Positions 1 through 64,000 of a DNA stretch of 64,000 nt are shown piece by piece. A program made the position numbers and the translations under genes. The stretch comes from an uncultured bacterium (GTDB lineage: Bacteria; Verrucomicrobiota; Kiritimatiellia; RFP12; UBA1067): the NCBI GenBank assembly GCA_902764415.1, contig CACWVU010000018.1:1-64000 (forward strand). Direction: 5' to 3'. Below the pieces are notes generated by a model. That model was given only the letters and a program-made list of their open reading frames with translations, was not told the DNA's origin and did no database searches. The number at the start of each line of letters is the position of its first letter. Within the stretch, counting starts at the first letter, position 1.

Positions 1-1
1 C

Positions 2-583
2 GTGTGCCTCCGCCTCGAGCCGCAGGAGCCCGGCAAGGGCTTCGAGTTCGTCAACGAGATCAAGGGCGGCGTGATTCCCACCGAGTACATCCCGGCGGTG
101 GAGAAGGGCGTCAAGAAGGCGCTCGAGTCCGGCCCGCTCGCGGGCTTCCCGGTGGTGGACGTGAAGGCGACGGTGTACTTCGGCTCCTACCACGAGGTCG
201 ACTCGAACGAATTCGCGTTCGTGACCTGCGCGATGCAGTGCTTCAAGCAGGCGTTCATGAAGGCCAAGCCCCAGCTCCTCGAGCCGATGATGGACGTCGA
301 GGTGGTGGTGCCCGAGCAGTACATGGGCGCGGCGAACGGCTCGATCAACCAGCGCCGCGGCCGCATCGAGGGCATGGAGGACCGCGCGGGCGTCAAGCTC
401 CTCAAGGCCACCGTCCCGCTCGGCGAGATGTTCGGCTACTCGAACGCCATCCGCACCGTGACCCAGGGCCGCGGCTCGTTCACGATGATCTTCAAGCAGT
501 ACGAGGCGGTGCCGAAGAACATCGCCTCCGAGGTCGTCGAGAAGCGGATCAAGGAAGGCAAGGTGCGTCCGTCGGCCGACTAA
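2..583 (+). CDS. fusA: Elongation factor G, C-terminal part (5' end outside window)
   Basis: The 193 visible residues correspond to domains IV and V of EF-G, the GTPase that drives ribosomal translocation. The segment [16 protein letters not shown] near the end is the conserved domain V signature, and the [17 protein letters not shown] stretch belongs to domain IV. The G domain lies before the window, so completeness and paralogue type cannot be judged. It is followed after about 95 bases by rpmI-rplT, a position that infC occupies in many bacteria. Confidence 0.93.
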
Positions 584-677
584 TGGCCGGCGGCGCCGCC
601 TGCGCCAAGCCTTTAACCGTCCGCGCCGGGCCAACAACGGCTGCCCGGCCGGACCGAAAACAGAAAGGAAAAGAAAA
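584..677 (+). other. fusA-rpmI spacer with GC-rich hairpin
   Basis: This short spacer contains an inverted repeat, GCCGGGC at 625-631 and GCCCGGC at 643-649, with an 11-nt loop. No T-run follows, so it is not a convincing intrinsic terminator. L20 is known to bind leader RNA of its own operon in some bacteria, so an autoregulatory structure is possible but unproven. A purine-rich ribosome binding site (AAAGGAAAAG) precedes the rpmI start at 678. Confidence 0.35.
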
Positions 678-878
678 ATGCCAAAGATGAAGACGAGGAA
701 GTGCGCGGTCAAGCGCATGAAACTCTCGAAGACCGGCAAGGTCCTCCGTTCGCAGGGCGGCCACGCCCACCTGAACAACGGCAAGAAGCGCAACCGCAAG
801 AACAACCTCTGCGGGCGCACCGTGCTCGGGTCGCTCAAAGTCACCAAGACCTACGCCCGCGCCCTCCAGGGCCGGTAA
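678..878 (+). CDS. rpmI: Ribosomal protein bL35
   Basis: A 66-residue basic protein starting MPKMKTRKCAVKRMKLSKTG. Both length and the lysine/arginine-rich N-terminus match bL35 of the large ribosomal subunit. It lies 22 bases upstream of rplT, the usual rpmI-rplT pair. Only the upstream partner is unusual, since fusA rather than infC precedes it. Confidence 0.96.
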   Translation: MPKMKTRKCAVKRMKLSKTGKVLRSQGGHAHLNNGKKRNRKNNLCGRTVLGSLKVTKTYARALQGR

Positions 879-900
879 GTCGTGAAAGGAGGAAAAGGAA

Positions 901-1248
901 ATGCGCGTTACCAATGCACCCGCTTCCCGTGAACGCCGCCGCCGGCGGCTGAAACTCGCCAAGGGCTTCTACGGCGCCCGCTCCAAGCTCTTCCGCACCG
1001 CGACCGAGGCGGTCGACCGCGCCATGCGGCTCGCCACCGCCCACCGCAAGCTCAAGAAGCGCAACTTCCGCCAGCTCTGGATCGGCCGCGTCAACGCGGC
1101 GGCCCGGCAGGAGGGCATCAGCTACTCGAAGCTGATCGCCGGCCTCACCAAGGCAGGCGTCGCGCTCAACCGCAAGATGCTTTCGGAGATTGCCATCCGC
1201 GACCCGGAGGGCTTCAAGTCGATCGTCGAGATCGCCAAGAACGCCTAA
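901..1248 (+). CDS. rplT: Ribosomal protein bL20
   Basis: A 115-residue basic protein of the expected bL20 length. It contains the characteristic AKGFYGARSKLFRTA stretch and the C-terminal globular part (NRKMLSEIAIRDPEGF). It binds 23S rRNA early in large-subunit assembly. A ribosome binding site (AAAGGAGGAAAAGG) lies at about 883-898. A candidate terminator follows it. Confidence 0.97.
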   Translation: MRVTNAPASRERRRRRLKLAKGFYGARSKLFRTATEAVDRAMRLATAHRKLKKRNFRQLWIGRVNAAARQEGISYSKLIAGLTKAGVALNRKMLSEIAIRDPEGFKSIVEIAKNA

Positions 1249-1270
1249 ACCCAGAGCGGACCCAGCACAA

Positions 1271-1305
1271 GACGCCCGTCCTCGCCACGCGCGAAGGCGG
1301 GCGTC
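1271..1305 (+). terminator. Candidate terminator after rplT
   Basis: An 8-bp perfect stem, GACGCCCG at 1271-1278 with CGGGCGTC at 1298-1305, is followed by a short T-rich run (CTTGTCT). The loop is 19 nt. It separates the ribosomal protein genes from the promoter of the next operon. Confidence 0.55.
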
Positions 1306-1338
1306 CTTGTCTATCCGCGAACCACGAACCACGAAAAA

Positions 1339-1347
1339 TGGTATAAT
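1339..1347 (+). promoter_or_regulatory. Extended -10 promoter of the dxr operon
   Basis: TGGTATAAT, an extended -10 box (TGnTATAAT), ends only 10 bases before the dxr ATG at 1358. Transcription would start near 1354, leaving a leader of about four bases and no room for a Shine-Dalgarno site. No good -35 box is visible. The same 11-mer TGGTATAATAC recurs in front of five other genes here. Confidence 0.75.
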
Positions 1348-1357
1348 ACACATTCAA

Positions 1358-2452
1358 ATGTCGAAGCGTGTTATAATCCTCGGAGTGACCGGCTCAATCG
1401 GCGGCAACGCGGTTGACGTCGTCCTGTCGCATCCCGGCGAATTCCAGGTCGCCGCGGTGTCGGCGCTGCGCCGCCGCGAGGAGTGCGAGGCGGCCGCGAA
1501 GCGCCTCGGCACGAAGGCATACGTCGGCGAGGGAGCGGCGCTACGGGCGGTCGAGGAGAACGACGCCGACGTCTGCCTCGTCGCCACCGTCGGGCTCTCA
1601 GGACTTAAGCCGACGCTCGCGGCGATCGAGAAGGGGATGGACGTCGCGCTTGCCACCAAAGAGGTGCTGGTGATGGCGGGCGAGCTCGTCCGCCGCCGTG
1701 CCGAGGCGCGCGGCGTGAGGATCCTGCCGGTCGACTCCGAGCACTCCGCCGTCTTCCAGTGCATCCAGGGCTGCAAAACGGACGAAGTCGACCGCATCAC
1801 GCTCACTGCTTCCGGCGGTCCGTTCCTCGACGAACCCGCCGACCTCTCGGCGGTGACGGTGGAGCAGGCGCTCAACCACCCGCGCTGGCGGATGGGACCG
1901 AAAGTGACGGTCGACTCGGCGACGATGATGAACAAGGGCTTCGAGATCGTCGAGGCGAGCTGGTTCTTTGGCGTCCCGGCCGGCCGCATCGACGTCGTGG
2001 TGCATCCGGAGTCGGTCGTCCACTCGCTCGTCACGATGGCGGACGGCGCGACGCTCGCGCAGCTTTCGCCACCCGACATGCGCGTCGCCATCCAGTACGC
2101 GCTTTCGTGGCCGCGGCGGCTTGAGTCCGAGCGCGCCCGGCTCGACCTCCCCGCGCTCGGCGCGCTCACTTTCCGCGCGCCGGACGAGCGGCGCTTCCCG
2201 TGCCTCGCCCTCGCCCGCGCGGCGATCGCCGCGGGCGGCCTCGCGCCGGCAACGCTGGCCGCGGCGGACGAGCTTGCGGTCGCGGCGTTCCTCGCCGGGC
2301 GCATCGGCTTCATGGACATTCCGCGCCTCGTCGAGCGCGCGCTCGGGGCGGTGCCGCCGGGCGCGTGCGATTCCGAGGAGGCCGTCCGCGCCGCAGTCGG
2401 CGCGGCCGAGCGGGCCTTCGCCTCCGTCCATACGTCAACTTCAACCAAATGA
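1358..2452 (+). CDS. dxr: 1-deoxy-D-xylulose 5-phosphate reductoisomerase
   Basis: DXR converts DXP to MEP, the committed step of the MEP isoprenoid pathway, with NADPH. The 364-residue product opens with the Rossmann motif ILGVTGSIGGNAVDVV. It carries the active-site segments LPVDSEHSAVFQ and NHPRWRMGPKVTVDSATMMNKG, which hold the metal-binding Asp/Glu and substrate-binding Ser/Asn/Lys. Length is slightly below the usual 385-400. I chose the ATG at 1358 because upstream in-frame codons run through the -10 promoter box. It heads an operon with rseP and ispG, a gene order seen in many bacteria. Confidence 0.95.
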   Translation: MSKRVIILGVTGSIGGNAVDVVLSHPGEFQVAAVSALRRREECEAAAKRLGTKAYVGEGAALRAVEENDADVCLVATVGLSGLKPTLAAIEKGMDVALATKEVLVMAGELVRRRAEARGVRILPVDSEHSAVFQCIQGCKTDEVDRITLTASGGPFLDEPADLSAVTVEQALNHPRWRMGPKVTVDSATMMNKGFEIVEASWFFGVPAGRIDVVVHPESVVHSLVTMADGATLAQLSPPDMRVAIQYALSWPRRLESERARLDLPALGALTFRAPDERRFPCLALARAAIAAGGLAPATLAAADELAVAAFLAGRIGFMDIPRLVERALGAVPPGACDSEEAVRAAVGAAERAFASVHTSTSTK

Positions 2453-2461
2453 GAGCCTGAA

Positions 2462-3622
2462 ATGGGAATCATCGCAACCGTCTTCTATATCATTGTCTGC
2501 GTGCTCTTGTTCGCGCTGGCGATACTTGTCCACGAATTCGGCCACTTCGTCGTGGCGCTGTCGCTCGGCCTCAGGGTCGAGGCGTTCTCGATCGGCTTCG
2601 GCAAGGCGATCTGGAAGAAGCGCATCCGCGGCGTCGAGTACCGGTTGAGCTGCCTGCCGCTCGGCGGGTACGTGTCGATACCTGACGTCGACCCCGAGGG
2701 CACCAAGGCGCTGGAGGGGGAGTCCGGCGGCGAGGCGGCCAAGTCGGCGCCGATCCCGCCGTGGAAGGAGATCGCTGTCGCGGTGGCGGGTCCGGCGATG
2801 AACGTGGTGCTGGCGGTGGTGCTGGCGGTGGTGCTTTCGCTCGCGCCCGGCGCGAAGTTCGGGACGACCGAGCCGGTGGTGGACATTGTCCCCGACGGGA
2901 CGCCGGCGGCGAAGGCGGGCTTCATGCCCGGCGACCGCGTGGTCTCGGTGAACGGGCGCGAGGTGAACACCTGGACCGACCTGCAGACCGAGGTGCAGAT
3001 CACCGGCGGCAAGGAGGCGGTGTTCATGGTGGAGCGCGGCGAGGCGATGGTGGCGCTGCCGACGACGCCGGAGCGCGACCAGGTGACGGGCGCGCTGTTC
3101 ATCGGCGCGGTCAACACCAACTCCTGCGGCGCGACGGCGTGGATGCCGGCGCGGAACCCGGTCCGCCAGCTCGCCTGGGACGCCGGGGCGATCTTCCGCG
3201 TGCTCAAGGGCCTGACGACGCCGAAGGAGGCGAAGGCGACCGCCGGCGCGCTGGGCGGCCCGGTGATGATCGCCGAGGGCATCTACCGCTCGCTCCGCCA
3301 CAGCACCTGGGACGGCGTGGGCTTCCTCCGCTTCCTCAACGTCAACCTCGCCGTCCTCAACCTGCTGCCGATACCGGTGCTGGACGGCGGGCTCATCCTC
3401 TTCTCCCTGATTGCTCTCGTCTTCCGCCGCCGCGTGCCGGAGCCGGTGGTGCGGATGGTGTCGATGTTTTTCATGTACCTGCTCATTGCGCTGATGGGGC
3501 TTCTGGTGGTGAAGGACTCCATGCGCAGCTGGCGCATCCACACCAGGAAGGCGAAGATCGCGGAAGTGGTCGAGGACATCCAGGAGGCGTCGACGAATGC
3601 GGCGGACAACGCGAGAGACTAA
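2462..3622 (+). CDS. rseP: Site-2 protease RseP (M50 membrane zinc metalloprotease)
   Basis: An intramembrane protease of 386 residues that in other bacteria cleaves anti-sigma factors and remnant signal peptides. The zinc motif HEFGH is at residues 24-28 in the first membrane helix. A single PDZ domain spans roughly residues 130-210. The second active-site motif, PVLDGG, is near residue 305 in a C-terminal membrane segment. E. coli RseP has two PDZ domains and about 450 residues, so this is the shorter form. The end overlaps ispG by 26 bases. Confidence 0.92.
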   Translation: MGIIATVFYIIVCVLLFALAILVHEFGHFVVALSLGLRVEAFSIGFGKAIWKKRIRGVEYRLSCLPLGGYVSIPDVDPEGTKALEGESGGEAAKSAPIPPWKEIAVAVAGPAMNVVLAVVLAVVLSLAPGAKFGTTEPVVDIVPDGTPAAKAGFMPGDRVVSVNGREVNTWTDLQTEVQITGGKEAVFMVERGEAMVALPTTPERDQVTGALFIGAVNTNSCGATAWMPARNPVRQLAWDAGAIFRVLKGLTTPKEAKATAGALGGPVMIAEGIYRSLRHSTWDGVGFLRFLNVNLAVLNLLPIPVLDGGLILFSLIALVFRRRVPEPVVRMVSMFFMYLLIALMGLLVVKDSMRSWRIHTRKAKIAEVVEDIQEASTNAADNARD

Positions 3623-4667
3623 GGTCGGATCCGTGGCCGTCGGCGGCGGGGCGCCGGTGAGCGTGCAGTCGATGGCGAACGTCGACCCGCACGACGCGAA
3701 GGCGATCGTCGAGCAGGCGAACGCCTGCGCCGAGCGCGGCTGCGACATCTTCCGGCTCACCGTGCCCGACCTCGAGGCGGCGAAGACGCTTGCCGAGGTG
3801 AAGAAGTCGGTCGCAATGCCGCTCGTCGCCGACATCCACTTCGACTACCTCTGCGCGCTCGCGGCGCTCGAGGCTGGGGCGGACGCGCTGAGGATCAACC
3901 CCGGCAACATCGGCTCCCGCGAACGCGTGCAGGCGGTCGCGCGCGCGGCGAAGGCGGCTGGCGCGCCGATCCGCGTCGGCGTGAATGCGGGCTCGCTCGA
4001 AAAGGACCTTAGGGACGACCCGCGCCCGCTCCCCGAGCGCCTCGCCGAGTCGGCGCTGCGCCACCTGAAGCTATTGGAGGACGAGGGCTTCCGCGACGTG
4101 GTACTGAGCGCGAAGGCGTCGAACGTCGCAGACACCCTGGCCGTCTACCGCATCCTCGCGGAGCGCACCGACTGTCCGCTCCACCTCGGGGTCACCGAGG
4201 CCGGGACGCTCGTCCCCGGCGCGGTGCGCAACTCAGTCGCGCTCGGCATCCTGCTCTCGGAGGGGATCGGCGACACCATCCGCGTCTCGCTCACCGCGAA
4301 ACCCGAGAAGGAGGTGCGCGTCGGGCTCGAGATCCTGCGCGCGCTGGGGCTGCGCGAGCCCGGTCCGGCGGTGACGAGCTGCCCGACCTGCGGGCGCACC
4401 CGGGTGGACCTGGTGCGAGTCGCGACCCAGGTGGAGGACGCGCTCGAGATACTTTCCCGCGACCCCGAGCGCCGTCCCGCGCCGTTCCCGAAGGTGGCCG
4501 TGATGGGCTGTGCGGTGAACGGGCCCGGCGAGGCAGCCGGGGCGGACGTCGCGCTCTGCGGCGGCGACGGGGATTTCGTACTTTACGTGCGCGGACGTCC
4601 GGTCGGCCGCGTCTCACAGGAAGCAGCAGCAGCAAAGGTGGTTGAACATGCGCTATCTCTACAATAA
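3597..4667 (+). CDS. ispG: 4-hydroxy-3-methylbut-2-enyl diphosphate synthase
   Basis: IspG converts MEcPP to HMBPP with a [4Fe-4S] cluster, the penultimate MEP-pathway step. The 356-residue product has the N-terminal TIM-barrel segment with SVQSMAN and VADIHFDY. The C-terminal cluster-binding part has the CPTCGR motif and the GCAVNGPGEA signature. It starts inside rseP and shares the operon with dxr, so two MEP-pathway enzymes are co-transcribed with the membrane protease. The compact form without the central insert of plant IspG is typical of bacteria. Confidence 0.95.
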   Translation: MRRTTRETKVGSVAVGGGAPVSVQSMANVDPHDAKAIVEQANACAERGCDIFRLTVPDLEAAKTLAEVKKSVAMPLVADIHFDYLCALAALEAGADALRINPGNIGSRERVQAVARAAKAAGAPIRVGVNAGSLEKDLRDDPRPLPERLAESALRHLKLLEDEGFRDVVLSAKASNVADTLAVYRILAERTDCPLHLGVTEAGTLVPGAVRNSVALGILLSEGIGDTIRVSLTAKPEKEVRVGLEILRALGLREPGPAVTSCPTCGRTRVDLVRVATQVEDALEILSRDPERRPAPFPKVAVMGCAVNGPGEAAGADVALCGGDGDFVLYVRGRPVGRVSQEAAAAKVVEHALSLQ

Positions 4668-6243
4668 CATCCAGGTGATCCTCATCGCCTTCGTGGTATC
4701 TTCGCTTGCGTGGATGTTCGGCGGCACGCGGGGCCCGCTGATCGTCGCGGTCGCGCCGTGGCTCCTCCTGGTGCTCGCCGAGATCGTCTTTTTCCTGCCG
4801 CAGCGGCACGAAAAGGAGTCGATCTACGACGCGCGCGACCGGGTGTGGGACGCGATGAAGCACGATCCCTTCGCCTGGATCGTGGCGCTCACGCTCTTCC
4901 TGCTGCTGATTCCGCTTGCCAACAACGGCCTCTGCCCGGACTGCGACGCGGCGCTCATCGCCCAGGGCATCGACCCGTCTCCGCGTGTTTCGTTTCTGCC
5001 GTTCTGCGTGAACCGCCGCGAGCACCTTAGCGTGCTCCTCTGGATCGCTCTGGCGCTAATGTCCGCGCTGGCGGTGCGCCACAGCCTGCGCGGATGCGGC
5101 AAGCGGCTTTTGGTGAAGCTCCTGGTGTGGAACGGTTTTGCGGTCGCGATCCTCGGGTTTGTGCAGGCGGCGGCAGGCGCGCCCGGCCCGTTGTGGGATT
5201 ACGTGCCCAACCACGCCCCCGGCGGCTACTTCGCGACCTGGGGCTACCCGAACATGGCCGGCTGCTACTTCACGCTGATGTTCGCGCTTGCGGCGGCGAT
5301 GTGGCGGCGCGGGTGCGACGAAGCCGACCGCGAGCTCGCCGCGGCGGACCTCGAGGCCGGCACCGAGTCGACCTCGCGTCACCGCGCCTTCTGGCGCCGC
5401 CACCTCTACCTCATTCCGTCGGCGGTCTGCTTCTTTGCTGCGATCAATACCATGTCGCGTGCCGCAATCCTGTTGTCGACGACGCTCGCGATCGTGTTCT
5501 TCGCCCACGCCTTCATCTCCTTCACCCGCAAGCTGCCGCGCCCGGTGCGTGTGAAGCGCGGCACCATCGCGCTGGTTGCGGGTGGCGTGGTGGCGTTCTT
5601 CGCCGTCGTCTCCATCCCCGACAAGGTGCAGCGCGAGTTCGACACCACCGACACGCGCGCCGTGCTCGACCGCGTCACCGGCAAGCGTGACTTCAACGTC
5701 CCGGCGGCGATGGCGGTCTGGCGCGACCACCCGACCTTCGGCTGCGGCGGCTGGGGCTTCCGCCACTTCTGCGTCGCCAAGATGTCGTCCGCGGCGCGCA
5801 AGCGCTTCATCGAGCACCCCGACTGGCACAGCGGCAGCGCGAACGTCCACAACGACTATGTCCAGGCGCTCGCCGAGCACGGGTGCGTGGGGCTGGCGCT
5901 CCTCCTCGGTGCCGTCCTGATGCTGCTGATCCCGGTCTGGAAGTCCTGGCGCTACCTCTATCAGCTCGTGCGCTTCGCCAAGACCTCGAAGCTGCCGGCG
6001 AAGCCAGTGGTCCTCTTCGTGCTGCCAGCGCCGGCGTTCTCGATCCTCGCCGGCGCGGTGGCGGTTGGGGTGCACGCCTTCGGCGACTGCCCGCTGCGCT
6101 CCCCGGCCGTCCTCTCGCTCCTATTCGTCTCGCTCGCCGCGGTGCCGGGGTTCCTCCCGCGCAGCTCGCGCAACCTGGGGCTGCGCGTCGGCGACGGCGA
6201 GGACGAGGAGCACGAGCACTCAACCAAGGAGAGCAAGAAATGA
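4648..6243 (+). CDS. O-antigen ligase / Wzy-like polysaccharide polymerase family membrane protein
   Basis: About 531 residues with roughly 10-12 hydrophobic segments. The large periplasmic loop contains HNDYVQALAEHGCVGLALLL, which matches the Wzy_C/WaaL family signature HNDY-x-Q-x(2)-E-x-G. Members polymerise or ligate surface polysaccharide at the periplasmic face of the inner membrane. The C-terminal tail is charged and ends near residue 531. It overlaps ispG by 20 bases; I chose the ATG at 4648, with the TTG two codons upstream as an alternative. Whether it is a ligase, a polymerase or a related protein-glycosylation enzyme cannot be told from sequence. Confidence 0.8.
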   Translation: MRYLYNNIQVILIAFVVSSLAWMFGGTRGPLIVAVAPWLLLVLAEIVFFLPQRHEKESIYDARDRVWDAMKHDPFAWIVALTLFLLLIPLANNGLCPDCDAALIAQGIDPSPRVSFLPFCVNRREHLSVLLWIALALMSALAVRHSLRGCGKRLLVKLLVWNGFAVAILGFVQAAAGAPGPLWDYVPNHAPGGYFATWGYPNMAGCYFTLMFALAAAMWRRGCDEADRELAAADLEAGTESTSRHRAFWRRHLYLIPSAVCFFAAINTMSRAAILLSTTLAIVFFAHAFISFTRKLPRPVRVKRGTIALVAGGVVAFFAVVSIPDKVQREFDTTDTRAVLDRVTGKRDFNVPAAMAVWRDHPTFGCGGWGFRHFCVAKMSSAARKRFIEHPDWHSGSANVHNDYVQALAEHGCVGLALLLGAVLMLLIPVWKSWRYLYQLVRFAKTSKLPAKPVVLFVLPAPAFSILAGAVAVGVHAFGDCPLRSPAVLSLLFVSLAAVPGFLPRSSRNLGLRVGDGEDEEHEHSTKESKK

Positions 6244-7433
6244 TCCGCGTCAACGAGAACTACTCCCGCATCAAGCCAACCTATCTCTTCGCGGAGATCG
6301 CCGCGCGCGTCGCCGCGCACCAGAAGGCGCATCCGGACGCGAAGGTGATCCGCCTCGGCATCGGCGACGTCACCGAGCCGCTCGCCCCGGCGGTGATCGC
6401 GGCGATGCACCGGGCGGTGGACGACGAGGCCGCGCGCGGCACCTTCCACGGCTACGGCCCCGAGCAGGGCTACGCGTTCCTGCGCGACAGGATCGCCGAG
6501 GTCGACTTCCACGCCCGCGGCGTCGACGTCAAGGCGGACGAGATCTTCGTCTCCGACGGCGCGAAGTGCGACTGCGGCAACTTCCAGGAGCTGCTCGCCG
6601 CCGACGCCAAGGTCGCGGTCGGCGACCCGGTCTACCCGGTCTACGTCGACACCAACGTGATGGCCGGCCGCCACGACATCCAGCTCCTCCCCTGCACCAA
6701 GGCCAATTCCTTTGTTCCTTCGCCCGACGGCTGCGACGCGGACGTCGTCTACCTCTGCTACCCCAACAACCCGACCGGCGCCACCGCGAGCCTGGAGCAG
6801 CTTCAGGCATGGGTCGACTGGGCCAACGCCGGACGCCGGCTCATCCTCTTCGACGCCGCCTACGAGGCGTTCATCCGCACGGCGGGAGTGCCGCACTCCA
6901 TCTTCGAGTGCAAGGGAGCGCGGACCTGCGCGGTGGAGATGCGCTCGTTCTCCAAGACGGCCGGCTTCACCGGCGTCAGATGCGGCTACACCGTCGTCCC
7001 GTCCGAGCTCGTCGCCTACGCCGCGGACGGCGCGGCAGTGCCGCTCAAGCCGATGTGGACGCGCCGCCAGACCACCAAGTTCAACGGCGCGAGCTACATC
7101 ACCCAGCGCGGCGCCGAGGCGGTCTACTCGCCCGAGGGCCTCGCCCAGACGAAGGCGCAGATCGACTTCTACCTCGAGAACGCACGGCTTGTCTCCGCGG
7201 CGCTTGCCAAGGCCGGCTATGACGTCGCCGGCGGCGTCGATTCGCCGTATGTCTGGGTGGACGTGAAAGGCGATAGCTGGAAGTTCTTCGACCACCTGCT
7301 CGCCGAGGCGAACATCGTCACCACTCCTGGCGCAGGTTTCGGCCGCGCCGGCGAAGGCTTCATCCGCATCTCCGCTTTCAACTCCCGCGAGAACATCCTC
7401 GAGGCGATCGACCGCATCTCGAAGGCGCTCTGA
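6240..7433 (+). CDS. dapL: LL-diaminopimelate aminotransferase
   Basis: A 397-residue fold-type I PLP enzyme that makes LL-diaminopimelate directly from tetrahydrodipicolinate, bypassing DapD/DapC/DapE. The N-terminus VNENYSRIKPTYLFAEI and the stretch IRLGIGDVTEPLAPAV are typical of DapL rather than general aspartate aminotransferases. SDGAKCD is the cofactor-phosphate region, CYPNNPTGA the substrate region, and SFSKTAGFTGVRCGY carries the PLP lysine near residue 238. The start overlaps the preceding stop (ATGA), so translation is likely coupled. DapL is common in Chlamydiae, Verrucomicrobia and other PVC lineages. Confidence 0.93.
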   Translation: MIRVNENYSRIKPTYLFAEIAARVAAHQKAHPDAKVIRLGIGDVTEPLAPAVIAAMHRAVDDEAARGTFHGYGPEQGYAFLRDRIAEVDFHARGVDVKADEIFVSDGAKCDCGNFQELLAADAKVAVGDPVYPVYVDTNVMAGRHDIQLLPCTKANSFVPSPDGCDADVVYLCYPNNPTGATASLEQLQAWVDWANAGRRLILFDAAYEAFIRTAGVPHSIFECKGARTCAVEMRSFSKTAGFTGVRCGYTVVPSELVAYAADGAAVPLKPMWTRRQTTKFNGASYITQRGAEAVYSPEGLAQTKAQIDFYLENARLVSAALAKAGYDVAGGVDSPYVWVDVKGDSWKFFDHLLAEANIVTTPGAGFGRAGEGFIRISAFNSRENILEAIDRISKAL

Positions 7434-7440
7434 CCCGCTC

Positions 7441-7466
7441 CCTGCCGAGCCGCGGCAGGTTGTTTC
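7441..7466 (+). terminator. Terminator after dapL
   Basis: A 7-bp perfect stem, CCTGCCG at 7441-7447 and CGGCAGG at 7453-7459, has a 5-nt loop and a T-rich tail (TTGTTT). It begins a few bases after the dapL stop and ends the five-gene operon. Confidence 0.75.
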
Positions 7467-7475
7467 AACTTATAC

Positions 7476-7505
7476 TTGTCTAATAACGCCTGGCGGTGGT
7501 ATAAT
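7476..7505 (+). promoter_or_regulatory. Promoter of the ferredoxin gene
   Basis: The -35-like box TTGTCT at 7476-7481 lies 18 bases before TATAAT at 7500-7505. The latter is also an extended -10 (TGGTATAAT). The leader of about 55 bases carries a strong ribosome binding site AAGGAG at 7552-7557. This gene is therefore not leaderless, unlike dxr. Confidence 0.8.
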
Positions 7506-7565
7506 ACCGGACCAAACAGGGAATACTCCCGAAAACAACACCAACCACACCAAGGAGAGAAAACA

Positions 7566-7736
7566 ATGGCTCATAAGATTTCCGCCGACAAGTGCGTCAG
7601 CTGCGGCAGCTGCAAGGATGCGTGCCCGGCCGAGGCGATCAACGAGGGCACCCCCTACGCGATTGACCCCGCCAAGTGCGTTGACTGCGGCGCGTGCGCG
7701 GCGCAGTGCCCTGCCGAAGCGATCTCCGCCGCGTGA
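7566..7736 (+). CDS. 2[4Fe-4S] ferredoxin
   Basis: A 56-residue bacterial-type ferredoxin with two CxxCxxCxxxCP motifs: CVSCGSCKDACP near residues 10-21 and CVDCGACAAQCP near 39-50. It is an intracellular low-potential electron carrier of the clostridial kind, typical of anaerobes. Plausible users in this window are the flavin/iron-sulfur complex at 14.5-18.8 kb and the radical SAM enzymes. The end overlaps the GTG start of the next gene. Confidence 0.95.
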   Translation: MAHKISADKCVSCGSCKDACPAEAINEGTPYAIDPAKCVDCGACAAQCPAEAISAA

Positions 7737-8569
7737 TCGAATTCGTCAAGGAGACCCTGCTTCTCCTGCCGTTCCTCTTCGCGACCTATCTCGCGCTGGA
7801 GACGCTGGAGGCCAGGGCTGGTGGCGCGCTCGGGAAAGCCCTCGAGCGCGCCAGCTCCATCGGGCCGGCTGTCGGCGCGCTCGCCGGGGCTATTCCGCAG
7901 TGCGGCGTCTCCGCGGCGGCCGCGAGCCTCTACGCCGGCGGCGTCGTGAGCGTGGGGACGCTGCTCGCGGTATTCCTCTCCACCTCCGACGAGCTCATCC
8001 CGGTGCTGCTCTCCGAAAGGGTGCCGGTGGTCCTGCTCGCGAAGATCGTCGGCATCAAGGCGGCGGCCGCGCTCGGGGTCGGGTTCGTGGTCAACGGCAT
8101 CCTTGCCGCGATGCGCCACGTCCGCCGCGAGGTGTCGGTGCATGAGCTCTGCGAGCACAGCCGCTGCGGCTGCCGCGAGCACAGCGGCGTCCTCGTCCCC
8201 GCGCTCATCCACACCGCCGAGATATTTCTCTTCATCGTCGTCATCTCCGGGGCGATCGAGCTCTGTCTCCACTACTTCGGCGAGGAGTCGCTCCAGACCC
8301 TGCGCCTGACCAGCCCGTTCCTCGGCGAGCTCGCCGCCGCCGCGCTCGGGATGGTGCCCAACTGCGCGGTGTCGGTCGCCTCCGCCAAGCTCTACATCGC
8401 CGGCGCGATGAGCCCCGGCGCGCTGATGGCGTCCTCCTTTGCCGGCTCCGGGGTGGGGCTGCTTGTCCTCTTCCGCACCAACCGCAACCTCCGCGAGAAC
8501 CTGGCGATCCTCGCGGCGGTGTACGCTGCAAGCGTGCTCCTGGGCATGGCCACCGGCGGCCTGCTGTGA
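7733..8569 (+). CDS. ArsP_2-type 10-TM putative heavy-metal/manganese exporter
   Basis: About 278 residues with two homologous membrane halves. Each half has a proline/cysteine motif, AIPQCGVSAAAASLYAGG in the first and MVPNCAVSVASAKLYIAG in the second. These match the putative metal-exporter family once called DUF2899/ArsP_2. The cytoplasmic linker has a Cys/His cluster (HELCEHSRCGCREH) that could bind metal. The GTG at 7733 overlaps the ferredoxin stop, and the upstream in-frame codons lie inside the ferredoxin gene. Transported substrate is unknown: manganese, arsenic and other metals have been proposed for the family. Confidence 0.72.
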   Translation: MIEFVKETLLLLPFLFATYLALETLEARAGGALGKALERASSIGPAVGALAGAIPQCGVSAAAASLYAGGVVSVGTLLAVFLSTSDELIPVLLSERVPVVLLAKIVGIKAAAALGVGFVVNGILAAMRHVRREVSVHELCEHSRCGCREHSGVLVPALIHTAEIFLFIVVISGAIELCLHYFGEESLQTLRLTSPFLGELAAAALGMVPNCAVSVASAKLYIAGAMSPGALMASSFAGSGVGLLVLFRTNRNLRENLAILAAVYAASVLLGMATGGLL

Positions 8570-8576
8570 TCCTGCT

Positions 8577-11153
8577 ATGAAACCAAAAGACCACAATGGC
8601 GCTTTCCCTGACTGGGCGGCGCTGACTCCGAAGTACGCCGCTGGCGAACTGCCGCGGCGGCTCGCAGCGGCCGAGGCAGAGGTCGCCGCGCTCGAGGCGT
8701 CCGAGCCGAAGGGGTTCGAGGACCTCGTCTGGCGGCTCGACGACGCGACGCGTCAGCTCTGGGACCTCTGGGGCATGGTGCGCCACCTGTCCTCGGTGAT
8801 GAACTCCGCCGCCTGGCGCCGGGTGGAAGAGGACTTCCAGCCGCGGCTCGTCGCCTTTTCGCTGCGCGTCGGCCAGTCGCGGCGGCTCTACGACCTCGCG
8901 AAGCGCGTGCTGAAGAACCTGGGCAAGAATCCCAAGTCTGCTACGCGGCGGCGAATCCTCGAGAAGTCCATCGAGGGCGCCGAGCACTGCGGCGTCGGGC
9001 TCGAGGGACGGCAGAAGGAGCGCTTCAACGCCGTCGCCGCGCGTCTCGCCGAGTTGGGTACCAAGTTTGCCAACTCGGTCATCGACGCCACCAAGGCGTT
9101 CAGTCTGAAGAAGGGCGGCAAGACCTACACCATCGACGACGCGAACTATCCCGAGACGATGCGCGAATGCCCCGACCGCGAGGTGCGCCGCCGCCTCTAC
9201 CTCGCCCGCTCCTCGCGCGCGCCGGAGAACGCCGCGCGGATCGACGAGATCCTGCGCCTCCGCGCCGAGATGGCAGCGCTCCTCGGCTACGCGAGCTATG
9301 CGGAGCTTTCGCTCTCCGAGAAGTGCGCGCCGTCCGTCGCCGCGGTCGAGAAGATGATCGACGGCCTCGACCGCGCCACCGTCGCGCCGGCGGCGAAGGA
9401 GGAGGAGGAGCTTGTGCGGTTCGCGCGCGAACGCCTCCGTCTCGCCGGCGGGCTGCGTCCCTGGGACCGCGCCTTCGCCGCGGAGAGGCTCCGCGAGGCG
9501 AAGTATGCCTATTCCGAGGCGGAGCTCAAGCGCAACTTCGAGTTCGGCGCGGTTCTCTCGGGGCTCTTCCGGATGGCAAAGTTCCTCTTCGGCGTCGAGG
9601 TGGCGGAACTGAAGGGCGCGGCCAAGCCGTCCGTGTGGCATCGCGACGTCCGCTTCTTCGAGGTGCGTCGTGCAGGCCGGGCCATCGCCCACTTCTACCT
9701 CGACCCATGGGTGCGCAGCGGGCTCAAGCAGGGCGGGGCGTGGATGAACGAGTTCCGCAACCGCAGCCGCCGCGGCCGCCGCCTCGAGACGCCGCTTGCA
9801 GTCGTCTGCACGAATTTCCCAAAGCCGGACAGGAAAGGGCGCTCCTTCCTGCCGATGCGCGAGGTGGAGACCATTTTCCACGAGTTCGGCCACGCGCTCC
9901 AGTGCATGCTCACCCGCGTCGACGAGCGCGACGCCGCCGGCATCAGCCTCGTCGAGTGGGACGCGGTGGAGGTTGCGAGCCAGTTCATGGAGAACTGGTG
10001 CCTCGACGAGCGTACCGGCATCCGCATCGACCCGGCACTCAAGGCCAAGGTCGTGGCGGCGAAGAACTTCCGCGCCGCCGCGGCGTGCCGCCGCCAGCTC
10101 GCCTTCGCCGCGACCGACCTCAAGCTGCACGCCCGGCGCACGGCCGCGTCGCCGTCCCCGGATCAGGTCAAGACCGCCGCCTTCGTCCGTTTCGGCGTTC
10201 CCTTCGCATCCGGCGACCACTTCCTCTGCGCCTTCACCCACATCTTCGCCGGCGGCTACGCGGCCGGCTACTACGGCTACAAGTGGGCGGAGGTGATGAG
10301 CGCCGACTGCTACGGCGCGTTCGAGGAGGCTGGGCTTGCCAGCGACACGGCGGTTCGCCGCGTCGGCGCGCGCTACCGCGACACCATCCTCGCTCTCGGC
10401 GGGTCGAAGTCCGCGCTCGATGTGTTCCGCGCCTTCCGCGGACGCGATCCCGAGATCGACGCCATCCTGCGCCAGCAGGGGCTTGTTGCCTCCGCCGAGG
10501 ACCCAGCCGCTGTCCGCCGCCGCGCCGCGCTCAGAAAGCGGATCGACCGCGCCGACGACGCCATCCTCGCTGCGCTCAACCGCCGCTTCGCGCTTGCCGC
10601 CGAGATGCGCGCGCTCAAGTCGTCTGCGGGGCTCGTCTCCGTCGATTCCAAGCGCGAGGCGGAGATCGTGGCCAAGGCCGCGAAGGCGGTGCCGCCGGCC
10701 GAACGCGACACCGCCTGTGCCGTCTACGAGGCGATTCTGCGCGGCTCGCGCGGGGCGATCGAGGTGATTGCGCGCGGGGTGCTGACGCGGGCCGGAAAGG
10801 TGCTCCTCTGCCGTGCCAAGGGCGCGAAGACGAGCTATCTTCCCGGCGGACACGTTGACTTTGGCGAGACTGCCGCCCAGGCCTTGGCGCGCGAGATGCG
10901 TGAGGAGACCGGGCTCGAGGTCGAGGTCGGCAGATTCATTGGCATTGTCGAGAACTCGTTCCTCCAGCATGGCAAGCGCCACGCCGAGGTCAACCTCGTC
11001 TACTCGATGAAGGCGGTGAAGGGCGCGGTGCCTGACAAGGTTGCGTCCTGCGAGGACTGGATTTCGTTTGAGTGGTGCTCGCCGAATGGTTTTGCCGCGG
11101 CGGGGCTGCTTCCCGAGGCGATTCGTCCGCTGGCGGCGAAGGTCTGCCGATGA
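8577..11153 (+). CDS. Three-domain fusion: M3 oligopeptidase + chorismate mutase (AroQ-like) + Nudix hydrolase
   Basis: An 858-residue single reading frame. Residues about 1-640 are an M3 metallopeptidase (oligopeptidase A/Dcp type) with zinc motif HEFGH at 435-439 and the downstream EVASQFMENW helix carrying the third ligand. Residues about 650-725 match an AroQ-class chorismate mutase: LRKRIDRADDAILAALNRR is the first helix, and the counterparts of E. coli Arg11, Arg28, Lys39, Asp48, Arg51 and Glu52 appear kept. Residues about 730-858 are a Nudix domain with a perfect box, GHVDFGETAAQALAREMREE followed by TGL. The peptidase should cleave short cytoplasmic peptides; the roles of the other two domains here are unknown. 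It lies 7 bases after the exporter gene and overlaps the next gene. Confidence 0.85.
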   Translation: MKPKDHNGAFPDWAALTPKYAAGELPRRLAAAEAEVAALEASEPKGFEDLVWRLDDATRQLWDLWGMVRHLSSVMNSAAWRRVEEDFQPRLVAFSLRVGQSRRLYDLAKRVLKNLGKNPKSATRRRILEKSIEGAEHCGVGLEGRQKERFNAVAARLAELGTKFANSVIDATKAFSLKKGGKTYTIDDANYPETMRECPDREVRRRLYLARSSRAPENAARIDEILRLRAEMAALLGYASYAELSLSEKCAPSVAAVEKMIDGLDRATVAPAAKEEEELVRFARERLRLAGGLRPWDRAFAAERLREAKYAYSEAELKRNFEFGAVLSGLFRMAKFLFGVEVAELKGAAKPSVWHRDVRFFEVRRAGRAIAHFYLDPWVRSGLKQGGAWMNEFRNRSRRGRRLETPLAVVCTNFPKPDRKGRSFLPMREVETIFHEFGHALQCMLTRVDERDAAGISLVEWDAVEVASQFMENWCLDERTGIRIDPALKAKVVAAKNFRAAAACRRQLAFAATDLKLHARRTAASPSPDQVKTAAFVRFGVPFASGDHFLCAFTHIFAGGYAAGYYGYKWAEVMSADCYGAFEEAGLASDTAVRRVGARYRDTILALGGSKSALDVFRAFRGRDPEIDAILRQQGLVASAEDPAAVRRRAALRKRIDRADDAILAALNRRFALAAEMRALKSSAGLVSVDSKREAEIVAKAAKAVPPAERDTACAVYEAILRGSRGAIEVIARGVLTRAGKVLLCRAKGAKTSYLPGGHVDFGETAAQALAREMREETGLEVEVGRFIGIVENSFLQHGKRHAEVNLVYSMKAVKGAVPDKVASCEDWISFEWCSPNGFAAAGLLPEAIRPLAAKVCR

Positions 11154-12022
11154 AGCTTGAGGCCTGCGAGCTCTGTCCGCGCCGCTGCGGGAAGCGTCCC
11201 GGCTTCTGTGGCGCCGGTCTTTCGCCGCGCGTCTTCCGCTGGGGACCGCACTTCGGCGAGGAGCCTCCGATTACCGGCGAGCGTGGCTCGGGGTGCGTGT
11301 TCTTCTCGCGCTGCACGATGAAGTGTGTCTACTGCCAGAACTCGCCTTGGAGCTGGGGAGGCGAGGGACGGGACATTTCCGTCGAGGAGCTGGCGGGGAT
11401 TATGCGTGACATGGCGGTCAAGGACCGGGTGGAGAACTGGAACCTCGTCTCGCCGACGCCGTACCTGCCGTTCGTCCGCGAGGCGGTCGCGTCCCTGCGT
11501 CGGGAAGGGGTGTCGCTGCCGGTCGTCTGGAACTCGTCTGGCTACGAGCGGGTGGAGACGCTTGAGGAATACTCCGACCTTTGCGACTGGGCGCTTTTCG
11601 ACTTGCGGTACGCGAACGACGCGACGGCGCAGCGGTACAGCTCCGCTCCGGGCTACGTGGCGGCCGCGCGCGCGGCGCTCAAGTGGGCGTTTGCACACTC
11701 TCGGCTCATAGTTCGCGTCCTGGTTCTGCCCGGGCTCGCCGACGAGGCGATCGAGTCCCTCGCCTGGATCGCCTCCGAGCTTTCCAGCGAGGTGCCGGTG
11801 TCGGTGATGAGCCAGTACACGCCGGCCTACCGGGCGGCGTCTCTGCCGCCGCTCGACCGCACGGTGACGAAGGAGGAGTACGACTCGGTGGCGGCTGCTG
11901 CGGCCGACTTCGGGTTCGTGAACGGGTGGGTTCAGGGAATGGAGGCCGCCGACCCCAAGCTGGCGCTGTTGGGGGAAAATATGACCGAGGGATATGGCGC
12001 AGTAGCAAATAATATGCTATAA
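11150..12022 (+). CDS. PflA-like radical SAM protein
   Basis: A 290-residue radical SAM protein. The SAM/[4Fe-4S] motif is C55-TMK-C59-VY-C62, preceded by a Cys-rich N-terminus (C6, C9, C13, C20). The layout matches uncharacterised proteins annotated as pyruvate formate-lyase activating enzyme-like. No glycyl-radical enzyme gene is nearby, so real activation of PFL is doubtful. It starts within the stop of the fusion gene (ATGA), so it is in the same transcript. Its last codons contain the -10 box of the next gene. Confidence 0.82.
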   Translation: MKLEACELCPRRCGKRPGFCGAGLSPRVFRWGPHFGEEPPITGERGSGCVFFSRCTMKCVYCQNSPWSWGGEGRDISVEELAGIMRDMAVKDRVENWNLVSPTPYLPFVREAVASLRREGVSLPVVWNSSGYERVETLEEYSDLCDWALFDLRYANDATAQRYSSAPGYVAAARAALKWAFAHSRLIVRVLVLPGLADEAIESLAWIASELSSEVPVSVMSQYTPAYRAASLPPLDRTVTKEEYDSVAAAAADFGFVNGWVQGMEAADPKLALLGENMTEGYGAVANNML

Positions 12023-12023
12023 T
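12015..12023 (+). promoter_or_regulatory. Extended -10 promoter overlapping the radical SAM gene end
   Basis: TGCTATAAT with TATAAT at 12018-12023 spans the stop codon of the radical SAM gene. It should drive the coiled-coil protein starting at 12076. The leader of about 45 bases has an AAGGCAGG ribosome binding site. Confidence 0.65.
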
Positions 12024-12075
12024 ATCCACCAATCAAGTCGTACTAACCCCAAAAATGGGAGAAAGGCAGGAAAAA

Positions 12076-12741
12076 ATGAAATATTTGGTTTCGACCGTGC
12101 TGGTGGTAGCACTGGCCGTGGCGTTTGTCTGGGCTGTTTCGCTTAATGGCAAACTGGAGGCAACCCAGCGCGCCGCAAAGATGCAGGCCCAGACGTCAGA
12201 GAGGAATATCGCCGAGAAGGATCGCACCATAGCCAACCTAAAGCGCCGTCTCGACCAGATGACGAAGCGCTACGAGGAGGAGTACGCCGACCGCGCGGCG
12301 GTGATGGACTATCTCGCCGGCATCCAGCGCAAGATGGACTTCGCCCATCCGTTCGGCTTCTCTCTGCGCGACAAGGTCGAGAAGAGCCGCATCCTCCCCA
12401 CCGGCATCTACATCCGCGACGGAGACTACGAGAAGTTCGAGACCGGCCACATGCTCGTCGACCGCGACACCATGGCCTTCGCCAAGATCTCCGGCGTCCT
12501 CGAGCCCGAGGAGCCGTTCAAGGACGAGAAGGGCGTCCTTGCCGAATACAAGGCGCGCCTCGACGAGGACTTCAAGAAAAACCCATATCCGTTTGCGGTC
12601 TCCAACCGGGTGTGGATGGAAGAAGGCCGGCTCAACTTCGAGATCGTCGACGTCGACATGATGCGGAAGATGGAGAAGCGCGAGCAGCGTTCGCTCAAGG
12701 AAAGCCTCGACATGATGAAGGCATACCGCGTCACCGAGTGA
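12076..12741 (+). CDS. Membrane-anchored coiled-coil protein of unknown function
   Basis: 221 residues starting MKYLVSTVLVVALAVAFVWA, a single N-terminal membrane anchor or uncleaved signal. A predicted coiled coil follows to about residue 75 (heptad-like NIAEKDRTIANLKRRLDQM). The remainder is a charged soluble domain with no family I recognise. The start at 12076 is preferred over an in-frame ATG seven codons upstream because of the AAGGCAGG site and the clean hydrophobic N-terminus. Export across the inner membrane is likely. Confidence 0.6.
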   Translation: MKYLVSTVLVVALAVAFVWAVSLNGKLEATQRAAKMQAQTSERNIAEKDRTIANLKRRLDQMTKRYEEEYADRAAVMDYLAGIQRKMDFAHPFGFSLRDKVEKSRILPTGIYIRDGDYEKFETGHMLVDRDTMAFAKISGVLEPEEPFKDEKGVLAEYKARLDEDFKKNPYPFAVSNRVWMEEGRLNFEIVDVDMMRKMEKREQRSLKESLDMMKAYRVTE

Positions 12742-12754
12742 GCGCGGTCTGTAG

Positions 12755-13072
12755 ATGAAGGCCCCGTCCGACAAGAAGATTGCATTCTACTTCGTCTCCC
12801 AGGAGGTCAGCCCCGTGGAGGACCGCTGGAGCGCGAGGGTTCACTTCCCGCCCGGGGCGGGGGCGGAGACGGTGTTGCCGATCGAGGTCTTGGACGGCAA
12901 CGAGGAACCGGTGGCCGACGCGGTTCTGGAGATCTTCGGGCAGCGCCTGAATGTCTCGGCCGGCGCCGCGTCCACCACCTACGCCGACTTCATCGCCGGC
13001 GTCCATTCCATACCGGTGTGGATGCACCGCAAGGGCAAGAAGCCGGTGCCCGGGGGGTTGACGTTCGGATGA
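12755..13072 (+). CDS. Small hypothetical protein
   Basis: A 105-residue soluble protein, rich in beta-prone residues, with no signal peptide and no recognised motif. It begins 13 bases after the previous gene. It overlaps the start of the sigma-like gene (ATGA), which suggests coupled translation and possibly a regulatory partner for it. No function can be assigned. Confidence 0.6.
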   Translation: MKAPSDKKIAFYFVSQEVSPVEDRWSARVHFPPGAGAETVLPIEVLDGNEEPVADAVLEIFGQRLNVSAGAASTTYADFIAGVHSIPVWMHRKGKKPVPGGLTFG

Positions 13073-13644
13073 CCGACCAGGAATGGTTCGAGCTCGTGCG
13101 CGACGGCGCCGACGAGGGCTGGAAGGCGGTCTGGGAGCGGGTCGTCGAGCCGGAGTCCCGCTCCGGCCGCAGCGCAAGTCTGATGAAGAGGTACTCGCTC
13201 GCCCGCGGCGACCTGATGGGGATGCTCTACGAGGACATGATCGGGCGCCGCAAGATCGACCTCTACCGCGGCGAAGGGAGCTTCGAGGGCTGGCTCCGGC
13301 GCTATGTGCGCGGCTACATCCTCAACGCCGACCCGAATCCGCACGGCGAGATATCGATCGAGGGCGCGCGCACAGACGAGGACGGCGAGAGCGAGGTGAT
13401 GGAGATCCCGAAGGTGGACTTCGAGCGGGTCCGCAAGGAGGCGTGGCGTTTCACCCACATGTTCTTTCGCCAGCTCTGGAACCAGGATCCGGTGCGGTGC
13501 TATGTCCACGTGCTGAAGACGCGCTTCTTCCTCTCCTCCGAGGAGATCCGCGACTTCCTTGACATCTCCAGCGCGGCGAACGTGGACCAGATATTCTCGC
13601 GCTCGGTCAAGTTCATGCGCGACTCGATGCACAAGTGCATGTAG
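13069..13644 (+). CDS. Divergent sigma-70/ECF-like protein
   Basis: 191 residues. The segment YEDMIGRRKIDLYRGEGSFE, continuing into GWLRRYVRGYILN (about residues 55-87), resembles sigma region 2, in which FRGEGSFxxWLxRIxRN is typical. The C-terminal part FFLSSEEIRDFLDISSAANV (about 150-170), followed by RSVKFMRDSM, resembles a region 4 helix-turn-helix. The spacing of the two regions fits an ECF sigma factor. Similarity is modest, and a non-sigma DNA-binding role is possible. It is translationally coupled to the 105-residue protein upstream. Confidence 0.55.
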   Translation: MTDQEWFELVRDGADEGWKAVWERVVEPESRSGRSASLMKRYSLARGDLMGMLYEDMIGRRKIDLYRGEGSFEGWLRRYVRGYILNADPNPHGEISIEGARTDEDGESEVMEIPKVDFERVRKEAWRFTHMFFRQLWNQDPVRCYVHVLKTRFFLSSEEIRDFLDISSAANVDQIFSRSVKFMRDSMHKCM

Positions 13645-13652
13645 CGATTTTT

Positions 13653-13661
13653 TGGTATAAT
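13653..13661 (+). promoter_or_regulatory. Extended -10 promoter of the LpxL-like gene
   Basis: TGGTATAAT with TATAAT at 13656-13661 ends eight bases before the ATG at 13670. Transcription would begin at or one to three bases before the start codon, so this mRNA is predicted to be leaderless. Confidence 0.75.
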
Positions 13662-13669
13662 ACCCATTT

Positions 13670-14488
13670 ATGACCTTTCTCCAGCGGCATGCGTATTCGA
13701 TCGGCGGCGCGATAGCGGCCGCCGCGTGGCCGTTTTTCTTCCGTCGGCGCCGGATTTCGGTGGACAACGTCCTCAAGTGCGGCATCACCTCCGATCCCCG
13801 CGAGGCGCGGCGGATCGCGCGCGTCGCCTGGCGTCACTTCGCCGGCCACATCGCCGAGGCGCTGTTTGTGCCGCGGGTGGTGACGCGCGAGAACTGGCGT
13901 GAGCACCTTGACTTCTCCGGCGCCCCAGAGGAGGCGGTGAAGCTGCTCCTTGACACGCCCGAGAAGCCGGTCCTGCTCGTGAGCGGCCACCACGGCGTCT
14001 GGGAGGCCGCGACCAACATCCTCTCCTTCTCGCGGCCGATGATCGCGATTGCGCGCAAGTTCAACAGCGCCTGGGCGCAGAAGTTCGTCGAGAAGCACCA
14101 CTTCCGCGGCCCGGTGACGCTGGTGGACAAGAACCACGGCTTCACCCCGGCGGTGCTGCGGCAGTGGAAGGAGGAGCGCGCGGCGCTGACGGTGCTCATG
14201 GACCAGCACGCCTGGAAGGGCGAGCGGATCGACTTCCTCGGGCGTCCGGCGATGACGGTCACCTCGGCGGCGCGGATCGCGGTCAGGAGCGGCTGCCCGG
14301 TGGTGATCGGCTCTTTCGTGCGCATCGCCCCCTACCGCTACCGTCTCGTCGGCGGCACGCCGCTCGAGTTCTCGCGCGGCGACGACGTTCGGCGCGTGAC
14401 GCAGATCTTCAACGACCGGCTCGGCGAGGCGATCCGCCAGTATCCGGAACAGTATCTCTGGAGCCACCGCAGGTGGCGCGAAGACTGA
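13670..14488 (+). CDS. LpxL/HtrB-like lysophospholipid (lipid A) acyltransferase
   Basis: A 272-residue member of the HtrB/LpxL acyltransferase family. It has an N-terminal hydrophobic anchor and the catalytic HX4E motif in SGHHGVWEAA near residue 106. DQHAWKGERIDFLGRP is the typical second conserved block. The family adds secondary acyl chains to lipid A or transfers acyl groups in related lipids at the inner membrane. The start sits directly behind a -10 box and has no ribosome binding site. It may be co-transcribed with the redox operon 17 bases downstream. Confidence 0.82.
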   Translation: MTFLQRHAYSIGGAIAAAAWPFFFRRRRISVDNVLKCGITSDPREARRIARVAWRHFAGHIAEALFVPRVVTRENWREHLDFSGAPEEAVKLLLDTPEKPVLLVSGHHGVWEAATNILSFSRPMIAIARKFNSAWAQKFVEKHHFRGPVTLVDKNHGFTPAVLRQWKEERAALTVLMDQHAWKGERIDFLGRPAMTVTSAARIAVRSGCPVVIGSFVRIAPYRYRLVGGTPLEFSRGDDVRRVTQIFNDRLGEAIRQYPEQYLWSHRRWRED

Positions 14489-14505
14489 AAGGCAGACAGG
14501 AAAAC

Positions 14506-14943
14506 ATGAACGAAAACGAATCGATAGTGTCGCTGCTGCAGGAAGTGCAGGCGAAGAACGGGTACATCCCGAAGGACGAGATCTACCGCATAGCGGCGGA
14601 GAAGGGCGTCTCCCCGGCCAAGGTGACCGGGGTGGCGACGTTCTACTCCCAGTTCCGGCTCTCCAAGCCGGGCAAGAACCTCATCCTCCTCTGCAAGGGC
14701 ACGGCGTGCCACGTCAACTCGGCCGACGGCATCGCCGCCGCGCTGAAGGAGGAGCTGGGCATCGGCGGCGGCGAGACCTCGGCGGACGGGCTCTTCACCC
14801 TCGAGTTCGTCGCCTGCCTCGGCTGCTGCTCGCTTTCGCCGGTGATGATGATCAACGGCGTCGCCTACGGCTCGCTCACGCCCGAGAAGGCGAAGCGGAT
14901 CGTGCGCGAGATCAGGGACTCGAACGACGGGAAAGGAGCCTGA
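14506..14943 (+). CDS. NuoE/HndA-like [2Fe-2S] thioredoxin-fold subunit
   Basis: A 145-residue NuoE-type subunit. The four cluster ligands are visible as CKGTACHV (two Cys) and ACLGCCSLSP (two Cys). It has the VATFYSQF helix typical of the family. Such subunits shuttle electrons in NADH dehydrogenase, bifurcating hydrogenases and formate dehydrogenases. It is the first of three adjacent genes for a soluble flavin/iron-sulfur complex. No membrane Nuo subunits and no [FeFe]-hydrogenase subunit are in the window. Confidence 0.88.
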   Translation: MNENESIVSLLQEVQAKNGYIPKDEIYRIAAEKGVSPAKVTGVATFYSQFRLSKPGKNLILLCKGTACHVNSADGIAAALKEELGIGGGETSADGLFTLEFVACLGCCSLSPVMMINGVAYGSLTPEKAKRIVREIRDSNDGKGA

Positions 14944-14945
14944 AG

Positions 14946-16682
14946 ATGCTTAGGATAGTGGTTGGAATGGGCAGCTGCGGCGTCGCCGCGGGCGCGGGGC
15001 GCGTCAAGGAGGCGCTGGAGCGCGCGGGAGCGAAGCCCGGCATCACCGGCTGCGTGGGCGCGTGCTACCTCGAGCCGATCGTTGACCTCTACGAGGGCGC
15101 CGAGCTGAAGCGCCGCCTCGTCAAGGTGGCGCCCGAGGACGGCCCCGCGATCGCGGCGGCGGCGAAGTCGGGCGACCTCGCCGGCGTGGAGAAGCTCGCG
15201 ATCTCGGCGGAGGACGAGGAGTTCCTCTCCCGCCAGACGCGCATCGCGCTCCGGCACTGCGGCGTGATCGACCCCGAGTCGCTCGACGCCTACCGCGCGG
15301 CGGACGGCTACAAGGCGCTCGAGAAGGTGCTGGGGATGACGCCCGAGGCGGTGATCGAGGAGATCAAGGTGTCCGGCCTCGCCGGCCGCGGCGGCGCGGG
15401 CTTCCCGACTTGGTTCAAGTGGAACGCCGCGCGCAACGCGAAGGGCGACGAGAAGTACCTCATCTGCAACGCCGACGAGGGCGACCCCGGCGCGTTCATG
15501 GACCGCGCGGTGATCGAGTCCGACCCGCACTCGCTCATCGAGGGCATGCTGATCGCCGCCTACGCAATCGGCGCGAAGGAGGCGTTCGTCTACGTGCGCG
15601 CCGAGTATCCGCTGGCGATCGTCCGGCTCGAGAAGGCGCTCGGCGACGCCCGCGCCGCCGGCATCCTCGGCCAGAACGTGCTCGGCTCCGGCTTCTCCTG
15701 CGACATCCGCATCAAGGCTGGCGCGGGCGCGTTCGTCTGCGGCGAGGAGACGGCGCTCATCGAGTCGCTCGAGGGCAGCCGCGGCATGCCGCGGCTCAAG
15801 CCGCCGTTCCCGGCCGAGAAGGGCTACCTGAACAAGCCCTCCAACATCAACAACGTCGAGACCTTCGCCAACGTCGCCTGGATCATCCTGAACGGCGGCG
15901 CGAAGTTCGCCGCGATGGGCACCGAGAACTCGAAGGGCACCAAGGTGTTCGCCCTCACCGGCAAGATCCGCCGCGGCGGCCTCGTCGAGATCCCGATGGG
16001 GCTCACGCTCCGCGAGGTCATTTTCGGCATTGGCGGCGGCATCCGCGACGGCAAGCGCTTCAAGGCGGTGCAGATGGGCGGACCTTCCGGCGGATGCATC
16101 CCCGAGTCGCTCCTCGACACCCGCATCGACTACCGCGAGCTCGGCGCGACCGGCGCGATCATGGGCTCCGGCGGCATGGTGGTGATGGACGAGACGACGT
16201 GCATGGTGAACATGGCGAAGTTCTTCCTCGACTTCACCGCCCGCGAGAGCTGCGGCAAGTGCGTCCACTGCCGCATCGGCACCCGCCGCCTCCACGAAAT
16301 CCTCACCCGCATCACCGAGGGCAGGGGCAAGGAGGGCGACGTCGAGCTCCTCGAGGAGCTCTGCCGCGGCATCAAGGACGGCGCGCTCTGCGGCCTCGGC
16401 CAGACCGCGCCCAATCCGGTGCTGACGACGATCCGCTACTTCCGCGACGAGTACGACGCCCACATCCGCGAGCGTCGCTGCCCGGCCGGCGAGTGCGCGG
16501 CGCTCAGGAAGTTCAAGATCGACCCCGCCAAGTGCAAGGGCTGCGGCGCCTGCGCGCGCAAGTGCCCGGTCAAGGCGATCGCCGGCGAACCCAAGAAGCC
16601 CTACGCGATCGACCCGGCCAAGTGCATCGGCTGCGGCTCGTGCGAGGCGGCCTGCCGCTTCGGCGCGGTGGCGAAGGCGTGA
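14946..16682 (+). CDS. NuoF/HydB-like NAD(H)-binding flavoprotein with C-terminal 2[4Fe-4S]
   Basis: 578 residues with four parts. An N-terminal thioredoxin-like [2Fe-2S] module covers about residues 1-80. The FMN/NADH core has GRGGAGFPTWFKW and the GEETALIESLEG segment. The NuoF-type [4Fe-4S] site is ESCGKCVHCRIGTRR. A C-terminal bacterial ferredoxin module has two clusters (CKGCGACARKCP and CIGCGSCEAAC). This is the architecture of the diaphorase subunit of electron-bifurcating hydrogenases and related complexes. It starts two bases after the NuoE-like gene. Confidence 0.9.
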   Translation: MLRIVVGMGSCGVAAGAGRVKEALERAGAKPGITGCVGACYLEPIVDLYEGAELKRRLVKVAPEDGPAIAAAAKSGDLAGVEKLAISAEDEEFLSRQTRIALRHCGVIDPESLDAYRAADGYKALEKVLGMTPEAVIEEIKVSGLAGRGGAGFPTWFKWNAARNAKGDEKYLICNADEGDPGAFMDRAVIESDPHSLIEGMLIAAYAIGAKEAFVYVRAEYPLAIVRLEKALGDARAAGILGQNVLGSGFSCDIRIKAGAGAFVCGEETALIESLEGSRGMPRLKPPFPAEKGYLNKPSNINNVETFANVAWIILNGGAKFAAMGTENSKGTKVFALTGKIRRGGLVEIPMGLTLREVIFGIGGGIRDGKRFKAVQMGGPSGGCIPESLLDTRIDYRELGATGAIMGSGGMVVMDETTCMVNMAKFFLDFTARESCGKCVHCRIGTRRLHEILTRITEGRGKEGDVELLEELCRGIKDGALCGLGQTAPNPVLTTIRYFRDEYDAHIRERRCPAGECAALRKFKIDPAKCKGCGACARKCPVKAIAGEPKKPYAIDPAKCIGCGSCEAACRFGAVAKA

Positions 16683-16714
16683 ACCAGCAACAATTGAAGG
16701 AAAGAACTACTGCA

Positions 16715-18769
16715 ATGGACACTGAACTCGTAACGCTTCAGATCGACGGTAAGTCAGTCAGCGTGCCGGCGGGCACCACCGTGCTCGCGGCGGCGGAGAA
16801 GGCCGGGGTCGAGATCCCCAACCTCTGCTTCCTCAAGGGACTCGCCCCCTACGGCGCCTGCGGCGTCTGCGTGGTGGAGGCCGAGGGCTGCCCGAAGCTC
16901 CTCAGGGCCTGCGCCACCCAGGTGCGCGAAGGCATGGTGGTGAACTCGAAGGGCGAGCGCGCCCTCAAGGCGAGGAAGCTCGCGTTCGAGCTCCTGATGG
17001 GCGACCACGACGGCGACTGCCTCGGTCCCTGCAAGATCGAGTGCCCCGCCCACACCGACTGCCAGAAGTACGTCGGCGAGATCGCCGAAGGGCGCTTCTC
17101 CGACGCCGCGGCGACGGTGATGGAGACCTTCCCGCTGCCGGCCTCGATCGGTCGGGTCTGTCCCCATCCCTGCGAGCGCAAGTGCCGCCGCGGCAAGGTG
17201 GAGTCTCCTATCTCCATCGCCGCGCTCAAGGCTTTCGCGGCCGACGAGACCCGCCGCCGCGGCGAGGCGGCGCCGGCGCCTGCGGTCGACGAGCCCGCGC
17301 TCGCCGGCAAGCGCGTGACCATCGTCGGCGGCGGCCCCGCCGGACTTACCTGCGCCTACCAGCTCGCCCGCCGCGGCGCGAAGGTGAAGGTCGTCGACCA
17401 GATGCCCGAGATGGGCGGCATGCTCCGCTACGGCATCCCCGAGTACCGCCTGCCGAAGGCCGTCCTCAAGGCCGAGACCGACCTCATCGCTGCGATGGGC
17501 GTCGAGTTCGTGAACAACTTCAAGATCGGGCGCGACGCCTCGCTCGCCGACCTCAGGGGCGACTGCGATGCGCTCGTCGTCGCCAACGGTGCCTGGCGCT
17601 CCTCGCCGATGCGCATACCGGGCGAGGACTCCGAGGGCGTCCTCGGCGGCATCGACTTCCTGCGCGAGAAGCCGCGGCTCGACGGCCGCACCGTCGCCGT
17701 CGTCGGCGGCGGCAACACCGCGATGGACGCCTGCCGCACCGCCGTCAGGCTCGGCGCCAAGGCCGTCTACGTCGTCTACCGCCGCACCCGCGCCGAGATG
17801 CCCGCCGAGGAGGTGGAGATCGTCGAGGCCGAGGAGGAGGGCGTTTCCTTCATGTTCCTGCGCAACCCGGCCGAGGTCGCCGTCGCCGGCGGCCGCGTCG
17901 CCGGGCTCAAGCTGCAGGTGATGGAGCTCGGCGAGCCGGACGAGAAGGGCCGCCGCCGCCCGGTGCCGGTAGAGGGCAAGTTCGAGGACCTCGAGCTCGA
18001 CGTGGTCATCATGGCCATCGGCCAGAAGAACGACCCCACCGGCTTCGAGCCGCTTGTCGCCACCGAGCGCGGCACCATCGCCGCCGACCGCGCCTACCGC
18101 GCCGCGTTCAAGGACGAAGCCCCCGGCCTCGCGCCGGTGTTCGCCTGCGGCGACGCCGTGAACCGCGGCGCCGGCATCGCCATCCAGGCGATCGCCCAGG
18201 CCAAGGAGACCGCCGAGTCCATCGCCGCGCATTTCGCCGGCCGCGCCTTCGAGGGCGGGCTCGGCGTCATCTCCGCGCGCGACCCGGAGCGCATCGACTT
18301 CTCCGCCTACGAGAAGAAGCCGCGCGAAAGCGCCGCGGTCCGTCCGGCCGCCGAGCGCCGCGCCGACTTCGGCGAGGTCTCGAAGGGGCTTACCGCCGAA
18401 CAGGCGATGGCGGAGGCGTCTCGCTGCCTCAAGTGCGGCTGCCACGACTACCAGGACTGCAAGCTCATCCGCTACGCCAAGGAGCTCAAGACCGACGTCA
18501 CCCGCCTCCGCGGCGAATACCATCCCGCCGAGCTGGAGACGAAGCTCGTCTCCATCGAGCGCAACCAGCGCAAGTGCATCGCCTGCAACCTCTGCGTGCG
18601 CGTATGCGAGGAGAAGGCGAAGAAGGGGCTCATCGGCCTCGTCGGCCGCGGCTTTACCACGGTGATCCGCCCCGAGTTCCGCGACCCGTCCGCCGTCGCC
18701 GACTGCGCCGAGTGCCGGATGTGCGTCGACGCCTGCCCCACCGGCGCGCTGCGTCTCCTCGCCAAATGA
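16715..18769 (+). CDS. GltD/NfnB-like FAD oxidoreductase with N-terminal [2Fe-2S] and C-terminal 4Fe-4S domains
   Basis: 684 residues. The N-terminus is a NuoG/HydA-type [2Fe-2S] domain (YGACGVCVVE). A glutamate-synthase-beta-like core follows, with cluster-binding cysteines (CPAHTDCQKY, CPHPCERKC), an FAD motif (VTIVGGGPAGLTCAYQLA) and an NAD(P)-binding motif (VAVVGGGNTAMDACRTA). A C-terminal ferredoxin domain has two Cys clusters (CIACNLCVRVC, CAECRMCVDACP). Together with the two upstream subunits it resembles the trimeric Sporomusa-type Nfn transhydrogenase (Stn), which links NADH, NADPH and ferredoxin pools by electron bifurcation. That assignment is inference; a subunit of a formate dehydrogenase or hydrogenase is the alternative. 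Confidence 0.82.
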   Translation: MDTELVTLQIDGKSVSVPAGTTVLAAAEKAGVEIPNLCFLKGLAPYGACGVCVVEAEGCPKLLRACATQVREGMVVNSKGERALKARKLAFELLMGDHDGDCLGPCKIECPAHTDCQKYVGEIAEGRFSDAAATVMETFPLPASIGRVCPHPCERKCRRGKVESPISIAALKAFAADETRRRGEAAPAPAVDEPALAGKRVTIVGGGPAGLTCAYQLARRGAKVKVVDQMPEMGGMLRYGIPEYRLPKAVLKAETDLIAAMGVEFVNNFKIGRDASLADLRGDCDALVVANGAWRSSPMRIPGEDSEGVLGGIDFLREKPRLDGRTVAVVGGGNTAMDACRTAVRLGAKAVYVVYRRTRAEMPAEEVEIVEAEEEGVSFMFLRNPAEVAVAGGRVAGLKLQVMELGEPDEKGRRRPVPVEGKFEDLELDVVIMAIGQKNDPTGFEPLVATERGTIAADRAYRAAFKDEAPGLAPVFACGDAVNRGAGIAIQAIAQAKETAESIAAHFAGRAFEGGLGVISARDPERIDFSAYEKKPRESAAVRPAAERRADFGEVSKGLTAEQAMAEASRCLKCGCHDYQDCKLIRYAKELKTDVTRLRGEYHPAELETKLVSIERNQRKCIACNLCVRVCEEKAKKGLIGLVGRGFTTVIRPEFRDPSAVADCAECRMCVDACPTGALRLLAK

Positions 18770-19014
18770 GGACGGTTGCGACTGCCGCGGCCGCTTTGCT
18801 GGCCATGCTGGGCGCCGCGGCGGCGCCGGACAGGATCTTGGTCGGCGACGCCGCGTCGCGCTGCGACTGGGAGCGCATCCGCCGCATCAACGGCGACGAC
18901 CTGTCCGCGGCAGAGCGCTGGGCGGCGGAGCACCCCGACTCCTGGCGCGTCCACCGGCTCCGCACCGTCAACAACTTCGACGTCCTCGAACACCCGTGGT
19001 GGCTGGCGTTCTGA
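18766..19014 (+). CDS. Small exported protein of unknown function
   Basis: An 82-residue protein with an Ala-rich signal peptide (MRTVATAAAALLAMLGAAAA) and a short mature part of about 60 residues without recognised motifs. The ATG overlaps the stop of the flavoprotein gene (ATGA), yet the exported product has no obvious link to it. It may belong with the secreted glycosidase-like protein starting 22 bases downstream. Confidence 0.5.
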   Translation: MRTVATAAAALLAMLGAAAAPDRILVGDAASRCDWERIRRINGDDLSAAERWAAEHPDSWRVHRLRTVNNFDVLEHPWWLAF

Positions 19015-19036
19015 GCGCAAGACGACGGGGAGCGCC

Positions 19037-21094
19037 GTGAAGAAATCCATCATGCTGGTGTTCGCCGCGATGGCGTTGTCAGCGCGGGCGGACGTCGTGC
19101 GGACGAACGAATGCTTCGCCGTGGCGTGGAACGCCGCGAACGGCGCGCTCGCCTCGCTGGTCATGAACGGCGACGCGGACCGGATGAACTGGATTGAGGG
19201 GCTCGAGTGCTGGGGCGAGATCCGCACGAACGCAAGGCGCATCGACGGCGGGGACGGCTGGACCGGCGCGGCGTTCCGCGATTCCGAAAAGCTGCCGTTC
19301 AAGGGGCTCTGCGAAGAGGGCGGCAAGGTCGTCTCCGTCTACGACAACGGGCTCCTCCGCGCCGAAGTCGTCCGCGAGCTCACGCGCGATGCGCTGAAGG
19401 AGCGGTATGTCTTCACGAACGTCTCGCAGGCGCCGCTCTACTTCGGGCGCGGCGACCTTGGCATCCTCGCGACCTTCAACGACGACTATGCCGGCGCGGA
19501 CGAGTGCATCCGCCGGCGCTGCTCGGCGCATGTCTGGTGCGGCGGCGGCAATTCGTGGGTGCGGGCGGTGAAGATGGGACCGTTCCCGACGGAGCTCGCG
19601 CTGGTGCTGAGCGAGGGCTCGCTGGACTGGTACTCCGTCCGCCGCGTCGCCGCCGAAGGCTCGAACGACCGCGGCGACATCGTCCTTCATCCCGATCCGT
19701 TCGTCCTTCAGCCGGGCGAGTCGGCGGCCGTCGCCTGGACGCTTGCGGCATACGGCTGGGGTGGCTTCGACGAGGCGCTGCTCCGGCACGGCGGCGCGGT
19801 GGTGGAATTTGAGCAAGAGACGATCTTCCCGGGCGAGCAGTTCCAGGTGACGATCAGGGAGCCGGGCGGCAAGGTACGCCGCGAGACGCGTGCGCCCGAG
19901 AAGGGCATCGGCGAATACGCCTTCGAGTTTGCGCTGGCGGACGGACGCACGGCGCGCGCGTCCGGCTACTGCTCGCCGGCGCTCGACGACCTCGTCAAGG
20001 CGCGCGTCAGGTTCATCGTCGCTAACCAGCAGTGCCTGGACGAGAAGAGCCCGCTCTACGGCGCGTTCCTGCCCTACGACAACGAGGATGGACGGCAGTG
20101 CTTCTCGGCGGAGTGGCGAGACATGAACGCCTGCCGCGAGCGGACGGCCATGCCGATCATGGTCGCGAAGTACCTGCAGCTGCACGGCGAGGACGCGGCG
20201 GCGCGGAGGGCGCTCGACCTCTGGGAGCAGTTCGCCCTGCGCGAGTTCTTCGACGCCGGCACCTGTGCCGTCTACGACGGCATCGGCAAGGACCCGCGCT
20301 TCAAACGGCTCTACAACGGCCCGCAGCTGATCGGCCTCTGGAAGGAGATGTACCTGCTCAAGCTGGAGGCGAAGTACCTCGACTGGATCGAGCGGTCGAT
20401 CGCCAGCTTCTACGATGCCGGCGGCACCAACTTCTATCCCAACGGCTGCAGCTTCTCCGAGGAGCTAGTCCTCCTTCGCTGCGCGGGGCGGGACGTCTCG
20501 CGCATCGAGCGGCAGCTGCGCGAACACGTCGCGAACATCGTCCGCAACGGCGTACGCCCGCCCGCGCACGAGGTGAAGTACGAGCAGACGATCGTCGCGC
20601 CGGCGGTGACGATACTCGCGTCCTACTCCGCGCTGGTGGAGCGGGACGAGAAGGCGGCCGCGCTCCTCCCGGACCTCGTGGACATGCTTTCGCGCTTCAA
20701 CGGCAACCAGCCGGACCACCGGCTCAACGAGATCGCGATCCGCCACTGGGACGGCTACTGGTTCGGCAAGCGCCACGTCTACGGCGACACGCTGCACCAG
20801 CACAGTGCGCTTTCGGCGCGGGCATTTTTGTGGTACGAGCGCTCCGGCGGCGACGCGGCGTGGCGCCGCCGCGCCGAGCACGCCTACCGCAACGTCCTCG
20901 CCATGTTCACGCCGGACGGACGCGCCACCGCGGCCTACCTGCTGCCGCTCACGGTGACGATGGTGAACCGCGACGGCTCCCTGGCCGAGCCGACACGCCG
21001 GGTGTCCGGTCCCGACCCGCTTGCCAACGACCAGGACTCAGCGCTCTACAACGCAATGGCCTCCGGCCTCTTCGGATCCTGGGGCGAGAGGTAG
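19037..21094 (+). CDS. Secreted six-hairpin-like glycosidase / alpha-alpha toroid protein
   Basis: About 685 residues with a signal peptide (VKKSIMLVFAAMALSARA) from a GTG start. An N-terminal beta-sandwich-like domain is followed by a C-terminal helical domain. The latter has aromatic/acidic segments such as YNGPQLIGLWKEMYLLKLEA, RHWDGYWFGKRHVYGD and HQHSALSARAFLWYERSG, the arrangement of (alpha/alpha)6 glycosidases. No CAZy family can be named with confidence. It is convergent with the GH99-like gene, their stops one base apart. Confidence 0.55.
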   Translation: MKKSIMLVFAAMALSARADVVRTNECFAVAWNAANGALASLVMNGDADRMNWIEGLECWGEIRTNARRIDGGDGWTGAAFRDSEKLPFKGLCEEGGKVVSVYDNGLLRAEVVRELTRDALKERYVFTNVSQAPLYFGRGDLGILATFNDDYAGADECIRRRCSAHVWCGGGNSWVRAVKMGPFPTELALVLSEGSLDWYSVRRVAAEGSNDRGDIVLHPDPFVLQPGESAAVAWTLAAYGWGGFDEALLRHGGAVVEFEQETIFPGEQFQVTIREPGGKVRRETRAPEKGIGEYAFEFALADGRTARASGYCSPALDDLVKARVRFIVANQQCLDEKSPLYGAFLPYDNEDGRQCFSAEWRDMNACRERTAMPIMVAKYLQLHGEDAAARRALDLWEQFALREFFDAGTCAVYDGIGKDPRFKRLYNGPQLIGLWKEMYLLKLEAKYLDWIERSIASFYDAGGTNFYPNGCSFSEELVLLRCAGRDVSRIERQLREHVANIVRNGVRPPAHEVKYEQTIVAPAVTILASYSALVERDEKAAALLPDLVDMLSRFNGNQPDHRLNEIAIRHWDGYWFGKRHVYGDTLHQHSALSARAFLWYERSGGDAAWRRRAEHAYRNVLAMFTPDGRATAAYLLPLTVTMVNRDGSLAEPTRRVSGPDPLANDQDSALYNAMASGLFGSWGER

Positions 21095-21095
21095 T

Positions 21096-22778
21096 CTACT
21101 CGAAGCGCATCCAGTCGACGGCGACGCGCGCGTGCATGATGGGGCAAGCCTCGAACCAGAGCTCGTCGACTATGCCGCTCCAGTCCGGGTTGGACTTGAG
21201 GTCGACCGCGTACTCGTGGAATTCGCCGTCCGCCTGAACCGGGAGGCGCGCGACGCATTGCTTTTCGTCGATCTTGAGCCCGGGGCCGATGATTGGATGC
21301 TCTGCCGTTCCCCACTTTAGCCGCAGGTCGAGGTCCTTCACGTCGCCAGTGCCCGCCTTGGCGTTCGGCGTAATGCGCATGCGCACGCGGAAGGTCGAAT
21401 ATTTCGCCGCGTCGAACGGGGCGACGCGCTGGCGGATGTTGTAGTTCCGCCGCGGAAAGTTGACCCAGAAATTGAGGCAGCCGTCCTTCGCCTCCAGCTC
21501 GCCGCCACCGTAGGGCTGGCGGTACCATCCCTCGACCGAGTCCGTGAAGTCCCAGCGCTGCGTCGGCGAGACGGCAACCAACGGCGGGTAGTCGTAGGGG
21601 CCCATGCCGACGTCCGCTGGCCGCAGGTTCTTCGGCCAGCCGCCGGCCGGCTTCTCGCAGAAGGCGTCGCGGATTGCGTCGTACATGCCGAAGCCGTATT
21701 CCTCGTTCGGCTCGATGTAGCTTCCCTCCTGCCATTCGCTGATCGGCATCACGATGGCGTGCTTCCGCCCGTACTTGTCGCAGAACGCCTTCGCCTGGCG
21801 GCAGATCTCGGCGAACTTCTCTGGCGTGCGGTCGGTGATGACGCGCGAGTTGGTGAAGGAGCGCGGACGGTCGTCCCAGCCGGTCGGGATGACGACCCAG
21901 AAGGGCAGGACGTCCTGCCGCGATAGCTCGTCCCAGATCTTCGGCGCGGTGGCGACGACGGCGTCGTAGCTGAACCGGTTGGGCGTCTCGCCCGGCTTCA
22001 TCGCCTCGGGCGAGAGCGAAGGCGAGTAGTGCTCGATGCCGTAGTGGATGGCGGCGCGGTAGCCTTGCTCGACGCGGCGCTTTGCGTAGGCGGGGTCGAA
22101 CTTCTTCGTGCGCCACATGTCGATCCAGCAGATGCCGGGGAGCCCGGCTTCGCGGACCATCCGCTCGCTGATGGCGAACGCGCGCTTGATGCCTTCGCCG
22201 GGCTTCAGCTTCTCGCCCTTGGCCGCGGCTTCGTCGATGAAGTCGCGGTCGAGCTTCTCGGCGTCCCAGATGCAGACCGCGGGCTTGCCGTCGATGGTGT
22301 AGTATTCGGGGGTCTTGAAGTAGTTGTCGATCCAGTACTTGGTGACGGCGATCTGGTCCTCGGTCGAGTGCGACCCCGGCTGGTTGTGGTTCGCGTACAT
22401 CATGAACCACTTCAGGTACCCGCGGTATCTCGCGCGGTAGTATCCCTTCAGCCAGTGCTCGAGGCGGCGGTAGCCCTTGTTCCAGTACCAGTCGACGCAG
22501 AAGCTGGTGATGCCGTGCTCGACCGCCCACTTGATCTGCCAGTCGATCGCCTCGGGGTTGCCTTCGTCGAACCAGCCGAGGAGCGGCTTGCGCTCGGGGC
22601 AGGTCGCGGCGATTATGTCCCATTCCGACATCTGCTCGGTGCCGGGATAGTAGATCGCGGTTATCTCGACGTCGCTCTTCGCCGGCTGAGGCTCCGGAAC
22701 GTACGCGAGCGCCGTCTGGGCGCCGGTTGCGAGGCAGACCGCCGCGGCCAGCAGCCGCATTTCCGCTTTCATCTTCAT
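21096..22778 (-). CDS. Secreted WbsX/GH99-like glycoside hydrolase-type protein
   Basis: 560 residues with a cleavable signal peptide ending near AQTALA. The N-terminal two thirds match the WbsX/GH99-like TIM-barrel family: ITAIYYPGTEQMSEWD at the start, GITSFCVDWYWNKG, and VVIPTGWDDRPR followed by an IMPISEWQEGSYIEP segment near the end of the barrel. Known GH99 enzymes are endo-acting alpha-mannosidases; the WbsX branch includes polysaccharide-processing proteins. The C-terminal 150 residues look like a beta-sandwich carbohydrate-binding domain. Such proteins are abundant in Kiritimatiellota and Bacteroidota. Exact activity is not predictable. Confidence 0.75.
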   Translation of the reverse strand: MKMKAEMRLLAAAVCLATGAQTALAYVPEPQPAKSDVEITAIYYPGTEQMSEWDIIAATCPERKPLLGWFDEGNPEAIDWQIKWAVEHGITSFCVDWYWNKGYRRLEHWLKGYYRARYRGYLKWFMMYANHNQPGSHSTEDQIAVTKYWIDNYFKTPEYYTIDGKPAVCIWDAEKLDRDFIDEAAAKGEKLKPGEGIKRAFAISERMVREAGLPGICWIDMWRTKKFDPAYAKRRVEQGYRAAIHYGIEHYSPSLSPEAMKPGETPNRFSYDAVVATAPKIWDELSRQDVLPFWVVIPTGWDDRPRSFTNSRVITDRTPEKFAEICRQAKAFCDKYGRKHAIVMPISEWQEGSYIEPNEEYGFGMYDAIRDAFCEKPAGGWPKNLRPADVGMGPYDYPPLVAVSPTQRWDFTDSVEGWYRQPYGGGELEAKDGCLNFWVNFPRRNYNIRQRVAPFDAAKYSTFRVRMRITPNAKAGTGDVKDLDLRLKWGTAEHPIIGPGLKIDEKQCVARLPVQADGEFHEYAVDLKSNPDWSGIVDELWFEACPIMHARVAVDWMRFE

Positions 22779-22821
22779 GCTCTTTCCTTTCTCTTTTGTT
22801 GCTTGGAAATCATGGAAGGGT

Positions 22822-22827
22822 ATTATA
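22822..22827 (-). promoter_or_regulatory. -10 box of the GH99-like gene
   Basis: TATAAT read on the - strand lies about 44 bases before the ATG at 22778. The leader contains an AAAGGAAAG ribosome binding site. It is divergent from the promoter at 22903-22911. Confidence 0.55.
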
Positions 22828-22902
22828 ACCTATGCCGCCCCGAGTTTTCAATACGAAATATTGTAATCTCCCCACTTCACCACGAACCACGAACCATGAA
22901 TA

Positions 22903-22911
22903 TGCTATAAT
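22903..22911 (+). promoter_or_regulatory. Extended -10 promoter of the BASS transporter gene
   Basis: TGCTATAAT with TATAAT at 22906-22911. Just upstream at about 22879-22896 is the tandem CACGAACCACGAACCA, which also precedes the dxr promoter at about 1319-1336. Confidence 0.7.
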
Positions 22912-22949
22912 ACGCAGAAAAACTACGTAGACCGAGGAAAGGATCGAAC

Positions 22950-23933
22950 TTGGCCAGTCTCATTTCGCTTCTGCGACGGCAGGCGTTCGGGCTCGCGATA
23001 CTCGCGTGCGCGGCGCTTGCGTTCTCATTTCCGTCGGCGTTTACCGAGTGGGGAGGCGTGAAGCTGACCGCGCTGGTCGTCCCGGCGATCCAGTTCATCA
23101 TGTTCGGCATGGGCACGACGCTCTCGCCCGCCGACTTCATGCGCGTCGCGAAGCGTCCCTGGGCGGTGGCGACCGGCGTGTTCCTGCAGTTCCTCGTCAT
23201 GCCGGTCGTCGGCTTCCTGCTCGCGAAGTCGCTCGGCTTCTCGGGCGAGCTCGCGGCTGGCTGCGTGCTCGTCGGGTCCGTGGCCGGCGGAACGGCCTCG
23301 AACGTGATCGCCTTCCTCGCCAAGGCGGACGTCGCGCTCTCGGTGACGATGACCTGCTGCTCGACGCTTCTGTCGCCGTTCGTCACGCCGCTGGCGATGA
23401 AGGTCCTCGCCGGCTGCTTCGTCGAGATCGACGCGACAAAGATGATGTTCGAGATCCTCAAGGTCGTGATCTTCCCGATGATCGCCGGTGGGATCGTCCA
23501 CCGGCTCCTGCGGCGGCAGTTCGACCGGCACAAGGCCGTCTGCGACAAGGTGCTGTCAGTGTTGTCGATGGCCGGCATCTGCTACACGATACTTGCGCTG
23601 ACCGCGCCGAGCCGAGACACCTTCGCCTCGGCGGGGTTCCTGATCATCGTTGCGGCGATGGTCCACAATACGATCGGCTATGCGAGCGGATACTGGCTCA
23701 CGCGGCTCGTCGGGCGCTTCGCGCACCTCGGCGAGGCGGAGGCGCGGACGGTGGCGATAGAGGTGGGGATGCAGAACGGCGGTATGGCCGGGGCGCTCGC
23801 CGTCGGGGTCATGGGCAGCGCCGTCGCCGCGCTCCCCGCCAATGTGTTCTCGGTCTGGATGAACTTCTCCGGCTCGGTCCTGGCGAGCTTCTGGAGCCGC
23901 TCAGGGCCTCGACCCCTTGCCGACTGGGGCTAA
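22950..23933 (+). CDS. Bile acid:sodium symporter (BASS) family transporter
   Basis: 327 residues with about ten hydrophobic segments. It has the family signatures VLVGSVAGGTASNVIAFLAK and AIEVGMQNGGMAGALA. BASS proteins are sodium-coupled importers of organic anions; bacterial substrates include pantoate and keto acids, so the substrate here is unknown. The start is a TTG with a well-placed ribosome binding site (GAGGAAAGG at 22934-22942). It lies between two strong promoters and appears monocistronic. Confidence 0.85.
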   Translation: MASLISLLRRQAFGLAILACAALAFSFPSAFTEWGGVKLTALVVPAIQFIMFGMGTTLSPADFMRVAKRPWAVATGVFLQFLVMPVVGFLLAKSLGFSGELAAGCVLVGSVAGGTASNVIAFLAKADVALSVTMTCCSTLLSPFVTPLAMKVLAGCFVEIDATKMMFEILKVVIFPMIAGGIVHRLLRRQFDRHKAVCDKVLSVLSMAGICYTILALTAPSRDTFASAGFLIIVAAMVHNTIGYASGYWLTRLVGRFAHLGEAEARTVAIEVGMQNGGMAGALAVGVMGSAVAALPANVFSVWMNFSGSVLASFWSRSGPRPLADWG

Positions 23934-23936
23934 ATA

Positions 23937-23945
23937 TTGTATACT
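23937..23945 (+). promoter_or_regulatory. Candidate -10 box of the giant TPR-protein operon
   Basis: TTGTATACT with TATACT at 23940-23945 lies about 100 bases before the start at 24044. It begins within ten bases of the stop of the transporter gene. No clear -35 box is visible. Confidence 0.5.
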
Positions 23946-24043
23946 TCTCAATAATAAGCGGGCATAGGCGTCGGCTGGCGGCTGTTTCGAACGTTTCGCC
24001 GCGTTTCGGCATTTATGTCTGTAGGGATTCAATGGAGAAAAGC

Positions 24044-27000
24044 ATGAAAAAGACGATGATTCTGACGGCGCTCGCCGCGCTGTCCGCAACCCTCTGCGCC
24101 GAAACGCCGGCCGAGCTCGAGAAGACCTTCGACGAGGCCGTCAAGAGCGGCCGCCCGCTCACCGCCGAGCGCATGTTCACCCAGCTGCTCGAGAAGGGCG
24201 GCAAGCTCGCGCCGATCCGCTACTACCAGGCCGCGGAGGTGTCGCGCGAGCTCGGCAAGTCCGACGACCGCGTCACCCGCCTCTCCCACTTCCTGAAGGA
24301 GGAGCAGAAGTGGACGCCGGAGGTCGAGCACGCGGCGTGGATCCTGTGCAGGGAGGCCGCCAACGCCGACGCCTTCGTGCGCATCGCCGCGAACAAGCCG
24401 GTGCCGCTCTCGCTGCACTGGCAAGGGCTGATGCTCCTCGAGCGCTACACGCGCGAGAAGCGCGCCGCCGACTTCAAGAAGGTGGCCGAGGCGCTGCTGG
24501 AGGCGTTTCCCGATCCCAAGCTCCGCAACGACACTTTCCGCCGCGTCGCCGACATGGCGCTCGCCAACGTGCCCGGCTTCGCGGTGGCCGACGCCAAGTC
24601 GCTCATCGAGCGCTTCCCGAGCTCCAACATGAACGGCATCGAGCGGCTCCTCGCCGCCCGGGGCGGCGACTTTCCGCCGATGTGGCGGCTGCGGTTCTGC
24701 GTCAAGGCGAAGATGCTCCTGGACCCCTCTTCGTTCGAGTCGATCGCGCAGGCCGCCAGCAGCAAGGACGAGGCGGTGCTCGACGAGCTCGTGAAAGGCT
24801 GCCGCGAGCTCGAGAAGCTCGCCTGCGACGGCGAGCACCCCCGCCACGCCGCGACGCTCTACCGCGTCCGCGGGATGCTGAAGGACCGCTACTACGGCAA
24901 GGACAAGGCGGCCGAGGGATCCGCCGACCTGCTGGCGCGGTTCGAGGCCATCGCCGGCGGCAAGGTGAAGCTGCCCGACGACCAGATGCGCAACCTCGCC
25001 GCCTTCAGCGCCGACGCCGGGCGGCTCACCGCGGCGGACGCGGCGAAGCTGCGCAACAAGTACCCGAATTTCGTCCCGACCAACTACATGGGGCAGTTCG
25101 GCATCGTGGAGGCGTGCCGCGCCGCGAAGTCCTCGAAGCCCTACAAGGACTTCATGGCGAAGTATCCGTCGCACATGCGCGCCGAAGCGCGCTACCAGAT
25201 GCTGCGGGTGCTCGCGGAGGTGAAGGACGTCGCCGAGGTGAAGGCCGGCTTCGAGGAGCGGCTCTTCAGGCTGAGCAACGCTGGCGTCGACTTCAACCAC
25301 CTCTCCCTGTCGCTGGCGGATACGGGGCTCTCCGACAAGGACCTCGCGGCCTACCTCGCCGCGCTCTACAAGCGCACCGGTTCGCTCGGCTACTGGGACT
25401 GGTTCCAGCGCGAGAACTGGGCCAGCCGCCGCGTCGCCGCCTTCACCGGCGATGCGGTGACGGCGTTCAGGAAGACGATCGCCAAGGACGTCAAGCCCGG
25501 CGAGCGGATGTTCGCGATCGCGCGGGAGATGAACGGCCTCGGCCGCGGCGCCGGCAACATCGCGCCGCCGCGCGCGCACGAGCTCTTCGCCGAGGCGTGC
25601 AAGCTCTACCCCGGCCTCTACCCGGTCGAAGGCCGCTGGGACAACCCGGTCTTCGAGGCCATCCGCGCGAAGTACATGGACCTCTGCCAGTACCACCCCG
25701 AGTCCGCCGCCACTTGCGCGAAGGCGATGATCGCCAAGCTCGACCCCAAGTCCAAGAGGTTCTGGGAAGCTGGGATAACGGGCAACATATTCTGGAACAT
25801 CCGCGGCAATCCCGCCGTCGCGAGCGAGGTGGCCTTCGCCAGGGTGCGGGCGACCGGCAACATGGACTATCTCGGCGGAGTGTACTTCCCGGAAACGCTC
25901 GACAAGCTGCCGCTCGACCGCAACCTCGTCGTCAACAGCGGCGCCAAGACGTTTTCGGTGGTGGACGCGAACTGGGTCGTCAACGACGCCAGCAAGCGCC
26001 GCATCACGCCGGAGCTGGCGGCCGACATGCTGGCGATCGGCATGCCCAAGCGCGACTGGGCGAACACCGCCGAGGACTGGAACTCGCGCTTCTTCCAGAC
26101 CGCCATTTCGGTGGTCAGGACCAACCCCAAGCTCTTCGAGAAGTTCCCGTTCGCGGAGCTCGCCGCGAAGATCCTCGACACCAAGGGCGTCTCCGAGAAC
26201 CTGAAGCGCAACTTCCTCGTCTTCGCCACCGCGGCGGGCAGGGGGCAGGAGTTCCTCGACCGCTACGTCAAGTCGTTCGCGGCCGACGCGGCGCCGCGCA
26301 AGGTGTCGCTCCTGAGCGCGCTCCTCAGCAACGCCGACATCACGCCGTTCCCGTCCAAGGACCGCAAGGCCGACGTCTTCGGCGACCTGCTGGTGAAGGA
26401 GTACCTCCCGGCGCTCAAGGCCACGCCCGATCGCGCCGCGCCGCGCGCCGACCTCGGCTACTCCGGCTTGGTCGTCAGCAGGTTCTTCGAGTGGCGCAAG
26501 CTCGCCGAGGCCAAGGCGCGGCCCGACTACGCGAGCACCTACGCGCCGACGATCACCGAGTGCGTGCGGCTCAAGTTGGCCGGCGCGAGCGGCTGGGATG
26601 ACCGCGACCGCTCGGTCGGCGGCAACTTCTACAACAACGACTACCGGATCGCGCTGAACGCGACGAACGCGGTGGCGCTCGCGGCCGTCGCCCGCACCGC
26701 CGGCTACTACAGCAACAGCTGGTGGCTGGGGCGCGATGCGACGGAAAAACTGCTCAAGGACACGCGTGCCGCCGAGCTCTGGGAGCCGCTCTACCTGCTC
26801 GTCAGCACCCTGAACGACCAGGACAAGGGCATCAACGCGCTGCTCGTCGAGTGCCGCGCCGAGACCTCGAAGCGGCTGCCGGGCGTCTACCCGGTCTCCG
26901 AGCGCGACCCGCTCTATCCGCTCTACATGGCGGCGGACGAGCTCTCGAAGAACAACGTGGAGAAGGCGACCTCGCTGCTGATGAAGAACCTCACCGCCTT

Positions 27001-30000
27001 CGAGCGCGACGCAATCAGGCTGCCGCCGGACTTCGTGGCGTGGGCGGTGGACCAGATGCGCCTCGCGCGCGGCAACAACGACGAGCTGCTCGTCAAGGCG
27101 CGCGCGCTCGCCTCGCGCCTGCTGGAGGACGAGTCGAGGCTGCCGGCCGAGCTCGCCGCGTCGCTTCTCCTGACCCGCGCCGAGTGCTACCGCGACCAGC
27201 AGAACTTCGAGGTCGCCAAGCTCGAGTACCAGACGATCCGCAACAACCCGGCCTACGCCAAGACCAAGGCGGCGCGCAAGGCGATGTTCCGCTCGATCGA
27301 CCTGATGATCGACACCGGCAACGCCTCCGGCGTGGAGTCGACCCTCGAATACTGGCTCTCGCAGCCCGACGCGGAGATCCAGGCGCAGGCCCACTACTTC
27401 CTCGCGCGCATCGCCTTCGACCGCAAGGACTACGAGGAGTGCCGCAAGCAGCTCAAGGAGGTGTTCTCGATCGACTACACCCACACCGACGGCCGCTTCC
27501 TGGAGGGCCGCTGGAAGCTCGCGACCGGCAACGAGGTGGACGACACCGACGTGCTCATCGGCAGCCTCTCCGACCGCACGATGATCCGCCCCGGCCAGCA
27601 GCTGGCGATCACGGTGCAGGACCGCAACCTCTCCGTCGCCGGCGGCGGCGCGTCGATCCCGGTGGTGATCACCACCAAGCCGGGCGGCGACCGCGAGAAG
27701 ATCTACCTCTACCCGACCCCGCGCGACCCGACGCTCTTCCGCGGCGTCATCGACGTGAAGCTCGGCGAGGCAGTGGTATCCAACCTGACGCTCGAGGTGA
27801 TCGGCGACGACACGGCGACGTACACGATCGAGCCGGAGTACCTGAAGGCTCGCGGTCTGCCGGTCACCGAGTCGAAGGTGCTCAGGGTGGTGGACGACGC
27901 GCGGCTCGCGATCGGCGCGGGTTCGCCGCGCGACGAGGAGGGCGAGACCGAGAAGGCGCTCGAGCGGATGGTCGACTCCGGCGTCGAGTCGCGCGAGCTC
28001 GCGCGTTCGCTCCGTCCCGGCAACCCGCTCTACATCGCGGTGATGGACAAGGATCGCTCGCGCAAGGGCGAGGGCGAGGTGACGGTGTCGCTCTCGACGA
28101 CCTCCGGCGACCGGCTCGACGCGGTCAGGCTCAAGGAGGTGCGCCCCTACAGCGGCATCTTCCGCGGCGTGGTGCCGACCTCGCTGCCGCCGCCGCGCGC
28201 GCACGCCTCCGACACCGCGATCGGCTACAACCCCGGCGACCTCATCAGCACCCGCCGCGACGGCGGCTGGAAGTCGCTCGCCGACGGCAAGCCCGGCAAG
28301 TGGGTCGAGGTGGACACGATGGCGTCCCACGAGTTCTCGAACATTGTCTTCAGAACCGCGAACCCTGAGGCGCTGCGGGCGGTGAGCCTCTCCGGGCGGC
28401 TCTCGGGCGGCGAAATCGCGCTCGGCTCGTTCCCGGCGCCGTCCGCCAAGGGCCGCGCCGGCATGCGCCGCTGGGTGGACTGGCGCAACGGCCTGCGCAC
28501 GGAGCAGGCGATCCGCGACTTCTTCCGCTCGCCGCAGGCGCCGAAGCCGGTGGCGGTGACTAACGTGATGGTCAGCGCGACTGAGCGCAACCGGGCTCCT
28601 TGCGTGGCTTGCGTCAGCGGCGGGTTCAGGGCGCCGGACGACGTCAGCGTGCTGAGGTTCCGGATCGTCCCGCGCGCCACCGGCGGCGACACCTTCCGCC
28701 GGCTGTGGCTCTCGGTCATGGTCGACGGGCGCGAGGTCTACTCCGGCTACGGCGCCACCATCGCCAACCGCATCGTCACCTGCGAGATCACGCCCAAGTG
28801 CCACCTCCTCGAGGTCTTCAGCGTGCAGTACGGCGCCGCGGATGCGTGGGAGCTCTGCTGGGAGCCGGCCTACGGCGAGACGCAGCCGGTGCCGGCGGCC
28901 TGGTTCGACGACACCGCCAACCCCGAGCTCGAGGAGTTCCTCGCCGACAAGGTGAGCATCGTGCGCGTGCCCGAGGGCTTCTCGGCCACGTTCCGCGAGC
29001 CGATCCGCCTCAGGTCCTTCCGGCTCAGCGTGGTCGACCGCGTCGGACCCGACGCGAGCCTCGACAAGATCACCGCGACCGACTGGTCCGGCAACGAGAT
29101 CCTGCCGGTCGAGAGCGACTTCTCCGAGGTGCAGCGCAACGACCGGCTCGAGGTCGCGCCCGGCGACCGCATCTCCGCCACCTACGTGGACGAGACGACG
29201 TCCTCCGGCCTCAAGCGCGTCCTCACCAAGACGGTGAGCTCGTCCTTCAACAACGCGTCGGTGGGCTTCTACTTCGAGGAGGTCCACGTGACCAGCTACG
29301 GCAGCCAGAGCCACCTGAACACCGCCTACCGGTTCGTCCCCGGCGACACGCTGCTGGTGGCGGTATTCGACCCTGACCAGGACCTCACCGACGAGGCCGA
29401 CAAAGTCACTGTGAAGATCGTCTCCGACTCCGGCACCGAGCGCGAGATCACGCTCGCCGAGCAGAACAAGTCGTACGGCGGCATTCCGTGGCATTCGCCC
29501 GACGACGTGTCGGGCGTCCACAGCGGATTCTTCCTGGGGCTCCTCAAGACGGCTCCGGCGGGGAACACCAACGCGGCGGCGCGGGCGGCCTTCCCGGTGA
29601 CGGCCGACGACGCGCTCACGGCGTCCTACGACGACCGCGAGAACACCACCCCCGGCATTCCGTTCGTGCGCACCGCCAAGGTGGTCTCAGCGCGCGAGGA
29701 GCCGCCGGTGCTGACGCTCTACCAGACCGCGGCGAAGCGCGTCGTCGACACCTCGCACGGCGCGGAGATCCGCCTCGCGGCGCTCCGCCGCCGCGCCGGC
29801 AACGACAAGGTGACCACGCTCTACCGCGACGTCTACAGCGCGACTCCGATGCCGCAGGAGGTGTGCGACTCCACCAACCTGATTCCGGTGAACGCGGCGG
29901 CCCCGCTGCCGATCCGCGTGGTCGAGCCCTCGCGCGCCCGCCACCGCGATTCCTACCTGGTGCTGAGCGCCGTCGCCGACAGCGAGCTCAAGCGCGCCGA

Positions 30001-31747
30001 GGCGGACGGCGACGACCCGCAGGTCAAGAAGATGCACCTCGGCCTCGGCGCCGGCTTCGACATGCCGGGCTTCCCGGTCAACATCGCCCGCGGCGGACAG
30101 TCGTTCGACGAGGCGCGCAAGGCGGGCAGCTTCAACGGCTCGATGCGCTTCGCGGTCGGCGGCATCGACTTGAAGGGCGACCAGGAATACCGTGCCGGCC
30201 ACGACGGCGAAGACGGCCCGATCGTGCTGCCGGTCAACGGCTCCGACACGGTGACGATCACGGTGACCGACTCGAAGGGCGTCGAGCTCGCGAAGCGCCG
30301 GCTGGAGCTCGTCTCCGACGCCGCGTTCTCGCTCGTCGACTCCTCGTGGTCGGCCGAGCGCACCGCCGCGCACGTCGGCGAGAAGTTCTACCTGCGCATC
30401 GACGACGCCGACCGCGACGTCAGCGAGGAGCCCGACAACGTGGAGGTGGACGTCGCCACCACCGGCGGCACCGTCCGCAAGGTGGTGCTCACCGAGACCC
30501 TGCCGCACTCGGGCGTCTTCACCGGCACGGTGCGGCCTACGATCTTCGTGCCCGGCGAGACGATCCCCGAGGTGACGACGGGCGCGGAGGCGTCGGTGGA
30601 GATGCTCCTTTCCGACGACCGCATCCCGGTGAAGTTCGGCGAGAAGCTGACGATGACCTACCGCGACGAGCGGGTGCTGCCCGGCACCGACCCGCGCACG
30701 CTCGCGGTGACGGGCACGGTCTACAAGGGCGCGGACGGCTCGATCCGCCTCTTCTCCAAGCGCTTCCGCGACGTCGACTCCGCGGTGCTGGTGCAGTTCC
30801 GGCTCGCCGAGTGCCTCTTCGAGCAGGCCAAGGACTACCGCAAGCTGCGCCAGAACGAGAAGAGCTCCGAGGCGATCGCCAAGGGCCGCGCGATCCTCGA
30901 GGAGGCGCTGAAGAACAACCCCGAGAGCGCCCACGTGGCGCAGGGCGAGTTCCTGCTCGCCAACCTCTACCAGGAGCTGGCGGCCGAGGAGGAGGTGCAG
31001 GCGAAGAGCCTGCGCAAGGAAGGGGAGACGGAGGCGGCCGAGGAGGCCGAGAAGAAGTCGCGTCTCCTCTACGCCGAGGCGCTGGCGCGCTTCTCGTCCA
31101 TCCTTGCGGTCTGGCCCGAGGGCGACTACGCGCCGCGCGCGCAGTACCACAAGGCCTACTGCCTGGAGATGCTCAAGGAGTACAAGCTCGCCGGCGAGGA
31201 GTACGTGAAGATGACCTACATGTACCCGGAGTCGGACCTCGTGGGCGACGCCACCATCCGCCTCGCCACCTACTACTACAAGGAGGAGAAGAAGTACGAG
31301 ACCGCCGCGCGCATCTACGGCAGCTTCGCGCGCCGCTTCCCGAACCACGACAAGGCGGCCCGTGCGCTCTTCATGTGCGGCAGCTGCTACATCAAGGAGG
31401 GTGAGGCGATCGTCAAGCGGGCCGAGGCGGCGGCGATGAAGGAGGCCGAGAAGCGGGGTTCCGCCTTCACCGGGCTCCACGGCGTGCCGCTCGCCGCGGC
31501 GGAGTGCTTCACCCACGCCGTCAACTCGTTCGTGGACATGACCGAGAAGTACGCCGCCACCACCACCCCCGAGCTGCGCGCCCAGGGCCTCTACTGGGCC
31601 GGCGACGCATCGCTCCGCAAGGACGACGCCAAGGCCGCCTACATCTTCCTCAAGCGCACGGTGCTTGAGTACCCGGAGACCGAATGGGCCCGCCGTGCCC
31701 GCGGCCTCATGCTCCAGAACGGCAAGGCTTTCAAGGACCTCGACTGA
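24044..31747 (+). CDS. Giant exported TPR / beta-sandwich protein
   Basis: A 2,567-residue protein with a signal peptide (MKKTMILTALAALSATLCA). The start at 24044 is preferred over an in-frame ATG at 24032 because GGAG lies six bases before it. Residues about 20-1170 are helical and repeat-like (TPR/SEL-type). From about 1170 to 2230 come several beta-sandwich repeats with a D-x-D...SGxFxG pattern: YIAVMDKDRSRKGEG with PYSGIFRG, LVAVFDPDQDLTDEAD with HSGFFLG, and YLRIDDADRDVSEEPD with HSGVFTG. The acidic loops could bind calcium. Residues about 2246-2567 are TPRs like those of YbgF/BamD-type periplasmic proteins. It is first in an operon with two smaller exported TPR proteins. Function unknown; a large periplasmic or surface scaffold is plausible. 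Confidence 0.8.
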   Translation: MKKTMILTALAALSATLCAETPAELEKTFDEAVKSGRPLTAERMFTQLLEKGGKLAPIRYYQAAEVSRELGKSDDRVTRLSHFLKEEQKWTPEVEHAAWILCREAANADAFVRIAANKPVPLSLHWQGLMLLERYTREKRAADFKKVAEALLEAFPDPKLRNDTFRRVADMALANVPGFAVADAKSLIERFPSSNMNGIERLLAARGGDFPPMWRLRFCVKAKMLLDPSSFESIAQAASSKDEAVLDELVKGCRELEKLACDGEHPRHAATLYRVRGMLKDRYYGKDKAAEGSADLLARFEAIAGGKVKLPDDQMRNLAAFSADAGRLTAADAAKLRNKYPNFVPTNYMGQFGIVEACRAAKSSKPYKDFMAKYPSHMRAEARYQMLRVLAEVKDVAEVKAGFEERLFRLSNAGVDFNHLSLSLADTGLSDKDLAAYLAALYKRTGSLGYWDWFQRENWASRRVAAFTGDAVTAFRKTIAKDVKPGERMFAIAREMNGLGRGAGNIAPPRAHELFAEACKLYPGLYPVEGRWDNPVFEAIRAKYMDLCQYHPESAATCAKAMIAKLDPKSKRFWEAGITGNIFWNIRGNPAVASEVAFARVRATGNMDYLGGVYFPETLDKLPLDRNLVVNSGAKTFSVVDANWVVNDASKRRITPELAADMLAIGMPKRDWANTAEDWNSRFFQTAISVVRTNPKLFEKFPFAELAAKILDTKGVSENLKRNFLVFATAAGRGQEFLDRYVKSFAADAAPRKVSLLSALLSNADITPFPSKDRKADVFGDLLVKEYLPALKATPDRAAPRADLGYSGLVVSRFFEWRKLAEAKARPDYASTYAPTITECVRLKLAGASGWDDRDRSVGGNFYNNDYRIALNATNAVALAAVARTAGYYSNSWWLGRDATEKLLKDTRAAELWEPLYLLVSTLNDQDKGINALLVECRAETSKRLPGVYPVSERDPLYPLYMAADELSKNNVEKATSLLMKNLTAFERDAIRLPPDFVAWAVDQMRLARGNNDELLVKARALASRLLEDESRLPAELAASLLLTRAECYRDQQNFEVAKLEYQTIRNNPAYAKTKAARKAMFRSIDLMIDTGNASGVESTLEYWLSQPDAEIQAQAHYFLARIAFDRKDYEECRKQLKEVFSIDYTHTDGRFLEGRWKLATGNEVDDTDVLIGSLSDRTMIRPGQQLAITVQDRNLSVAGGGASIPVVITTKPGGDREKIYLYPTPRDPTLFRGVIDVKLGEAVVSNLTLEVIGDDTATYTIEPEYLKARGLPVTESKVLRVVDDARLAIGAGSPRDEEGETEKALERMVDSGVESRELARSLRPGNPLYIAVMDKDRSRKGEGEVTVSLSTTSGDRLDAVRLKEVRPYSGIFRGVVPTSLPPPRAHASDTAIGYNPGDLISTRRDGGWKSLADGKPGKWVEVDTMASHEFSNIVFRTANPEALRAVSLSGRLSGGEIALGSFPAPSAKGRAGMRRWVDWRNGLRTEQAIRDFFRSPQAPKPVAVTNVMVSATERNRAPCVACVSGGFRAPDDVSVLRFRIVPRATGGDTFRRLWLSVMVDGREVYSGYGATIANRIVTCEITPKCHLLEVFSVQYGAADAWELCWEPAYGETQPVPAAWFDDTANPELEEFLADKVSIVRVPEGFSATFREPIRLRSFRLSVVDRVGPDASLDKITATDWSGNEILPVESDFSEVQRNDRLEVAPGDRISATYVDETTSSGLKRVLTKTVSSSFNNASVGFYFEEVHVTSYGSQSHLNTAYRFVPGDTLLVAVFDPDQDLTDEADKVTVKIVSDSGTEREITLAEQNKSYGGIPWHSPDDVSGVHSGFFLGLLKTAPAGNTNAAARAAFPVTADDALTASYDDRENTTPGIPFVRTAKVVSAREEPPVLTLYQTAAKRVVDTSHGAEIRLAALRRRAGNDKVTTLYRDVYSATPMPQEVCDSTNLIPVNAAAPLPIRVVEPSRARHRDSYLVLSAVADSELKRAEADGDDPQVKKMHLGLGAGFDMPGFPVNIARGGQSFDEARKAGSFNGSMRFAVGGIDLKGDQEYRAGHDGEDGPIVLPVNGSDTVTITVTDSKGVELAKRRLELVSDAAFSLVDSSWSAERTAAHVGEKFYLRIDDADRDVSEEPDNVEVDVATTGGTVRKVVLTETLPHSGVFTGTVRPTIFVPGETIPEVTTGAEASVEMLLSDDRIPVKFGEKLTMTYRDERVLPGTDPRTLAVTGTVYKGADGSIRLFSKRFRDVDSAVLVQFRLAECLFEQAKDYRKLRQNEKSSEAIAKGRAILEEALKNNPESAHVAQGEFLLANLYQELAAEEEVQAKSLRKEGETEAAEEAEKKSRLLYAEALARFSSILAVWPEGDYAPRAQYHKAYCLEMLKEYKLAGEEYVKMTYMYPESDLVGDATIRLATYYYKEEKKYETAARIYGSFARRFPNHDKAARALFMCGSCYIKEGEAIVKRAEAAAMKEAEKRGSAFTGLHGVPLAAAECFTHAVNSFVDMTEKYAATTTPELRAQGLYWAGDASLRKDDAKAAYIFLKRTVLEYPETEWARRARGLMLQNGKAFKDLD

Positions 31748-33429
31748 TGAAGCGCTTCAGCATGAGACCTGCGGCCGTCTTCGCCGCGTTCGCGCTCGCC
31801 GCCGCGGCGGCGGCGCCCGCCTTCGGCTGGGAATGGGAGTGGAACTGGCGGATGCCGGGCGACATCTACAAGGGGCTCGAGTTCGAGTCCCGCAACGCCG
31901 TCGACCGCGCCTACAAGGCGACCTCGGCCGCCATGGACGCCGCCCGCGCCGGCGCGCGGCCGACCGACCTGGTGCCGCGCTTCCGCGCCGCCGCCGCCGA
32001 GTGGCGCAAGGTGGAGATCCAGGCCGAGAGCGACAACACCAGCGACGCGCTCCTCGCCTACGCCGGGTTCATGCAGGGCTACACCCGCATGAAGGCGCAC
32101 GACGTCAACGAGGCGGTCAAGTTCTACGGCCAGGTGGTCGACCTCTACGACGACGAGCGCTGGATCGCCTTCCCGGCCCGCTACTTCATCGGGCGCACCA
32201 AGATCGACATGGGCGACACCCGCGCCGGCTGGCCGCTCATCGAGGAGCTCGTCGACGACGAGGCCGACGCCAAGCACCCGCTCATGGGCAACGTCCTTAA
32301 GGAAGTCGGCTGGCGGTGGTGGGACTCAGGCCGCGAGGCCGAGGCGCAGGAGCTCTGGGAGCGCGGGGCGAAGCCGTGGTTCGCGGAGTCCAACCGCAGC
32401 GCCTGGGACAGCTGCCGCTACGGCCTGCTCCTCGCCTGCACGGTGCGCGGCGACTTCGGTGCGCTCGAGGAGTTCATCTTCGCCGGCGTCAAGGAGGACG
32501 ACGCCAAGCGCCGCGCCGACATCGTGGTCGACAACCGCAACTGGGTGCTCGGCCAGCTCAACAACGGCGGCTCGGGCGTCTGCAGCTACTACGCGCGCAA
32601 GTTCCCCAAGGAGGCGGAGCGCAAGGCGAAGCTCGCCGACTTCCGCCGCCGCTACATCAAGTGGTACCTCGAGAAGCGCCCGCTCTTCGTCTCCGCCGGC
32701 CGCGAGTTCGAGTTCGACGTCTCGGCGATCAGGCTCGGCTACGGCGTCGACAGCCGCGAGGAGACGAACGCGAAGATCCTCAAGCTCGTCGCCGGCCTCC
32801 AGCAGGTCAAGGACCCGAAGCAGCGCGACGCCAGGGTGCGCACGATCGTTGGGCTCTACTACGACCTCGGCGACTACTCCGCCGCGCTCATCCTGGCGGA
32901 CAAGATATCCGAGCCGCTGGCCGCCTCGTGGCTCCGGTACGAGATCTGCCGCACCGCCTCCGACCGCGGCAAGCCGATGTGGAAGGAGTGCCTCGCCCAC
33001 CTCGACGAGTACATCAAGCGCAAGCCCGACGCCGGCCAGCTCCTGAACGCGAAGTACATCATCGTCTGGATCTGCCGCGAGCGCACCGGCGACCTCGAGC
33101 GCGCGCTGAAGACCTGCCTTGACATCAGCGACCCCCCGAGGTCGCTCTGGGAGCTCACCTGGACCTACCGCAAGCTCGGCGACAAGAAGAAGGCCGAGAA
33201 CTGCCTCGTCGAGATTTCGTCGATGTTCGCCAACGACGCGCCGCGCGCGGTGCTGACCCTGGCGCAGCTCTGCGAGCAGGACGGCGACAAGAAGAAGGCG
33301 ATCGCGCTTTACCGGCGGCTCCTGTCGCAGCCGGAGTGGAAGAAGACCGGCGAGTCCTCCCAGGCCCACCAGGCGCTCGAGCGCCTCGGCGAGCGCACGG
33401 GCGGCGCGATGGTCAACGAGGTGCACTGA
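31747..33429 (+). CDS. Exported TPR protein
   Basis: 560 residues with an Ala-rich signal peptide ending near APAFG, then a Trp-rich start to the mature protein (WEWEWNW). The rest is helical with TPR-like pairs, such as TIVGLYYDLGDYSAALILAD and TWTYRKLGDKKKAENCLVEI and a final LAQLCEQDGDKKKAIALYRR. The start overlaps the stop of the giant gene, so it is translationally coupled. Probably a periplasmic partner of the giant protein. Confidence 0.75.
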   Translation: MKRFSMRPAAVFAAFALAAAAAAPAFGWEWEWNWRMPGDIYKGLEFESRNAVDRAYKATSAAMDAARAGARPTDLVPRFRAAAAEWRKVEIQAESDNTSDALLAYAGFMQGYTRMKAHDVNEAVKFYGQVVDLYDDERWIAFPARYFIGRTKIDMGDTRAGWPLIEELVDDEADAKHPLMGNVLKEVGWRWWDSGREAEAQELWERGAKPWFAESNRSAWDSCRYGLLLACTVRGDFGALEEFIFAGVKEDDAKRRADIVVDNRNWVLGQLNNGGSGVCSYYARKFPKEAERKAKLADFRRRYIKWYLEKRPLFVSAGREFEFDVSAIRLGYGVDSREETNAKILKLVAGLQQVKDPKQRDARVRTIVGLYYDLGDYSAALILADKISEPLAASWLRYEICRTASDRGKPMWKECLAHLDEYIKRKPDAGQLLNAKYIIVWICRERTGDLERALKTCLDISDPPRSLWELTWTYRKLGDKKKAENCLVEISSMFANDAPRAVLTLAQLCEQDGDKKKAIALYRRLLSQPEWKKTGESSQAHQALERLGERTGGAMVNEVH

Positions 33430-33474
33430 CGGGGGCGCCGAAACCGACAACGTTCAACCAAGGAGAGAGAGCAA

Positions 33475-35682
33475 ATGAAGAAAGTTCTGATGATCGCCAT
33501 GGCAGCCGCGTGCGCCGCGGCGTTCGCCCAGGAGGCCAAGAAGGACGCGAAGCCGGTCGACCCGGCCAAGGCGGCCGCGCAGGCCGAGAAGCGCGCCGAG
33601 CGCATGGTGAAGACCGCGGTCGGCCTCATCGCCGACAAGGAGGAGGACCGCGGCGTCGGCATGCTCGAGGCCGTCGCGAGGATGTACCCAGACTCGCAGG
33701 CGAAGTACGCCGCCGCGCTCGAGCTCGGCCGCCACTTCACCGGCAAGCGCGACTTCGAGCGCGCGCTCATCGAGCTGAAGAAGGCGTTCTCGGCCACCAA
33801 CGACGAGACCCGGGCGGAGTCGCTGCTCCTCCAGGGCGAGCTCTACGTCGCCAAGAACCAGCCCGGCGAGGCCGCGATGGTGTTCCGCCGCATCACCCAG
33901 GACTTCCCGACCAGCGACTTCGCCAACGACGCCTTCTTCAAGATCGGCCAGATCCACTTCGCGGCCGGCCGCTGGGCGCGCGCGTCCGAGGCGTTCGAGA
34001 TGGTCGGCACCGCCGTCCCCGCCTCCGCCGACACCAACTCCGCCGTGCTCGTCGAGTCCGGCCAGCGCATCTACGTGCACGTCACCGACAAGGACCTCGC
34101 CGTCCTCGCGGCGATGGGCGAGAAGTCCAAGGTCAAGCTCCTCGGCTCCGACGGCGACGAGGAAGTGGTCGAGCTCGCCGCGTTCGGCAAGGGCGACGGC
34201 GATTTCATCGCCTCCTGCAAGACCACCGTCGCGCCCTCCGCGAAGGGCGACGGCGTCCTCACCGTGCGCGGCAAGGACGACGTCAAGGTCGTCTACGTCG
34301 ACGCCAACACCCAGTCCGGCGAGGTCAACCTGAACCGCATCGCCAGCGCCTCCACCGTCTCCTCGGCGACGCTCACCTTCCTCGACGGCGCGATGCGCCA
34401 GAAGGTGAAGGGCGTGTTCGTCGACCAGCCCGCGTTCGTGCGCCTCCGCGACCTCGACCTGGACGCGACCGACGGCAAGGACAAGGCGAAGGTTGTGGTG
34501 AAGTCCATGTACCGCGAGCGCCCGGAGCCCGCGCCGGGCGAGCTCGTCGCCCCGCCGCCGCCGCCGGACGCGCCGTGGCTCGTGCGCAGCGAGGTGGAGA
34601 TCGACCTCGAGGAGGTCGAGCCGCGCGCCGGCATCTTCGCCGGCCGCATCGTGACACGCCTCATCCCCGCCGACACCAACAAGATCGTCCAGCTTCCGCC
34701 CGGCGAGATCTACGCCAACGCCGAGGACAAGCTCGTCGCCGAGTACACCGACCAGCGCCACCTCGCCGGCGTCAAGCCGGTCCAGCGCACCGCCGAGGCC
34801 GTGGTGCTCGTCGGCGGCTCCACCGAGCCGCAGTCGATCGTCGCCCACGCCAGCGAGGCGACGGTCCAGGCCAAGAAGCTCCTCCTCGAGGCGCAGCTGC
34901 TCCAGAAGTGGGGCGCCATCTTCAAGGAGGTCGGCCTCATGGACAGCGCCTCCGAGAAGTCCGCCGAGGGCCTCAAGCGCATCTCCGAGGTCTTCGACCT
35001 CGCCTCGCGCAACACCCTCGAGCGCAGCGTCATCGAAAGCGCCTACGAGACCAGGTGGAACCTCTTCCTCGTCAGGAACGACCTCAAGAACGCCGTCGAC
35101 ACCTGCAACGCGCTCGTCAAGCGCTTCCCCGACACCCCGCTCGCCGACCGCGCCTTCATGCAGATCGCCATGGCCCGCCGCGAGGAGAAGGCGCCCGGCG
35201 CCGAGGACGCCGCCATCGCCATCTTCAACGCCATCCTCGGCCTGCCGGTCTCCCAGCTCAAGGCCGAGGCGCTCTACCGCATCGGCGAGACGCTCGAGAC
35301 CAAGGCCCGCAAGGCCGCGGCGAGTTCCAGGAACCGCCACGCCAAGCCGGACTTCTCCGCGGCGATCACCGCCTACAGCCGCTGCGCCGAGGGGTATCCG
35401 TCCAGCGCCTTCGCCGGCGAGTCCTACAAGCGCATGGTCGACTACTACGTCTCCATCAAGTCCTTCTCCAAGGCCACCGAGATCATCAACCGCGTGCTCG
35501 AGGACTACCCCGATGCGCCGTGGCTCGACGAGATGCTGCTGAAGTGGGGCGTCATCCTCCACCGCCAGGGCGACCGCGAGGGCGCCGTCGCCAAGTTCCG
35601 CCAGATCCTCGAGGAGTATCCCGGCGGCAAGGCGGCCAAGCAGGCAACGAGCTTCCTCAAGCGCCTCGAGGAGGACGAGTGA
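33475..35682 (+). CDS. Exported TPR protein with a central beta-sandwich
   Basis: 735 residues with a signal peptide (MKKVLMIAMAAACAAAFA) and an AAGGAGAGAG ribosome binding site. N-terminal TPRs cover about residues 40-180. A beta-rich middle follows (VRLRDLDLDATDGKDKAKV, then EPRAGIFAGRIV) whose acidic-loop-plus-AGIFAG pattern matches the beta repeats of the giant protein. C-terminal TPRs run from about 450 to the end. It looks like a reduced copy of the giant architecture, suggesting common ancestry or co-assembly. It overlaps the M18 aminopeptidase start by one base. Confidence 0.75.
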   Translation: MKKVLMIAMAAACAAAFAQEAKKDAKPVDPAKAAAQAEKRAERMVKTAVGLIADKEEDRGVGMLEAVARMYPDSQAKYAAALELGRHFTGKRDFERALIELKKAFSATNDETRAESLLLQGELYVAKNQPGEAAMVFRRITQDFPTSDFANDAFFKIGQIHFAAGRWARASEAFEMVGTAVPASADTNSAVLVESGQRIYVHVTDKDLAVLAAMGEKSKVKLLGSDGDEEVVELAAFGKGDGDFIASCKTTVAPSAKGDGVLTVRGKDDVKVVYVDANTQSGEVNLNRIASASTVSSATLTFLDGAMRQKVKGVFVDQPAFVRLRDLDLDATDGKDKAKVVVKSMYRERPEPAPGELVAPPPPPDAPWLVRSEVEIDLEEVEPRAGIFAGRIVTRLIPADTNKIVQLPPGEIYANAEDKLVAEYTDQRHLAGVKPVQRTAEAVVLVGGSTEPQSIVAHASEATVQAKKLLLEAQLLQKWGAIFKEVGLMDSASEKSAEGLKRISEVFDLASRNTLERSVIESAYETRWNLFLVRNDLKNAVDTCNALVKRFPDTPLADRAFMQIAMARREEKAPGAEDAAIAIFNAILGLPVSQLKAEALYRIGETLETKARKAAASSRNRHAKPDFSAAITAYSRCAEGYPSSAFAGESYKRMVDYYVSIKSFSKATEIINRVLEDYPDAPWLDEMLLKWGVILHRQGDREGAVAKFRQILEEYPGGKAAKQATSFLKRLEEDE

Positions 35683-37058
35683 TGAAGCGCGCCGCCCGCA
35701 CCGCCTCGCTTGAGGCCTATTCCGCCGAGTACCTCAGGTACCTCGGCGTCGCCAAGACCGCCCGCCGCAGCTACGCCGAGAGCGTGCGCATCCTCGAGGC
35801 CGCCGGTTTCCGCGAGCTCGGCTCCTTCCGGACCCTCAAGCCCGGCGCCCGCGTCTGGCGCGGCTGCGAGGACCGCACCGTGATGGCCGCGGTCATCGGC
35901 CGCCGGAGCGTCGCCGAGGCCGGCATCAAGGTGGTCGGCGGCCACACCGACGCGCCGCGGCTCGACCTCAAGCCGCGCCCGGTCTACGAGAAGGGCGGCG
36001 CCGTCTACTTCGACTGCCACATCTACGGCGGCATCAAGAAGTACCAGTGGCTCACCCTGCCGCTCGCGCTCTACGGCACCGTCGTCCGCAAGAACGGCTC
36101 CAGGGTCGAGATCGCCGTCGGCGACGGCCGCAACGACCCCGTCTTCATGATCACCGACATCCTGCCCCACCTCGGCAAGGACCAGGCCAAGAAGACCCGC
36201 GACGAGTTCTTCGCCGCCGAGGACCTCGACCCCGTCTGCTGGTCCACGCCGGGGAAGAAGAAGGGCAAGGACGGCGCCGACGGCGCCCCAAACGCCGACC
36301 GCTCCGGGTTCGTCGCCTACCTGAAGAGGAAGTACCGCATCGACGAGGAGGACCTCCTCAGCGCCGAGCTCGAGATCGTGCCCGCCGGAATGCCGCGCGA
36401 GGTCGGCTTCGACCGCGCGCTCATCGCCGGCTACGGCCACGACGACCGCGTCTGCTCCTTCGCCGCGCTGAAGGCGCTCGTCGACGCGTCGAAGTCCGTC
36501 CCCGAGGTCACCGCCTCGATCCTGATGTGCGACAAGGAGGAGATCGGCTCGGTCGGCTCCACCGGCATGCAGAGCTCGTTCTTCGAGAACACCGTCGCCG
36601 AGCTCGTGGAGCGCCAGGAGAAGTCGCCGCGCGACATCATGGTGCGGCGCGCGCTCGAGCGCTCGACGATGCTCTCGGCGGACGTCACCGCGGCGGCCGA
36701 CCCGCATTTCCCGGACGTCGACTCGACCGGCAACGAGGCGCGCCTCCACCGCGGCGTCGCGGCCTCGAAGTACACCGGCGGCACCTCCAAGGGCGGCGCG
36801 AGCGACTGCGGGCCGGAGTTCATCGCCGAGATCCGCCGGATAATGGCGGAGGAGGGGGTGGCCTGGCAGATGGCGGAGCTCGGCAAGATGGAGAAGGGCG
36901 GCGGCGGCACGATATCGCAGTACATGGCCCGCTTCGGGATGAAGGTGCTGGACATGGGCACGCCGATGTGGAACATGCACGCGCCGTGGGAGATCGTCTC
37001 CAAGTTCGACGCCTGGTCCACCTACCGCGCCTACTCCGCCTACCTCCGCGCCAAGTAG
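35682..37058 (+). CDS. M18 family aspartyl aminopeptidase
   Basis: A 458-residue zinc aminopeptidase of the M18 family, which removes N-terminal acidic or neutral residues from peptides. Metal and catalytic motifs are visible: VVGGHTDAPRLDLKP (first His/Asp), CDKEEIGSVGSTG (catalytic and bridging acidic pair), SADVTAAADPHFPD, and GTPMWNMHAPWE near the end for the last His. Length fits the family. It is cytoplasmic, without a signal peptide, although it is coupled to the exported TPR operon upstream. Confidence 0.92.
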   Translation: MKRAARTASLEAYSAEYLRYLGVAKTARRSYAESVRILEAAGFRELGSFRTLKPGARVWRGCEDRTVMAAVIGRRSVAEAGIKVVGGHTDAPRLDLKPRPVYEKGGAVYFDCHIYGGIKKYQWLTLPLALYGTVVRKNGSRVEIAVGDGRNDPVFMITDILPHLGKDQAKKTRDEFFAAEDLDPVCWSTPGKKKGKDGADGAPNADRSGFVAYLKRKYRIDEEDLLSAELEIVPAGMPREVGFDRALIAGYGHDDRVCSFAALKALVDASKSVPEVTASILMCDKEEIGSVGSTGMQSSFFENTVAELVERQEKSPRDIMVRRALERSTMLSADVTAAADPHFPDVDSTGNEARLHRGVAASKYTGGTSKGGASDCGPEFIAEIRRIMAEEGVAWQMAELGKMEKGGGGTISQYMARFGMKVLDMGTPMWNMHAPWEIVSKFDAWSTYRAYSAYLRAK

Positions 37059-37095
37059 CCCCGCGGCAGTTCCCGCGGCAGAATAAGGTGAGAAG

Positions 37096-38691
37096 ATGAA
37101 AGAACAGGAACGCGAGGAACTGCACAGAACAATCTGGTCGATAGCCAACGATCTTCGCGGCGCCGTCGACGGATGGGACTTCAAGCAGTATGTCCTCGGC
37201 ATGCTGTTCTACCGCTACATCTCCGAGAACCTGGCGTCATACGTCAACCGCGGTGAGCGCGACGCGGGCGACAAGTCGTTCGACTACGCTTCCCTTTCCG
37301 ACGCGGAGGCGGAGAGCGCACGCGCCGACCTCGTAAGCGTCAAGGGCTTCTTCATTCTTCCGAGCCAGCTCTTCGCGAATGTGCGCGAGCGCGCGTCGTC
37401 CGACGAGAACCTGAACGAGACGTTGAGCGCCGTGTTCCGCTCCATCGAGGACAGCGCGCGCGGAACCGAGAGCGAAAGCGACTTCGCCGGGCTTTTCGAC
37501 GACCTCGACGTGAACTCGAAGAAACTCGGTGCCACCGTCGAACAGCGCAACGACCGCCTTGTGAAGCTCATGAACGGCGTCGGCGAGATGAAACTCGGCG
37601 ACTACAAGGACAACACGATCGACGCGTTCGGCGACGCCTACGAGTTTCTGATGGGCATGTATGCCTCGAACGCCGGCAAGTCCGGCGGCGAGTTCTTCAC
37701 GCCCCAGGAGGTGAGCGAGCTTTTGACGCGCCTCGCGGTCGGCAAGAAGAAGGAGGTCAACAAGGTCTATGACCCCGCCTGCGGCTCTGGTTCGCTGCTC
37801 CTCAAGGCGGCGAAGGTGCTCGGCAAGGAGCATGTGCGGCTCGGATTCTTCGGGCAGGAGATCAACATCACGACCTATAACCTCTGCCGCATCAACATGT
37901 TCCTGCACGACATCGACTATGACAAGTTCGACATCGCGCTCGGGGACACGCTGACCGCGCCGCAGCACTGGGACGACCAGCCGTTCGAGGTGATCGTCTC
38001 CAATCCGCCTTACTCGATCCATTGGGAGGGCGACGCGGACGCGACGCTCATCAACGACCCGCGCTTCTCGCCCGCCGGCGTCCTCGCGCCAAAGTCGAAG
38101 GCCGACCTCGCGTTCATCATGCACTCGCTCGCGTTTCTCGCGACGAACGGCACGGCGGCGATCGTATGCTTCCCCGGCATCATGTACCGCGGCGGCGCGG
38201 AGCGGAAGATTCGCCAGTATCTTGTCGACAACAACTTCGTGGACGCGGTGATACAGCTTCCCGACAACCTCTTCTTCGGCACCTCCATCGCGACGTGCAT
38301 CATGGTGATGAAGAAGGGCAAGCGCGACAACTCGGTGCTGTTCGTGGACGCGAGCGAGGAGTGCGTGAAGGTGACGAACAACAACAAGCTGACCGAGGAC
38401 AACATAAAGAGCATTCTCGCGCTCGTCGCGGAGCGGAAGGAGAAGGTCGAGCACAAGTCGCGGCTCGTGCACCGCGACGAAATTGCCGAGAACGACTTCA
38501 ACCTCTCGGTCTCGACATACGTCGAGCAGAAGGACACCCGCGAGAAGATCGACATCGTGAAGCTCGAGGCAGAACTTAAGGAGATAGTCGCAAAAGAGGC
38601 GAAGCTCAGGGCGGCCATCGACGAGATCGTGGCCGAGCTAAGCGGCAGCGCTGGGCTTGCGCCAGCCCAACAGAACAGGGGGGCGAGGTAG
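37096..38691 (+). CDS. hsdM: Type I restriction-modification DNA methyltransferase subunit
   Basis: 531 residues. It has an N-terminal helical HsdM domain, SAM-binding motif [13 protein letters not shown] near residue 230 and the N6-adenine motif NPPYSIHW near 303. HsdM with HsdS methylates adenine in a bipartite target and protects the host. The ribosome binding site is AAGGTGAG. The last 17 residues ([17 protein letters not shown]) are not typical of HsdM and are encoded by the left half of a palindromic element. The stop codon overlaps the GTG of the transposase gene. Confidence 0.94.
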
Positions 38692-38732
38692 TGGTGGCGT
38701 TTGGTTCTGTTGGCGCGGCGTCAGCCGAGCCC
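38648..38732 (+). repeat. Palindromic element copy 1 (end of hsdM / start of RAYT gene)
   Basis: A bipartite inverted repeat. The left arm has a hairpin (GGGCT/AGCCC) then CCCAACAGAAC; the right arm has GTTCTGTTGG then a hairpin with tetraloop GTCA (CGGC-GTCA-GCCG at 38717-38728). It spans the hsdM stop and the transposase start, so both proteins take their ends from it. Confidence 0.8.
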
Positions 38733-39905
38733 AAGAACAAGATGCTTCAGCGCTGCTGGGGCTGGGACTACAGGGCCGCGTGCATCTACTCGATAACAAT
38801 TGCCATCGCCGACCGCCCATCGATGGCTCTTGGGCGGCTTGTCGTCGACAATGACGGCGGCGGCGACCCTGCGAAGGTGGTGGCCCATGTCGAGCTGACG
38901 GCGGCGGGGCGGGCGGTCGAGGCCGAGTGGCGGCGCATGGGCGAGTTTACACCCGCGATAAGGCCGCTCGAGATTCAGATAATGCCCGACCACATTCATT
39001 TCATCTTGCGGGTGACTGAGCGGCTTGCACGCCCGCTCGGCCAGATAATTGCCGGCTTCAAGACGGGCAGCTCGAAGGCGGCGACCGGCAAGCCTGGCTT
39101 CTGGAGCGAGGGGTTTCAAGATACAATACTCTTTCGCGAGGGCCAGCTCGAGAACATGTTCAACTATGTGCGCGACAACCCGCGGCGGCTGGCGGTGAAG
39201 CGGCTCTACCGCGAGTTCTTCACGGTCAGGCGAGACTTGGCGGTGAGGCTCACGCCAAACCAACAGAACAACAGCGACAGTTCTGTTGACTTGGCGTTAG
39301 CCAAGCCGATGACGCTTCATTTTCAGGCGATTGGCAACGAGGCGCTTTTGAAGGTCCCGGCGATATTTCAGGTGCAGTGCTCGCGCTCTTACCTCGCCTA
39401 CAAGCGCGTGGCAAAGCCAGGCGGGGGCCGCAAGATCGCGCGCGATGATTGCGGGCGGCCGATAATCGAAACTGAGACGGGCGAGTTTCGCGAGAAGCTC
39501 GAGGTTCTGCTTGCGATGGCGGCGAAGGGCGCGGTCTTGATATCGCCCTGTATCTCGGACGGCGAGCGAGAGATCGCCCGCCGCGCGATGGAGGCGGGCG
39601 CGAGGCTGATAACGCTCTCGAACAAGGGATTTTCAAAGCTCTTCAAGCCGGGCGGCAAGGCGTTTGAGAGCGCGAGCGAAGGGCGGCTCTTGATGCTCGC
39701 ACCCGCCGCCTGGCCCTACCAGCCCGGCGAGAAGAAGATGACGCGCTTCGACGCCTGTGCGCTAAACCGCATAGCCCAGCTTATCGCGGGCGAGGGCGCG
39801 GCAGAGATAAACTACCACGGCATGAAGCCGGGCAATGTAGATGGGCTGGTGGCGGAGGCTTGCCGAGCGGACGCTCGGCCAACTGCACAGGAGGGCGCGC
39901 GATGA
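38691..39905 (+). CDS. REP-associated tyrosine transposase (RAYT, IS200-like) with SLOG/DprA-like C-terminal domain
   Basis: 404 residues from the GTG that overlaps the hsdM stop; an ATG at 38742 may be the true start, since the first 17 codons are palindromic-element sequence. The N-terminal half is a Y1 HUH transposase: MPDHIHFIL carries the HUH motif near residue 100, and FNYVRDNPRR carries the candidate catalytic Tyr. RAYTs mobilise REP palindromes at single-stranded DNA level. The segment at about residues 186-205 is itself a palindromic element. The C-terminal half (KGAVLISPCISDGEREIARR, then ALNRIAQLIAGEG) looks like a DprA/SLOG Rossmann-type nucleotide- or DNA-binding domain. Gene position inside a type I R-M operon is unusual. 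Confidence 0.82.
   Translation: MVAFGSVGAASAEPKNKMLQRCWGWDYRAACIYSITIAIADRPSMALGRLVVDNDGGGDPAKVVAHVELTAAGRAVEAEWRRMGEFTPAIRPLEIQIMPDHIHFILRVTERLARPLGQIIAGFKTGSSKAATGKPGFWSEGFQDTILFREGQLENMFNYVRDNPRRLAVKRLYREFFTVRRDLAVRLTPNQQNNSDSSVDLALAKPMTLHFQAIGNEALLKVPAIFQVQCSRSYLAYKRVAKPGGGRKIARDDCGRPIIETETGEFREKLEVLLAMAAKGAVLISPCISDGEREIARRAMEAGARLITLSNKGFSKLFKPGGKAFESASEGRLLMLAPAAWPYQPGEKKMTRFDACALNRIAQLIAGEGAAEINYHGMKPGNVDGLVAEACRADARPTAQEGAR
39247..39304 (+). repeat. Palindromic element copy 2 (inside the RAYT gene)
   Basis: The left arm is GGC-TCAC-GCC followed by CCAACAGAAC; the right arm is GTTCTGTTG followed by TTGGC-GTTA-GCCAA (39291-39304). It is read in frame and forms the linker between the transposase domain and the C-terminal domain. 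Confidence 0.8.
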
Positions 39906-41188
39906 GCAGATTGAGCAGAGCCGCCGCTGGCGGCGAGTTGAGAGTTGATGATGGTTGCGTTGGCGCGGCGTTAGCCGGGCCACGCCGTTGGCTCGGCTCG
40001 GCTGTTGAGTGGAAGAAGCTGGGAGAGGTGGCAAAAATTTGCCGAGGAGTTCGCGTTGTCAAGAAAGAATTGACGGATGATGGCAAATATGCTGTTTATC
40101 AAAACAGCTTAAAGCCGCTTGGTTATTACGGCGAAGCCAATGTAAATGGCGGTACTGCTTTTGTAATAGGCGCTGGCGCGGCAGGAGAGGTTGGCTATAG
40201 CGAACAAGATTTTTGGGCGGCGGATGATTGCTACTATATTGACGGAGGAGAGCGGTTGATTGGGCGCTATGTTTACTATTGCCTGACCTCGCGGCAAGAT
40301 TGGCTGTTGGGCAAGGTCAGAAAAGCCAGTATACCCAGGTTGTCTAGAGATTTTATTGCCGCACTTGAAATCCCCCTCCCGCCTCTTCCCGTACAGCGCG
40401 AAATTGTCCAGATACTGGACAATTTCGCAAACTTGACAGCGGAGCTGACAGCGGAGCTGGCGAAGCGAAAGAAGCAATATGAGCATTATCGAGATATGTT
40501 GCTGAATTTCGAGGGGGGGGGCAGATATGATAAGTTTGGAGTTGAGAGTGGTGAGTTTAGAGTTGAATGGAAGCGGCTGGGGGAGATTTGCGATATGGTA
40601 ACAGACTATACAGCAGCAGGGTCGTTTGCTGACATTGCTCGGAATGTCGAGTATAAAAGGGAAGTTGATTTTGCACAACTAGTTAGAACTACTGACATTA
40701 AGAGCCGCTTTACGAAGGAGGCACAAATCTTTATTTCAGAATCGGCTTATAAGTATTTATGGCGGGTACATTTGGATCAAGCATCGATAGTTCTGCCAAA
40801 CATTGGGAATTGTGGCGAAGTTTATTTCATAACACCAGACATCTTACCATACAAGAAAAGTGCTTTGGCGCCCAATGCATTGTTGATTAGAAGTTCAAAT
40901 ATTGATCTCAAATTTCTTTATTATTGGTTTACAGGAGATGATTTCCAGAAACGATTGAAGAAAATTGTTTCGCCAGTAGGGCAAGGAAAGTTCAACAAGA
41001 CTGAACTAAAACAATTATTAATTCCCCTTCCTCCTCTCGCCGAGCAGGAGCGCATAGTTGCCATACTTGACCGCTTTGACGCTCTTTGCAACTCGCTGAC
41101 CGAGGGGCTGCCGGCTGAGATCGCGCTGAGGAAGAAGCAATACGAGTATTACCGCGACAAGCTGTTGAGCTTCAAGGAGGTCGGTTGA
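39902..41188 (+). CDS. hsdS: Type I restriction-modification specificity subunit
   Basis: 428 residues with two target-recognition domains, each entered through VEWK(K/R)LGE (about residues 36 and 218). The domains are separated by conserved helices (LPVQREIVQILDNFANLTAE, YEHYRDMLLNF) and end with the matching LAEQERIVAILDRFDALCNS and YEYYRDKLLSF. The first 35 residues are mostly palindromic-element sequence; ordinary HsdS proteins reach VEWK sooner. A run of nine Gs (40513-40521) sits at the hinge after the first domain. The second domain is clearly AT-richer than its surroundings, a sign of domain replacement. It overlaps the RAYT gene (ATGA) and hsdR. Confidence 0.92.
   Translation: MSRLSRAAAGGELRVDDGCVGAALAGPRRWLGSAVEWKKLGEVAKICRGVRVVKKELTDDGKYAVYQNSLKPLGYYGEANVNGGTAFVIGAGAAGEVGYSEQDFWAADDCYYIDGGERLIGRYVYYCLTSRQDWLLGKVRKASIPRLSRDFIAALEIPLPPLPVQREIVQILDNFANLTAELTAELAKRKKQYEHYRDMLLNFEGGGRYDKFGVESGEFRVEWKRLGEICDMVTDYTAAGSFADIARNVEYKREVDFAQLVRTTDIKSRFTKEAQIFISESAYKYLWRVHLDQASIVLPNIGNCGEVYFITPDILPYKKSALAPNALLIRSSNIDLKFLYYWFTGDDFQKRLKKIVSPVGQGKFNKTELKQLLIPLPPLAEQERIVAILDRFDALCNSLTEGLPAEIALRKKQYEYYRDKLLSFKEVG
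39920..39990 (+). repeat. Palindromic element copy 3 (5' end of hsdS)
   Basis: A GCCGCC/GGCGGC hairpin at 39920-39934 is followed by a degenerate middle. Then comes a right arm GTTGGCGCGGC-GTTA-GCCGGGCC nearly identical to the right arm of copy 1 (CGGC-GTTA-GCCG at 39966-39977). The element encodes most of the atypical HsdS N-terminus. The left boundary is uncertain. Confidence 0.65.
40513..40521 (+). repeat. Poly-G tract (9 G) at the hsdS hinge
   Basis: Nine consecutive Gs lie between the two target-recognition domains. Loss of one G leads to a stop about 26 codons on; gain of one G leads to a TGA three codons on. Either change would leave a single-domain HsdS, as in phase-variable type I systems such as NgoAV of Neisseria. 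Confidence 0.75.
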
Positions 41189-44100
41189 TGAGCGACCTCT
41201 CCCTTATCGCCGAGACCGACAAATACACCGTTGTCGGCAGTTACGAGCCGGTGAAGCAGAATTCGCTTCTCTACGAGAGCGAGGCCGCTTTGGAGCGGCG
41301 CTTCATCGCGCTTCTCAGCGAGCAGGGCTACGAATACCTCGACTTCCACACCGAGGCCGAGTTGATTGCCAACCTTCGCCGGCGGCTCGAGGCCTTGAAC
41401 CGCGTCACCTTCACCGACGGCGAGTGGGAGCGCTTCTTCAAGACCAAGATCGCCGACGAGCGCGAGCAGGCCCTCGAGAAGACGCGCAAGATACAGGAAG
41501 ATTACATCCAGATACTCGAGCGCGACGACGGCACGACCAAGAACATAAGGCTCATCGACAAGCAGAACATCCACAACAACTCGCTTCAGGTGATCAACCA
41601 GTATGAGGCGGCTTACGCCGCCCCAACGGGGCAGGGCGGTTCAGTTGGTTGCGGCGTGAGCCGCAACTGCCGCTACGATGTCACGGTTCTGGTCAACGGG
41701 CTGCCGCTCGTCCACATCGAGCTCAAGCGGCGCGGCGTCGCGATACGCGAGGCGTTCAACCAGATACGCCGCTACGGGCGCGACTCTTTCTGGGGCGGCT
41801 CGGGGCTCTTCAACTACGTGCAGCTCTTCGTCATCTCGAACGGCACCCACACCAAGTACTACTCGAACACGACGCGGCTGAGGCATTTGATTGAATTCAA
41901 TCGCGCGGCCAGAAGCCGCACAGGCCTCATGGGACGAAAGTTCACCTCCAACTCGTTCGAGTTTACGAGTTGGTGGGCCGACGCCGAGAACCGCCCGATC
42001 GTCGACCTCGTCGACTTTGCCAAGACCTTCTTCTCGAAGCACGTCCTCCTGAACATCCTGACGCGCTACTGCGTCTTTGACACGAACGAGACGCTGCTGG
42101 CGATGCGTCCATACCAGATCGCCGCAACCGAGCGCATTATCTCCCGTCTTCTCGTCGCGAAGAACTACGGCTGGGAGGGGTCGCCGCGCGGCGGCGGGTA
42201 TGTCTGGCACACGACTGGCAGCGGCAAGACGCTTACCTCGTTCAAGACCGCGATCCTCGCTTCGAAGATGGATGGGGTGGACAAGGTTCTGTTCGTCGTC
42301 GACAGGAGCGATCTCGACTACCAGACAATCAAGGAATACGACCGGTTCCAGAAGGGCGCGGCGAACTCGAACACCTCGACGAAGGTGCTGGAGCGGCAGC
42401 TTGGCGACCCGAACGCGAAGATCATCATCACGACGATCCAGAAGCTCGGCGTGTTTGTGACACGGACGGCGGAACACCCCGTGTTCAAGTCGCGCGTCGT
42501 TTTGATTTTCGACGAGTGCCACCGGAGCCAGTTCGGGGAGCTCCACCGCAAGATCACGAAGGCCTTCCGTCGCTACCACATCTTTGGCTTCACCGGAACG
42601 CCCATCTTCGCGGCGAATGCGGCGGGCGGCGACACCACGCCGGGCACCTTCGGAGAGCAGCTGCACGCCTACACGATAGTCGACGCGATACGCGACGGGA
42701 ATGTCCTGCCGTTCAGGATATCGACCGTCAACACGGTGAAGATGAAAGATGGCGCGAGCGACAAGAAGGTCGCGGCGATCGACACCGAAGAGGCTATGAT
42801 GGATCCGCGGCGCATCGCGGCGGTCGTAAAGTACATCATCGACAACTTCGACCAGAAGACCTATCGGCGGTTCAACTCGATACTTGCCGTCGCTTCGATA
42901 CCGGCGGCGATGCGCTACTACGAGGAATTCAAGCGGCAGGGGGCGAACCAGGCGGCTGACGCCGCCAGAACAGGACAGTCGGGTGGTTCAGTTGGCGGCG
43001 GCGTAAGCCGCTGCCTCAAGGTCGCGACGATCTTCACCTACTGCGCTAACGAGGACGACGTGGAGGACGGCTATCTCGACGCGGGCGGCGATCCGTCGAT
43101 GCTGCCACAGCAGAGCCGGGACTTCCTGGATGGCGCGATTGCCGACTACAACGAGATGTTCGGCACGAACTTCGACACGTCGGGCGAGCGGTTCCAGAAC
43201 TACTACCGCGACCTTTCGCTGAAGGTCAAGACGCGGCAGGTCGATGTCTTGATCGTCGTCAACATGTTCCTGACCGGCTTCGACGCGACGACGCTCAACA
43301 CGCTGTGGGTCGACAAGAACCTCAAGATGCATGGGCTCATCCAGGCGTTTTCGCGCACGAACCGCATCCTCGACACGGTGAAGCGGTTCGGCAACATCGT
43401 GTGCTTCCGCGATCTCCAGGAGGCGACGGACGAGGCGATTGCGCTATTCGGCGACAAGGGCGCGAAGGGGGTTGTCCTCATCCGCACCTTTGACGAGTAC
43501 ATGAACGGATACACCGACGACAAGGGCAGATATGTAAAGGGCTACAAGGACCTTGTCGCCGATCTCATCACGCTGTTTCCTCTTGGAGTGCCGATTGTCG
43601 GCGAAAAGGCGGAGAAGGAGTTTATCTCCCTTTGGGGATCGATCCTCAAGGTTCGCAACATCCTCTCTGCCTTCGACGAGTTCAATGGCCGCGACATCTT
43701 GCCGGTGCGCGACCAGCAGGACTACCAGAGCATCTACCTCGACATGTACGGCAAGTACAGGGCGCACGAGAAGGTCGAGAAGGAGTCGATAACGGACGAC
43801 ATCGTATTCGAGATGGAGCTTGTCCGCCAGGTCGACGTGAACATCGACTACATCCTGATGCTTGTCGAGAAGTACAGGCGTGAGAACGGCGAGAGCAAGG
43901 AGCTGAGGGGCGCCATCGACAAGGCGATTGGCAGCTCGCTTGAATTGAGGTCCAAGCGCGAGCTTATCGAGGCGTTTATCGCCCAGGTCAATGCCGACGG
44001 TGATATCGCAGAGCAGTGGATGGCGTTTGTCCGAGAGCGCAAGCGCCGCGATCTCGCCGAGCTTGTCGAGGCTGAGAACTTGAAGGGAGACGAGGCGGTG

Positions 44101-44280
44101 AAGTTCTTCGAGGGGGCATTGCGCGACGGGGTGCTGAAGACGACCGGAACCGACATTGACCGGATACTGCCTCCGCTTTCACGCTTCGGCACTGCGCGGC
44201 AGCAGACGAAGGATCGCGTCATCGCCGCGCTCCAGGTCTTGTTCGACCGCTACAAGGGCATTTCCGAGCCGCTTGGCTGA
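41188..44280 (+). CDS. hsdR: Type I restriction-modification endonuclease/translocase subunit
   Basis: 1,030 residues. The N-terminal PD-(D/E)XK nuclease has VNGLPLVHIELKRRG. The superfamily 2 motor has Walker A TTGSGKTLTS near residue 350 and Walker B FDECHRSQFG, followed by FTGTPIF. A long C-terminal helical part follows. HsdR translocates DNA and cleaves at collisions. Two palindromic elements are read in frame: one just before the nuclease core strand (residues about 141-160) and one within the second helicase domain (about 588-609). Neither interrupts the frame. The ATG overlaps the hsdS stop. Confidence 0.94.
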   Translation: MSDLSLIAETDKYTVVGSYEPVKQNSLLYESEAALERRFIALLSEQGYEYLDFHTEAELIANLRRRLEALNRVTFTDGEWERFFKTKIADEREQALEKTRKIQEDYIQILERDDGTTKNIRLIDKQNIHNNSLQVINQYEAAYAAPTGQGGSVGCGVSRNCRYDVTVLVNGLPLVHIELKRRGVAIREAFNQIRRYGRDSFWGGSGLFNYVQLFVISNGTHTKYYSNTTRLRHLIEFNRAARSRTGLMGRKFTSNSFEFTSWWADAENRPIVDLVDFAKTFFSKHVLLNILTRYCVFDTNETLLAMRPYQIAATERIISRLLVAKNYGWEGSPRGGGYVWHTTGSGKTLTSFKTAILASKMDGVDKVLFVVDRSDLDYQTIKEYDRFQKGAANSNTSTKVLERQLGDPNAKIIITTIQKLGVFVTRTAEHPVFKSRVVLIFDECHRSQFGELHRKITKAFRRYHIFGFTGTPIFAANAAGGDTTPGTFGEQLHAYTIVDAIRDGNVLPFRISTVNTVKMKDGASDKKVAAIDTEEAMMDPRRIAAVVKYIIDNFDQKTYRRFNSILAVASIPAAMRYYEEFKRQGANQAADAARTGQSGGSVGGGVSRCLKVATIFTYCANEDDVEDGYLDAGGDPSMLPQQSRDFLDGAIADYNEMFGTNFDTSGERFQNYYRDLSLKVKTRQVDVLIVVNMFLTGFDATTLNTLWVDKNLKMHGLIQAFSRTNRILDTVKRFGNIVCFRDLQEATDEAIALFGDKGAKGVVLIRTFDEYMNGYTDDKGRYVKGYKDLVADLITLFPLGVPIVGEKAEKEFISLWGSILKVRNILSAFDEFNGRDILPVRDQQDYQSIYLDMYGKYRAHEKVEKESITDDIVFEMELVRQVDVNIDYILMLVEKYRRENGESKELRGAIDKAIGSSLELRSKRELIEAFIAQVNADGDIAEQWMAFVRERKRRDLAELVEAENLKGDEAVKFFEGALRDGVLKTTGTDIDRILPPLSRFGTARQQTKDRVIAALQVLFDRYKGISEPLG
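41607..41666 (+). repeat. Palindromic element copy 4 (hsdR, nuclease domain)
   Basis: The left hairpin is GGCGGC-TTAC-GCCGCC (41607-41622). The right hairpin is TTGCGGC-GTGA-GCCGCAA (41649-41666), and GGTTCAGTTGG lies just before it. It encodes about 20 extra residues between INQYE and the conserved RYDVTVLVNGLPLVHIELK core. Confidence 0.85.
42951..43015 (+). repeat. Palindromic element copy 5 (hsdR, motor domain)
   Basis: The left hairpin is GGCGGC-TGAC-GCCGCC (42951-42966). The right hairpin has a stem of nine pairs around tetraloop GTAA (42994-43015), and GGTTCAGTTGG lies next to it. It adds about 22 residues between YYEEFKRQ and LKVATIFTYCANEDD. Confidence 0.85.
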
Positions 44281-44347
44281 AAGAACAGAAGCTGTATAAT
44301 GGCGCGGTGACAGCATCCACGCCGAGCCGCGCCACCACTGTTTTGGG

Positions 44348-44353
44348 TATAAT
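44348..44353 (+). promoter_or_regulatory. -10 box upstream of the surface-protein remnant
   Basis: TATAAT at 44348-44353 is followed by AC, as in the recurring TATAATAC motif. It lies 26 bases before the ATG at 44380. Confidence 0.55.
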
Positions 44354-44379
44354 ACGCGCATTTTAGACAAAAAATCTAT

Positions 44380-45095
44380 ATGCGTATTAGATCCATAGTG
44401 CCGGCGGGAGTCTGCGTTGCGTTCGCGCTTGCGGGCTTCGCGGCGGCGGCTTCGTCCACGTTCAGCGTCCCGGCTCGGGCAACCAGTTCATCGTCTCGCG
44501 CTCGGGCGAGGGGACGAACGACGCCGAGACCGTGCGCTACCGTACCGTGTCGCTGAGCGCCTACGCCGGCCAGCACTACACCGCCAATTACGGCACGCTT
44601 GCGTTTGTGCCAGGCCAGACCACGACGAACATCTCAGTCACTGCGAGCTCACCGTCCAACAACGCCTACAAGTACCAGACCGGCGTCCACGCCCGCGGCA
44701 ACGACCTCTACGTCTCCGTGGCGTTCAACGAGCCGGTCACCTGCTCCTCTGCGTCGCTCACGACTACTTGGGGCACGCTCAGCCACAACTCCGGCAGCGG
44801 CTCGAATGTCCTCACCTTCAAGGGCGTATTCGACGGCCGGGGCTACACCGTGAGCGGTATTCGCATCTACAAGGGCGGGTCTGGCACGGCCGACGGCAAG
44901 CAAGGTCTCTTCGGCAGGACTTCCGATGGAACCGTGAGGAACGTCACCATTGCCGATGCCCGCATCACTGGTTCCAGTAGCGTCGGCGGAATCGTCGGAG
45001 AAGCCTACGGTTCCGGCGAGGCGCAGGTCTTCGTCCCCGCGTCCGATGGCTCCTTCATCAGCGTTTCCATCGACACCGCCACCCCTGCGCGTTAG
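44380..45095 (+). pseudogene. Frameshifted, truncated surface protein (Calx-beta-like and GLUG-type repeats)
   Basis: The ATG at 44380 opens a signal peptide (MRIRSIVPAGVCVAFALAGF), but this frame hits a stop at about 44556. From about 44465 the +2 frame carries the conserved sequence: GSGNQFIVSRSGEGTNDAET and YAGQHYTANYGTLAFVPGQ, resembling a Calx-beta-like domain. A GLUG-type segment follows (GRTSDGTVRNVTIAD, GGIVGEAYGSG). It ends abruptly at 45095 next to the convergent thiC stop. A one- or two-base change near 44455-44465 explains the frame break. The intact gene was probably a long adhesin-like exported protein. Confidence 0.6.
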
Positions 45096-46396
45096 AGTCC
45101 CTGGGAGAGCTCGCGGATGCGGCGCGAGGTGCGGACGGCGCAGAACTGCTTGCCGCACATCGAGCAGTGGTCGTCGCCGTGCGCCTCGTCGGTGAACGCG
45201 CGCGTCTTCAGCCACCGCGCCTTCGCGCGCTCCGGGTCGAGGCAGAGCTCGAACTGGCGGTCCCAGTCGAACGCCGCGCGCGCGTCGGACATCGCGTCGT
45301 CGCGGTCGCGCGCGCCGGGCAGGCGGCGGGCGACGTCGCCCGCGTGCGCGGCGATCTTGTAGGCGATGCAGCCCTGGTGCACCTCATCGGCGTCGGGGAG
45401 GCCGAGGTGCTCGGCCGGCGTCACGTAGCAGAGGAGCGACGCGCCGTAGGTGGCCGCGGCTGTCGCGCCGATCGCCGAGACGATGTGGTCGTAGCCGGGC
45501 GCGATGTCGGTGACGACGGGGCCGAGGACGTAGAAGGGGGCTTTCCTGCAGACTTCCTGCTGGCGCTCCATGTTCATCCGGATCTGGTCGAAGGGGACGT
45601 GGCCCGGGCCCTCGACCATCGTCTGCACGCCGCGCGCGCGGCAGCGCTCGACGAGTTCGCCGAGGACGTCCAGCTCGCCGAACTGCGCGGCGTCGGAGGC
45701 GTCGGCGAGGCAGCCGGGGCGCAGCCCGTCGCCGAGCGAGACGGTGACGTCGTGCTCCGCGAGGATGTCCATCACCTCGTCCCAGTTGGCGTAGAGCGGG
45801 TTCTCAGCCTTGTTCTCCATCATCCACTCGGCCATGATCGCGCCGCCGCGCGAGACGATGCCCATCTTGCGCTTCATCGCCGCGGGGATGTGCTTTAGGA
45901 GGAGCCCGGCGTGCAGGGTCATGAAGTCGACTCCCTGCTCGGCCTGGCGGCGGATGACGCCGATGAGGAACTTGGGGTCCATCTTCGGGATGTCGCCGAG
46001 GAGCGAGATGGTCTCGTAGATTGGCACGGTGCCGAGCGGCTTCGGCGAGGCGTCGAGCATGCCCTGGCGGATCGTCGCGATCTCGTCCTCGGACGACGCG
46101 ACCGAGAGGTCCATCACGAAGTCCGCCCCGGCGTCGAGCGCCACCTTGAGCTTCTCGAGCTCGTCGCCCTTGCCGGAGTGGGTCACGCTGCGGCCGAGGT
46201 TGGCGTTGATCTTGGTGGTGAACATCCGCCCCACGCCGACCGGCGTGCAGTTGCGGTGAGCGGGGTTGAGCGGGATCACCGCCTCGCCGGACGCGACGGC
46301 GGCGCGCACCGTCTCGGCGTCGAGTCCCTCGTCCTTGGCGACGCGCTTCATCGCGTCCGTCACAATGCCCTTGCGGGCCGCTTCAAGCTGTGTCAT
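45092..46396 (-). CDS. thiC: Phosphomethylpyrimidine synthase
   Basis: A 434-residue radical SAM enzyme that converts aminoimidazole ribotide to HMP phosphate for the pyrimidine half of thiamin. The C-terminal non-canonical cluster motif CX2CX4C is visible as C411-SM-C414-GKQF-C419. EGPGHVPFDQI and the NPAHRNCTPVGVG segment are family signatures. The short form without the N-terminal extension is usual in anaerobes. The BzaF paralogue family is a formal alternative, but the thi operon and TPP riboswitch argue for ThiC. The ribosome binding site AAGGAG lies at 46405-46410. Confidence 0.94.
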   Translation of the reverse strand: MTQLEAARKGIVTDAMKRVAKDEGLDAETVRAAVASGEAVIPLNPAHRNCTPVGVGRMFTTKINANLGRSVTHSGKGDELEKLKVALDAGADFVMDLSVASSEDEIATIRQGMLDASPKPLGTVPIYETISLLGDIPKMDPKFLIGVIRRQAEQGVDFMTLHAGLLLKHIPAAMKRKMGIVSRGGAIMAEWMMENKAENPLYANWDEVMDILAEHDVTVSLGDGLRPGCLADASDAAQFGELDVLGELVERCRARGVQTMVEGPGHVPFDQIRMNMERQQEVCRKAPFYVLGPVVTDIAPGYDHIVSAIGATAAATYGASLLCYVTPAEHLGLPDADEVHQGCIAYKIAAHAGDVARRLPGARDRDDAMSDARAAFDWDRQFELCLDPERAKARWLKTRAFTDEAHGDDHCSMCGKQFCAVRTSRRIRELSQGL

Positions 46397-46410
46397 TTTG
46401 TTTTCTCCTT

Positions 46411-46478
46411 CAACCTTTCAACTTTTCAACCTTTCAACTTTTCAACCTTTCAACTTTTCAACCTTTCAACTTTTCAAC
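46411..46478 (-). repeat. 16-bp tandem repeat between thiH and thiC
   Basis: Four exact copies of a 16-bp unit (CAACCTTTCAACTTTT on the + strand) plus a partial fifth fill the gap from the thiH stop to the thiC ribosome binding site. In the mRNA it reads as a purine-rich GTTGAAAAGTTGAAAG repeat. Confidence 0.9.
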
Positions 46479-47590
46479 TATATCCTGTTGTCCCAGTTCT
46501 TGAAGACGACCTCCTGGCCGTTCGCCTTGATCGCTTCGTAGACTTCCTTCGGCGCGCGGCGGTCGGTGAGGGTGAACTGGGCGACGTCGGCGGCGTGCTC
46601 CTTTTCGAGCACGGCGTAGCCGCCCGGCGTCACGCGCGAGCCGGCGCTCATGTTGTCCGCCGCCACCTGGACGATGTAGTCGCGGAACTTCGGAGCCTCG
46701 CGGGTCGAGACGGTCATGCAGCACTGCGGGAAGCAGATGCGGAATGCGAGCATCATCAGGTCGACGTCGCGCTCCTCGACTTCGCACGGCGGCACGAACC
46801 CGCCCTCGACGCGGCAGAAGCGCGGGAAGGCGAACTGCACCTTCGACTCGTAGCACTCCTTCATCAGGTAGAGCGCGTGCGCCGCGAGGCTCGCCGCCTC
46901 CCTGCGCCACGGCGTAAGCCCGAGCAGGAAGGCGCAGCCTAGGATGCGGAAGCCGGCCCTGCCGGCGCGGAGCTGGGTCCAGAGCCGCCATTCGTAGTTG
47001 GACTTCGGCCCGGCCGGGTGGAAGTATTTGTAGCGTTCCTGGTCGTAGGTCTCCTGGAAGCAGGTGAGGGACTCGAAGCCGGCCTCGAACATCGCGCGGT
47101 AGCCTTCCTCGGTCTGGGGCGCGACTTCGAGCGAGAGGTTGGAGAACATCGGCTTGAGGAGCCGGGCGACGTCGCAGAAGTGCTCGACCGAGTTGACCTT
47201 CGGGTCTTCGCCGGCGACGATGAGGAGGTTGTCGATGCCGCTTGCGCGGATCGCCTCGGCCTCGACGCGGATCTCGTCCAGGGTCAGGTTGCGCCGCACC
47301 GTGCCGGTGTGCTCGCGGCGGAAGTCGCAGTAGCGGCAGTGGTTGACGCAGGTGTTGCCGATGTAGAGGGGGGCGTAGACGCTGACGGTCTTGCCGTAGT
47401 ACTTGATCCGCGCGAGGCGGGCCTTTTTGCGCATCGCGTCCATGAAGGGGTACGCGGCGGGCGAGATGAGGTTGAGGAGGTCGAACCAGTCGTGGCGGTC
47501 CTTCGCGAGCGACGCCTCGACCATCTCCGGCGTCACCTTGGCGAAGTAGTCGTCGACCTGCTCGGCCGTGTATTTCAGCAGCGGGAACAT
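46478..47590 (-). CDS. thiH: 2-iminoacetate synthase
   Basis: A 370-residue radical SAM enzyme that cleaves tyrosine to dehydroglycine for thiazole formation. The SAM motif is C81-VNH-C85-RY-C88, and SLEVAPQTEEGYR with CFQETYDQERY are family signatures. Presence of ThiH rather than the oxygen-dependent glycine oxidase ThiO fits an anaerobe. It starts eight bases after thiG in a thiG-thiH-thiC operon. Confidence 0.94.
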   Translation of the reverse strand: MFPLLKYTAEQVDDYFAKVTPEMVEASLAKDRHDWFDLLNLISPAAYPFMDAMRKKARLARIKYYGKTVSVYAPLYIGNTCVNHCRYCDFRREHTGTVRRNLTLDEIRVEAEAIRASGIDNLLIVAGEDPKVNSVEHFCDVARLLKPMFSNLSLEVAPQTEEGYRAMFEAGFESLTCFQETYDQERYKYFHPAGPKSNYEWRLWTQLRAGRAGFRILGCAFLLGLTPWRREAASLAAHALYLMKECYESKVQFAFPRFCRVEGGFVPPCEVEERDVDLMMLAFRICFPQCCMTVSTREAPKFRDYIVQVAADNMSAGSRVTPGGYAVLEKEHAADVAQFTLTDRRAPKEVYEAIKANGQEVVFKNWDNRI

Positions 47591-47598
47591 CGGAGCGG

Positions 47599-48363
47599 CT
47601 ACTTGAAGATGTCCATGGGGCTCGTCGCGCTCGCGGTGGCGCGGGAGGAGGGCGGACCGGCCTTGAGCGCAATCTCGGCGGCCTGGACGGCGAGGCCGAA
47701 CGCCTTCGCCATCGCCACCGGGTCGTCCGCCGCGGCGACCGCGGTGTTGGCGAGGACGGCGTCGGCGCCGAGCTCGATCGCCTCGGCGGCGTGGGAGGGG
47801 AGGCCGATGCCGGCGTCGACGACGACGGGCACGTGGCTCTGCTCGACGATGATCTCGATCATGTCGCGGGTGCGGATGCCGCGGTTGGAGCCGATGGGGC
47901 TGCCGAGCGGCATAACCGCCGCGGCGCCGGCGTCCTCGCAGTGGCGCGCCAGGACGGGGTCGGCGTTGATGTAGGGGAGGACGACCATCCCGAGCTTCGC
48001 GCATTCCCTCACCGCCTCCAGCGTCTCGACCGGGTCGGGCAGCAGGTAGCGCGCGTCGGGGTGGACCTCGATCTTGATCCAGTTGTAGCCGGCGGCCTTG
48101 CCGAGCCTGGCGATGCGCACGGCCTCGGCGGCGTTGCGCGCGCCGGAGGTGTTGAGCATCACCTCGACCTTCGAGCGGTCGATGACGCCGAGGATGTCGT
48201 CGTGCGCGGCGTCGTCCTCGTGGACGCGCGTGAGCGCGGTGGTGACGAGCTCGGTGCCGCTCGCCGCGATGGCGGCCTTCAGGAGCTCGCCCGAGGCGAA
48301 CTTGCCTGTTCCCAGAAAGAAGCGGCTCGAGAACTTCCTGCCGCCGATGACTAGTTCCTTCAT
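47599..48363 (-). CDS. thiG: Thiazole synthase
   Basis: A 254-residue TIM-barrel enzyme that builds the thiazole ring from DXP, dehydroglycine and ThiS thiocarboxylate. FLGTGKFASGELLKAAI opens the barrel and GYNWIKIEVHPDARYLLPD holds the Schiff-base lysine. VMPLGSPIGSNRGIRT and VVVDAGIGLPSHAAEA are phosphate-binding signatures. ThiS and ThiF are not in the window. The ATG at 48363 follows the TPP riboswitch and an AGGAAGGA ribosome binding site. Confidence 0.95.
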   Translation of the reverse strand: MKELVIGGRKFSSRFFLGTGKFASGELLKAAIAASGTELVTTALTRVHEDDAAHDDILGVIDRSKVEVMLNTSGARNAAEAVRIARLGKAAGYNWIKIEVHPDARYLLPDPVETLEAVRECAKLGMVVLPYINADPVLARHCEDAGAAAVMPLGSPIGSNRGIRTRDMIEIIVEQSHVPVVVDAGIGLPSHAAEAIELGADAVLANTAVAAADDPVAMAKAFGLAVQAAEIALKAGPPSSRATASATSPMDIFK

Positions 48364-48372
48364 TGTTCCTTC

Positions 48373-48452
48373 CTCCGCCGGCATTACCCGGATCAGGTTC
48401 GCGGGTCTTATCTCAGCCGGCGGCGCACCCTGCGCGCCAGCACCCCGTTGAT
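48373..48452 (-). promoter_or_regulatory. TPP riboswitch (THI element)
   Basis: On the - strand the leader contains the conserved THI-box blocks GGGGTGC, CTGAGAT, GACCC and GAACCTGATCCGGGTAATGC followed by CGGCGGAGG, in the right order and spacing. It sits between the -10 box and thiG. The 3' end runs into the ribosome binding site, which suggests control of translation initiation by thiamin pyrophosphate. Confidence 0.95.
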
Positions 48453-48460
48453 GGGTGTGT

Positions 48461-48469
48461 ATTATACCA
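48461..48469 (-). promoter_or_regulatory. Extended -10 promoter of the thiGHC operon
   Basis: On the - strand it reads TGGTATAAT, followed by AC. Transcription should start near 48454, only a few bases before the riboswitch aptamer. Confidence 0.75.
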
Positions 48470-48470
48470 T

Positions 48471-48646
48471 ATTTGTGGGGCGCGCTTCGCGCGAAGTGTC
48501 TCAGCAGCCAGCAGCCAGTGACCAACAACCAGTGAAGAGGAAATTCATGTCCGATTTGTGGGGCGCGCTTCGCGCGAAGTGTCTCAGCAGCCAGCAGCCA
48601 GCAGCCAGTGACCAACAACCAATGAAGAAGAGGAAATTCATGTCCG
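48471..48646 (+). repeat. Tandem duplication, two copies of about 83 and 93 bp
   Basis: Copy one is 48471-48553 and copy two is 48554-48646. They are nearly identical, except that copy two has one extra CAGCCAG-type unit and three extra bases. Each begins with the palindrome CTTCGCGCGAAG, then AAGTGTCTCAGC and a CAGCCAG-rich stretch. No gene is visible in the roughly 330 bases between the thi promoter and the sigma factor gene. Confidence 0.9.
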
Positions 48647-48650
48647 CTTC

Positions 48651-48708
48651 CCACTGGACGCTGATAGCTGGCTGCTGATCGCTGAAACACTTCCAGCGCA
48701 TTGCGCTG
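48651..48708 (-). repeat. Third, inverted and diverged copy of the same element
   Basis: Read on the - strand this has a hairpin (CCAGCGC-AAT-GCGCTGG), then AAGTGTTTCAGC and a CAGCAGCCAGC stretch. That is the same order as in the two tandem copies, but with a different hairpin stem. Confidence 0.65.
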
Positions 48709-48723
48709 GTCGCTGGTCGCCCA

Positions 48724-48749
48724 CCCCCCCCCCCCCCCCCCCCCCCCCC
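48724..48749 (+). repeat. Poly-C tract of 26 bases
   Basis: Twenty-six consecutive Cs directly abut the TTGACA box of the rpoD promoter. Such a tract is prone to slippage in replication and in sequencing. Confidence 0.85.
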
Positions 48750-48781
48750 TTGACAAAGTGAGAATGGGTGGACTGTATACT
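48750..48781 (+). promoter_or_regulatory. Promoter of the primary sigma factor gene
   Basis: TTGACA at 48750-48755 and TATACT at 48776-48781 are separated by 20 bases, longer than the usual 17. The -10 box ends 13 bases before the ATG at 48795, so the leader would be about six bases long. Confidence 0.6.
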
Positions 48782-48794
48782 GGAGCGACCAAAA

Positions 48795-50897
<2,103 letters not shown>

Positions 50898-50911
50898 CGA
50901 ACACGAAAGTC

Positions 50912-50940
50912 CGCCCGCCTGGGTTGCGAACCGGCGGGCG
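50912..50940 (+). terminator. Hairpin after rpoD
   Basis: CGCCCGCC at 50912-50919 pairs with GGCGGGCG at 50933-50940, an 8-bp stem with a 13-nt loop. No T-run follows, so it may be a processing site or a weak terminator. Confidence 0.4.
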
Positions 50941-50984
50941 CAACCTGAAACCAGAAACCAGGAAGAAAGAAGGAGAAGAGAAGA

Positions 50985-51482
50985 ATGAACTGCATCATCA
51001 ACGGAGTGTGCGACCTGTTCGCCGCCCCCACCCAGTGCGCGGCGATCACCCTCGCCGCCGTCTCGTTCGTCGCCGGCGTGCTGGCGACGTGCATCGTCTG
51101 CCGCCTCTGCCGCGGCTGCGGCTGCAAGTCCGGCAAGGCCCAGTCCCGCCAGGGCGCGCGCCCCCAGCAGGCGCCCCGCCGCGTGGAGCAGCCGTTCGAG
51201 AAGCGCAAGCCGCATCCCGCCCCCGCCGACGGCTCGGTGGAGATCTACGTCGGCAACCTGAGCTACGACATGACGGAGGACCAGCTCCGCGCCGAGTTCG
51301 AGGCGTTCGGCAAGGTCAACTCGGTGAGGCTGGTGATGAACCGCTTCAACGGCAAGTCCAAGGGCTTCGGCTTCATCCAGATGCCGAACCGCGACGAGGC
51401 GGAGCGCGCGTGCGCGGCGATCAACGACAAGGAGATCATGGGCCGCCGCGTGAAGTGCAACGAGGCCAAGAACCTTATCTGA
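50985..51482 (+). CDS. Membrane-anchored RRM RNA-binding protein
   Basis: 165 residues. The N-terminus has a hydrophobic, Cys-rich membrane segment (AAITLAAVSFVAGVLATCIV, about residues 19-38) and a basic linker. An RRM domain fills about 85-163, with RNP2 IYVGNL (87-92) and RNP1 KGFGFIQM (126-133). Bacterial RRM proteins are usually small, soluble and cold-induced, so a membrane anchor is unusual. The segment could instead be a Cys-rich metal site. The ribosome binding site is AAGGAG. Confidence 0.82.
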   Translation: MNCIINGVCDLFAAPTQCAAITLAAVSFVAGVLATCIVCRLCRGCGCKSGKAQSRQGARPQQAPRRVEQPFEKRKPHPAPADGSVEIYVGNLSYDMTEDQLRAEFEAFGKVNSVRLVMNRFNGKSKGFGFIQMPNRDEAERACAAINDKEIMGRRVKCNEAKNLI

Positions 51483-51495
51483 ACGGAGGCCGCCC

Positions 51496-52062
51496 ATGCA
51501 GGAGCACACCGCGCCGACGGCGCTCGTCCCGCTGGCCGACGGCTACGAGGAGATCGAGGCGGCGACGATCGTCGACGTCCTTCGCCGCGGCGGCGTCGAG
51601 GTGACGACCGCCGCGGTCGGCGGTTCGCTCGATGTCCGCGGCGCCCACGGCATGGGCACCAGGGCCGACGCGCTCTTCGCCGAGGTGAAGGACCGGGACT
51701 TCGACGCGATCGTCCTGCCGGGCGGCGGCGAGGGCACCGACAACCTCCGCAAGTGCAGTGCGCTCCTGGAGCGGATCGTGCGCCAGCGCGAGCAGCGCGG
51801 GCTCCTCGCGGCGGTCTGCGCGGCGCCGACCGTCCTCTCCGCCGCGGGCGTACTTTCGCCCAACCAGCACGCCACCTGCTACCCCACCTGCCAGCTTGAG
51901 CTCGACTGCCCGTGGATCAACCAGCCGGTCGTCGAGCACAACGGCATCGTCACCGGCCAGGCGCCGGGCTCGGCGATGCTCTTCTCGCTCGTGGTCCTCA
52001 AGGTCCTCGTCGGCGAACAGGTGGCCCGCAAGGTCGCCCGGGGCATGGTGTTCGAGTTCTGA
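51496..52062 (+). CDS. DJ-1/PfpI family protein
   Basis: A 188-residue glutamine-amidotransferase-like fold protein. The nucleophile elbow is AAVCAAP with Cys108, and LADGYEEIEAATIVDVLRR with LPGGGEGTDNLR are typical of the YajL/DJ-1 branch. Proposed roles in this branch are stress protection, chaperone or deglycase activity, which are debated. It lies 13 bases after the RRM gene and four before the channel gene. Confidence 0.88.
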   Translation: MQEHTAPTALVPLADGYEEIEAATIVDVLRRGGVEVTTAAVGGSLDVRGAHGMGTRADALFAEVKDRDFDAIVLPGGGEGTDNLRKCSALLERIVRQREQRGLLAAVCAAPTVLSAAGVLSPNQHATCYPTCQLELDCPWINQPVVEHNGIVTGQAPGSAMLFSLVVLKVLVGEQVARKVARGMVFEF

Positions 52063-52065
52063 CGG

Positions 52066-53523
52066 ATGCTCGAGCGGCTGTCGATCTCGTCCTTCAGGTT
52101 CTTTCTCGCGGGCAAGGGGCTTTCGTTCCGCACCACGGGGAAGTACCTCGGCGAGTCGATGCTTGTCGGCGCGGTCGTTGGGCTCGCGGCGGCCGCGTTC
52201 CGCTGGATGATCGGCTGGGGGCGCGTCCTGCTGCTCGACGGCATTGGGCACCACGCGGAGCTCTCCTGCCTGCACACCGGCTCGGCGGTGGCGGCCGACT
52301 TCTCGGTCGAGGCGATGCTCTGCGACCCGCGGCGCTGGACGCTTCTCGTGCTGCCGATGGTCGGCGCAGCGCTGGGCTGGCTGCTCATCCGCCGCTTCTC
52401 CAAGCTCGAGAACGCGCGCGGCACCGACTGCGCCATCCGCGCCTACCACCAGCGCGACGGCTACGTGACGAGCGAGGTGGTGCCGGTCAAGCCGCTCGCC
52501 TCGGTGCTCACCGTCGCCTCCGGCGGCTCGGCCGGCTACGAGGGCCCGGTCACGCTCGTCGGCGCTGCCTGCGGCTCGGCGGTCGCGAGGATAATGAACC
52601 TCACCCCTCGCGCGCGGCGCATCCTGATGGCCGCTGGCCTCGCCGCCGGCATCGGCGCGCTCTTCCAGGCCCCGCTCGCCGGGGCGATCTTCGGCTGCGA
52701 GATCTTCTACTCCTCGAGCGACGTCGAGTACGAGACGATGGTGCCTTCGTTCGTGGCCTCGGCCGTCTCCTACACCGTCTTCGCCTGCTTCTACGGCTGG
52801 GCGCCGCTCTTCTCGATGCCCGGCGAGTGCGTCTACGACTCCGGCCTCAGGCTCTTCCCCTACTTCTGCCTCGCGCTCGTGGTGGCGCTGGGGGCGCGGT
52901 TCTACATCATGTTCTTCCGCGCCACCGAGACCTGGTTCAAGCGCGCGCGCATGCCCGGTCTCGCCAAGGTCGCGCTCGGCGGGCTCGTGACCGGCGTAAT
53001 CGGCTTCTTCGTGCCCGACATCCTCGGCACCAGCTACCCGCTCATCAGCGCCTGTTTCTCGGCCGGCTTCGCGTCCGACTTCGGCGCCGCGGTGCCGCTC
53101 TCCGCCGCCGGCTTCTTCTGCTTCTTCGTGATGAAGGCGGTGGCCACCTCCTTCACCGTCGGCTCCGGCGGCTCCGGCGGCGTCTTCGCGCCGGCGATCG
53201 TCTGCGGCGGCTCGCTCGGCGCCGCGGTCGGCCTTTGCTTCCACAGCCTGCTGCCGCCGTCGGTCGGCATCCAGCCCGCGGCGTTCGCGCTCGTCGGCAT
53301 GGCCGGCTTCCTCGCCTCGGCGGTGCGCATCCCGCTGACGGCGGTGGTGATCGTGGCGGAGATCTCCGGCAACCACGGCCTGCTGCTGCCGGCGATGTGG
53401 GTGTGCGGCATCTCCTTCTGGCTCAACGACAGCTGGTCGCTCTACCGCAGCCAGCCCCACAGCCGCTTCTCGTCGCCGGTCCACCGCGCGGACATGATTC
53501 CGGCCGGGGAGGGCAAGGAGTGA
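52066..53523 (+). CDS. ClC-type chloride channel/antiporter
   Basis: 485 residues with about ten or more membrane segments. The selectivity-filter motifs are present as GGSAGYEGPV (the GxxGxGxP region, with Tyr where many have Arg/Lys) and GSGGSGGVFAPAIVCGG (the GxFxP region). There are no C-terminal CBS domains. The gating glutamate lies in the YEGP segment, so proton-coupled exchange is possible. Family members handle chloride or fluoride. Confidence 0.9.
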   Translation: MLERLSISSFRFFLAGKGLSFRTTGKYLGESMLVGAVVGLAAAAFRWMIGWGRVLLLDGIGHHAELSCLHTGSAVAADFSVEAMLCDPRRWTLLVLPMVGAALGWLLIRRFSKLENARGTDCAIRAYHQRDGYVTSEVVPVKPLASVLTVASGGSAGYEGPVTLVGAACGSAVARIMNLTPRARRILMAAGLAAGIGALFQAPLAGAIFGCEIFYSSSDVEYETMVPSFVASAVSYTVFACFYGWAPLFSMPGECVYDSGLRLFPYFCLALVVALGARFYIMFFRATETWFKRARMPGLAKVALGGLVTGVIGFFVPDILGTSYPLISACFSAGFASDFGAAVPLSAAGFFCFFVMKAVATSFTVGSGGSGGVFAPAIVCGGSLGAAVGLCFHSLLPPSVGIQPAAFALVGMAGFLASAVRIPLTAVVIVAEISGNHGLLLPAMWVCGISFWLNDSWSLYRSQPHSRFSSPVHRADMIPAGEGKE

Positions 53524-54452
53524 AGCGCGCGGTCCCATACGTCAACGAGTCGGTCGCCACCCGGGACCTGAAGTACTACATCTTCGACTGGGACGACAAC
53601 ATCCTCCACATGCCCACCAAGATCCGCATGGAGCGGCTCGAGGACGACGGCACGTGGCGCCCGGTGGAGCTCTCCACCGCCACCTTCGCGCTGGTGAGGT
53701 CCGACACCAAGCACTACCGCGCCCCCGGCGGCAAGTGGCGCGAGGCGTTCCGCAACTTCGAGGACTCGCCGCAGCGCGACAACTTCCTCGAGGACACCCG
53801 TGCCGCGCTCGCGCGCATCGCCGCCGGCGAGCGCCCCGGCCCCAGCTTCAACGCGCTCAGGAAGACGCTCCGGGAAGGGCGCATCTTCGCGATCGTCACC
53901 GCCCGCGGCCACTCCCCCGCCGCCGTCGAGCGCGCGGTGAGGTGCTTCATCGACGAGGTCCTCACCCCAGAGGAGCGCGAGGAGATGATGAGCTCGCTGC
54001 GCGGCTACCGGCAGTGGCTGGACGGCGTGGGCGACGGCGAGTTCGGCACCGACGAGGAAGAGCTCGACTACTATCTCTCGATGTGCCGCTACTCCGCCGT
54101 CACCTACGAGGGCTTCGCCAAGCGCATGGCGGCGGACCCCATCTACCAGGAGAAGCTCGCCGTCGCCACCACCGCCGCGCAGCCGGAGCTCGCCAAGGAG
54201 TTCGCGATCCGCGACTTCGTGGAGCACGTCTTCCACATGCTCCGCCGTAGCGGCAACCTCAACCGCCCGGTGTCGATCGGCTTCTCCGACGACGACAAGG
54301 GCAACGTCAAGTCGGTTTCGCGCTACATCGTGGGCGAGCTCGCCCGCCGCTTCGAGGGCATCAAGTTCGTGGTCTACGACACCTCCGACCGCACCCTCTC
54401 GAAGGGCCGCAAGGTCTGCGTCTCGGGCCAGCTCAACCTGCCCGGGTTCTGA
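53520..54452 (+). CDS. HAD-superfamily phosphatase-like protein
   Basis: 310 residues from a GTG that overlaps the stop of the channel gene. HAD motif I is FDWDDN (nucleophile Asp23, Asp25), motif II is IVTARGH and motif IV is GFSDDDKGN. A long helical cap insert lies between motifs II and IV. It is cytoplasmic. The substrate is unknown; small phosphomonoesters are typical of the superfamily. Confidence 0.78.
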   Translation: MKRAVPYVNESVATRDLKYYIFDWDDNILHMPTKIRMERLEDDGTWRPVELSTATFALVRSDTKHYRAPGGKWREAFRNFEDSPQRDNFLEDTRAALARIAAGERPGPSFNALRKTLREGRIFAIVTARGHSPAAVERAVRCFIDEVLTPEEREEMMSSLRGYRQWLDGVGDGEFGTDEEELDYYLSMCRYSAVTYEGFAKRMAADPIYQEKLAVATTAAQPELAKEFAIRDFVEHVFHMLRRSGNLNRPVSIGFSDDDKGNVKSVSRYIVGELARRFEGIKFVVYDTSDRTLSKGRKVCVSGQLNLPGF

Positions 54453-54478
54453 TCCCGCGGCCACCGCCGCGGCGGTTG

Positions 54479-54487
54479 TGGTATAAT
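54479..54487 (+). promoter_or_regulatory. Extended -10 promoter of the pseudouridine synthase gene
   Basis: TGGTATAAT with TATAAT at 54482-54487 ends nine bases before the ATG at 54497. The predicted mRNA is leaderless or nearly so. Confidence 0.75.
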
Positions 54488-54496
54488 ACGCGGTAT

Positions 54497-55240
54497 ATGG
54501 AAGAAAGGCTGCAGAACATAATCGCGCGGGCCGGCGTCGCTTCGCGGCGCGGCGCGGCGGAGCTGGTGGAGTCGGGCGCGGTGACGGTCGACGGCGTGGT
54601 CGTGCGCGAGCCGGGGATGCGGCCGGCGGAGGGCGCGGTGGTGCGCGTCCACGGCAGGCGCGTCGGCGCGAGGGAGCGGACGCGGACGGTGGCGCTCTAC
54701 AAGCCGGTCGGGGTGGTGTCGACGATGAGCGACCCGAACGGCGAGCGGACGGTGGCGGACCTCGTGCGCGTCCCGGAGCGGCTGGTGCCGGCGGGCCGGC
54801 TCGACCGCGACTCCGAGGGACTGATGGTGATGTCCAACGACGGCGCGCTCGTCAACCGCCTCACCCACCCGCGCTTCGGCCACGAGAAGACCTACATCGT
54901 GAAGGTGGCGGGACGCTGGAGCGAGGAGAAGCTCGCCACGCTGCGCTCGCCGCTGAAGATGGACGACGGCTACGTGATCCGCCCGGTGCCGGTCGAGGTG
55001 GTGGAGATAAGGCGGGACAACACCGCGGTCCTCAAGTTCGTCCTCGGCGAGGGGCGGAAGCGCCAGATCCGCAAGATGTGCTCGCTCGCGCACCTGGTGG
55101 TGCTCTCGCTCAAGCGGGTGGCGATCGGCGGGTATTTTCTGCCGCCGGACATGAAGCCCGGCGAGTGGCGGGACCTCGGTCCCGGAGAACTTGCGCTCTT
55201 GACAAAATCCGGCGGCGGGTGTATCATTCCCCCCAAATAA
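54497..55240 (+). CDS. RsuA/RluB-family rRNA pseudouridine synthase
   Basis: 247 residues. An N-terminal S4 domain (about 1-60, LQNIIARAGVASRRGAAELV) precedes the catalytic domain. The catalytic Asp is in AGRLDRDSEGLMVMSNDG and the RKRQIRKM stretch is conserved. It modifies a uridine in 23S or 16S rRNA; length fits RluB/RluE/RsuA and the exact site cannot be told. The start at 54497 is chosen because the in-frame TTG upstream lies within the promoter. The topA promoter is inside its last codons. Confidence 0.9.
   Translation: MEERLQNIIARAGVASRRGAAELVESGAVTVDGVVVREPGMRPAEGAVVRVHGRRVGARERTRTVALYKPVGVVSTMSDPNGERTVADLVRVPERLVPAGRLDRDSEGLMVMSNDGALVNRLTHPRFGHEKTYIVKVAGRWSEEKLATLRSPLKMDDGYVIRPVPVEVVEIRRDNTAVLKFVLGEGRKRQIRKMCSLAHLVVLSLKRVAIGGYFLPPDMKPGEWRDLGPGELALLTKSGGGCIIPPK
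55199..55227 (+). promoter_or_regulatory. Canonical sigma-70 promoter of topA
   Basis: TTGACA at 55199-55204, a 17-base spacer and TATCAT at 55222-55227. It lies within the end of the pseudouridine synthase gene. It is the best classical -35/-10 pair in the window. Confidence 0.75.
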
Positions 55241-55270
55241 AAGGAACGCGGGAGAGCCCGCAGGAGAAAA

Positions 55271-57817
55271 ATGTCGAAGAAACTGCTGATAGTAGAGTCG
55301 CCGGCGAAGGCGAAGACGATAGGAAAGTACCTTGGCGACGGGTTCGTGGTCAAGAGCTCGGTGGGCCACATCCGCGACCTGCCGAAGGAGAACGGCGCGA
55401 TCAAGATCGAGGAGCGAGGCCCCGGCAAGTGGACCTTCGAGCCGCGGTACGTGGTCTCGGAAGGCAAGGAGAAGGTGGTGTCCGAGCTCAAGGCGGCCAC
55501 GAAGAAGGCCGACGAGATCTACCTCGCGAGCGATCCCGACCGCGAGGGGGAGGCGATCGCCTGGCACCTGCGCGAGGTGCTCTCGCCCGTCGCCGAGGGA
55601 AAGCCGTTCCTCCGCGTCACCTACAACGAGATCACCAAGAGCGCGGTGAAGAAGGCGGTGGAGTCCCCGCGCGACATCGACATGCCGCTCGTGGACGCGC
55701 AGCAGGCGCGGCGCATCCTCGACCGGCTCGTCGGCTACCGGATCTCGCCGCTCTTGTGGAAGAACATCAACTGCCCCAACAACCGCACGCTCTCGGCGGG
55801 CCGGGTGCAGTCGGTGGCGTTGAGGCTGCTGGTGGAGCGCCAGCGCGAGATCGACGCGTTCAAGCCGGAGACGTACTTCCTGATGGGCGTGGAGGCGAAG
55901 AAGGACGGCGACGTGAAGACCTTCGCGGCGCGGCTTGCGCGGCTCGACGGCGAGAAGCCGGAAGTGCGCGACCGCGACATGGCCAACCGCGTCCTGCTCG
56001 ACCTCGCAGGGGCGGCGCTCTCGGTGGAGGACGTCAAGTGCCAGCCGCGCGCGCGCCACGCGCTGCCGCCGTTCACCACCTCGACCCTGCAGCAGGCGGC
56101 CTCGAGCGTGCTCGGCTACTCGCCGGGCAAGACGATGAAGATCGCCCAGGCGCTCTACGAGCACGGCCTCATCACCTACATGCGATCCGACTCGGTGAAC
56201 GTCTCCGAGCAGGCGCGCGCCGCGGCGAAGGAGTTCATCGTCTCGAACTACGGCGCGGAGTACTACCCCGAGAAGCCGAACTTCTACGCCGCGAAGGCGA
56301 AGGGCGGCGTCGAGGCGCAGGAGGCGCACGAGGCGATCAGGCCGACCGACGTCTCGCGGACCCCGCAGGCGTCCGGGCTCGAGGCCCAGGACCTGAAGCT
56401 CTACGACCTCGTGTGGCGGCGGTTCGTGGCCTCCCAGATGGCCGACGCGCGCACCACGGTGCGCTCGATCGCGCTCAAGGCGGTCAAGCCCGCGCTCGCC
56501 CACTCATACCTCTTCACCGCCACGGCGACGGTGGTGGAGTTCGAGGGCTTCCTCAAGGTCACCAAGCTCTCGCTGAAGAAGAAGACGAAGGACGGCGAGG
56601 ACGACGATGACAGCGACGAGGTGGCGTACCTCCCCGACGTGAAGGCCGGCGACCCGCTGCAGGCTGTGCGCTGGCTCTCGGAGGAGAAGCAGACCAAGGG
56701 CCCGGCGCACTACTCCGAGGCGAGCCTCATCAAGGCGCTGGAGGAGAACGGCGTGGGGCGTCCGTCCACCTACGCGGCGACGATCGAGACCCTGAAGCTG
56801 CGCGAGTACGCGAAGACCGAGAAGCGCAAGCTGGTGCCGCTCGAGCGCGGCAAGCTGGTGTGCGACTGGCTGGTGAAGAAGATGGACGACCTCTTCTCCG
56901 TGGGCTACACCGCCAAGATGGAGGCGGAGCTCGACCAGGTGGAGGAGAAGGGCGTTGCGATGGACGACATGCTCAGCGGCTTCTACGCGCGGCTCCTGAA
57001 GGAGATCAGCGACGCCTCGGAGCCGCCGCCGGACCGCGCCAAGTTCGACGCCGTCTTCGCGCTGCTCGCGCAGGTGAAGGAGTGGAAGCCGGCGAAGAAG
57101 GTGGGCAAGCGCGTCTACGACGACCGCGCCTTCGTGGAGAGCGTGAAGGCCCAGGCGGAGGAGGGCACCCGGCCGCTCTCGATGCGCCAGCTGCAGTCGC
57201 TCGTACGCGTCGCCGCGTGGTACCACGACCAGATCCCGGACTGCGAGGCACGCCTCGCCGCCGCGTCGCTGGCGCCGCAGAAGATCATGCAGTCCTTCGC
57301 CGACCAGGACCTGGTGAAGTACTGCTTCGAGAAGATGGACTGCATCCCCGAGCTGAAGAGCAACCGCTTCCTCATCTCGGTGCGCGAGCAGGCCATACAC
57401 GGCCGCGGCCTCACCCAGCGCCAGCTCTGGGTGGTCGCGCGCGCGATCCTCGAGAAGGTCTCCGGCCGGCCCGACGAGGCTGAGATCCGCGCACGGCTCT
57501 CGGACTTCGCCGACGCTGCGGTGTCGTCGCCAGCCGACGGCATCGCCGGCGAGCTGCTCCAGATGCTCAAGTCGGTCAAGGTGTTCCGCGCGCCCACCCG
57601 CTTCGGCAAGCGGGTCTACGACGACAAGTCCTTCTACAAGTCGCTTACCGAGCAGTACGCTCGCCGCCAAGTGCTCTCGGACCGCCAGGTCTCGGCGCTC
57701 AAGCGGATCGTCAGGGCCTACCGCGAGCAGATCCCGGACTACGAGGCGAAGAAGGATGCGCTGGGGCTGGAGTCGACGGGCAAGGAGGACAAGGGGGGTG
57801 GCGACGGCGCCGAATAG
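55271..57817 (+). CDS. topA: DNA topoisomerase I with atypical C-terminal repeats
   Basis: 848 residues. The TOPRIM domain starts KKLLIVESPAKAKTIGKYLG and holds ASDPDREGEAIAW. The active-site tyrosine is in GLITYMRSDSVNVSE, and EAHEAIRPT is conserved. Topoisomerase I relaxes negative supercoils. The usual C-terminal Cys4 zinc ribbons are missing. Instead there are repeated helical segments: KVGKRVYDDRAF near residue 613, a weaker copy near 700, and RFGKRVYDDKSF near 778, each ending with an (IPDCE/IPDYE)-like tail. The ribosome binding site is AGGAG at 55262-55266. A Xer recombinase gene overlaps the end. Confidence 0.93.
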   Translation: MSKKLLIVESPAKAKTIGKYLGDGFVVKSSVGHIRDLPKENGAIKIEERGPGKWTFEPRYVVSEGKEKVVSELKAATKKADEIYLASDPDREGEAIAWHLREVLSPVAEGKPFLRVTYNEITKSAVKKAVESPRDIDMPLVDAQQARRILDRLVGYRISPLLWKNINCPNNRTLSAGRVQSVALRLLVERQREIDAFKPETYFLMGVEAKKDGDVKTFAARLARLDGEKPEVRDRDMANRVLLDLAGAALSVEDVKCQPRARHALPPFTTSTLQQAASSVLGYSPGKTMKIAQALYEHGLITYMRSDSVNVSEQARAAAKEFIVSNYGAEYYPEKPNFYAAKAKGGVEAQEAHEAIRPTDVSRTPQASGLEAQDLKLYDLVWRRFVASQMADARTTVRSIALKAVKPALAHSYLFTATATVVEFEGFLKVTKLSLKKKTKDGEDDDDSDEVAYLPDVKAGDPLQAVRWLSEEKQTKGPAHYSEASLIKALEENGVGRPSTYAATIETLKLREYAKTEKRKLVPLERGKLVCDWLVKKMDDLFSVGYTAKMEAELDQVEEKGVAMDDMLSGFYARLLKEISDASEPPPDRAKFDAVFALLAQVKEWKPAKKVGKRVYDDRAFVESVKAQAEEGTRPLSMRQLQSLVRVAAWYHDQIPDCEARLAAASLAPQKIMQSFADQDLVKYCFEKMDCIPELKSNRFLISVREQAIHGRGLTQRQLWVVARAILEKVSGRPDEAEIRARLSDFADAAVSSPADGIAGELLQMLKSVKVFRAPTRFGKRVYDDKSFYKSLTEQYARRQVLSDRQVSALKRIVRAYREQIPDYEAKKDALGLESTGKEDKGGGDGAE

Positions 57818-58748
57818 GTTCCTCTCCGGCGATCCGCTCGCACAGCGGTTCTCGGAGCACCTCCACGCGGAGCGCAACGCCTCCGCGAACACCCGCGTAG
57901 GCTACATGATGGACCTCGGCCAGCTCGCGACTTCGGCCTGGGGCGAGGCCGCGGAGCCGCCGTTCCCGTGGGCGGAGCTCGGAGAGGCGCGCGCCCGCGC
58001 TTTCCTGCTGGAGCTCTCGAAGTCCGGCGAGGCGGCGTCGTCCGTCCGCCGCAAGCTCGCCGCCGCGCGCACCTTCTACCGCTACCTCCAGGGCGCGGGG
58101 CTGGTGGCCGCGAACCCGTTTTCGTACCTGCGCGGGCCGAAGGCGAGCCATGCCCTGCCGAAGACGCTCTCGCCGTCCGAGGTGGCCAGGTTCCTCGAGC
58201 AGCCGGCGAAGGACCGCGCCGCCGGAATCGTCGGCGAGGAGACGGCGCTCCGCGACGCCGCGCTCTTCGAGGCGCTCTATTCCACCGGCTGCCGCATCGG
58301 CGAGATGACCGGCGCGGACTGGGGCGACGCCGACCTCGAGCGCGGCACGATGGTGGTGACCGGAAAGGGGTCCAAGGACCGGCTGGTGATCTTGGGCGGA
58401 CCTGCCCGCCAGGCGCTCGGGCGGCTCAAGGATGCGCTTGCCGCCCGCGGCGCGGAGCTCGTCGCGCGCGACGCGCCGATCTTCCTGTCCGCCCGCGGTG
58501 CCCGGCTCTCGCCGCGCGAGGCGCAGCGGACGATGAAGCGCTACCTCGCCGAGGCGGGCCTGCCGACCGACCTGACCCCGCACAAGCTCAGGCACAGCTT
58601 CGCCACGCACCTCCTGGACGGCGGGGCGGACCTTCGGAGCGTCCAGGAGATGCTCGGCCACGCGTCGCTCTCGACGACGCAGATCTACACCCACGTCTCG
58701 GTGGAGCGGCTCAAGGACGCCGTCGCCGCCGCGCATCCGCGTGGATAG
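57798..58748 (+). CDS. XerC/XerD-type tyrosine recombinase
   Basis: About 316 residues from a GTG at 57798 (an alternative start lies 14 codons upstream). The N-terminal SAM-like core-binding domain is followed by the catalytic domain with STGCRIGEM (Arg), TGKGSKDR (Lys), HKLRHSFATHLL (His/Arg) and LGHASLSTTQIYTHV (His and nucleophile Tyr). Such enzymes resolve chromosome dimers at dif. The topA-xer arrangement is also found in other phyla, so this is probably the housekeeping enzyme rather than an integrase. It overlaps topA by 20 bases. Confidence 0.88.
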   Translation: MATAPNRFLSGDPLAQRFSEHLHAERNASANTRVGYMMDLGQLATSAWGEAAEPPFPWAELGEARARAFLLELSKSGEAASSVRRKLAAARTFYRYLQGAGLVAANPFSYLRGPKASHALPKTLSPSEVARFLEQPAKDRAAGIVGEETALRDAALFEALYSTGCRIGEMTGADWGDADLERGTMVVTGKGSKDRLVILGGPARQALGRLKDALAARGAELVARDAPIFLSARGARLSPREAQRTMKRYLAEAGLPTDLTPHKLRHSFATHLLDGGADLRSVQEMLGHASLSTTQIYTHVSVERLKDAVAAAHPRG

Positions 58749-58763
58749 GGGGAACATCCGGCG

Positions 58764-59609
58764 ATGACCACGAAAGGCGAGAACATGGTGCGCGCGGCGC
58801 TTTTGGGCGTTTCGCTCCTCGCGCTCGTCTACGGCTTCAAGGAGCTGATCTTCGTGCACGCGCCGTTCGTGTTCTCCGACCCGCTCGAGGACATGTCCTT
58901 CGGCTGGTACGTGCCGATCTTCTCCGCCTACGTGGTCTGGCGCGAACGCCGTGAGCTCATGGCCTCGCTCGGCGAGCCGAGCCTCGCCGGGCTTGCGGCG
59001 GCGCTCGCCGCGCTCTTCGTTGGCTTCCTCGGCGTCCGCGGGGTGCAGATCCGGTTCGAGATCGTCGCCTTCGCCGCGCTGCTCGTGGCGGTGCCCTGGG
59101 CGATGTACGGCCGCCGCACCGCCGCGCGGCTTGCGTTCCCCGCGGCGTTCCTGCTCTTCTGCATTCCGCTTGCGACCTTCCTCGACGTCGTGACCGTGCA
59201 CCTCCGGCTCCTGGCCAGCGCCGTCGCCGCGGCGATCCTGGAGGGCGTAGGCGCCGCGGTGGAGCGCGTCGGCACCACGATCACCACCTCCGGCGGCTTC
59301 GCGATCGACGTCGCCGCGCCGTGCGCTGGGCTGCGGTCGATCTTCGCGCTCCTCGCGCTCGCGGCCGGCTACGGCTACTTCGCGCTCGACGGCTGGTGGC
59401 GCCGCGCGGCGCTCTTCGCGCTCGCGGTGCCGATCGCAGTCGTCGGCAACATCGCGCGCGTGCTGATGATCTGCCTCGTCGGCACCTGGTGCTCGCCGTC
59501 CTTCGCGACCGGCTTCTACCACGACTACTCTGGCTACGTCGTCTTCCTCGTCGCCATTGCGATGATGGTAGGCTGCGCCGAGCTGCTGCGCGGAAGGAGG
59601 CGGAAATGA
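58764..59609 (+). CDS. Exosortase
   Basis: 281 residues with about eight membrane segments. The three exosortase catalytic positions are visible: Cys in AAPCAGLRSIFALLA, Arg in GNIARVLMICLVGTW and His in FYHDYSGYVVFL. Exosortases cleave and attach proteins with PEP-CTERM-like tails at the periplasmic face, usually linked to exopolysaccharide loci. No PEP-CTERM target was found in the window. An internal ATG at 58785 is an alternative start. Confidence 0.88.
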   Translation: MTTKGENMVRAALLGVSLLALVYGFKELIFVHAPFVFSDPLEDMSFGWYVPIFSAYVVWRERRELMASLGEPSLAGLAAALAALFVGFLGVRGVQIRFEIVAFAALLVAVPWAMYGRRTAARLAFPAAFLLFCIPLATFLDVVTVHLRLLASAVAAAILEGVGAAVERVGTTITTSGGFAIDVAAPCAGLRSIFALLALAAGYGYFALDGWWRRAALFALAVPIAVVGNIARVLMICLVGTWCSPSFATGFYHDYSGYVVFLVAIAMMVGCAELLRGRRRK

Positions 59610-60202
59610 GCGCCCCGCGCCTGCTCGTACCGTCCCTCGCCGCCGCAGCGGTGGTCGCGACGATGGTCGCGCAGACCTCGCTGCCGCAGCCGGAGGCCGC
59701 AGCGGATCCAGTGGTGCGGCTCGGCGACGTCGCCGGCTGCGTCGCCGAGGACTCCGCCGCGACCGACATCGAGCTCGGCGCGCTGCCGCCCGACACCCGC
59801 ATCCTGCGGCGCGTATACTTCGGGCCCGGCGGCGCGCGGCACGTGGTGACCGCGGTCGTCGGCGGGCGCACCAAGAGCTCGATCCACCGTCCCGAGCTCT
59901 GCCTGCCGGCGCAGGGCTACCTCATGCGCGATCCGCGCGGCGCTGAGTTCGCCGGCGTCCCCTGGCGGATCATGCGGATCGAGCGCGGCGCGGTGGCCGA
60001 GCCGCTGCGTTTCGCCTACACCTTCTTCAACCAGGACGGCCGTCGCACCGCCTCCCACGTCGAGCGCATCCTGACCGACGTCTGGGACCGCTCGGTGCGC
60101 TCGCGGATCGACCGCTGGGTGATGCTGACCGTCAATTCCTCGGGCTGCGGCGAAGACGGCTTCGGCGAGTTCCTGGCCGCGCTGAAAGGAGCGATCGAAT
60201 GA
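59606..60202 (+). CDS. EpsI-like exosortase-associated protein
   Basis: 198 residues with an N-terminal membrane anchor (VPSLAAAAVVATMVA) and an EpsI/DUF3485 domain recognised by SIHRPELCLPAQGY. EpsI domains are found fused to or next to exosortases and help exopolysaccharide production or processing. The ATG overlaps the exosortase stop. The conserved Cys in ELCLPAQG is kept. Confidence 0.85.
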   Translation: MSAPRLLVPSLAAAAVVATMVAQTSLPQPEAAADPVVRLGDVAGCVAEDSAATDIELGALPPDTRILRRVYFGPGGARHVVTAVVGGRTKSSIHRPELCLPAQGYLMRDPRGAEFAGVPWRIMRIERGAVAEPLRFAYTFFNQDGRRTASHVERILTDVWDRSVRSRIDRWVMLTVNSSGCGEDGFGEFLAALKGAIE

Positions 60203-62112
60203 CAGCGAGAATCCTGCCCTACGTAGTGCCGTTCCTCGGAGCTCTGGCCCTGACGCTGGTCCTGACTCCGATCGTGCGCGGGATCAACCGCCGGCTGGGG
60301 ATGGTCGACCGGCCGGGCGGCCGCCGGATCAACCGGACGCCCGTTCCGCGCGGCGGCGGCGTGGCGCTCTTCCTCGGCATCGCCGTCTCCTATTCGCTCT
60401 TTCTCCTCCTCTCCGGCCACCAGCCGCTCGGCCCGGTGCCTACGTACGTGTTCTGGCGGCTCTCGGCGCTTGCCGCGCTGTCGACGGCGATCGGGCTTGC
60501 GGACGACAAGTGGTCGCTTCCGCCGCTCGCGAAGCTCGCCGGGCAGCTGGTGGTGGGACTGCTGGTCTGGCTCTGGGCGGGGCTCGGATTCACCGACCTC
60601 TGGCCGTCCATCCCCGCGCCGGTCGACTGCGTCCTCACCGTCTTCTGGGTGGTCGGGGCGATGAACGCGTTCAACCTGATCGACGGGCTGGACGGGCTCG
60701 CGAGCGGGCTGGCGCTGATCGCGGTGGTCGGCATGGCGGGCGGGCTCTTCTTCGTGCGCTGCACCGCGCAGGTCACGTTCTACGCCGCCGTCGCCGGCGG
60801 ACTCCTCGGCTTCCTTCGCTACAACTACAACCCCGCGAGCGTGTTCCTCGGCGACTCCGGCTCGATGCTGATCGGCTACATAATCGCGGTGCTGCCGCTC
60901 TGCTCGCACGTGCAGAACTCGCTGCTTGTCTCGGTCGGGGTGCCGCTGCTGGCGATGGGAGTGCCGATCTTCGACACCTCGCTCGCCATCCTGCGCCGCG
61001 CGCTGCGGCGGATGCTCCTGCGGAACCCGGTCTCGCGGCTCGCGGCCGGCGTCACCTCGGCGGACTCCGACCACATCCACCACCGCATCCTCCGGGCGAT
61101 GGGGCTGAACCAGCGCAAGGCGGCGTGGACGCTCTACGCGATCGCCATCTTCCTGGTGGCGGTCGGTCTGGTGGCGGCCTCGCTCCGCTCGCGCGCGGCC
61201 GGGCTCTGGCTCGCCGCCTTCGCCGCGGCCACGGTGATCGTCTTCCGCGACATGGCTCGCGTGGAGTTCTTCGACGCCGGAATGCTGCTGAGCCGAGCCG
61301 CCCATGCGCGCGACTCGGCGAGCCGCCGCCGCCGCGCCCGGTTCGCGGTGCCGTTCTACCTCGCCGCCGACATCTGCGTGCTCGTCGTCTCGTTCGCGGT
61401 CCTCAACTACGCGCTCCGGCTGCCGCACACGCTTGCCCACGTCCGCGTGGCGCTGCCGATCAACGTTGCCGCCTCGTTCGCCGCGCTCGTGTTCATGCGC
61501 ACCTACGTCACCGTCTGGTCGCGCGCGATGCCGTCCAACTACGCGCGGCTCTTCCTCGCCTGCGCCGGCGGCTCGCTCGCGGGTTCGGTTACGGTCTACT
61601 ACATCGCTCCCGGGGCCGACGGCGACATGCTCTTCGCCTTCGCGGCCGGCTACGCGCTGCTCACGTTCGTCGGCACGCTCTCCGTCCGCGTGGTGCGCAT
61701 GCTGGCGCGGGACTTCTTCTACGCGCTCGACTGCGGCCGGCTCGTCGCCCGCAAGGACGTCTCGCGGGTGCTCGTCTACGGCTCCGGCCTCCGATACCGC
61801 GCCTTCCGCCGCGAGCTCGTGCGCCGCACCGCCGAGAACAACCGCATCATCGTCGGCATCGTCGACGACGACATCCTCCTGCGCGGGCACTACATCGGCG
61901 GACTCCGGGTCTGGGGCACGCTCGCCCAGGCGCCGGACATTATCAACCGGCTCAACGCCGACTCCTTCGTCGTCGCCTGCGAGCTGAGCGACGAGCGCCT
62001 CAACGTCGTGCGTCGCCTGCTCGCCCCGACCGGCGTCGCCATAACCCGCTTCACTTTCGGCGAAGAGCCGATCCAGCCAATAAGGGAAAAAAGAAAGGAC
62101 AGCGAAAAATGA
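60199..62112 (+). CDS. WecA-type phosphoglycosyltransferase fused to a WbpM/FlaA1-like membrane and nucleotide-binding half
   Basis: 637 residues. Residues about 1-350 are a WecA/MraY-family UDP-sugar:undecaprenyl-phosphate transferase, with GLADDKWSL, NAFNLIDGLDGLASG, FLGDSGSMLIGY and SDHIHHR. Residues about 370-620 have four more membrane segments and a Rossmann-like domain (VLVYGSGLRYRAFRREL, IVGIVDDD) as in the N-terminal half of WbpM-type sugar dehydratases; the catalytic dehydratase half is absent. It probably starts a lipid-linked glycan for the exosortase-linked polysaccharide. The ATG overlaps epsI. Confidence 0.82.
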   Translation: MTARILPYVVPFLGALALTLVLTPIVRGINRRLGMVDRPGGRRINRTPVPRGGGVALFLGIAVSYSLFLLLSGHQPLGPVPTYVFWRLSALAALSTAIGLADDKWSLPPLAKLAGQLVVGLLVWLWAGLGFTDLWPSIPAPVDCVLTVFWVVGAMNAFNLIDGLDGLASGLALIAVVGMAGGLFFVRCTAQVTFYAAVAGGLLGFLRYNYNPASVFLGDSGSMLIGYIIAVLPLCSHVQNSLLVSVGVPLLAMGVPIFDTSLAILRRALRRMLLRNPVSRLAAGVTSADSDHIHHRILRAMGLNQRKAAWTLYAIAIFLVAVGLVAASLRSRAAGLWLAAFAAATVIVFRDMARVEFFDAGMLLSRAAHARDSASRRRRARFAVPFYLAADICVLVVSFAVLNYALRLPHTLAHVRVALPINVAASFAALVFMRTYVTVWSRAMPSNYARLFLACAGGSLAGSVTVYYIAPGADGDMLFAFAAGYALLTFVGTLSVRVVRMLARDFFYALDCGRLVARKDVSRVLVYGSGLRYRAFRRELVRRTAENNRIIVGIVDDDILLRGHYIGGLRVWGTLAQAPDIINRLNADSFVVACELSDERLNVVRRLLAPTGVAITRFTFGEEPIQPIREKRKDSEK

Positions 62113-63269
62113 AGACCACCATCGTCAACGCCCACGTCATCTCTCCCGGAGTCGACCTCGAGAACGCGGTCGTCGTCGTCGAGGACGGGAGGATCAAGTC
62201 CGTCCGGAAGGGCCCCGCGTCCGCGAAGGCGGACAAGAACAACACCGTCGTCGACGTGCGCGGGCAGTACCTGATGCCCGGCTTCATCGACGTCCACACC
62301 CACGGCGCGCTCGGCTACGACTTCTGCGACGCGGACGAGAAGGCCGTCTTCGAGTTCGCCAGGGCGAAGCTCCAGGAGGGCGTGACGACCGTCCTTCCCA
62401 CCACGCTCACCGTATCGCACGGCGAGCTCGTCAAGGCCGCGAAGAACGCCAAGAAGTACGCCGAGGCGGGCATGCCCTACGCGAAGGTGCCGGCCATCCA
62501 CCTCGAGGGTCCGTTCATCAACGTCAAGTGCTGCGGCGCCCAGAACCCGAAGTACGTGCGCAAGCCCGACATCAAGGAGGTCAAGGCGATCGCCAAGGTC
62601 TACCCGGTGAAGCTCATCTCCTACGCGGTCGAGGCCGAAGGCGGCGCCAAGTTCGCCAAGGAGTGCTTCAAGGCCGGCGTGGTGCCGAGCTGCGGGCACA
62701 CCGGCGCCAAGTTCGCCGACCTCAAGCCGGCGTACAGGAACGGCCTCAGGCACATGACCCACTTCTGCAACCAGATGACCCCGCTCCACCACCGCGAGAT
62801 CGGCATGGTCGGCGCCGGGTTCCTGGTCGAGGACCTCAACACCGAGGTCATCTGCGACAAGATCCACCTCTGCCCCGACATGCTCCGGCTCATCTTCACC
62901 CGCCGCAGCCTCGAGCACATCCAGATGATCACCGACTCGCTCCGTTGCTCGCACTGCAAGGACGGCTACGCATTCGAGATGGGCGGGCTCAAGGTGCTGC
63001 TCAAGAACGGCGAGGCGCGCCTCGTCGATCGCGGCAACCTCGCCGGGTCCACGCTCTGGATGGGCATGGGGCTCAAGAACGTCCACGACGTCACCGGCAT
63101 CCCGCTCAAGGACCTCGTCCGCTGCACCTCCTGGAACCAGGCGATCGAGCTCGGCTGGGGCAAGGACCTCGGCAAGGTCGAGAAGGGGTACGTCGCCGAC
63201 CTCGTGGTGATCAACCCGCGGAGCTGGAAGCCGTCGGCCGTCTTCGTTGACGGTATCCAGAAGATTTGA
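62109..63269 (+). CDS. nagA: N-acetylglucosamine-6-phosphate deacetylase
   Basis: 386 residues of the amidohydrolase fold. It has metal-site motif DVHTHGALGYDF, HLEGPFINVKCCGA, the GHTGA segment, THFCNQMTPLHHRE and the ITDSLR segment with the catalytic Asp. NagA yields glucosamine-6-phosphate for amino-sugar recycling or degradation, which may supply or salvage precursors for the adjacent polysaccharide locus. It overlaps the fusion gene upstream. Confidence 0.88.
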   Translation: MKTTIVNAHVISPGVDLENAVVVVEDGRIKSVRKGPASAKADKNNTVVDVRGQYLMPGFIDVHTHGALGYDFCDADEKAVFEFARAKLQEGVTTVLPTTLTVSHGELVKAAKNAKKYAEAGMPYAKVPAIHLEGPFINVKCCGAQNPKYVRKPDIKEVKAIAKVYPVKLISYAVEAEGGAKFAKECFKAGVVPSCGHTGAKFADLKPAYRNGLRHMTHFCNQMTPLHHREIGMVGAGFLVEDLNTEVICDKIHLCPDMLRLIFTRRSLEHIQMITDSLRCSHCKDGYAFEMGGLKVLLKNGEARLVDRGNLAGSTLWMGMGLKNVHDVTGIPLKDLVRCTSWNQAIELGWGKDLGKVEKGYVADLVVINPRSWKPSAVFVDGIQKI

Positions 63270-63275
63270 TATACT
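63267..63275 (+). promoter_or_regulatory. Extended -10 promoter before tRNA-Ser
   Basis: TGATATACT with TATACT at 63270-63275 overlaps the end of nagA and lies 42 bases before the tRNA. A hairpin sits between the two. Confidence 0.55.
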
Positions 63276-63288
63276 ACGCGCAATTCAC

Positions 63289-63310
63289 GGCCCCGAGTCT
63301 CTTCGGGGCC
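63289..63310 (+). terminator. Perfect 8-bp hairpin between nagA and tRNA-Ser
   Basis: GGCCCCGA at 63289-63296 pairs with TCGGGGCC at 63303-63310 around a six-base loop. No T-run follows. It may end the nagA operon or be part of the tRNA precursor leader. Confidence 0.5.
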
Positions 63311-63317
63311 CGGTGCA

Positions 63318-63411
63318 GGAGGGATGGCCGAGTGGCTGAAGGCAACGGTTTGCTAAATCGTCATACGGACTAATCTTCGTATCGGGGGTTCGAATCCCCC
63401 TCCCTCCGCCA
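63318..63411 (+). tRNA. tRNA-Ser (GCT)
   Basis: The acceptor stem GGAGGGA/TCCCTCC has discriminator G and an encoded CCA. The anticodon loop contains TTGCTAA with anticodon GCT. The long variable arm and GGTTCGAATCC T-arm fit serine. It reads AGC/AGU codons. Confidence 0.95.
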
Positions 63412-63431
63412 ATTTTGCAGTTGATATTTGG

Positions 63432-63654
63432 GAACTCCGATGGTTGGGACTCCCGCTACCGCTTCGCAGCTCCGCACTAGACAACCGCGATCCAGAAGGC
63501 TACATTGCCTATTTGTATAACTGGGGCTCCGCCCCAGGCCCCTGCGGCGCAGCCGCAGATATAAAACCAGGTAAGTGTGGCCGTGTATGACGAATGTCAA
63601 TGCGAAGCATAGCCAATTCTGCGGAGCGGTAGCGGGAGCCACACGGATCGGAGT
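63432..63654. repeat. Inverted-repeat spacer between two tRNA genes
   Basis: Imperfect inverted repeats of about 40 bp, at 63432-63476 and 63618-63654, share CTCCCGCTACCGCT and AACTCCGAT. Inside are two smaller hairpins, GGGGC-TCC-GCCCC and CTGCGGC-GCA-GCCGCAG, at about 63523-63560. No protein gene is visible; apparent reading frames here are translations of tRNA sequence. It could be a MITE-like remnant. Confidence 0.6.
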
Positions 63655-63678
63655 TTATAACCCCGCGCCGCATAGTTT

Positions 63679-63761
63679 AGCCGAGGGTCGGATTCGAACC
63701 GACGCGTCCTTGCGGATCCTGATTACAAATCAGGCGCAGTCAACCACTGTGCCACCCCGGC
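63679..63761 (-). tRNA. tRNA-Thr (TGT) with an enlarged variable arm
   Basis: Read on the - strand, acceptor GCCGGGG/CCTCGGC has discriminator T and no encoded CCA. The anticodon stem-loop is CCTGA-TTTGTAA-TCAGG, anticodon TGT. The variable region is 14 nt and can form TCC-GCAA-GGA. The D-stem has three pairs because position 13/22 is C-C. G1-C72 and C2-G71 fit threonine identity, but the variable arm is like a class II tRNA. Confidence 0.85.
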
Positions 63762-63775
63762 GTCTATGGATGTGT

Positions 63776-63784
63776 AGTATACCA
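63776..63784 (-). promoter_or_regulatory. Extended -10 promoter of tRNA-Thr
   Basis: On the - strand it reads TGGTATACT, ending 14 bases before the first tRNA base. It is divergent from, and only about 20 bases away from, the ileS promoter. Confidence 0.65.
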
Positions 63785-63800
63785 TATTCGCGGCGATTTT

Positions 63801-63809
63801 TGGTATAAT
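63801..63809 (+). promoter_or_regulatory. Extended -10 promoter of ileS
   Basis: TGGTATAAT with TATAAT at 63804-63809, followed by AC, lies 33 bases before the ileS ATG at 63843. Confidence 0.7.
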
Positions 63810-63842
63810 ACACCTTCAAAAATCGATTCAGAGGCTTCAGAC

Positions 63843-64000
63843 ATGTTCAAACCGGTTTCCAACAAGGTCGATTTCCCGAAAATGGAGGAGGGCGTTCTCC
63901 GTTTCTGGGCGGACGACCGCACCTTCGAAAAGTCGCTCGCGCGCAATCGCGGCAAGGAGCGCTACACCTTCTACGACGGCCCTCCGTTCGCCACCGGGCT
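63843..64000 (+). CDS. ileS: Isoleucyl-tRNA synthetase, N-terminal fragment (runs off the window)
   Basis: The 52 visible residues start [20 protein letters not shown] and reach [12 protein letters not shown], the conserved region just before the HIGH motif of IleRS. The related ValRS has a different N-terminus, so IleRS is preferred. The rest lies outside the window. Confidence 0.88.

Follow-up and report, generated by a model that had tools for sequence, protein, structure and literature searches.

Genes for a giant TPR and S-layer-type Ig protein and two exported partners belong to a conserved eight-gene set with a proton-driven motor

The window, that is, the whole 64,000-nucleotide stretch of DNA that was analysed, contains three adjacent genes for exported proteins, here called P1, P2 and P3. 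P1 (24044..31747, + strand) encodes a giant of 2,567 aa composed of a signal peptide, a long N-terminal region, a beta-domain region and a C-terminal TPR region. It is a single open frame from the ATG at 24044 to the stop at 31747, with a second in-frame ATG 12 bases upstream of the start. The stop overlaps the start of P2 (31747..33429, +; a TPR protein of 560 aa, starting at 31747) in the sequence TGATG. P3 (33475..35682, +; 735 aa, with a TPR-beta-beta-TPR arrangement) follows after a gap of 45 bases that contains a AGGAGAGAG-like ribosome site, and another TGATG overlap couples it to an M18 aminopeptidase gene (35682..37058, +), so that the operon comprises at least four genes. N-terminal hydrophobic signal-like sequences were found in P1, P2 and P3; the signal peptide of P1 (approximately residues 1-20; 24044..24103, +) had no lipobox, as judged from the sequence and an N-terminal survey of homologues, and lipoboxes were rare among homologues of the trio (3/40, 2/49 and 0/52). 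The initial annotation had described an uninterrupted giant frame and three coupled genes for exported proteins, and each of these descriptions held, with the coupling extending to the M18 gene. Long antisense frames are common in GC-rich DNA, and one of 1,830 aa lies opposite P1 (24029-29521). We rejected it as a gene and regard it as a GC-rich artefact, since homologues with 25-59% identity over the compared region retain the + frame of P1 across more than 2,000 aa; P1 has 40 homologues longer than 2,000 aa. Sorting of P1-P3 by an exosortase was also considered in view of the exosortase gene at 58764-59606 and was rejected, as no C-terminal sorting signal was seen in the three proteins.

Searches with Pfam and NCBIfam revealed significant TPR matches in P2, P3 and the C-terminus of P1. 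The C-terminal TPR region of P1 (residues 2244-2567; 30773..31744, +) matched the YfiO/TPR models of Pfam and YbgF-like models of NCBIfam; no repeat was recognised in residues ~25-1090, and the profile of residues 601-1180 matched TPR near residues 1095-1145 only. The C-terminal TPR segment of P3 scored 113 bits against TIGR02795 (YbgF; cut-off 90), and P3 scored 75 against the CpoB equivalog NF008068 (cut-off 383). Neither Pfam nor NCBIfam provided a name for P1-P3 more specific than TPR/YbgF-like.

AF2 models covered P3 and the beta region of P1 from residue 1180 on. Residues 1180-1380 of P1 (27581..28183, +) are predicted to form Ig-like domains of the S-layer type that carry D-x-D and S-G-x-F-x-G motifs, based on the AF2 model, on Foldseek and VIA comparisons with the Nitrosopumilus maritimus S-layer protein and on hhalign to the P3 repeat. 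The following segment (residues 1382-1683; 28187..29092, +) is predicted by VIA to be a CBM32/discoidin-like jelly roll, which matched an Akkermansia sialidase with a Z-score of 14.8 and an rmsd of 2.3 over 121 residues. It is interrupted by a nested PA14-like domain (residues 1468-1633; 28445..28942, +), for which VIA gave a Z-score of ~12 and an rmsd of 3.4 over 149 residues of a Marinomonas PA14; the usual Asp-Asp calcium pair of PA14 was not evident in this domain. More putative beta domains occupy residues 1684-2228 (29093..30727, +), with an S-layer-type Ig pair at the end, and this region matched the N. maritimus S-layer structure 8c8k in VIA (Z-score of 16.0, 218 residues) and in hmmsearch (E 1.9e-8). 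Two S-layer-type Ig-like domains were likewise predicted in P3 from the AF2 model, VIA and alignment (residues 187-446; 34033..34812, +), with a Z-score of 15.9 over 215 residues against 8c8k. Residues D326, D328 and D330 of P3 were invariant in the alignment of 45 homologues.

Profile comparison showed the S/A-G-x-F-x-G repeats with acidic loops in P1 to be homologous to those in P3 (hhalign probability 99.3, E 5e-20), and the closest PDB match of the Ig domains of both proteins was the Nitrosopumilus S-layer protein (Foldseek E 4e-25), with a weak match to the Kuenenia S-layer protein as well. Taken from the letters alone, the earlier claims of TPR segments in all three proteins, of beta-repeats shared by the first and third, and of a repeat type found in surface proteins were thus upheld, and structure prediction gave shared folds for P1 and P3, not unrelated ones. 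The N. maritimus S-layer protein forms an archaeal surface lattice and contains ten Ig-like domains, and to our knowledge no motor acts on it. Its resemblance to P1 and P3 comprises the Ig-like domains and a pattern of D-x-D plus E-T-x-x-(S/T)-G-x-F-x-G (8c8k-8c8r, PMC11153153).

Of the 55 loci in a synteny survey, in which nearly all genomes were MAGs, 47 contained P1, P2 and P3 together; contig ends cut the remaining eight, except L078, which contained P3 alone. Homologues of P2 adjoined P1 or P3 in nearly all loci. The co-occurrence of the three genes expected from the initial annotation was therefore found. Its term "lineage-specific" understates the range, as relatives are present not only in Kiritimatiellota but also in Planctomycetota, Lentisphaerota and Verrucomicrobiota. 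The hosts are mostly uncultured. Downstream of the trio, relatives encode an ExbB/TolQ protein, two different ExbD/TolR proteins, a short TonB/TolA-like protein with one transmembrane helix (TM protein) and a five-helix DUF4159 protein. These eight genes make up a conserved set, of which the trio is the exported half and to which the other genes contribute a proton-driven inner-membrane motor. We found this set, whose genes often overlap, in the orders P1-P2-P3-ExbB-ExbD1-ExbD2-TM-DUF4159 and P2-P3-P1-(small gene)-ExbB-ExbD1-... (order B), and in a third form beginning DUF4159-P1-P2-P3. ExbB followed the trio in 34 of the 41 loci with room for it. The seven others were four loci with the M18 gene, L082 (DUF4159 gene upstream), L101 and L078, and for the M18 loci and L101, DUF4159 was present elsewhere in the genome. 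G051 was rejected as a further unlinked case, as its contig breaks inside the DUF4159 gene. Profile counts in 388 genomes of the phylum were 22 for P1, 23 for P3 and 23 for DUF4159, with 22 shared (Fisher 1e-33), and among 30 near relatives, the same seven genomes had P1 and full-length DUF4159. Only in the window clade does the M18 aminopeptidase gene adjoin the trio, at the position otherwise taken by the motor genes, and for this reason we rejected it as a core subunit.

In the genome of the window, the same five genes lie on another contig (C32:15435-19010; L060 5435-9010, minus strand); the motor half is not linked to the trio there and is therefore invisible in the window. The C32 ExbB matched PF01618 (MotA_ExbB; E 2.4e-30), and the GTVTG and EAL(I/V)xTA channel stretches of ExbB were conserved. 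Both C32 ExbD proteins matched PF02472, and the proton-site Asp, D21, was invariant in 17 sequences covering both kinds. The TM protein, 103-206 aa long in most homologues, has a histidine that was invariant (21/21) and is preceded four residues earlier by Ser or Ala (S/A-x3-H); the L and S of the full published SHLS motif were not in place. The helix is followed by a charged linker and a short conserved acidic C-terminal tail. Pfam and NCBIfam gave no TonB_C or TolA_C match for this protein, and Pfam gave no vWA match in that of the window genome. The PADLOC models of anti-phage defence, which include Zorya-like motor systems, matched none of the seven proteins of the set other than P1, and the set includes no gene for an outer-membrane protein.

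A second cluster in the window genome (C15, L065) has the order TPR - TPR - ExbB - ExbD - ExbD - TM/toroid. It resembles the set in having a large TPR protein before ExbB and two ExbD, but its transducer has a Pro-rich linker and a toroid-like domain, and it has no P1, P2 or DUF4159. It was rejected as the motor of the trio, as similar ExbD pairs occur in near relatives lacking the trio. The C32 set, in contrast, tracks the trio exactly. In L094, a C15-type cluster and the trio set lie side by side.

The nearest published sketch of the set is the TPR - TolQ - TolR - TolR - vWA transducer cluster of PVC bacteria, as given in the accessible text of PMC12204202 (2025). According to that text, both occur in PVC hosts, where a TPR gene adjoins one TolQ-like gene and two different TolR-like genes, and both have a transducer with the TonB/TolA histidine. 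In contrast to the published transducer (helix, linker and vWA), the TM protein of the set is short and without a globular domain, and the set adds the five-helix DUF4159 protein and three exported proteins, among them the giant with its S-layer-Ig and CBM32/PA14-like domains; the accessible description mentions no giant. Our literature search on DUF4159 and on ExbD with TPR found nothing closer than this paper, no mention of DUF4159 in any of the accessible papers, and no paper describing the gene set. We regard the set as a hitherto undescribed variant within a known type of system.

Bacteria use proton-driven motors of the Tol/Exb/Mot type for motility, uptake, wall tethering and defence, and further users continue to turn up. 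Membership of the trio in the eight-gene set is well supported, and because the set encodes such a motor, its products probably constitute a powered machine spanning the envelope. In the reading that we consider likely, the trio provides the exported output side of a trans-envelope machine of the Tol/Exb/Agl type driven by the proton motive force, and we infer that the set transduces force. The inner-membrane motor, of Tol/Exb type, would consist of ExbB and the two ExbD, and the TM protein would carry its motion into the periplasm, where the acidic tail of the TM protein probably docks on a TPR groove in P1, P2 or P3. Next to the motor, the DUF4159 protein may expose a domain, probably not an enzyme, to the periplasm. 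P1, P2 and P3 would assemble into a large scaffold of TPR and S-layer-Ig domains, in which the CBM32/PA14-like module of P1 may grip a glycan (peptidoglycan, capsule or a surface polymer), and the motor would then pull on or remodel this load. More tentatively, and with somewhat less than even probability, the motor may directly drive the giant periplasmic or surface scaffold with its TPR solenoids, S-layer-type Ig domains and lectin-like module, which would make it an actively moved S-layer-like or glycan-handling structure and an undescribed class of PVC nanomachine. The envelope scaffold of the initial annotation stands as a probable complex of exported, co-evolving proteins with shared beta-repeats, although that description was incomplete and missed the eight-gene set with its motor; the secretion or adhesion complex that it proposed is a candidate reading.

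The motor of the Myxococcus xanthus Agl-Glt/Nfs machines likewise consists of one TolQ-like and two TolR-like proteins, and these machines share exported TPR proteins, a TonB-like transducer, FHA domains and a giant TPR protein with the set. In L084, L085 and L076, FHA domains are fused to the DUF4159 protein or adjacent to it, comparable to GltG (FHA plus TonB), and P1 can be compared with GltI, a TPR protein of 4,132 aa (PMC3169522). A surface-motility or polymer-moving machine of this type, whose motor would move the scaffold along the envelope and pull a surface glycan or a contact with the substrate behind it, is nevertheless unlikely. Neighbour clustering revealed no counterpart of GltF or of the outer-membrane barrels GltA/B/H in the set, and P1-P3 had no Glt match in NCBIfam, where the only GltJ match was a weak one to the TM protein. 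The published table lists GltI without a signal peptide, whereas P1 has one, and the Glt proteins listed do not include S-layer-Ig or DUF4159 parts (PMC3169522).

We assign a similarly low probability to energised glycan uptake or processing, in which the scaffold would bind polysaccharide through CBM32/PA14 and the motor would drive import, as in the TonB systems of polysaccharide degraders. The predicted folds of P1 and the rumen or gut origin of several hosts are consistent with this proposal, as is the joint rise of ExbB/ExbD/TonB and TPR proteins on cellulose in Fibrobacter (PMC6851124). However, no TonB-dependent receptor, porin or hydrolase was conserved next to the set in neighbour clustering, canonical TonB_C proteins are encoded elsewhere in these genomes, and the hosts include free-living aquatic lineages.

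It is improbable to about the same degree that the set is a second system like Tol-Pal, serving to tether or constrict the outer membrane or wall. The TolQ-/TolR-like motor, the TolA-like helix motif and the YbgF-like TPR are all reminiscent of Tol-Pal; in particular, the best score of ExbB was to TolQ, and the P3 C-terminus exceeded the YbgF cut-off. In contrast to Tol-Pal, the set has two TolR and a giant scaffold and lacks the TolA C-domain, TolB and Pal (neighbour clustering), and its patchy distribution (23/388) is unlike that of a housekeeping system. Pal-type OmpA proteins are located elsewhere in the genomes, and because genomes with and without the system alike have TonB_C and OmpA/Pal-type proteins, we rejected a replacement of Tol-Pal by the set.

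A passive surface layer or periplasmic meshwork with functionally unrelated motor neighbours, the view of the initial annotation, would fit the Ig-domain homology to the Nitrosopumilus and, weakly, Kuenenia S-layer proteins, but it is the least probable reading, as the trio and the motor genes are retained together across three gene orders and even where they are unlinked, and the Ig domains occur only in P1 and P3, not in P2, and are framed by TPRs.

Read as a powered trans-envelope machine, three "hypothetical" exported proteins become testable, and S-layer-type Ig domains are linked with a force generator. The set is a well-bounded motor user, widely but patchily kept in the PVC superphylum, with a scaffold unusual in size and make-up, and it illustrates that the reading of a single window can miss half a system once its genes are split. 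One complete chromosome contained two copies of the set. Among other accessory genes, neighbour clustering over all loci revealed FHA, oxidoreductase and sulfatase neighbours to be local, and only the small protein of 131-276 aa between P1 and ExbB in order-B loci recurred widely (12 loci).

P1, the exported giant, is encoded on the forward strand of the window at 24044-31747 (2,567 residues) and is followed on that strand by the exported TPR protein P2 (31747-33429, 560 residues) and the exported TPR/beta protein P3 (33475-35682, 735 residues). The sequence revealed a TGATG overlap between P1 and P2, a 45-base gap with a ribosome site inside it between P2 and P3, and a second TGATG that joins the end of P3 to the start of an M18 aminopeptidase gene (35682-37058). 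All three N-termini carried signal-like sequences, few homologues showed a lipobox in an N-terminal survey, and Pfam returned only TPR/YfiO matches; these features confirmed the three coupled exported TPR genes of the initial annotation. The uninterrupted frame reported for P1 is real rather than a GC artefact, as it stays open over more than 2,000 residues in homologues.

The P3 alignment, run against the named genomes, identified 56 loci, or 55 once a spurious match (L122) was dropped, from Kiritimatiellota, Lentisphaerota, Verrucomicrobiota and Planctomycetota, including Phycisphaerae. The trio was complete in 47 of the 55, which bore out its expected co-occurrence in relatives and revealed it to be real and conserved; six loci held two of the genes and two held one, and contig ends cut all eight incomplete trios except L078. 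In order-level relatives, the trio was followed by ExbB (PF01618), two ExbD genes (PF02472), TM (a one-helix protein of ~150 residues) and a protein of ~560 residues with DUF4159 (PF13709) at its end. In the window's genome, these five motor-half genes lie on contig C32 (bases 15435-19010), away from the trio, so the gene set first proposed was correct for the trio and missed the unlinked remainder.

ExbB was the next gene in 34 of the 41 loci that left 1.6 kb or more of room for it; the other seven were four from the window clade (M18 gene beside the trio), L082 (DUF4159 upstream), L101 and L078. Three gene orders were found: P1-P2-P3-ExbB-ExbD1-ExbD2-TM-DUF4159 (A), P2-P3-P1-(small gene)-ExbB-ExbD1-... 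(B) and DUF4159-P1-P2-P3 (C). The set occurs twice on the complete 5.7-Mb chromosome of G339, with tandem giants in one of the copies, so the linkage does not come from assembly. Two giants per set, around P3 or in a row, were observed in L112, L108, L111 and L125-L126. The order-B small protein (L095 15688-16122 and 11 similar loci) was poorly conserved; many members carry the motif R/K-(V/I)-D-(T/V)-G-x-W.

The established set was also inherited jointly without linkage. Among 30 near relatives, the seven genomes with strong P1 matches were also the seven with a C32-type DUF4159 protein of full length (Fisher 5e-7). Across 388 genomes of the phylum, P1, scored through its second Ig domain, was present in 22, P3 in 23 and DUF4159 in 23, with all three in 22 (Fisher about 1e-33); both p-values are indicative only, because species were counted rather than independent gains. 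G026 had P3 alone, at a contig end, and G395 (82% complete) had DUF4159 alone. DUF4159 lay on other contigs in the genomes of the M18 loci and of L101, and was not found in the 1.8-Mb MAG of L078.

The AF2 model of P3 (45 sequences; mean pLDDT 85.9, pTM 0.50) predicted TPRs at 30-176 and 462-734 flanking two beta sandwiches (187-446), and that of P1 1180-2330 (37 sequences; mean pLDDT 82.3, pTM 0.60) was nearly all beta with helices after. P3 187-446 (VIA Z 15.9, 215 residues) and P1 1885-2228 (VIA Z 16.0, 218 residues) both aligned to the final pair of Ig domains resolved in the N. maritimus S-layer protein, so the predicted folds are related; profile comparison likewise revealed that the repeats of P1 and P3 are homologous, in agreement with the shared beta-repeats noted initially. 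The same S-layer protein was the top Foldseek match of the P1 model (E 4e-25) and the sole PDB hmmsearch match of the last P1 Ig domain (E 1.9e-8). Invariance of D326, D328 and D330 in the 45 P3 sequences suggests a candidate cation site. P1 1382-1683 was predicted to be a CBM32/discoidin-like jelly roll (VIA Z 14.8, rmsd 2.3, 121 residues) that is interrupted at 1468-1633 by a PA14-like domain (VIA Z about 12). No known repeat was recognised in P1 25-1090, and P2 matched TPR/PPR solenoids.

Alignments revealed intact motor residues: ExbB homologues kept the channel stretches GM(T/C)GTVTGMI and EAL(I/V)xTAxGL, and the helix Asp D21 was invariant in 17 of 17 ExbD sequences of both kinds. ExbB was closest to TolQ in NCBIfam, with a score under the equivalog cut-off. 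In TM, one His was invariant, and the fourth residue before it was Ser or Ala, as in TonB and TolA; the protein also had a mostly Lys/Ala/Glu-rich linker and a conserved tail (for example PPEVEPLPPKKEFQLGDDLSLD or LPAKSGVNLDDIDDL). A domain search of the C32 copy found no TonB_C domain. In the DUF4159 protein, about five hydrophobic helices could be read from the alignment ahead of the domain, which matched the uncharacterised protein 4i66 (E 2e-11). We take this domain to be GATase-like and non-enzymatic, given what is generally known of the family and the lack of a conserved Cys in its alignment. Sequences of L084 (14176-16242) and L085 (14649-16958) showed FHA-like domains fused to its N-terminus, and in L076 one is encoded just after it (15891-16508), which recalls GltG of Myxococcus.

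We infer that ExbB, ExbD1 and ExbD2 form one motor, with TM, because of its His motif, as the likely transducer. TPRs commonly bind C-terminal tails, and the acidic tail of TM may dock in a TPR groove. P1-P3 would be a load-bearing scaffold, and a glycan is proposed as the load because P1 holds the CBM32/PA14-like module. Candidate tasks are traction, uptake, and wall or outer-membrane tethering, among which the sequence does not choose. Canonical TonB_C and Pal-type proteins occurred in the compared genomes with the set present or absent, and the set is therefore an accessory machine. The TPR-TolQ-TolR-TolR-vWA cluster predicted for PVC bacteria in PMC12204202 is the nearest published relative, from whose description the set differs in its transducer, DUF4159 and the giant. 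The set shares with Agl-Glt (PMC3169522) its motor make-up, TPR partners, a giant and FHA domains, though on the tested features it falls outside that group. A literature search, with preprints and most subscription papers outside its reach, found no mention of DUF4159.

The window's genome also held a second TPR-TPR-ExbB-ExbD-ExbD cluster (L065, contig C15, 2054-9425), whose last gene encodes a one-helix protein that carries a Pro-rich linker as well as a toroid-like domain (weak Pec_lyase match). Near relatives had ExbD pairs like those of this cluster. In L094 (3573-22001), a giant-type set adjoins a C15-type TPR-ExbB-ExbD set, hinting at a common origin, and the protein at the transducer position has an N-terminal, zinc-ribbon-like CxxC...CxxC. 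Directly after the M18 gene lies a type I restriction-modification locus (HsdM, HsdS, HsdR; 37096-44280), where GC content, about 68% in the surroundings, drops to 52% at 40-42 kb, which suggests recent acquisition. Its frame between M and S (38691-39905) had no Pfam match and resembles a fusion of a REP-type transposase with another region. An exosortase gene (PF09721, E 5e-47) and, next after it, one for a DUF3485 (EpsI-like) protein, together at 58764-60199, make a PEP-CTERM-like sorting system probable in this genome.
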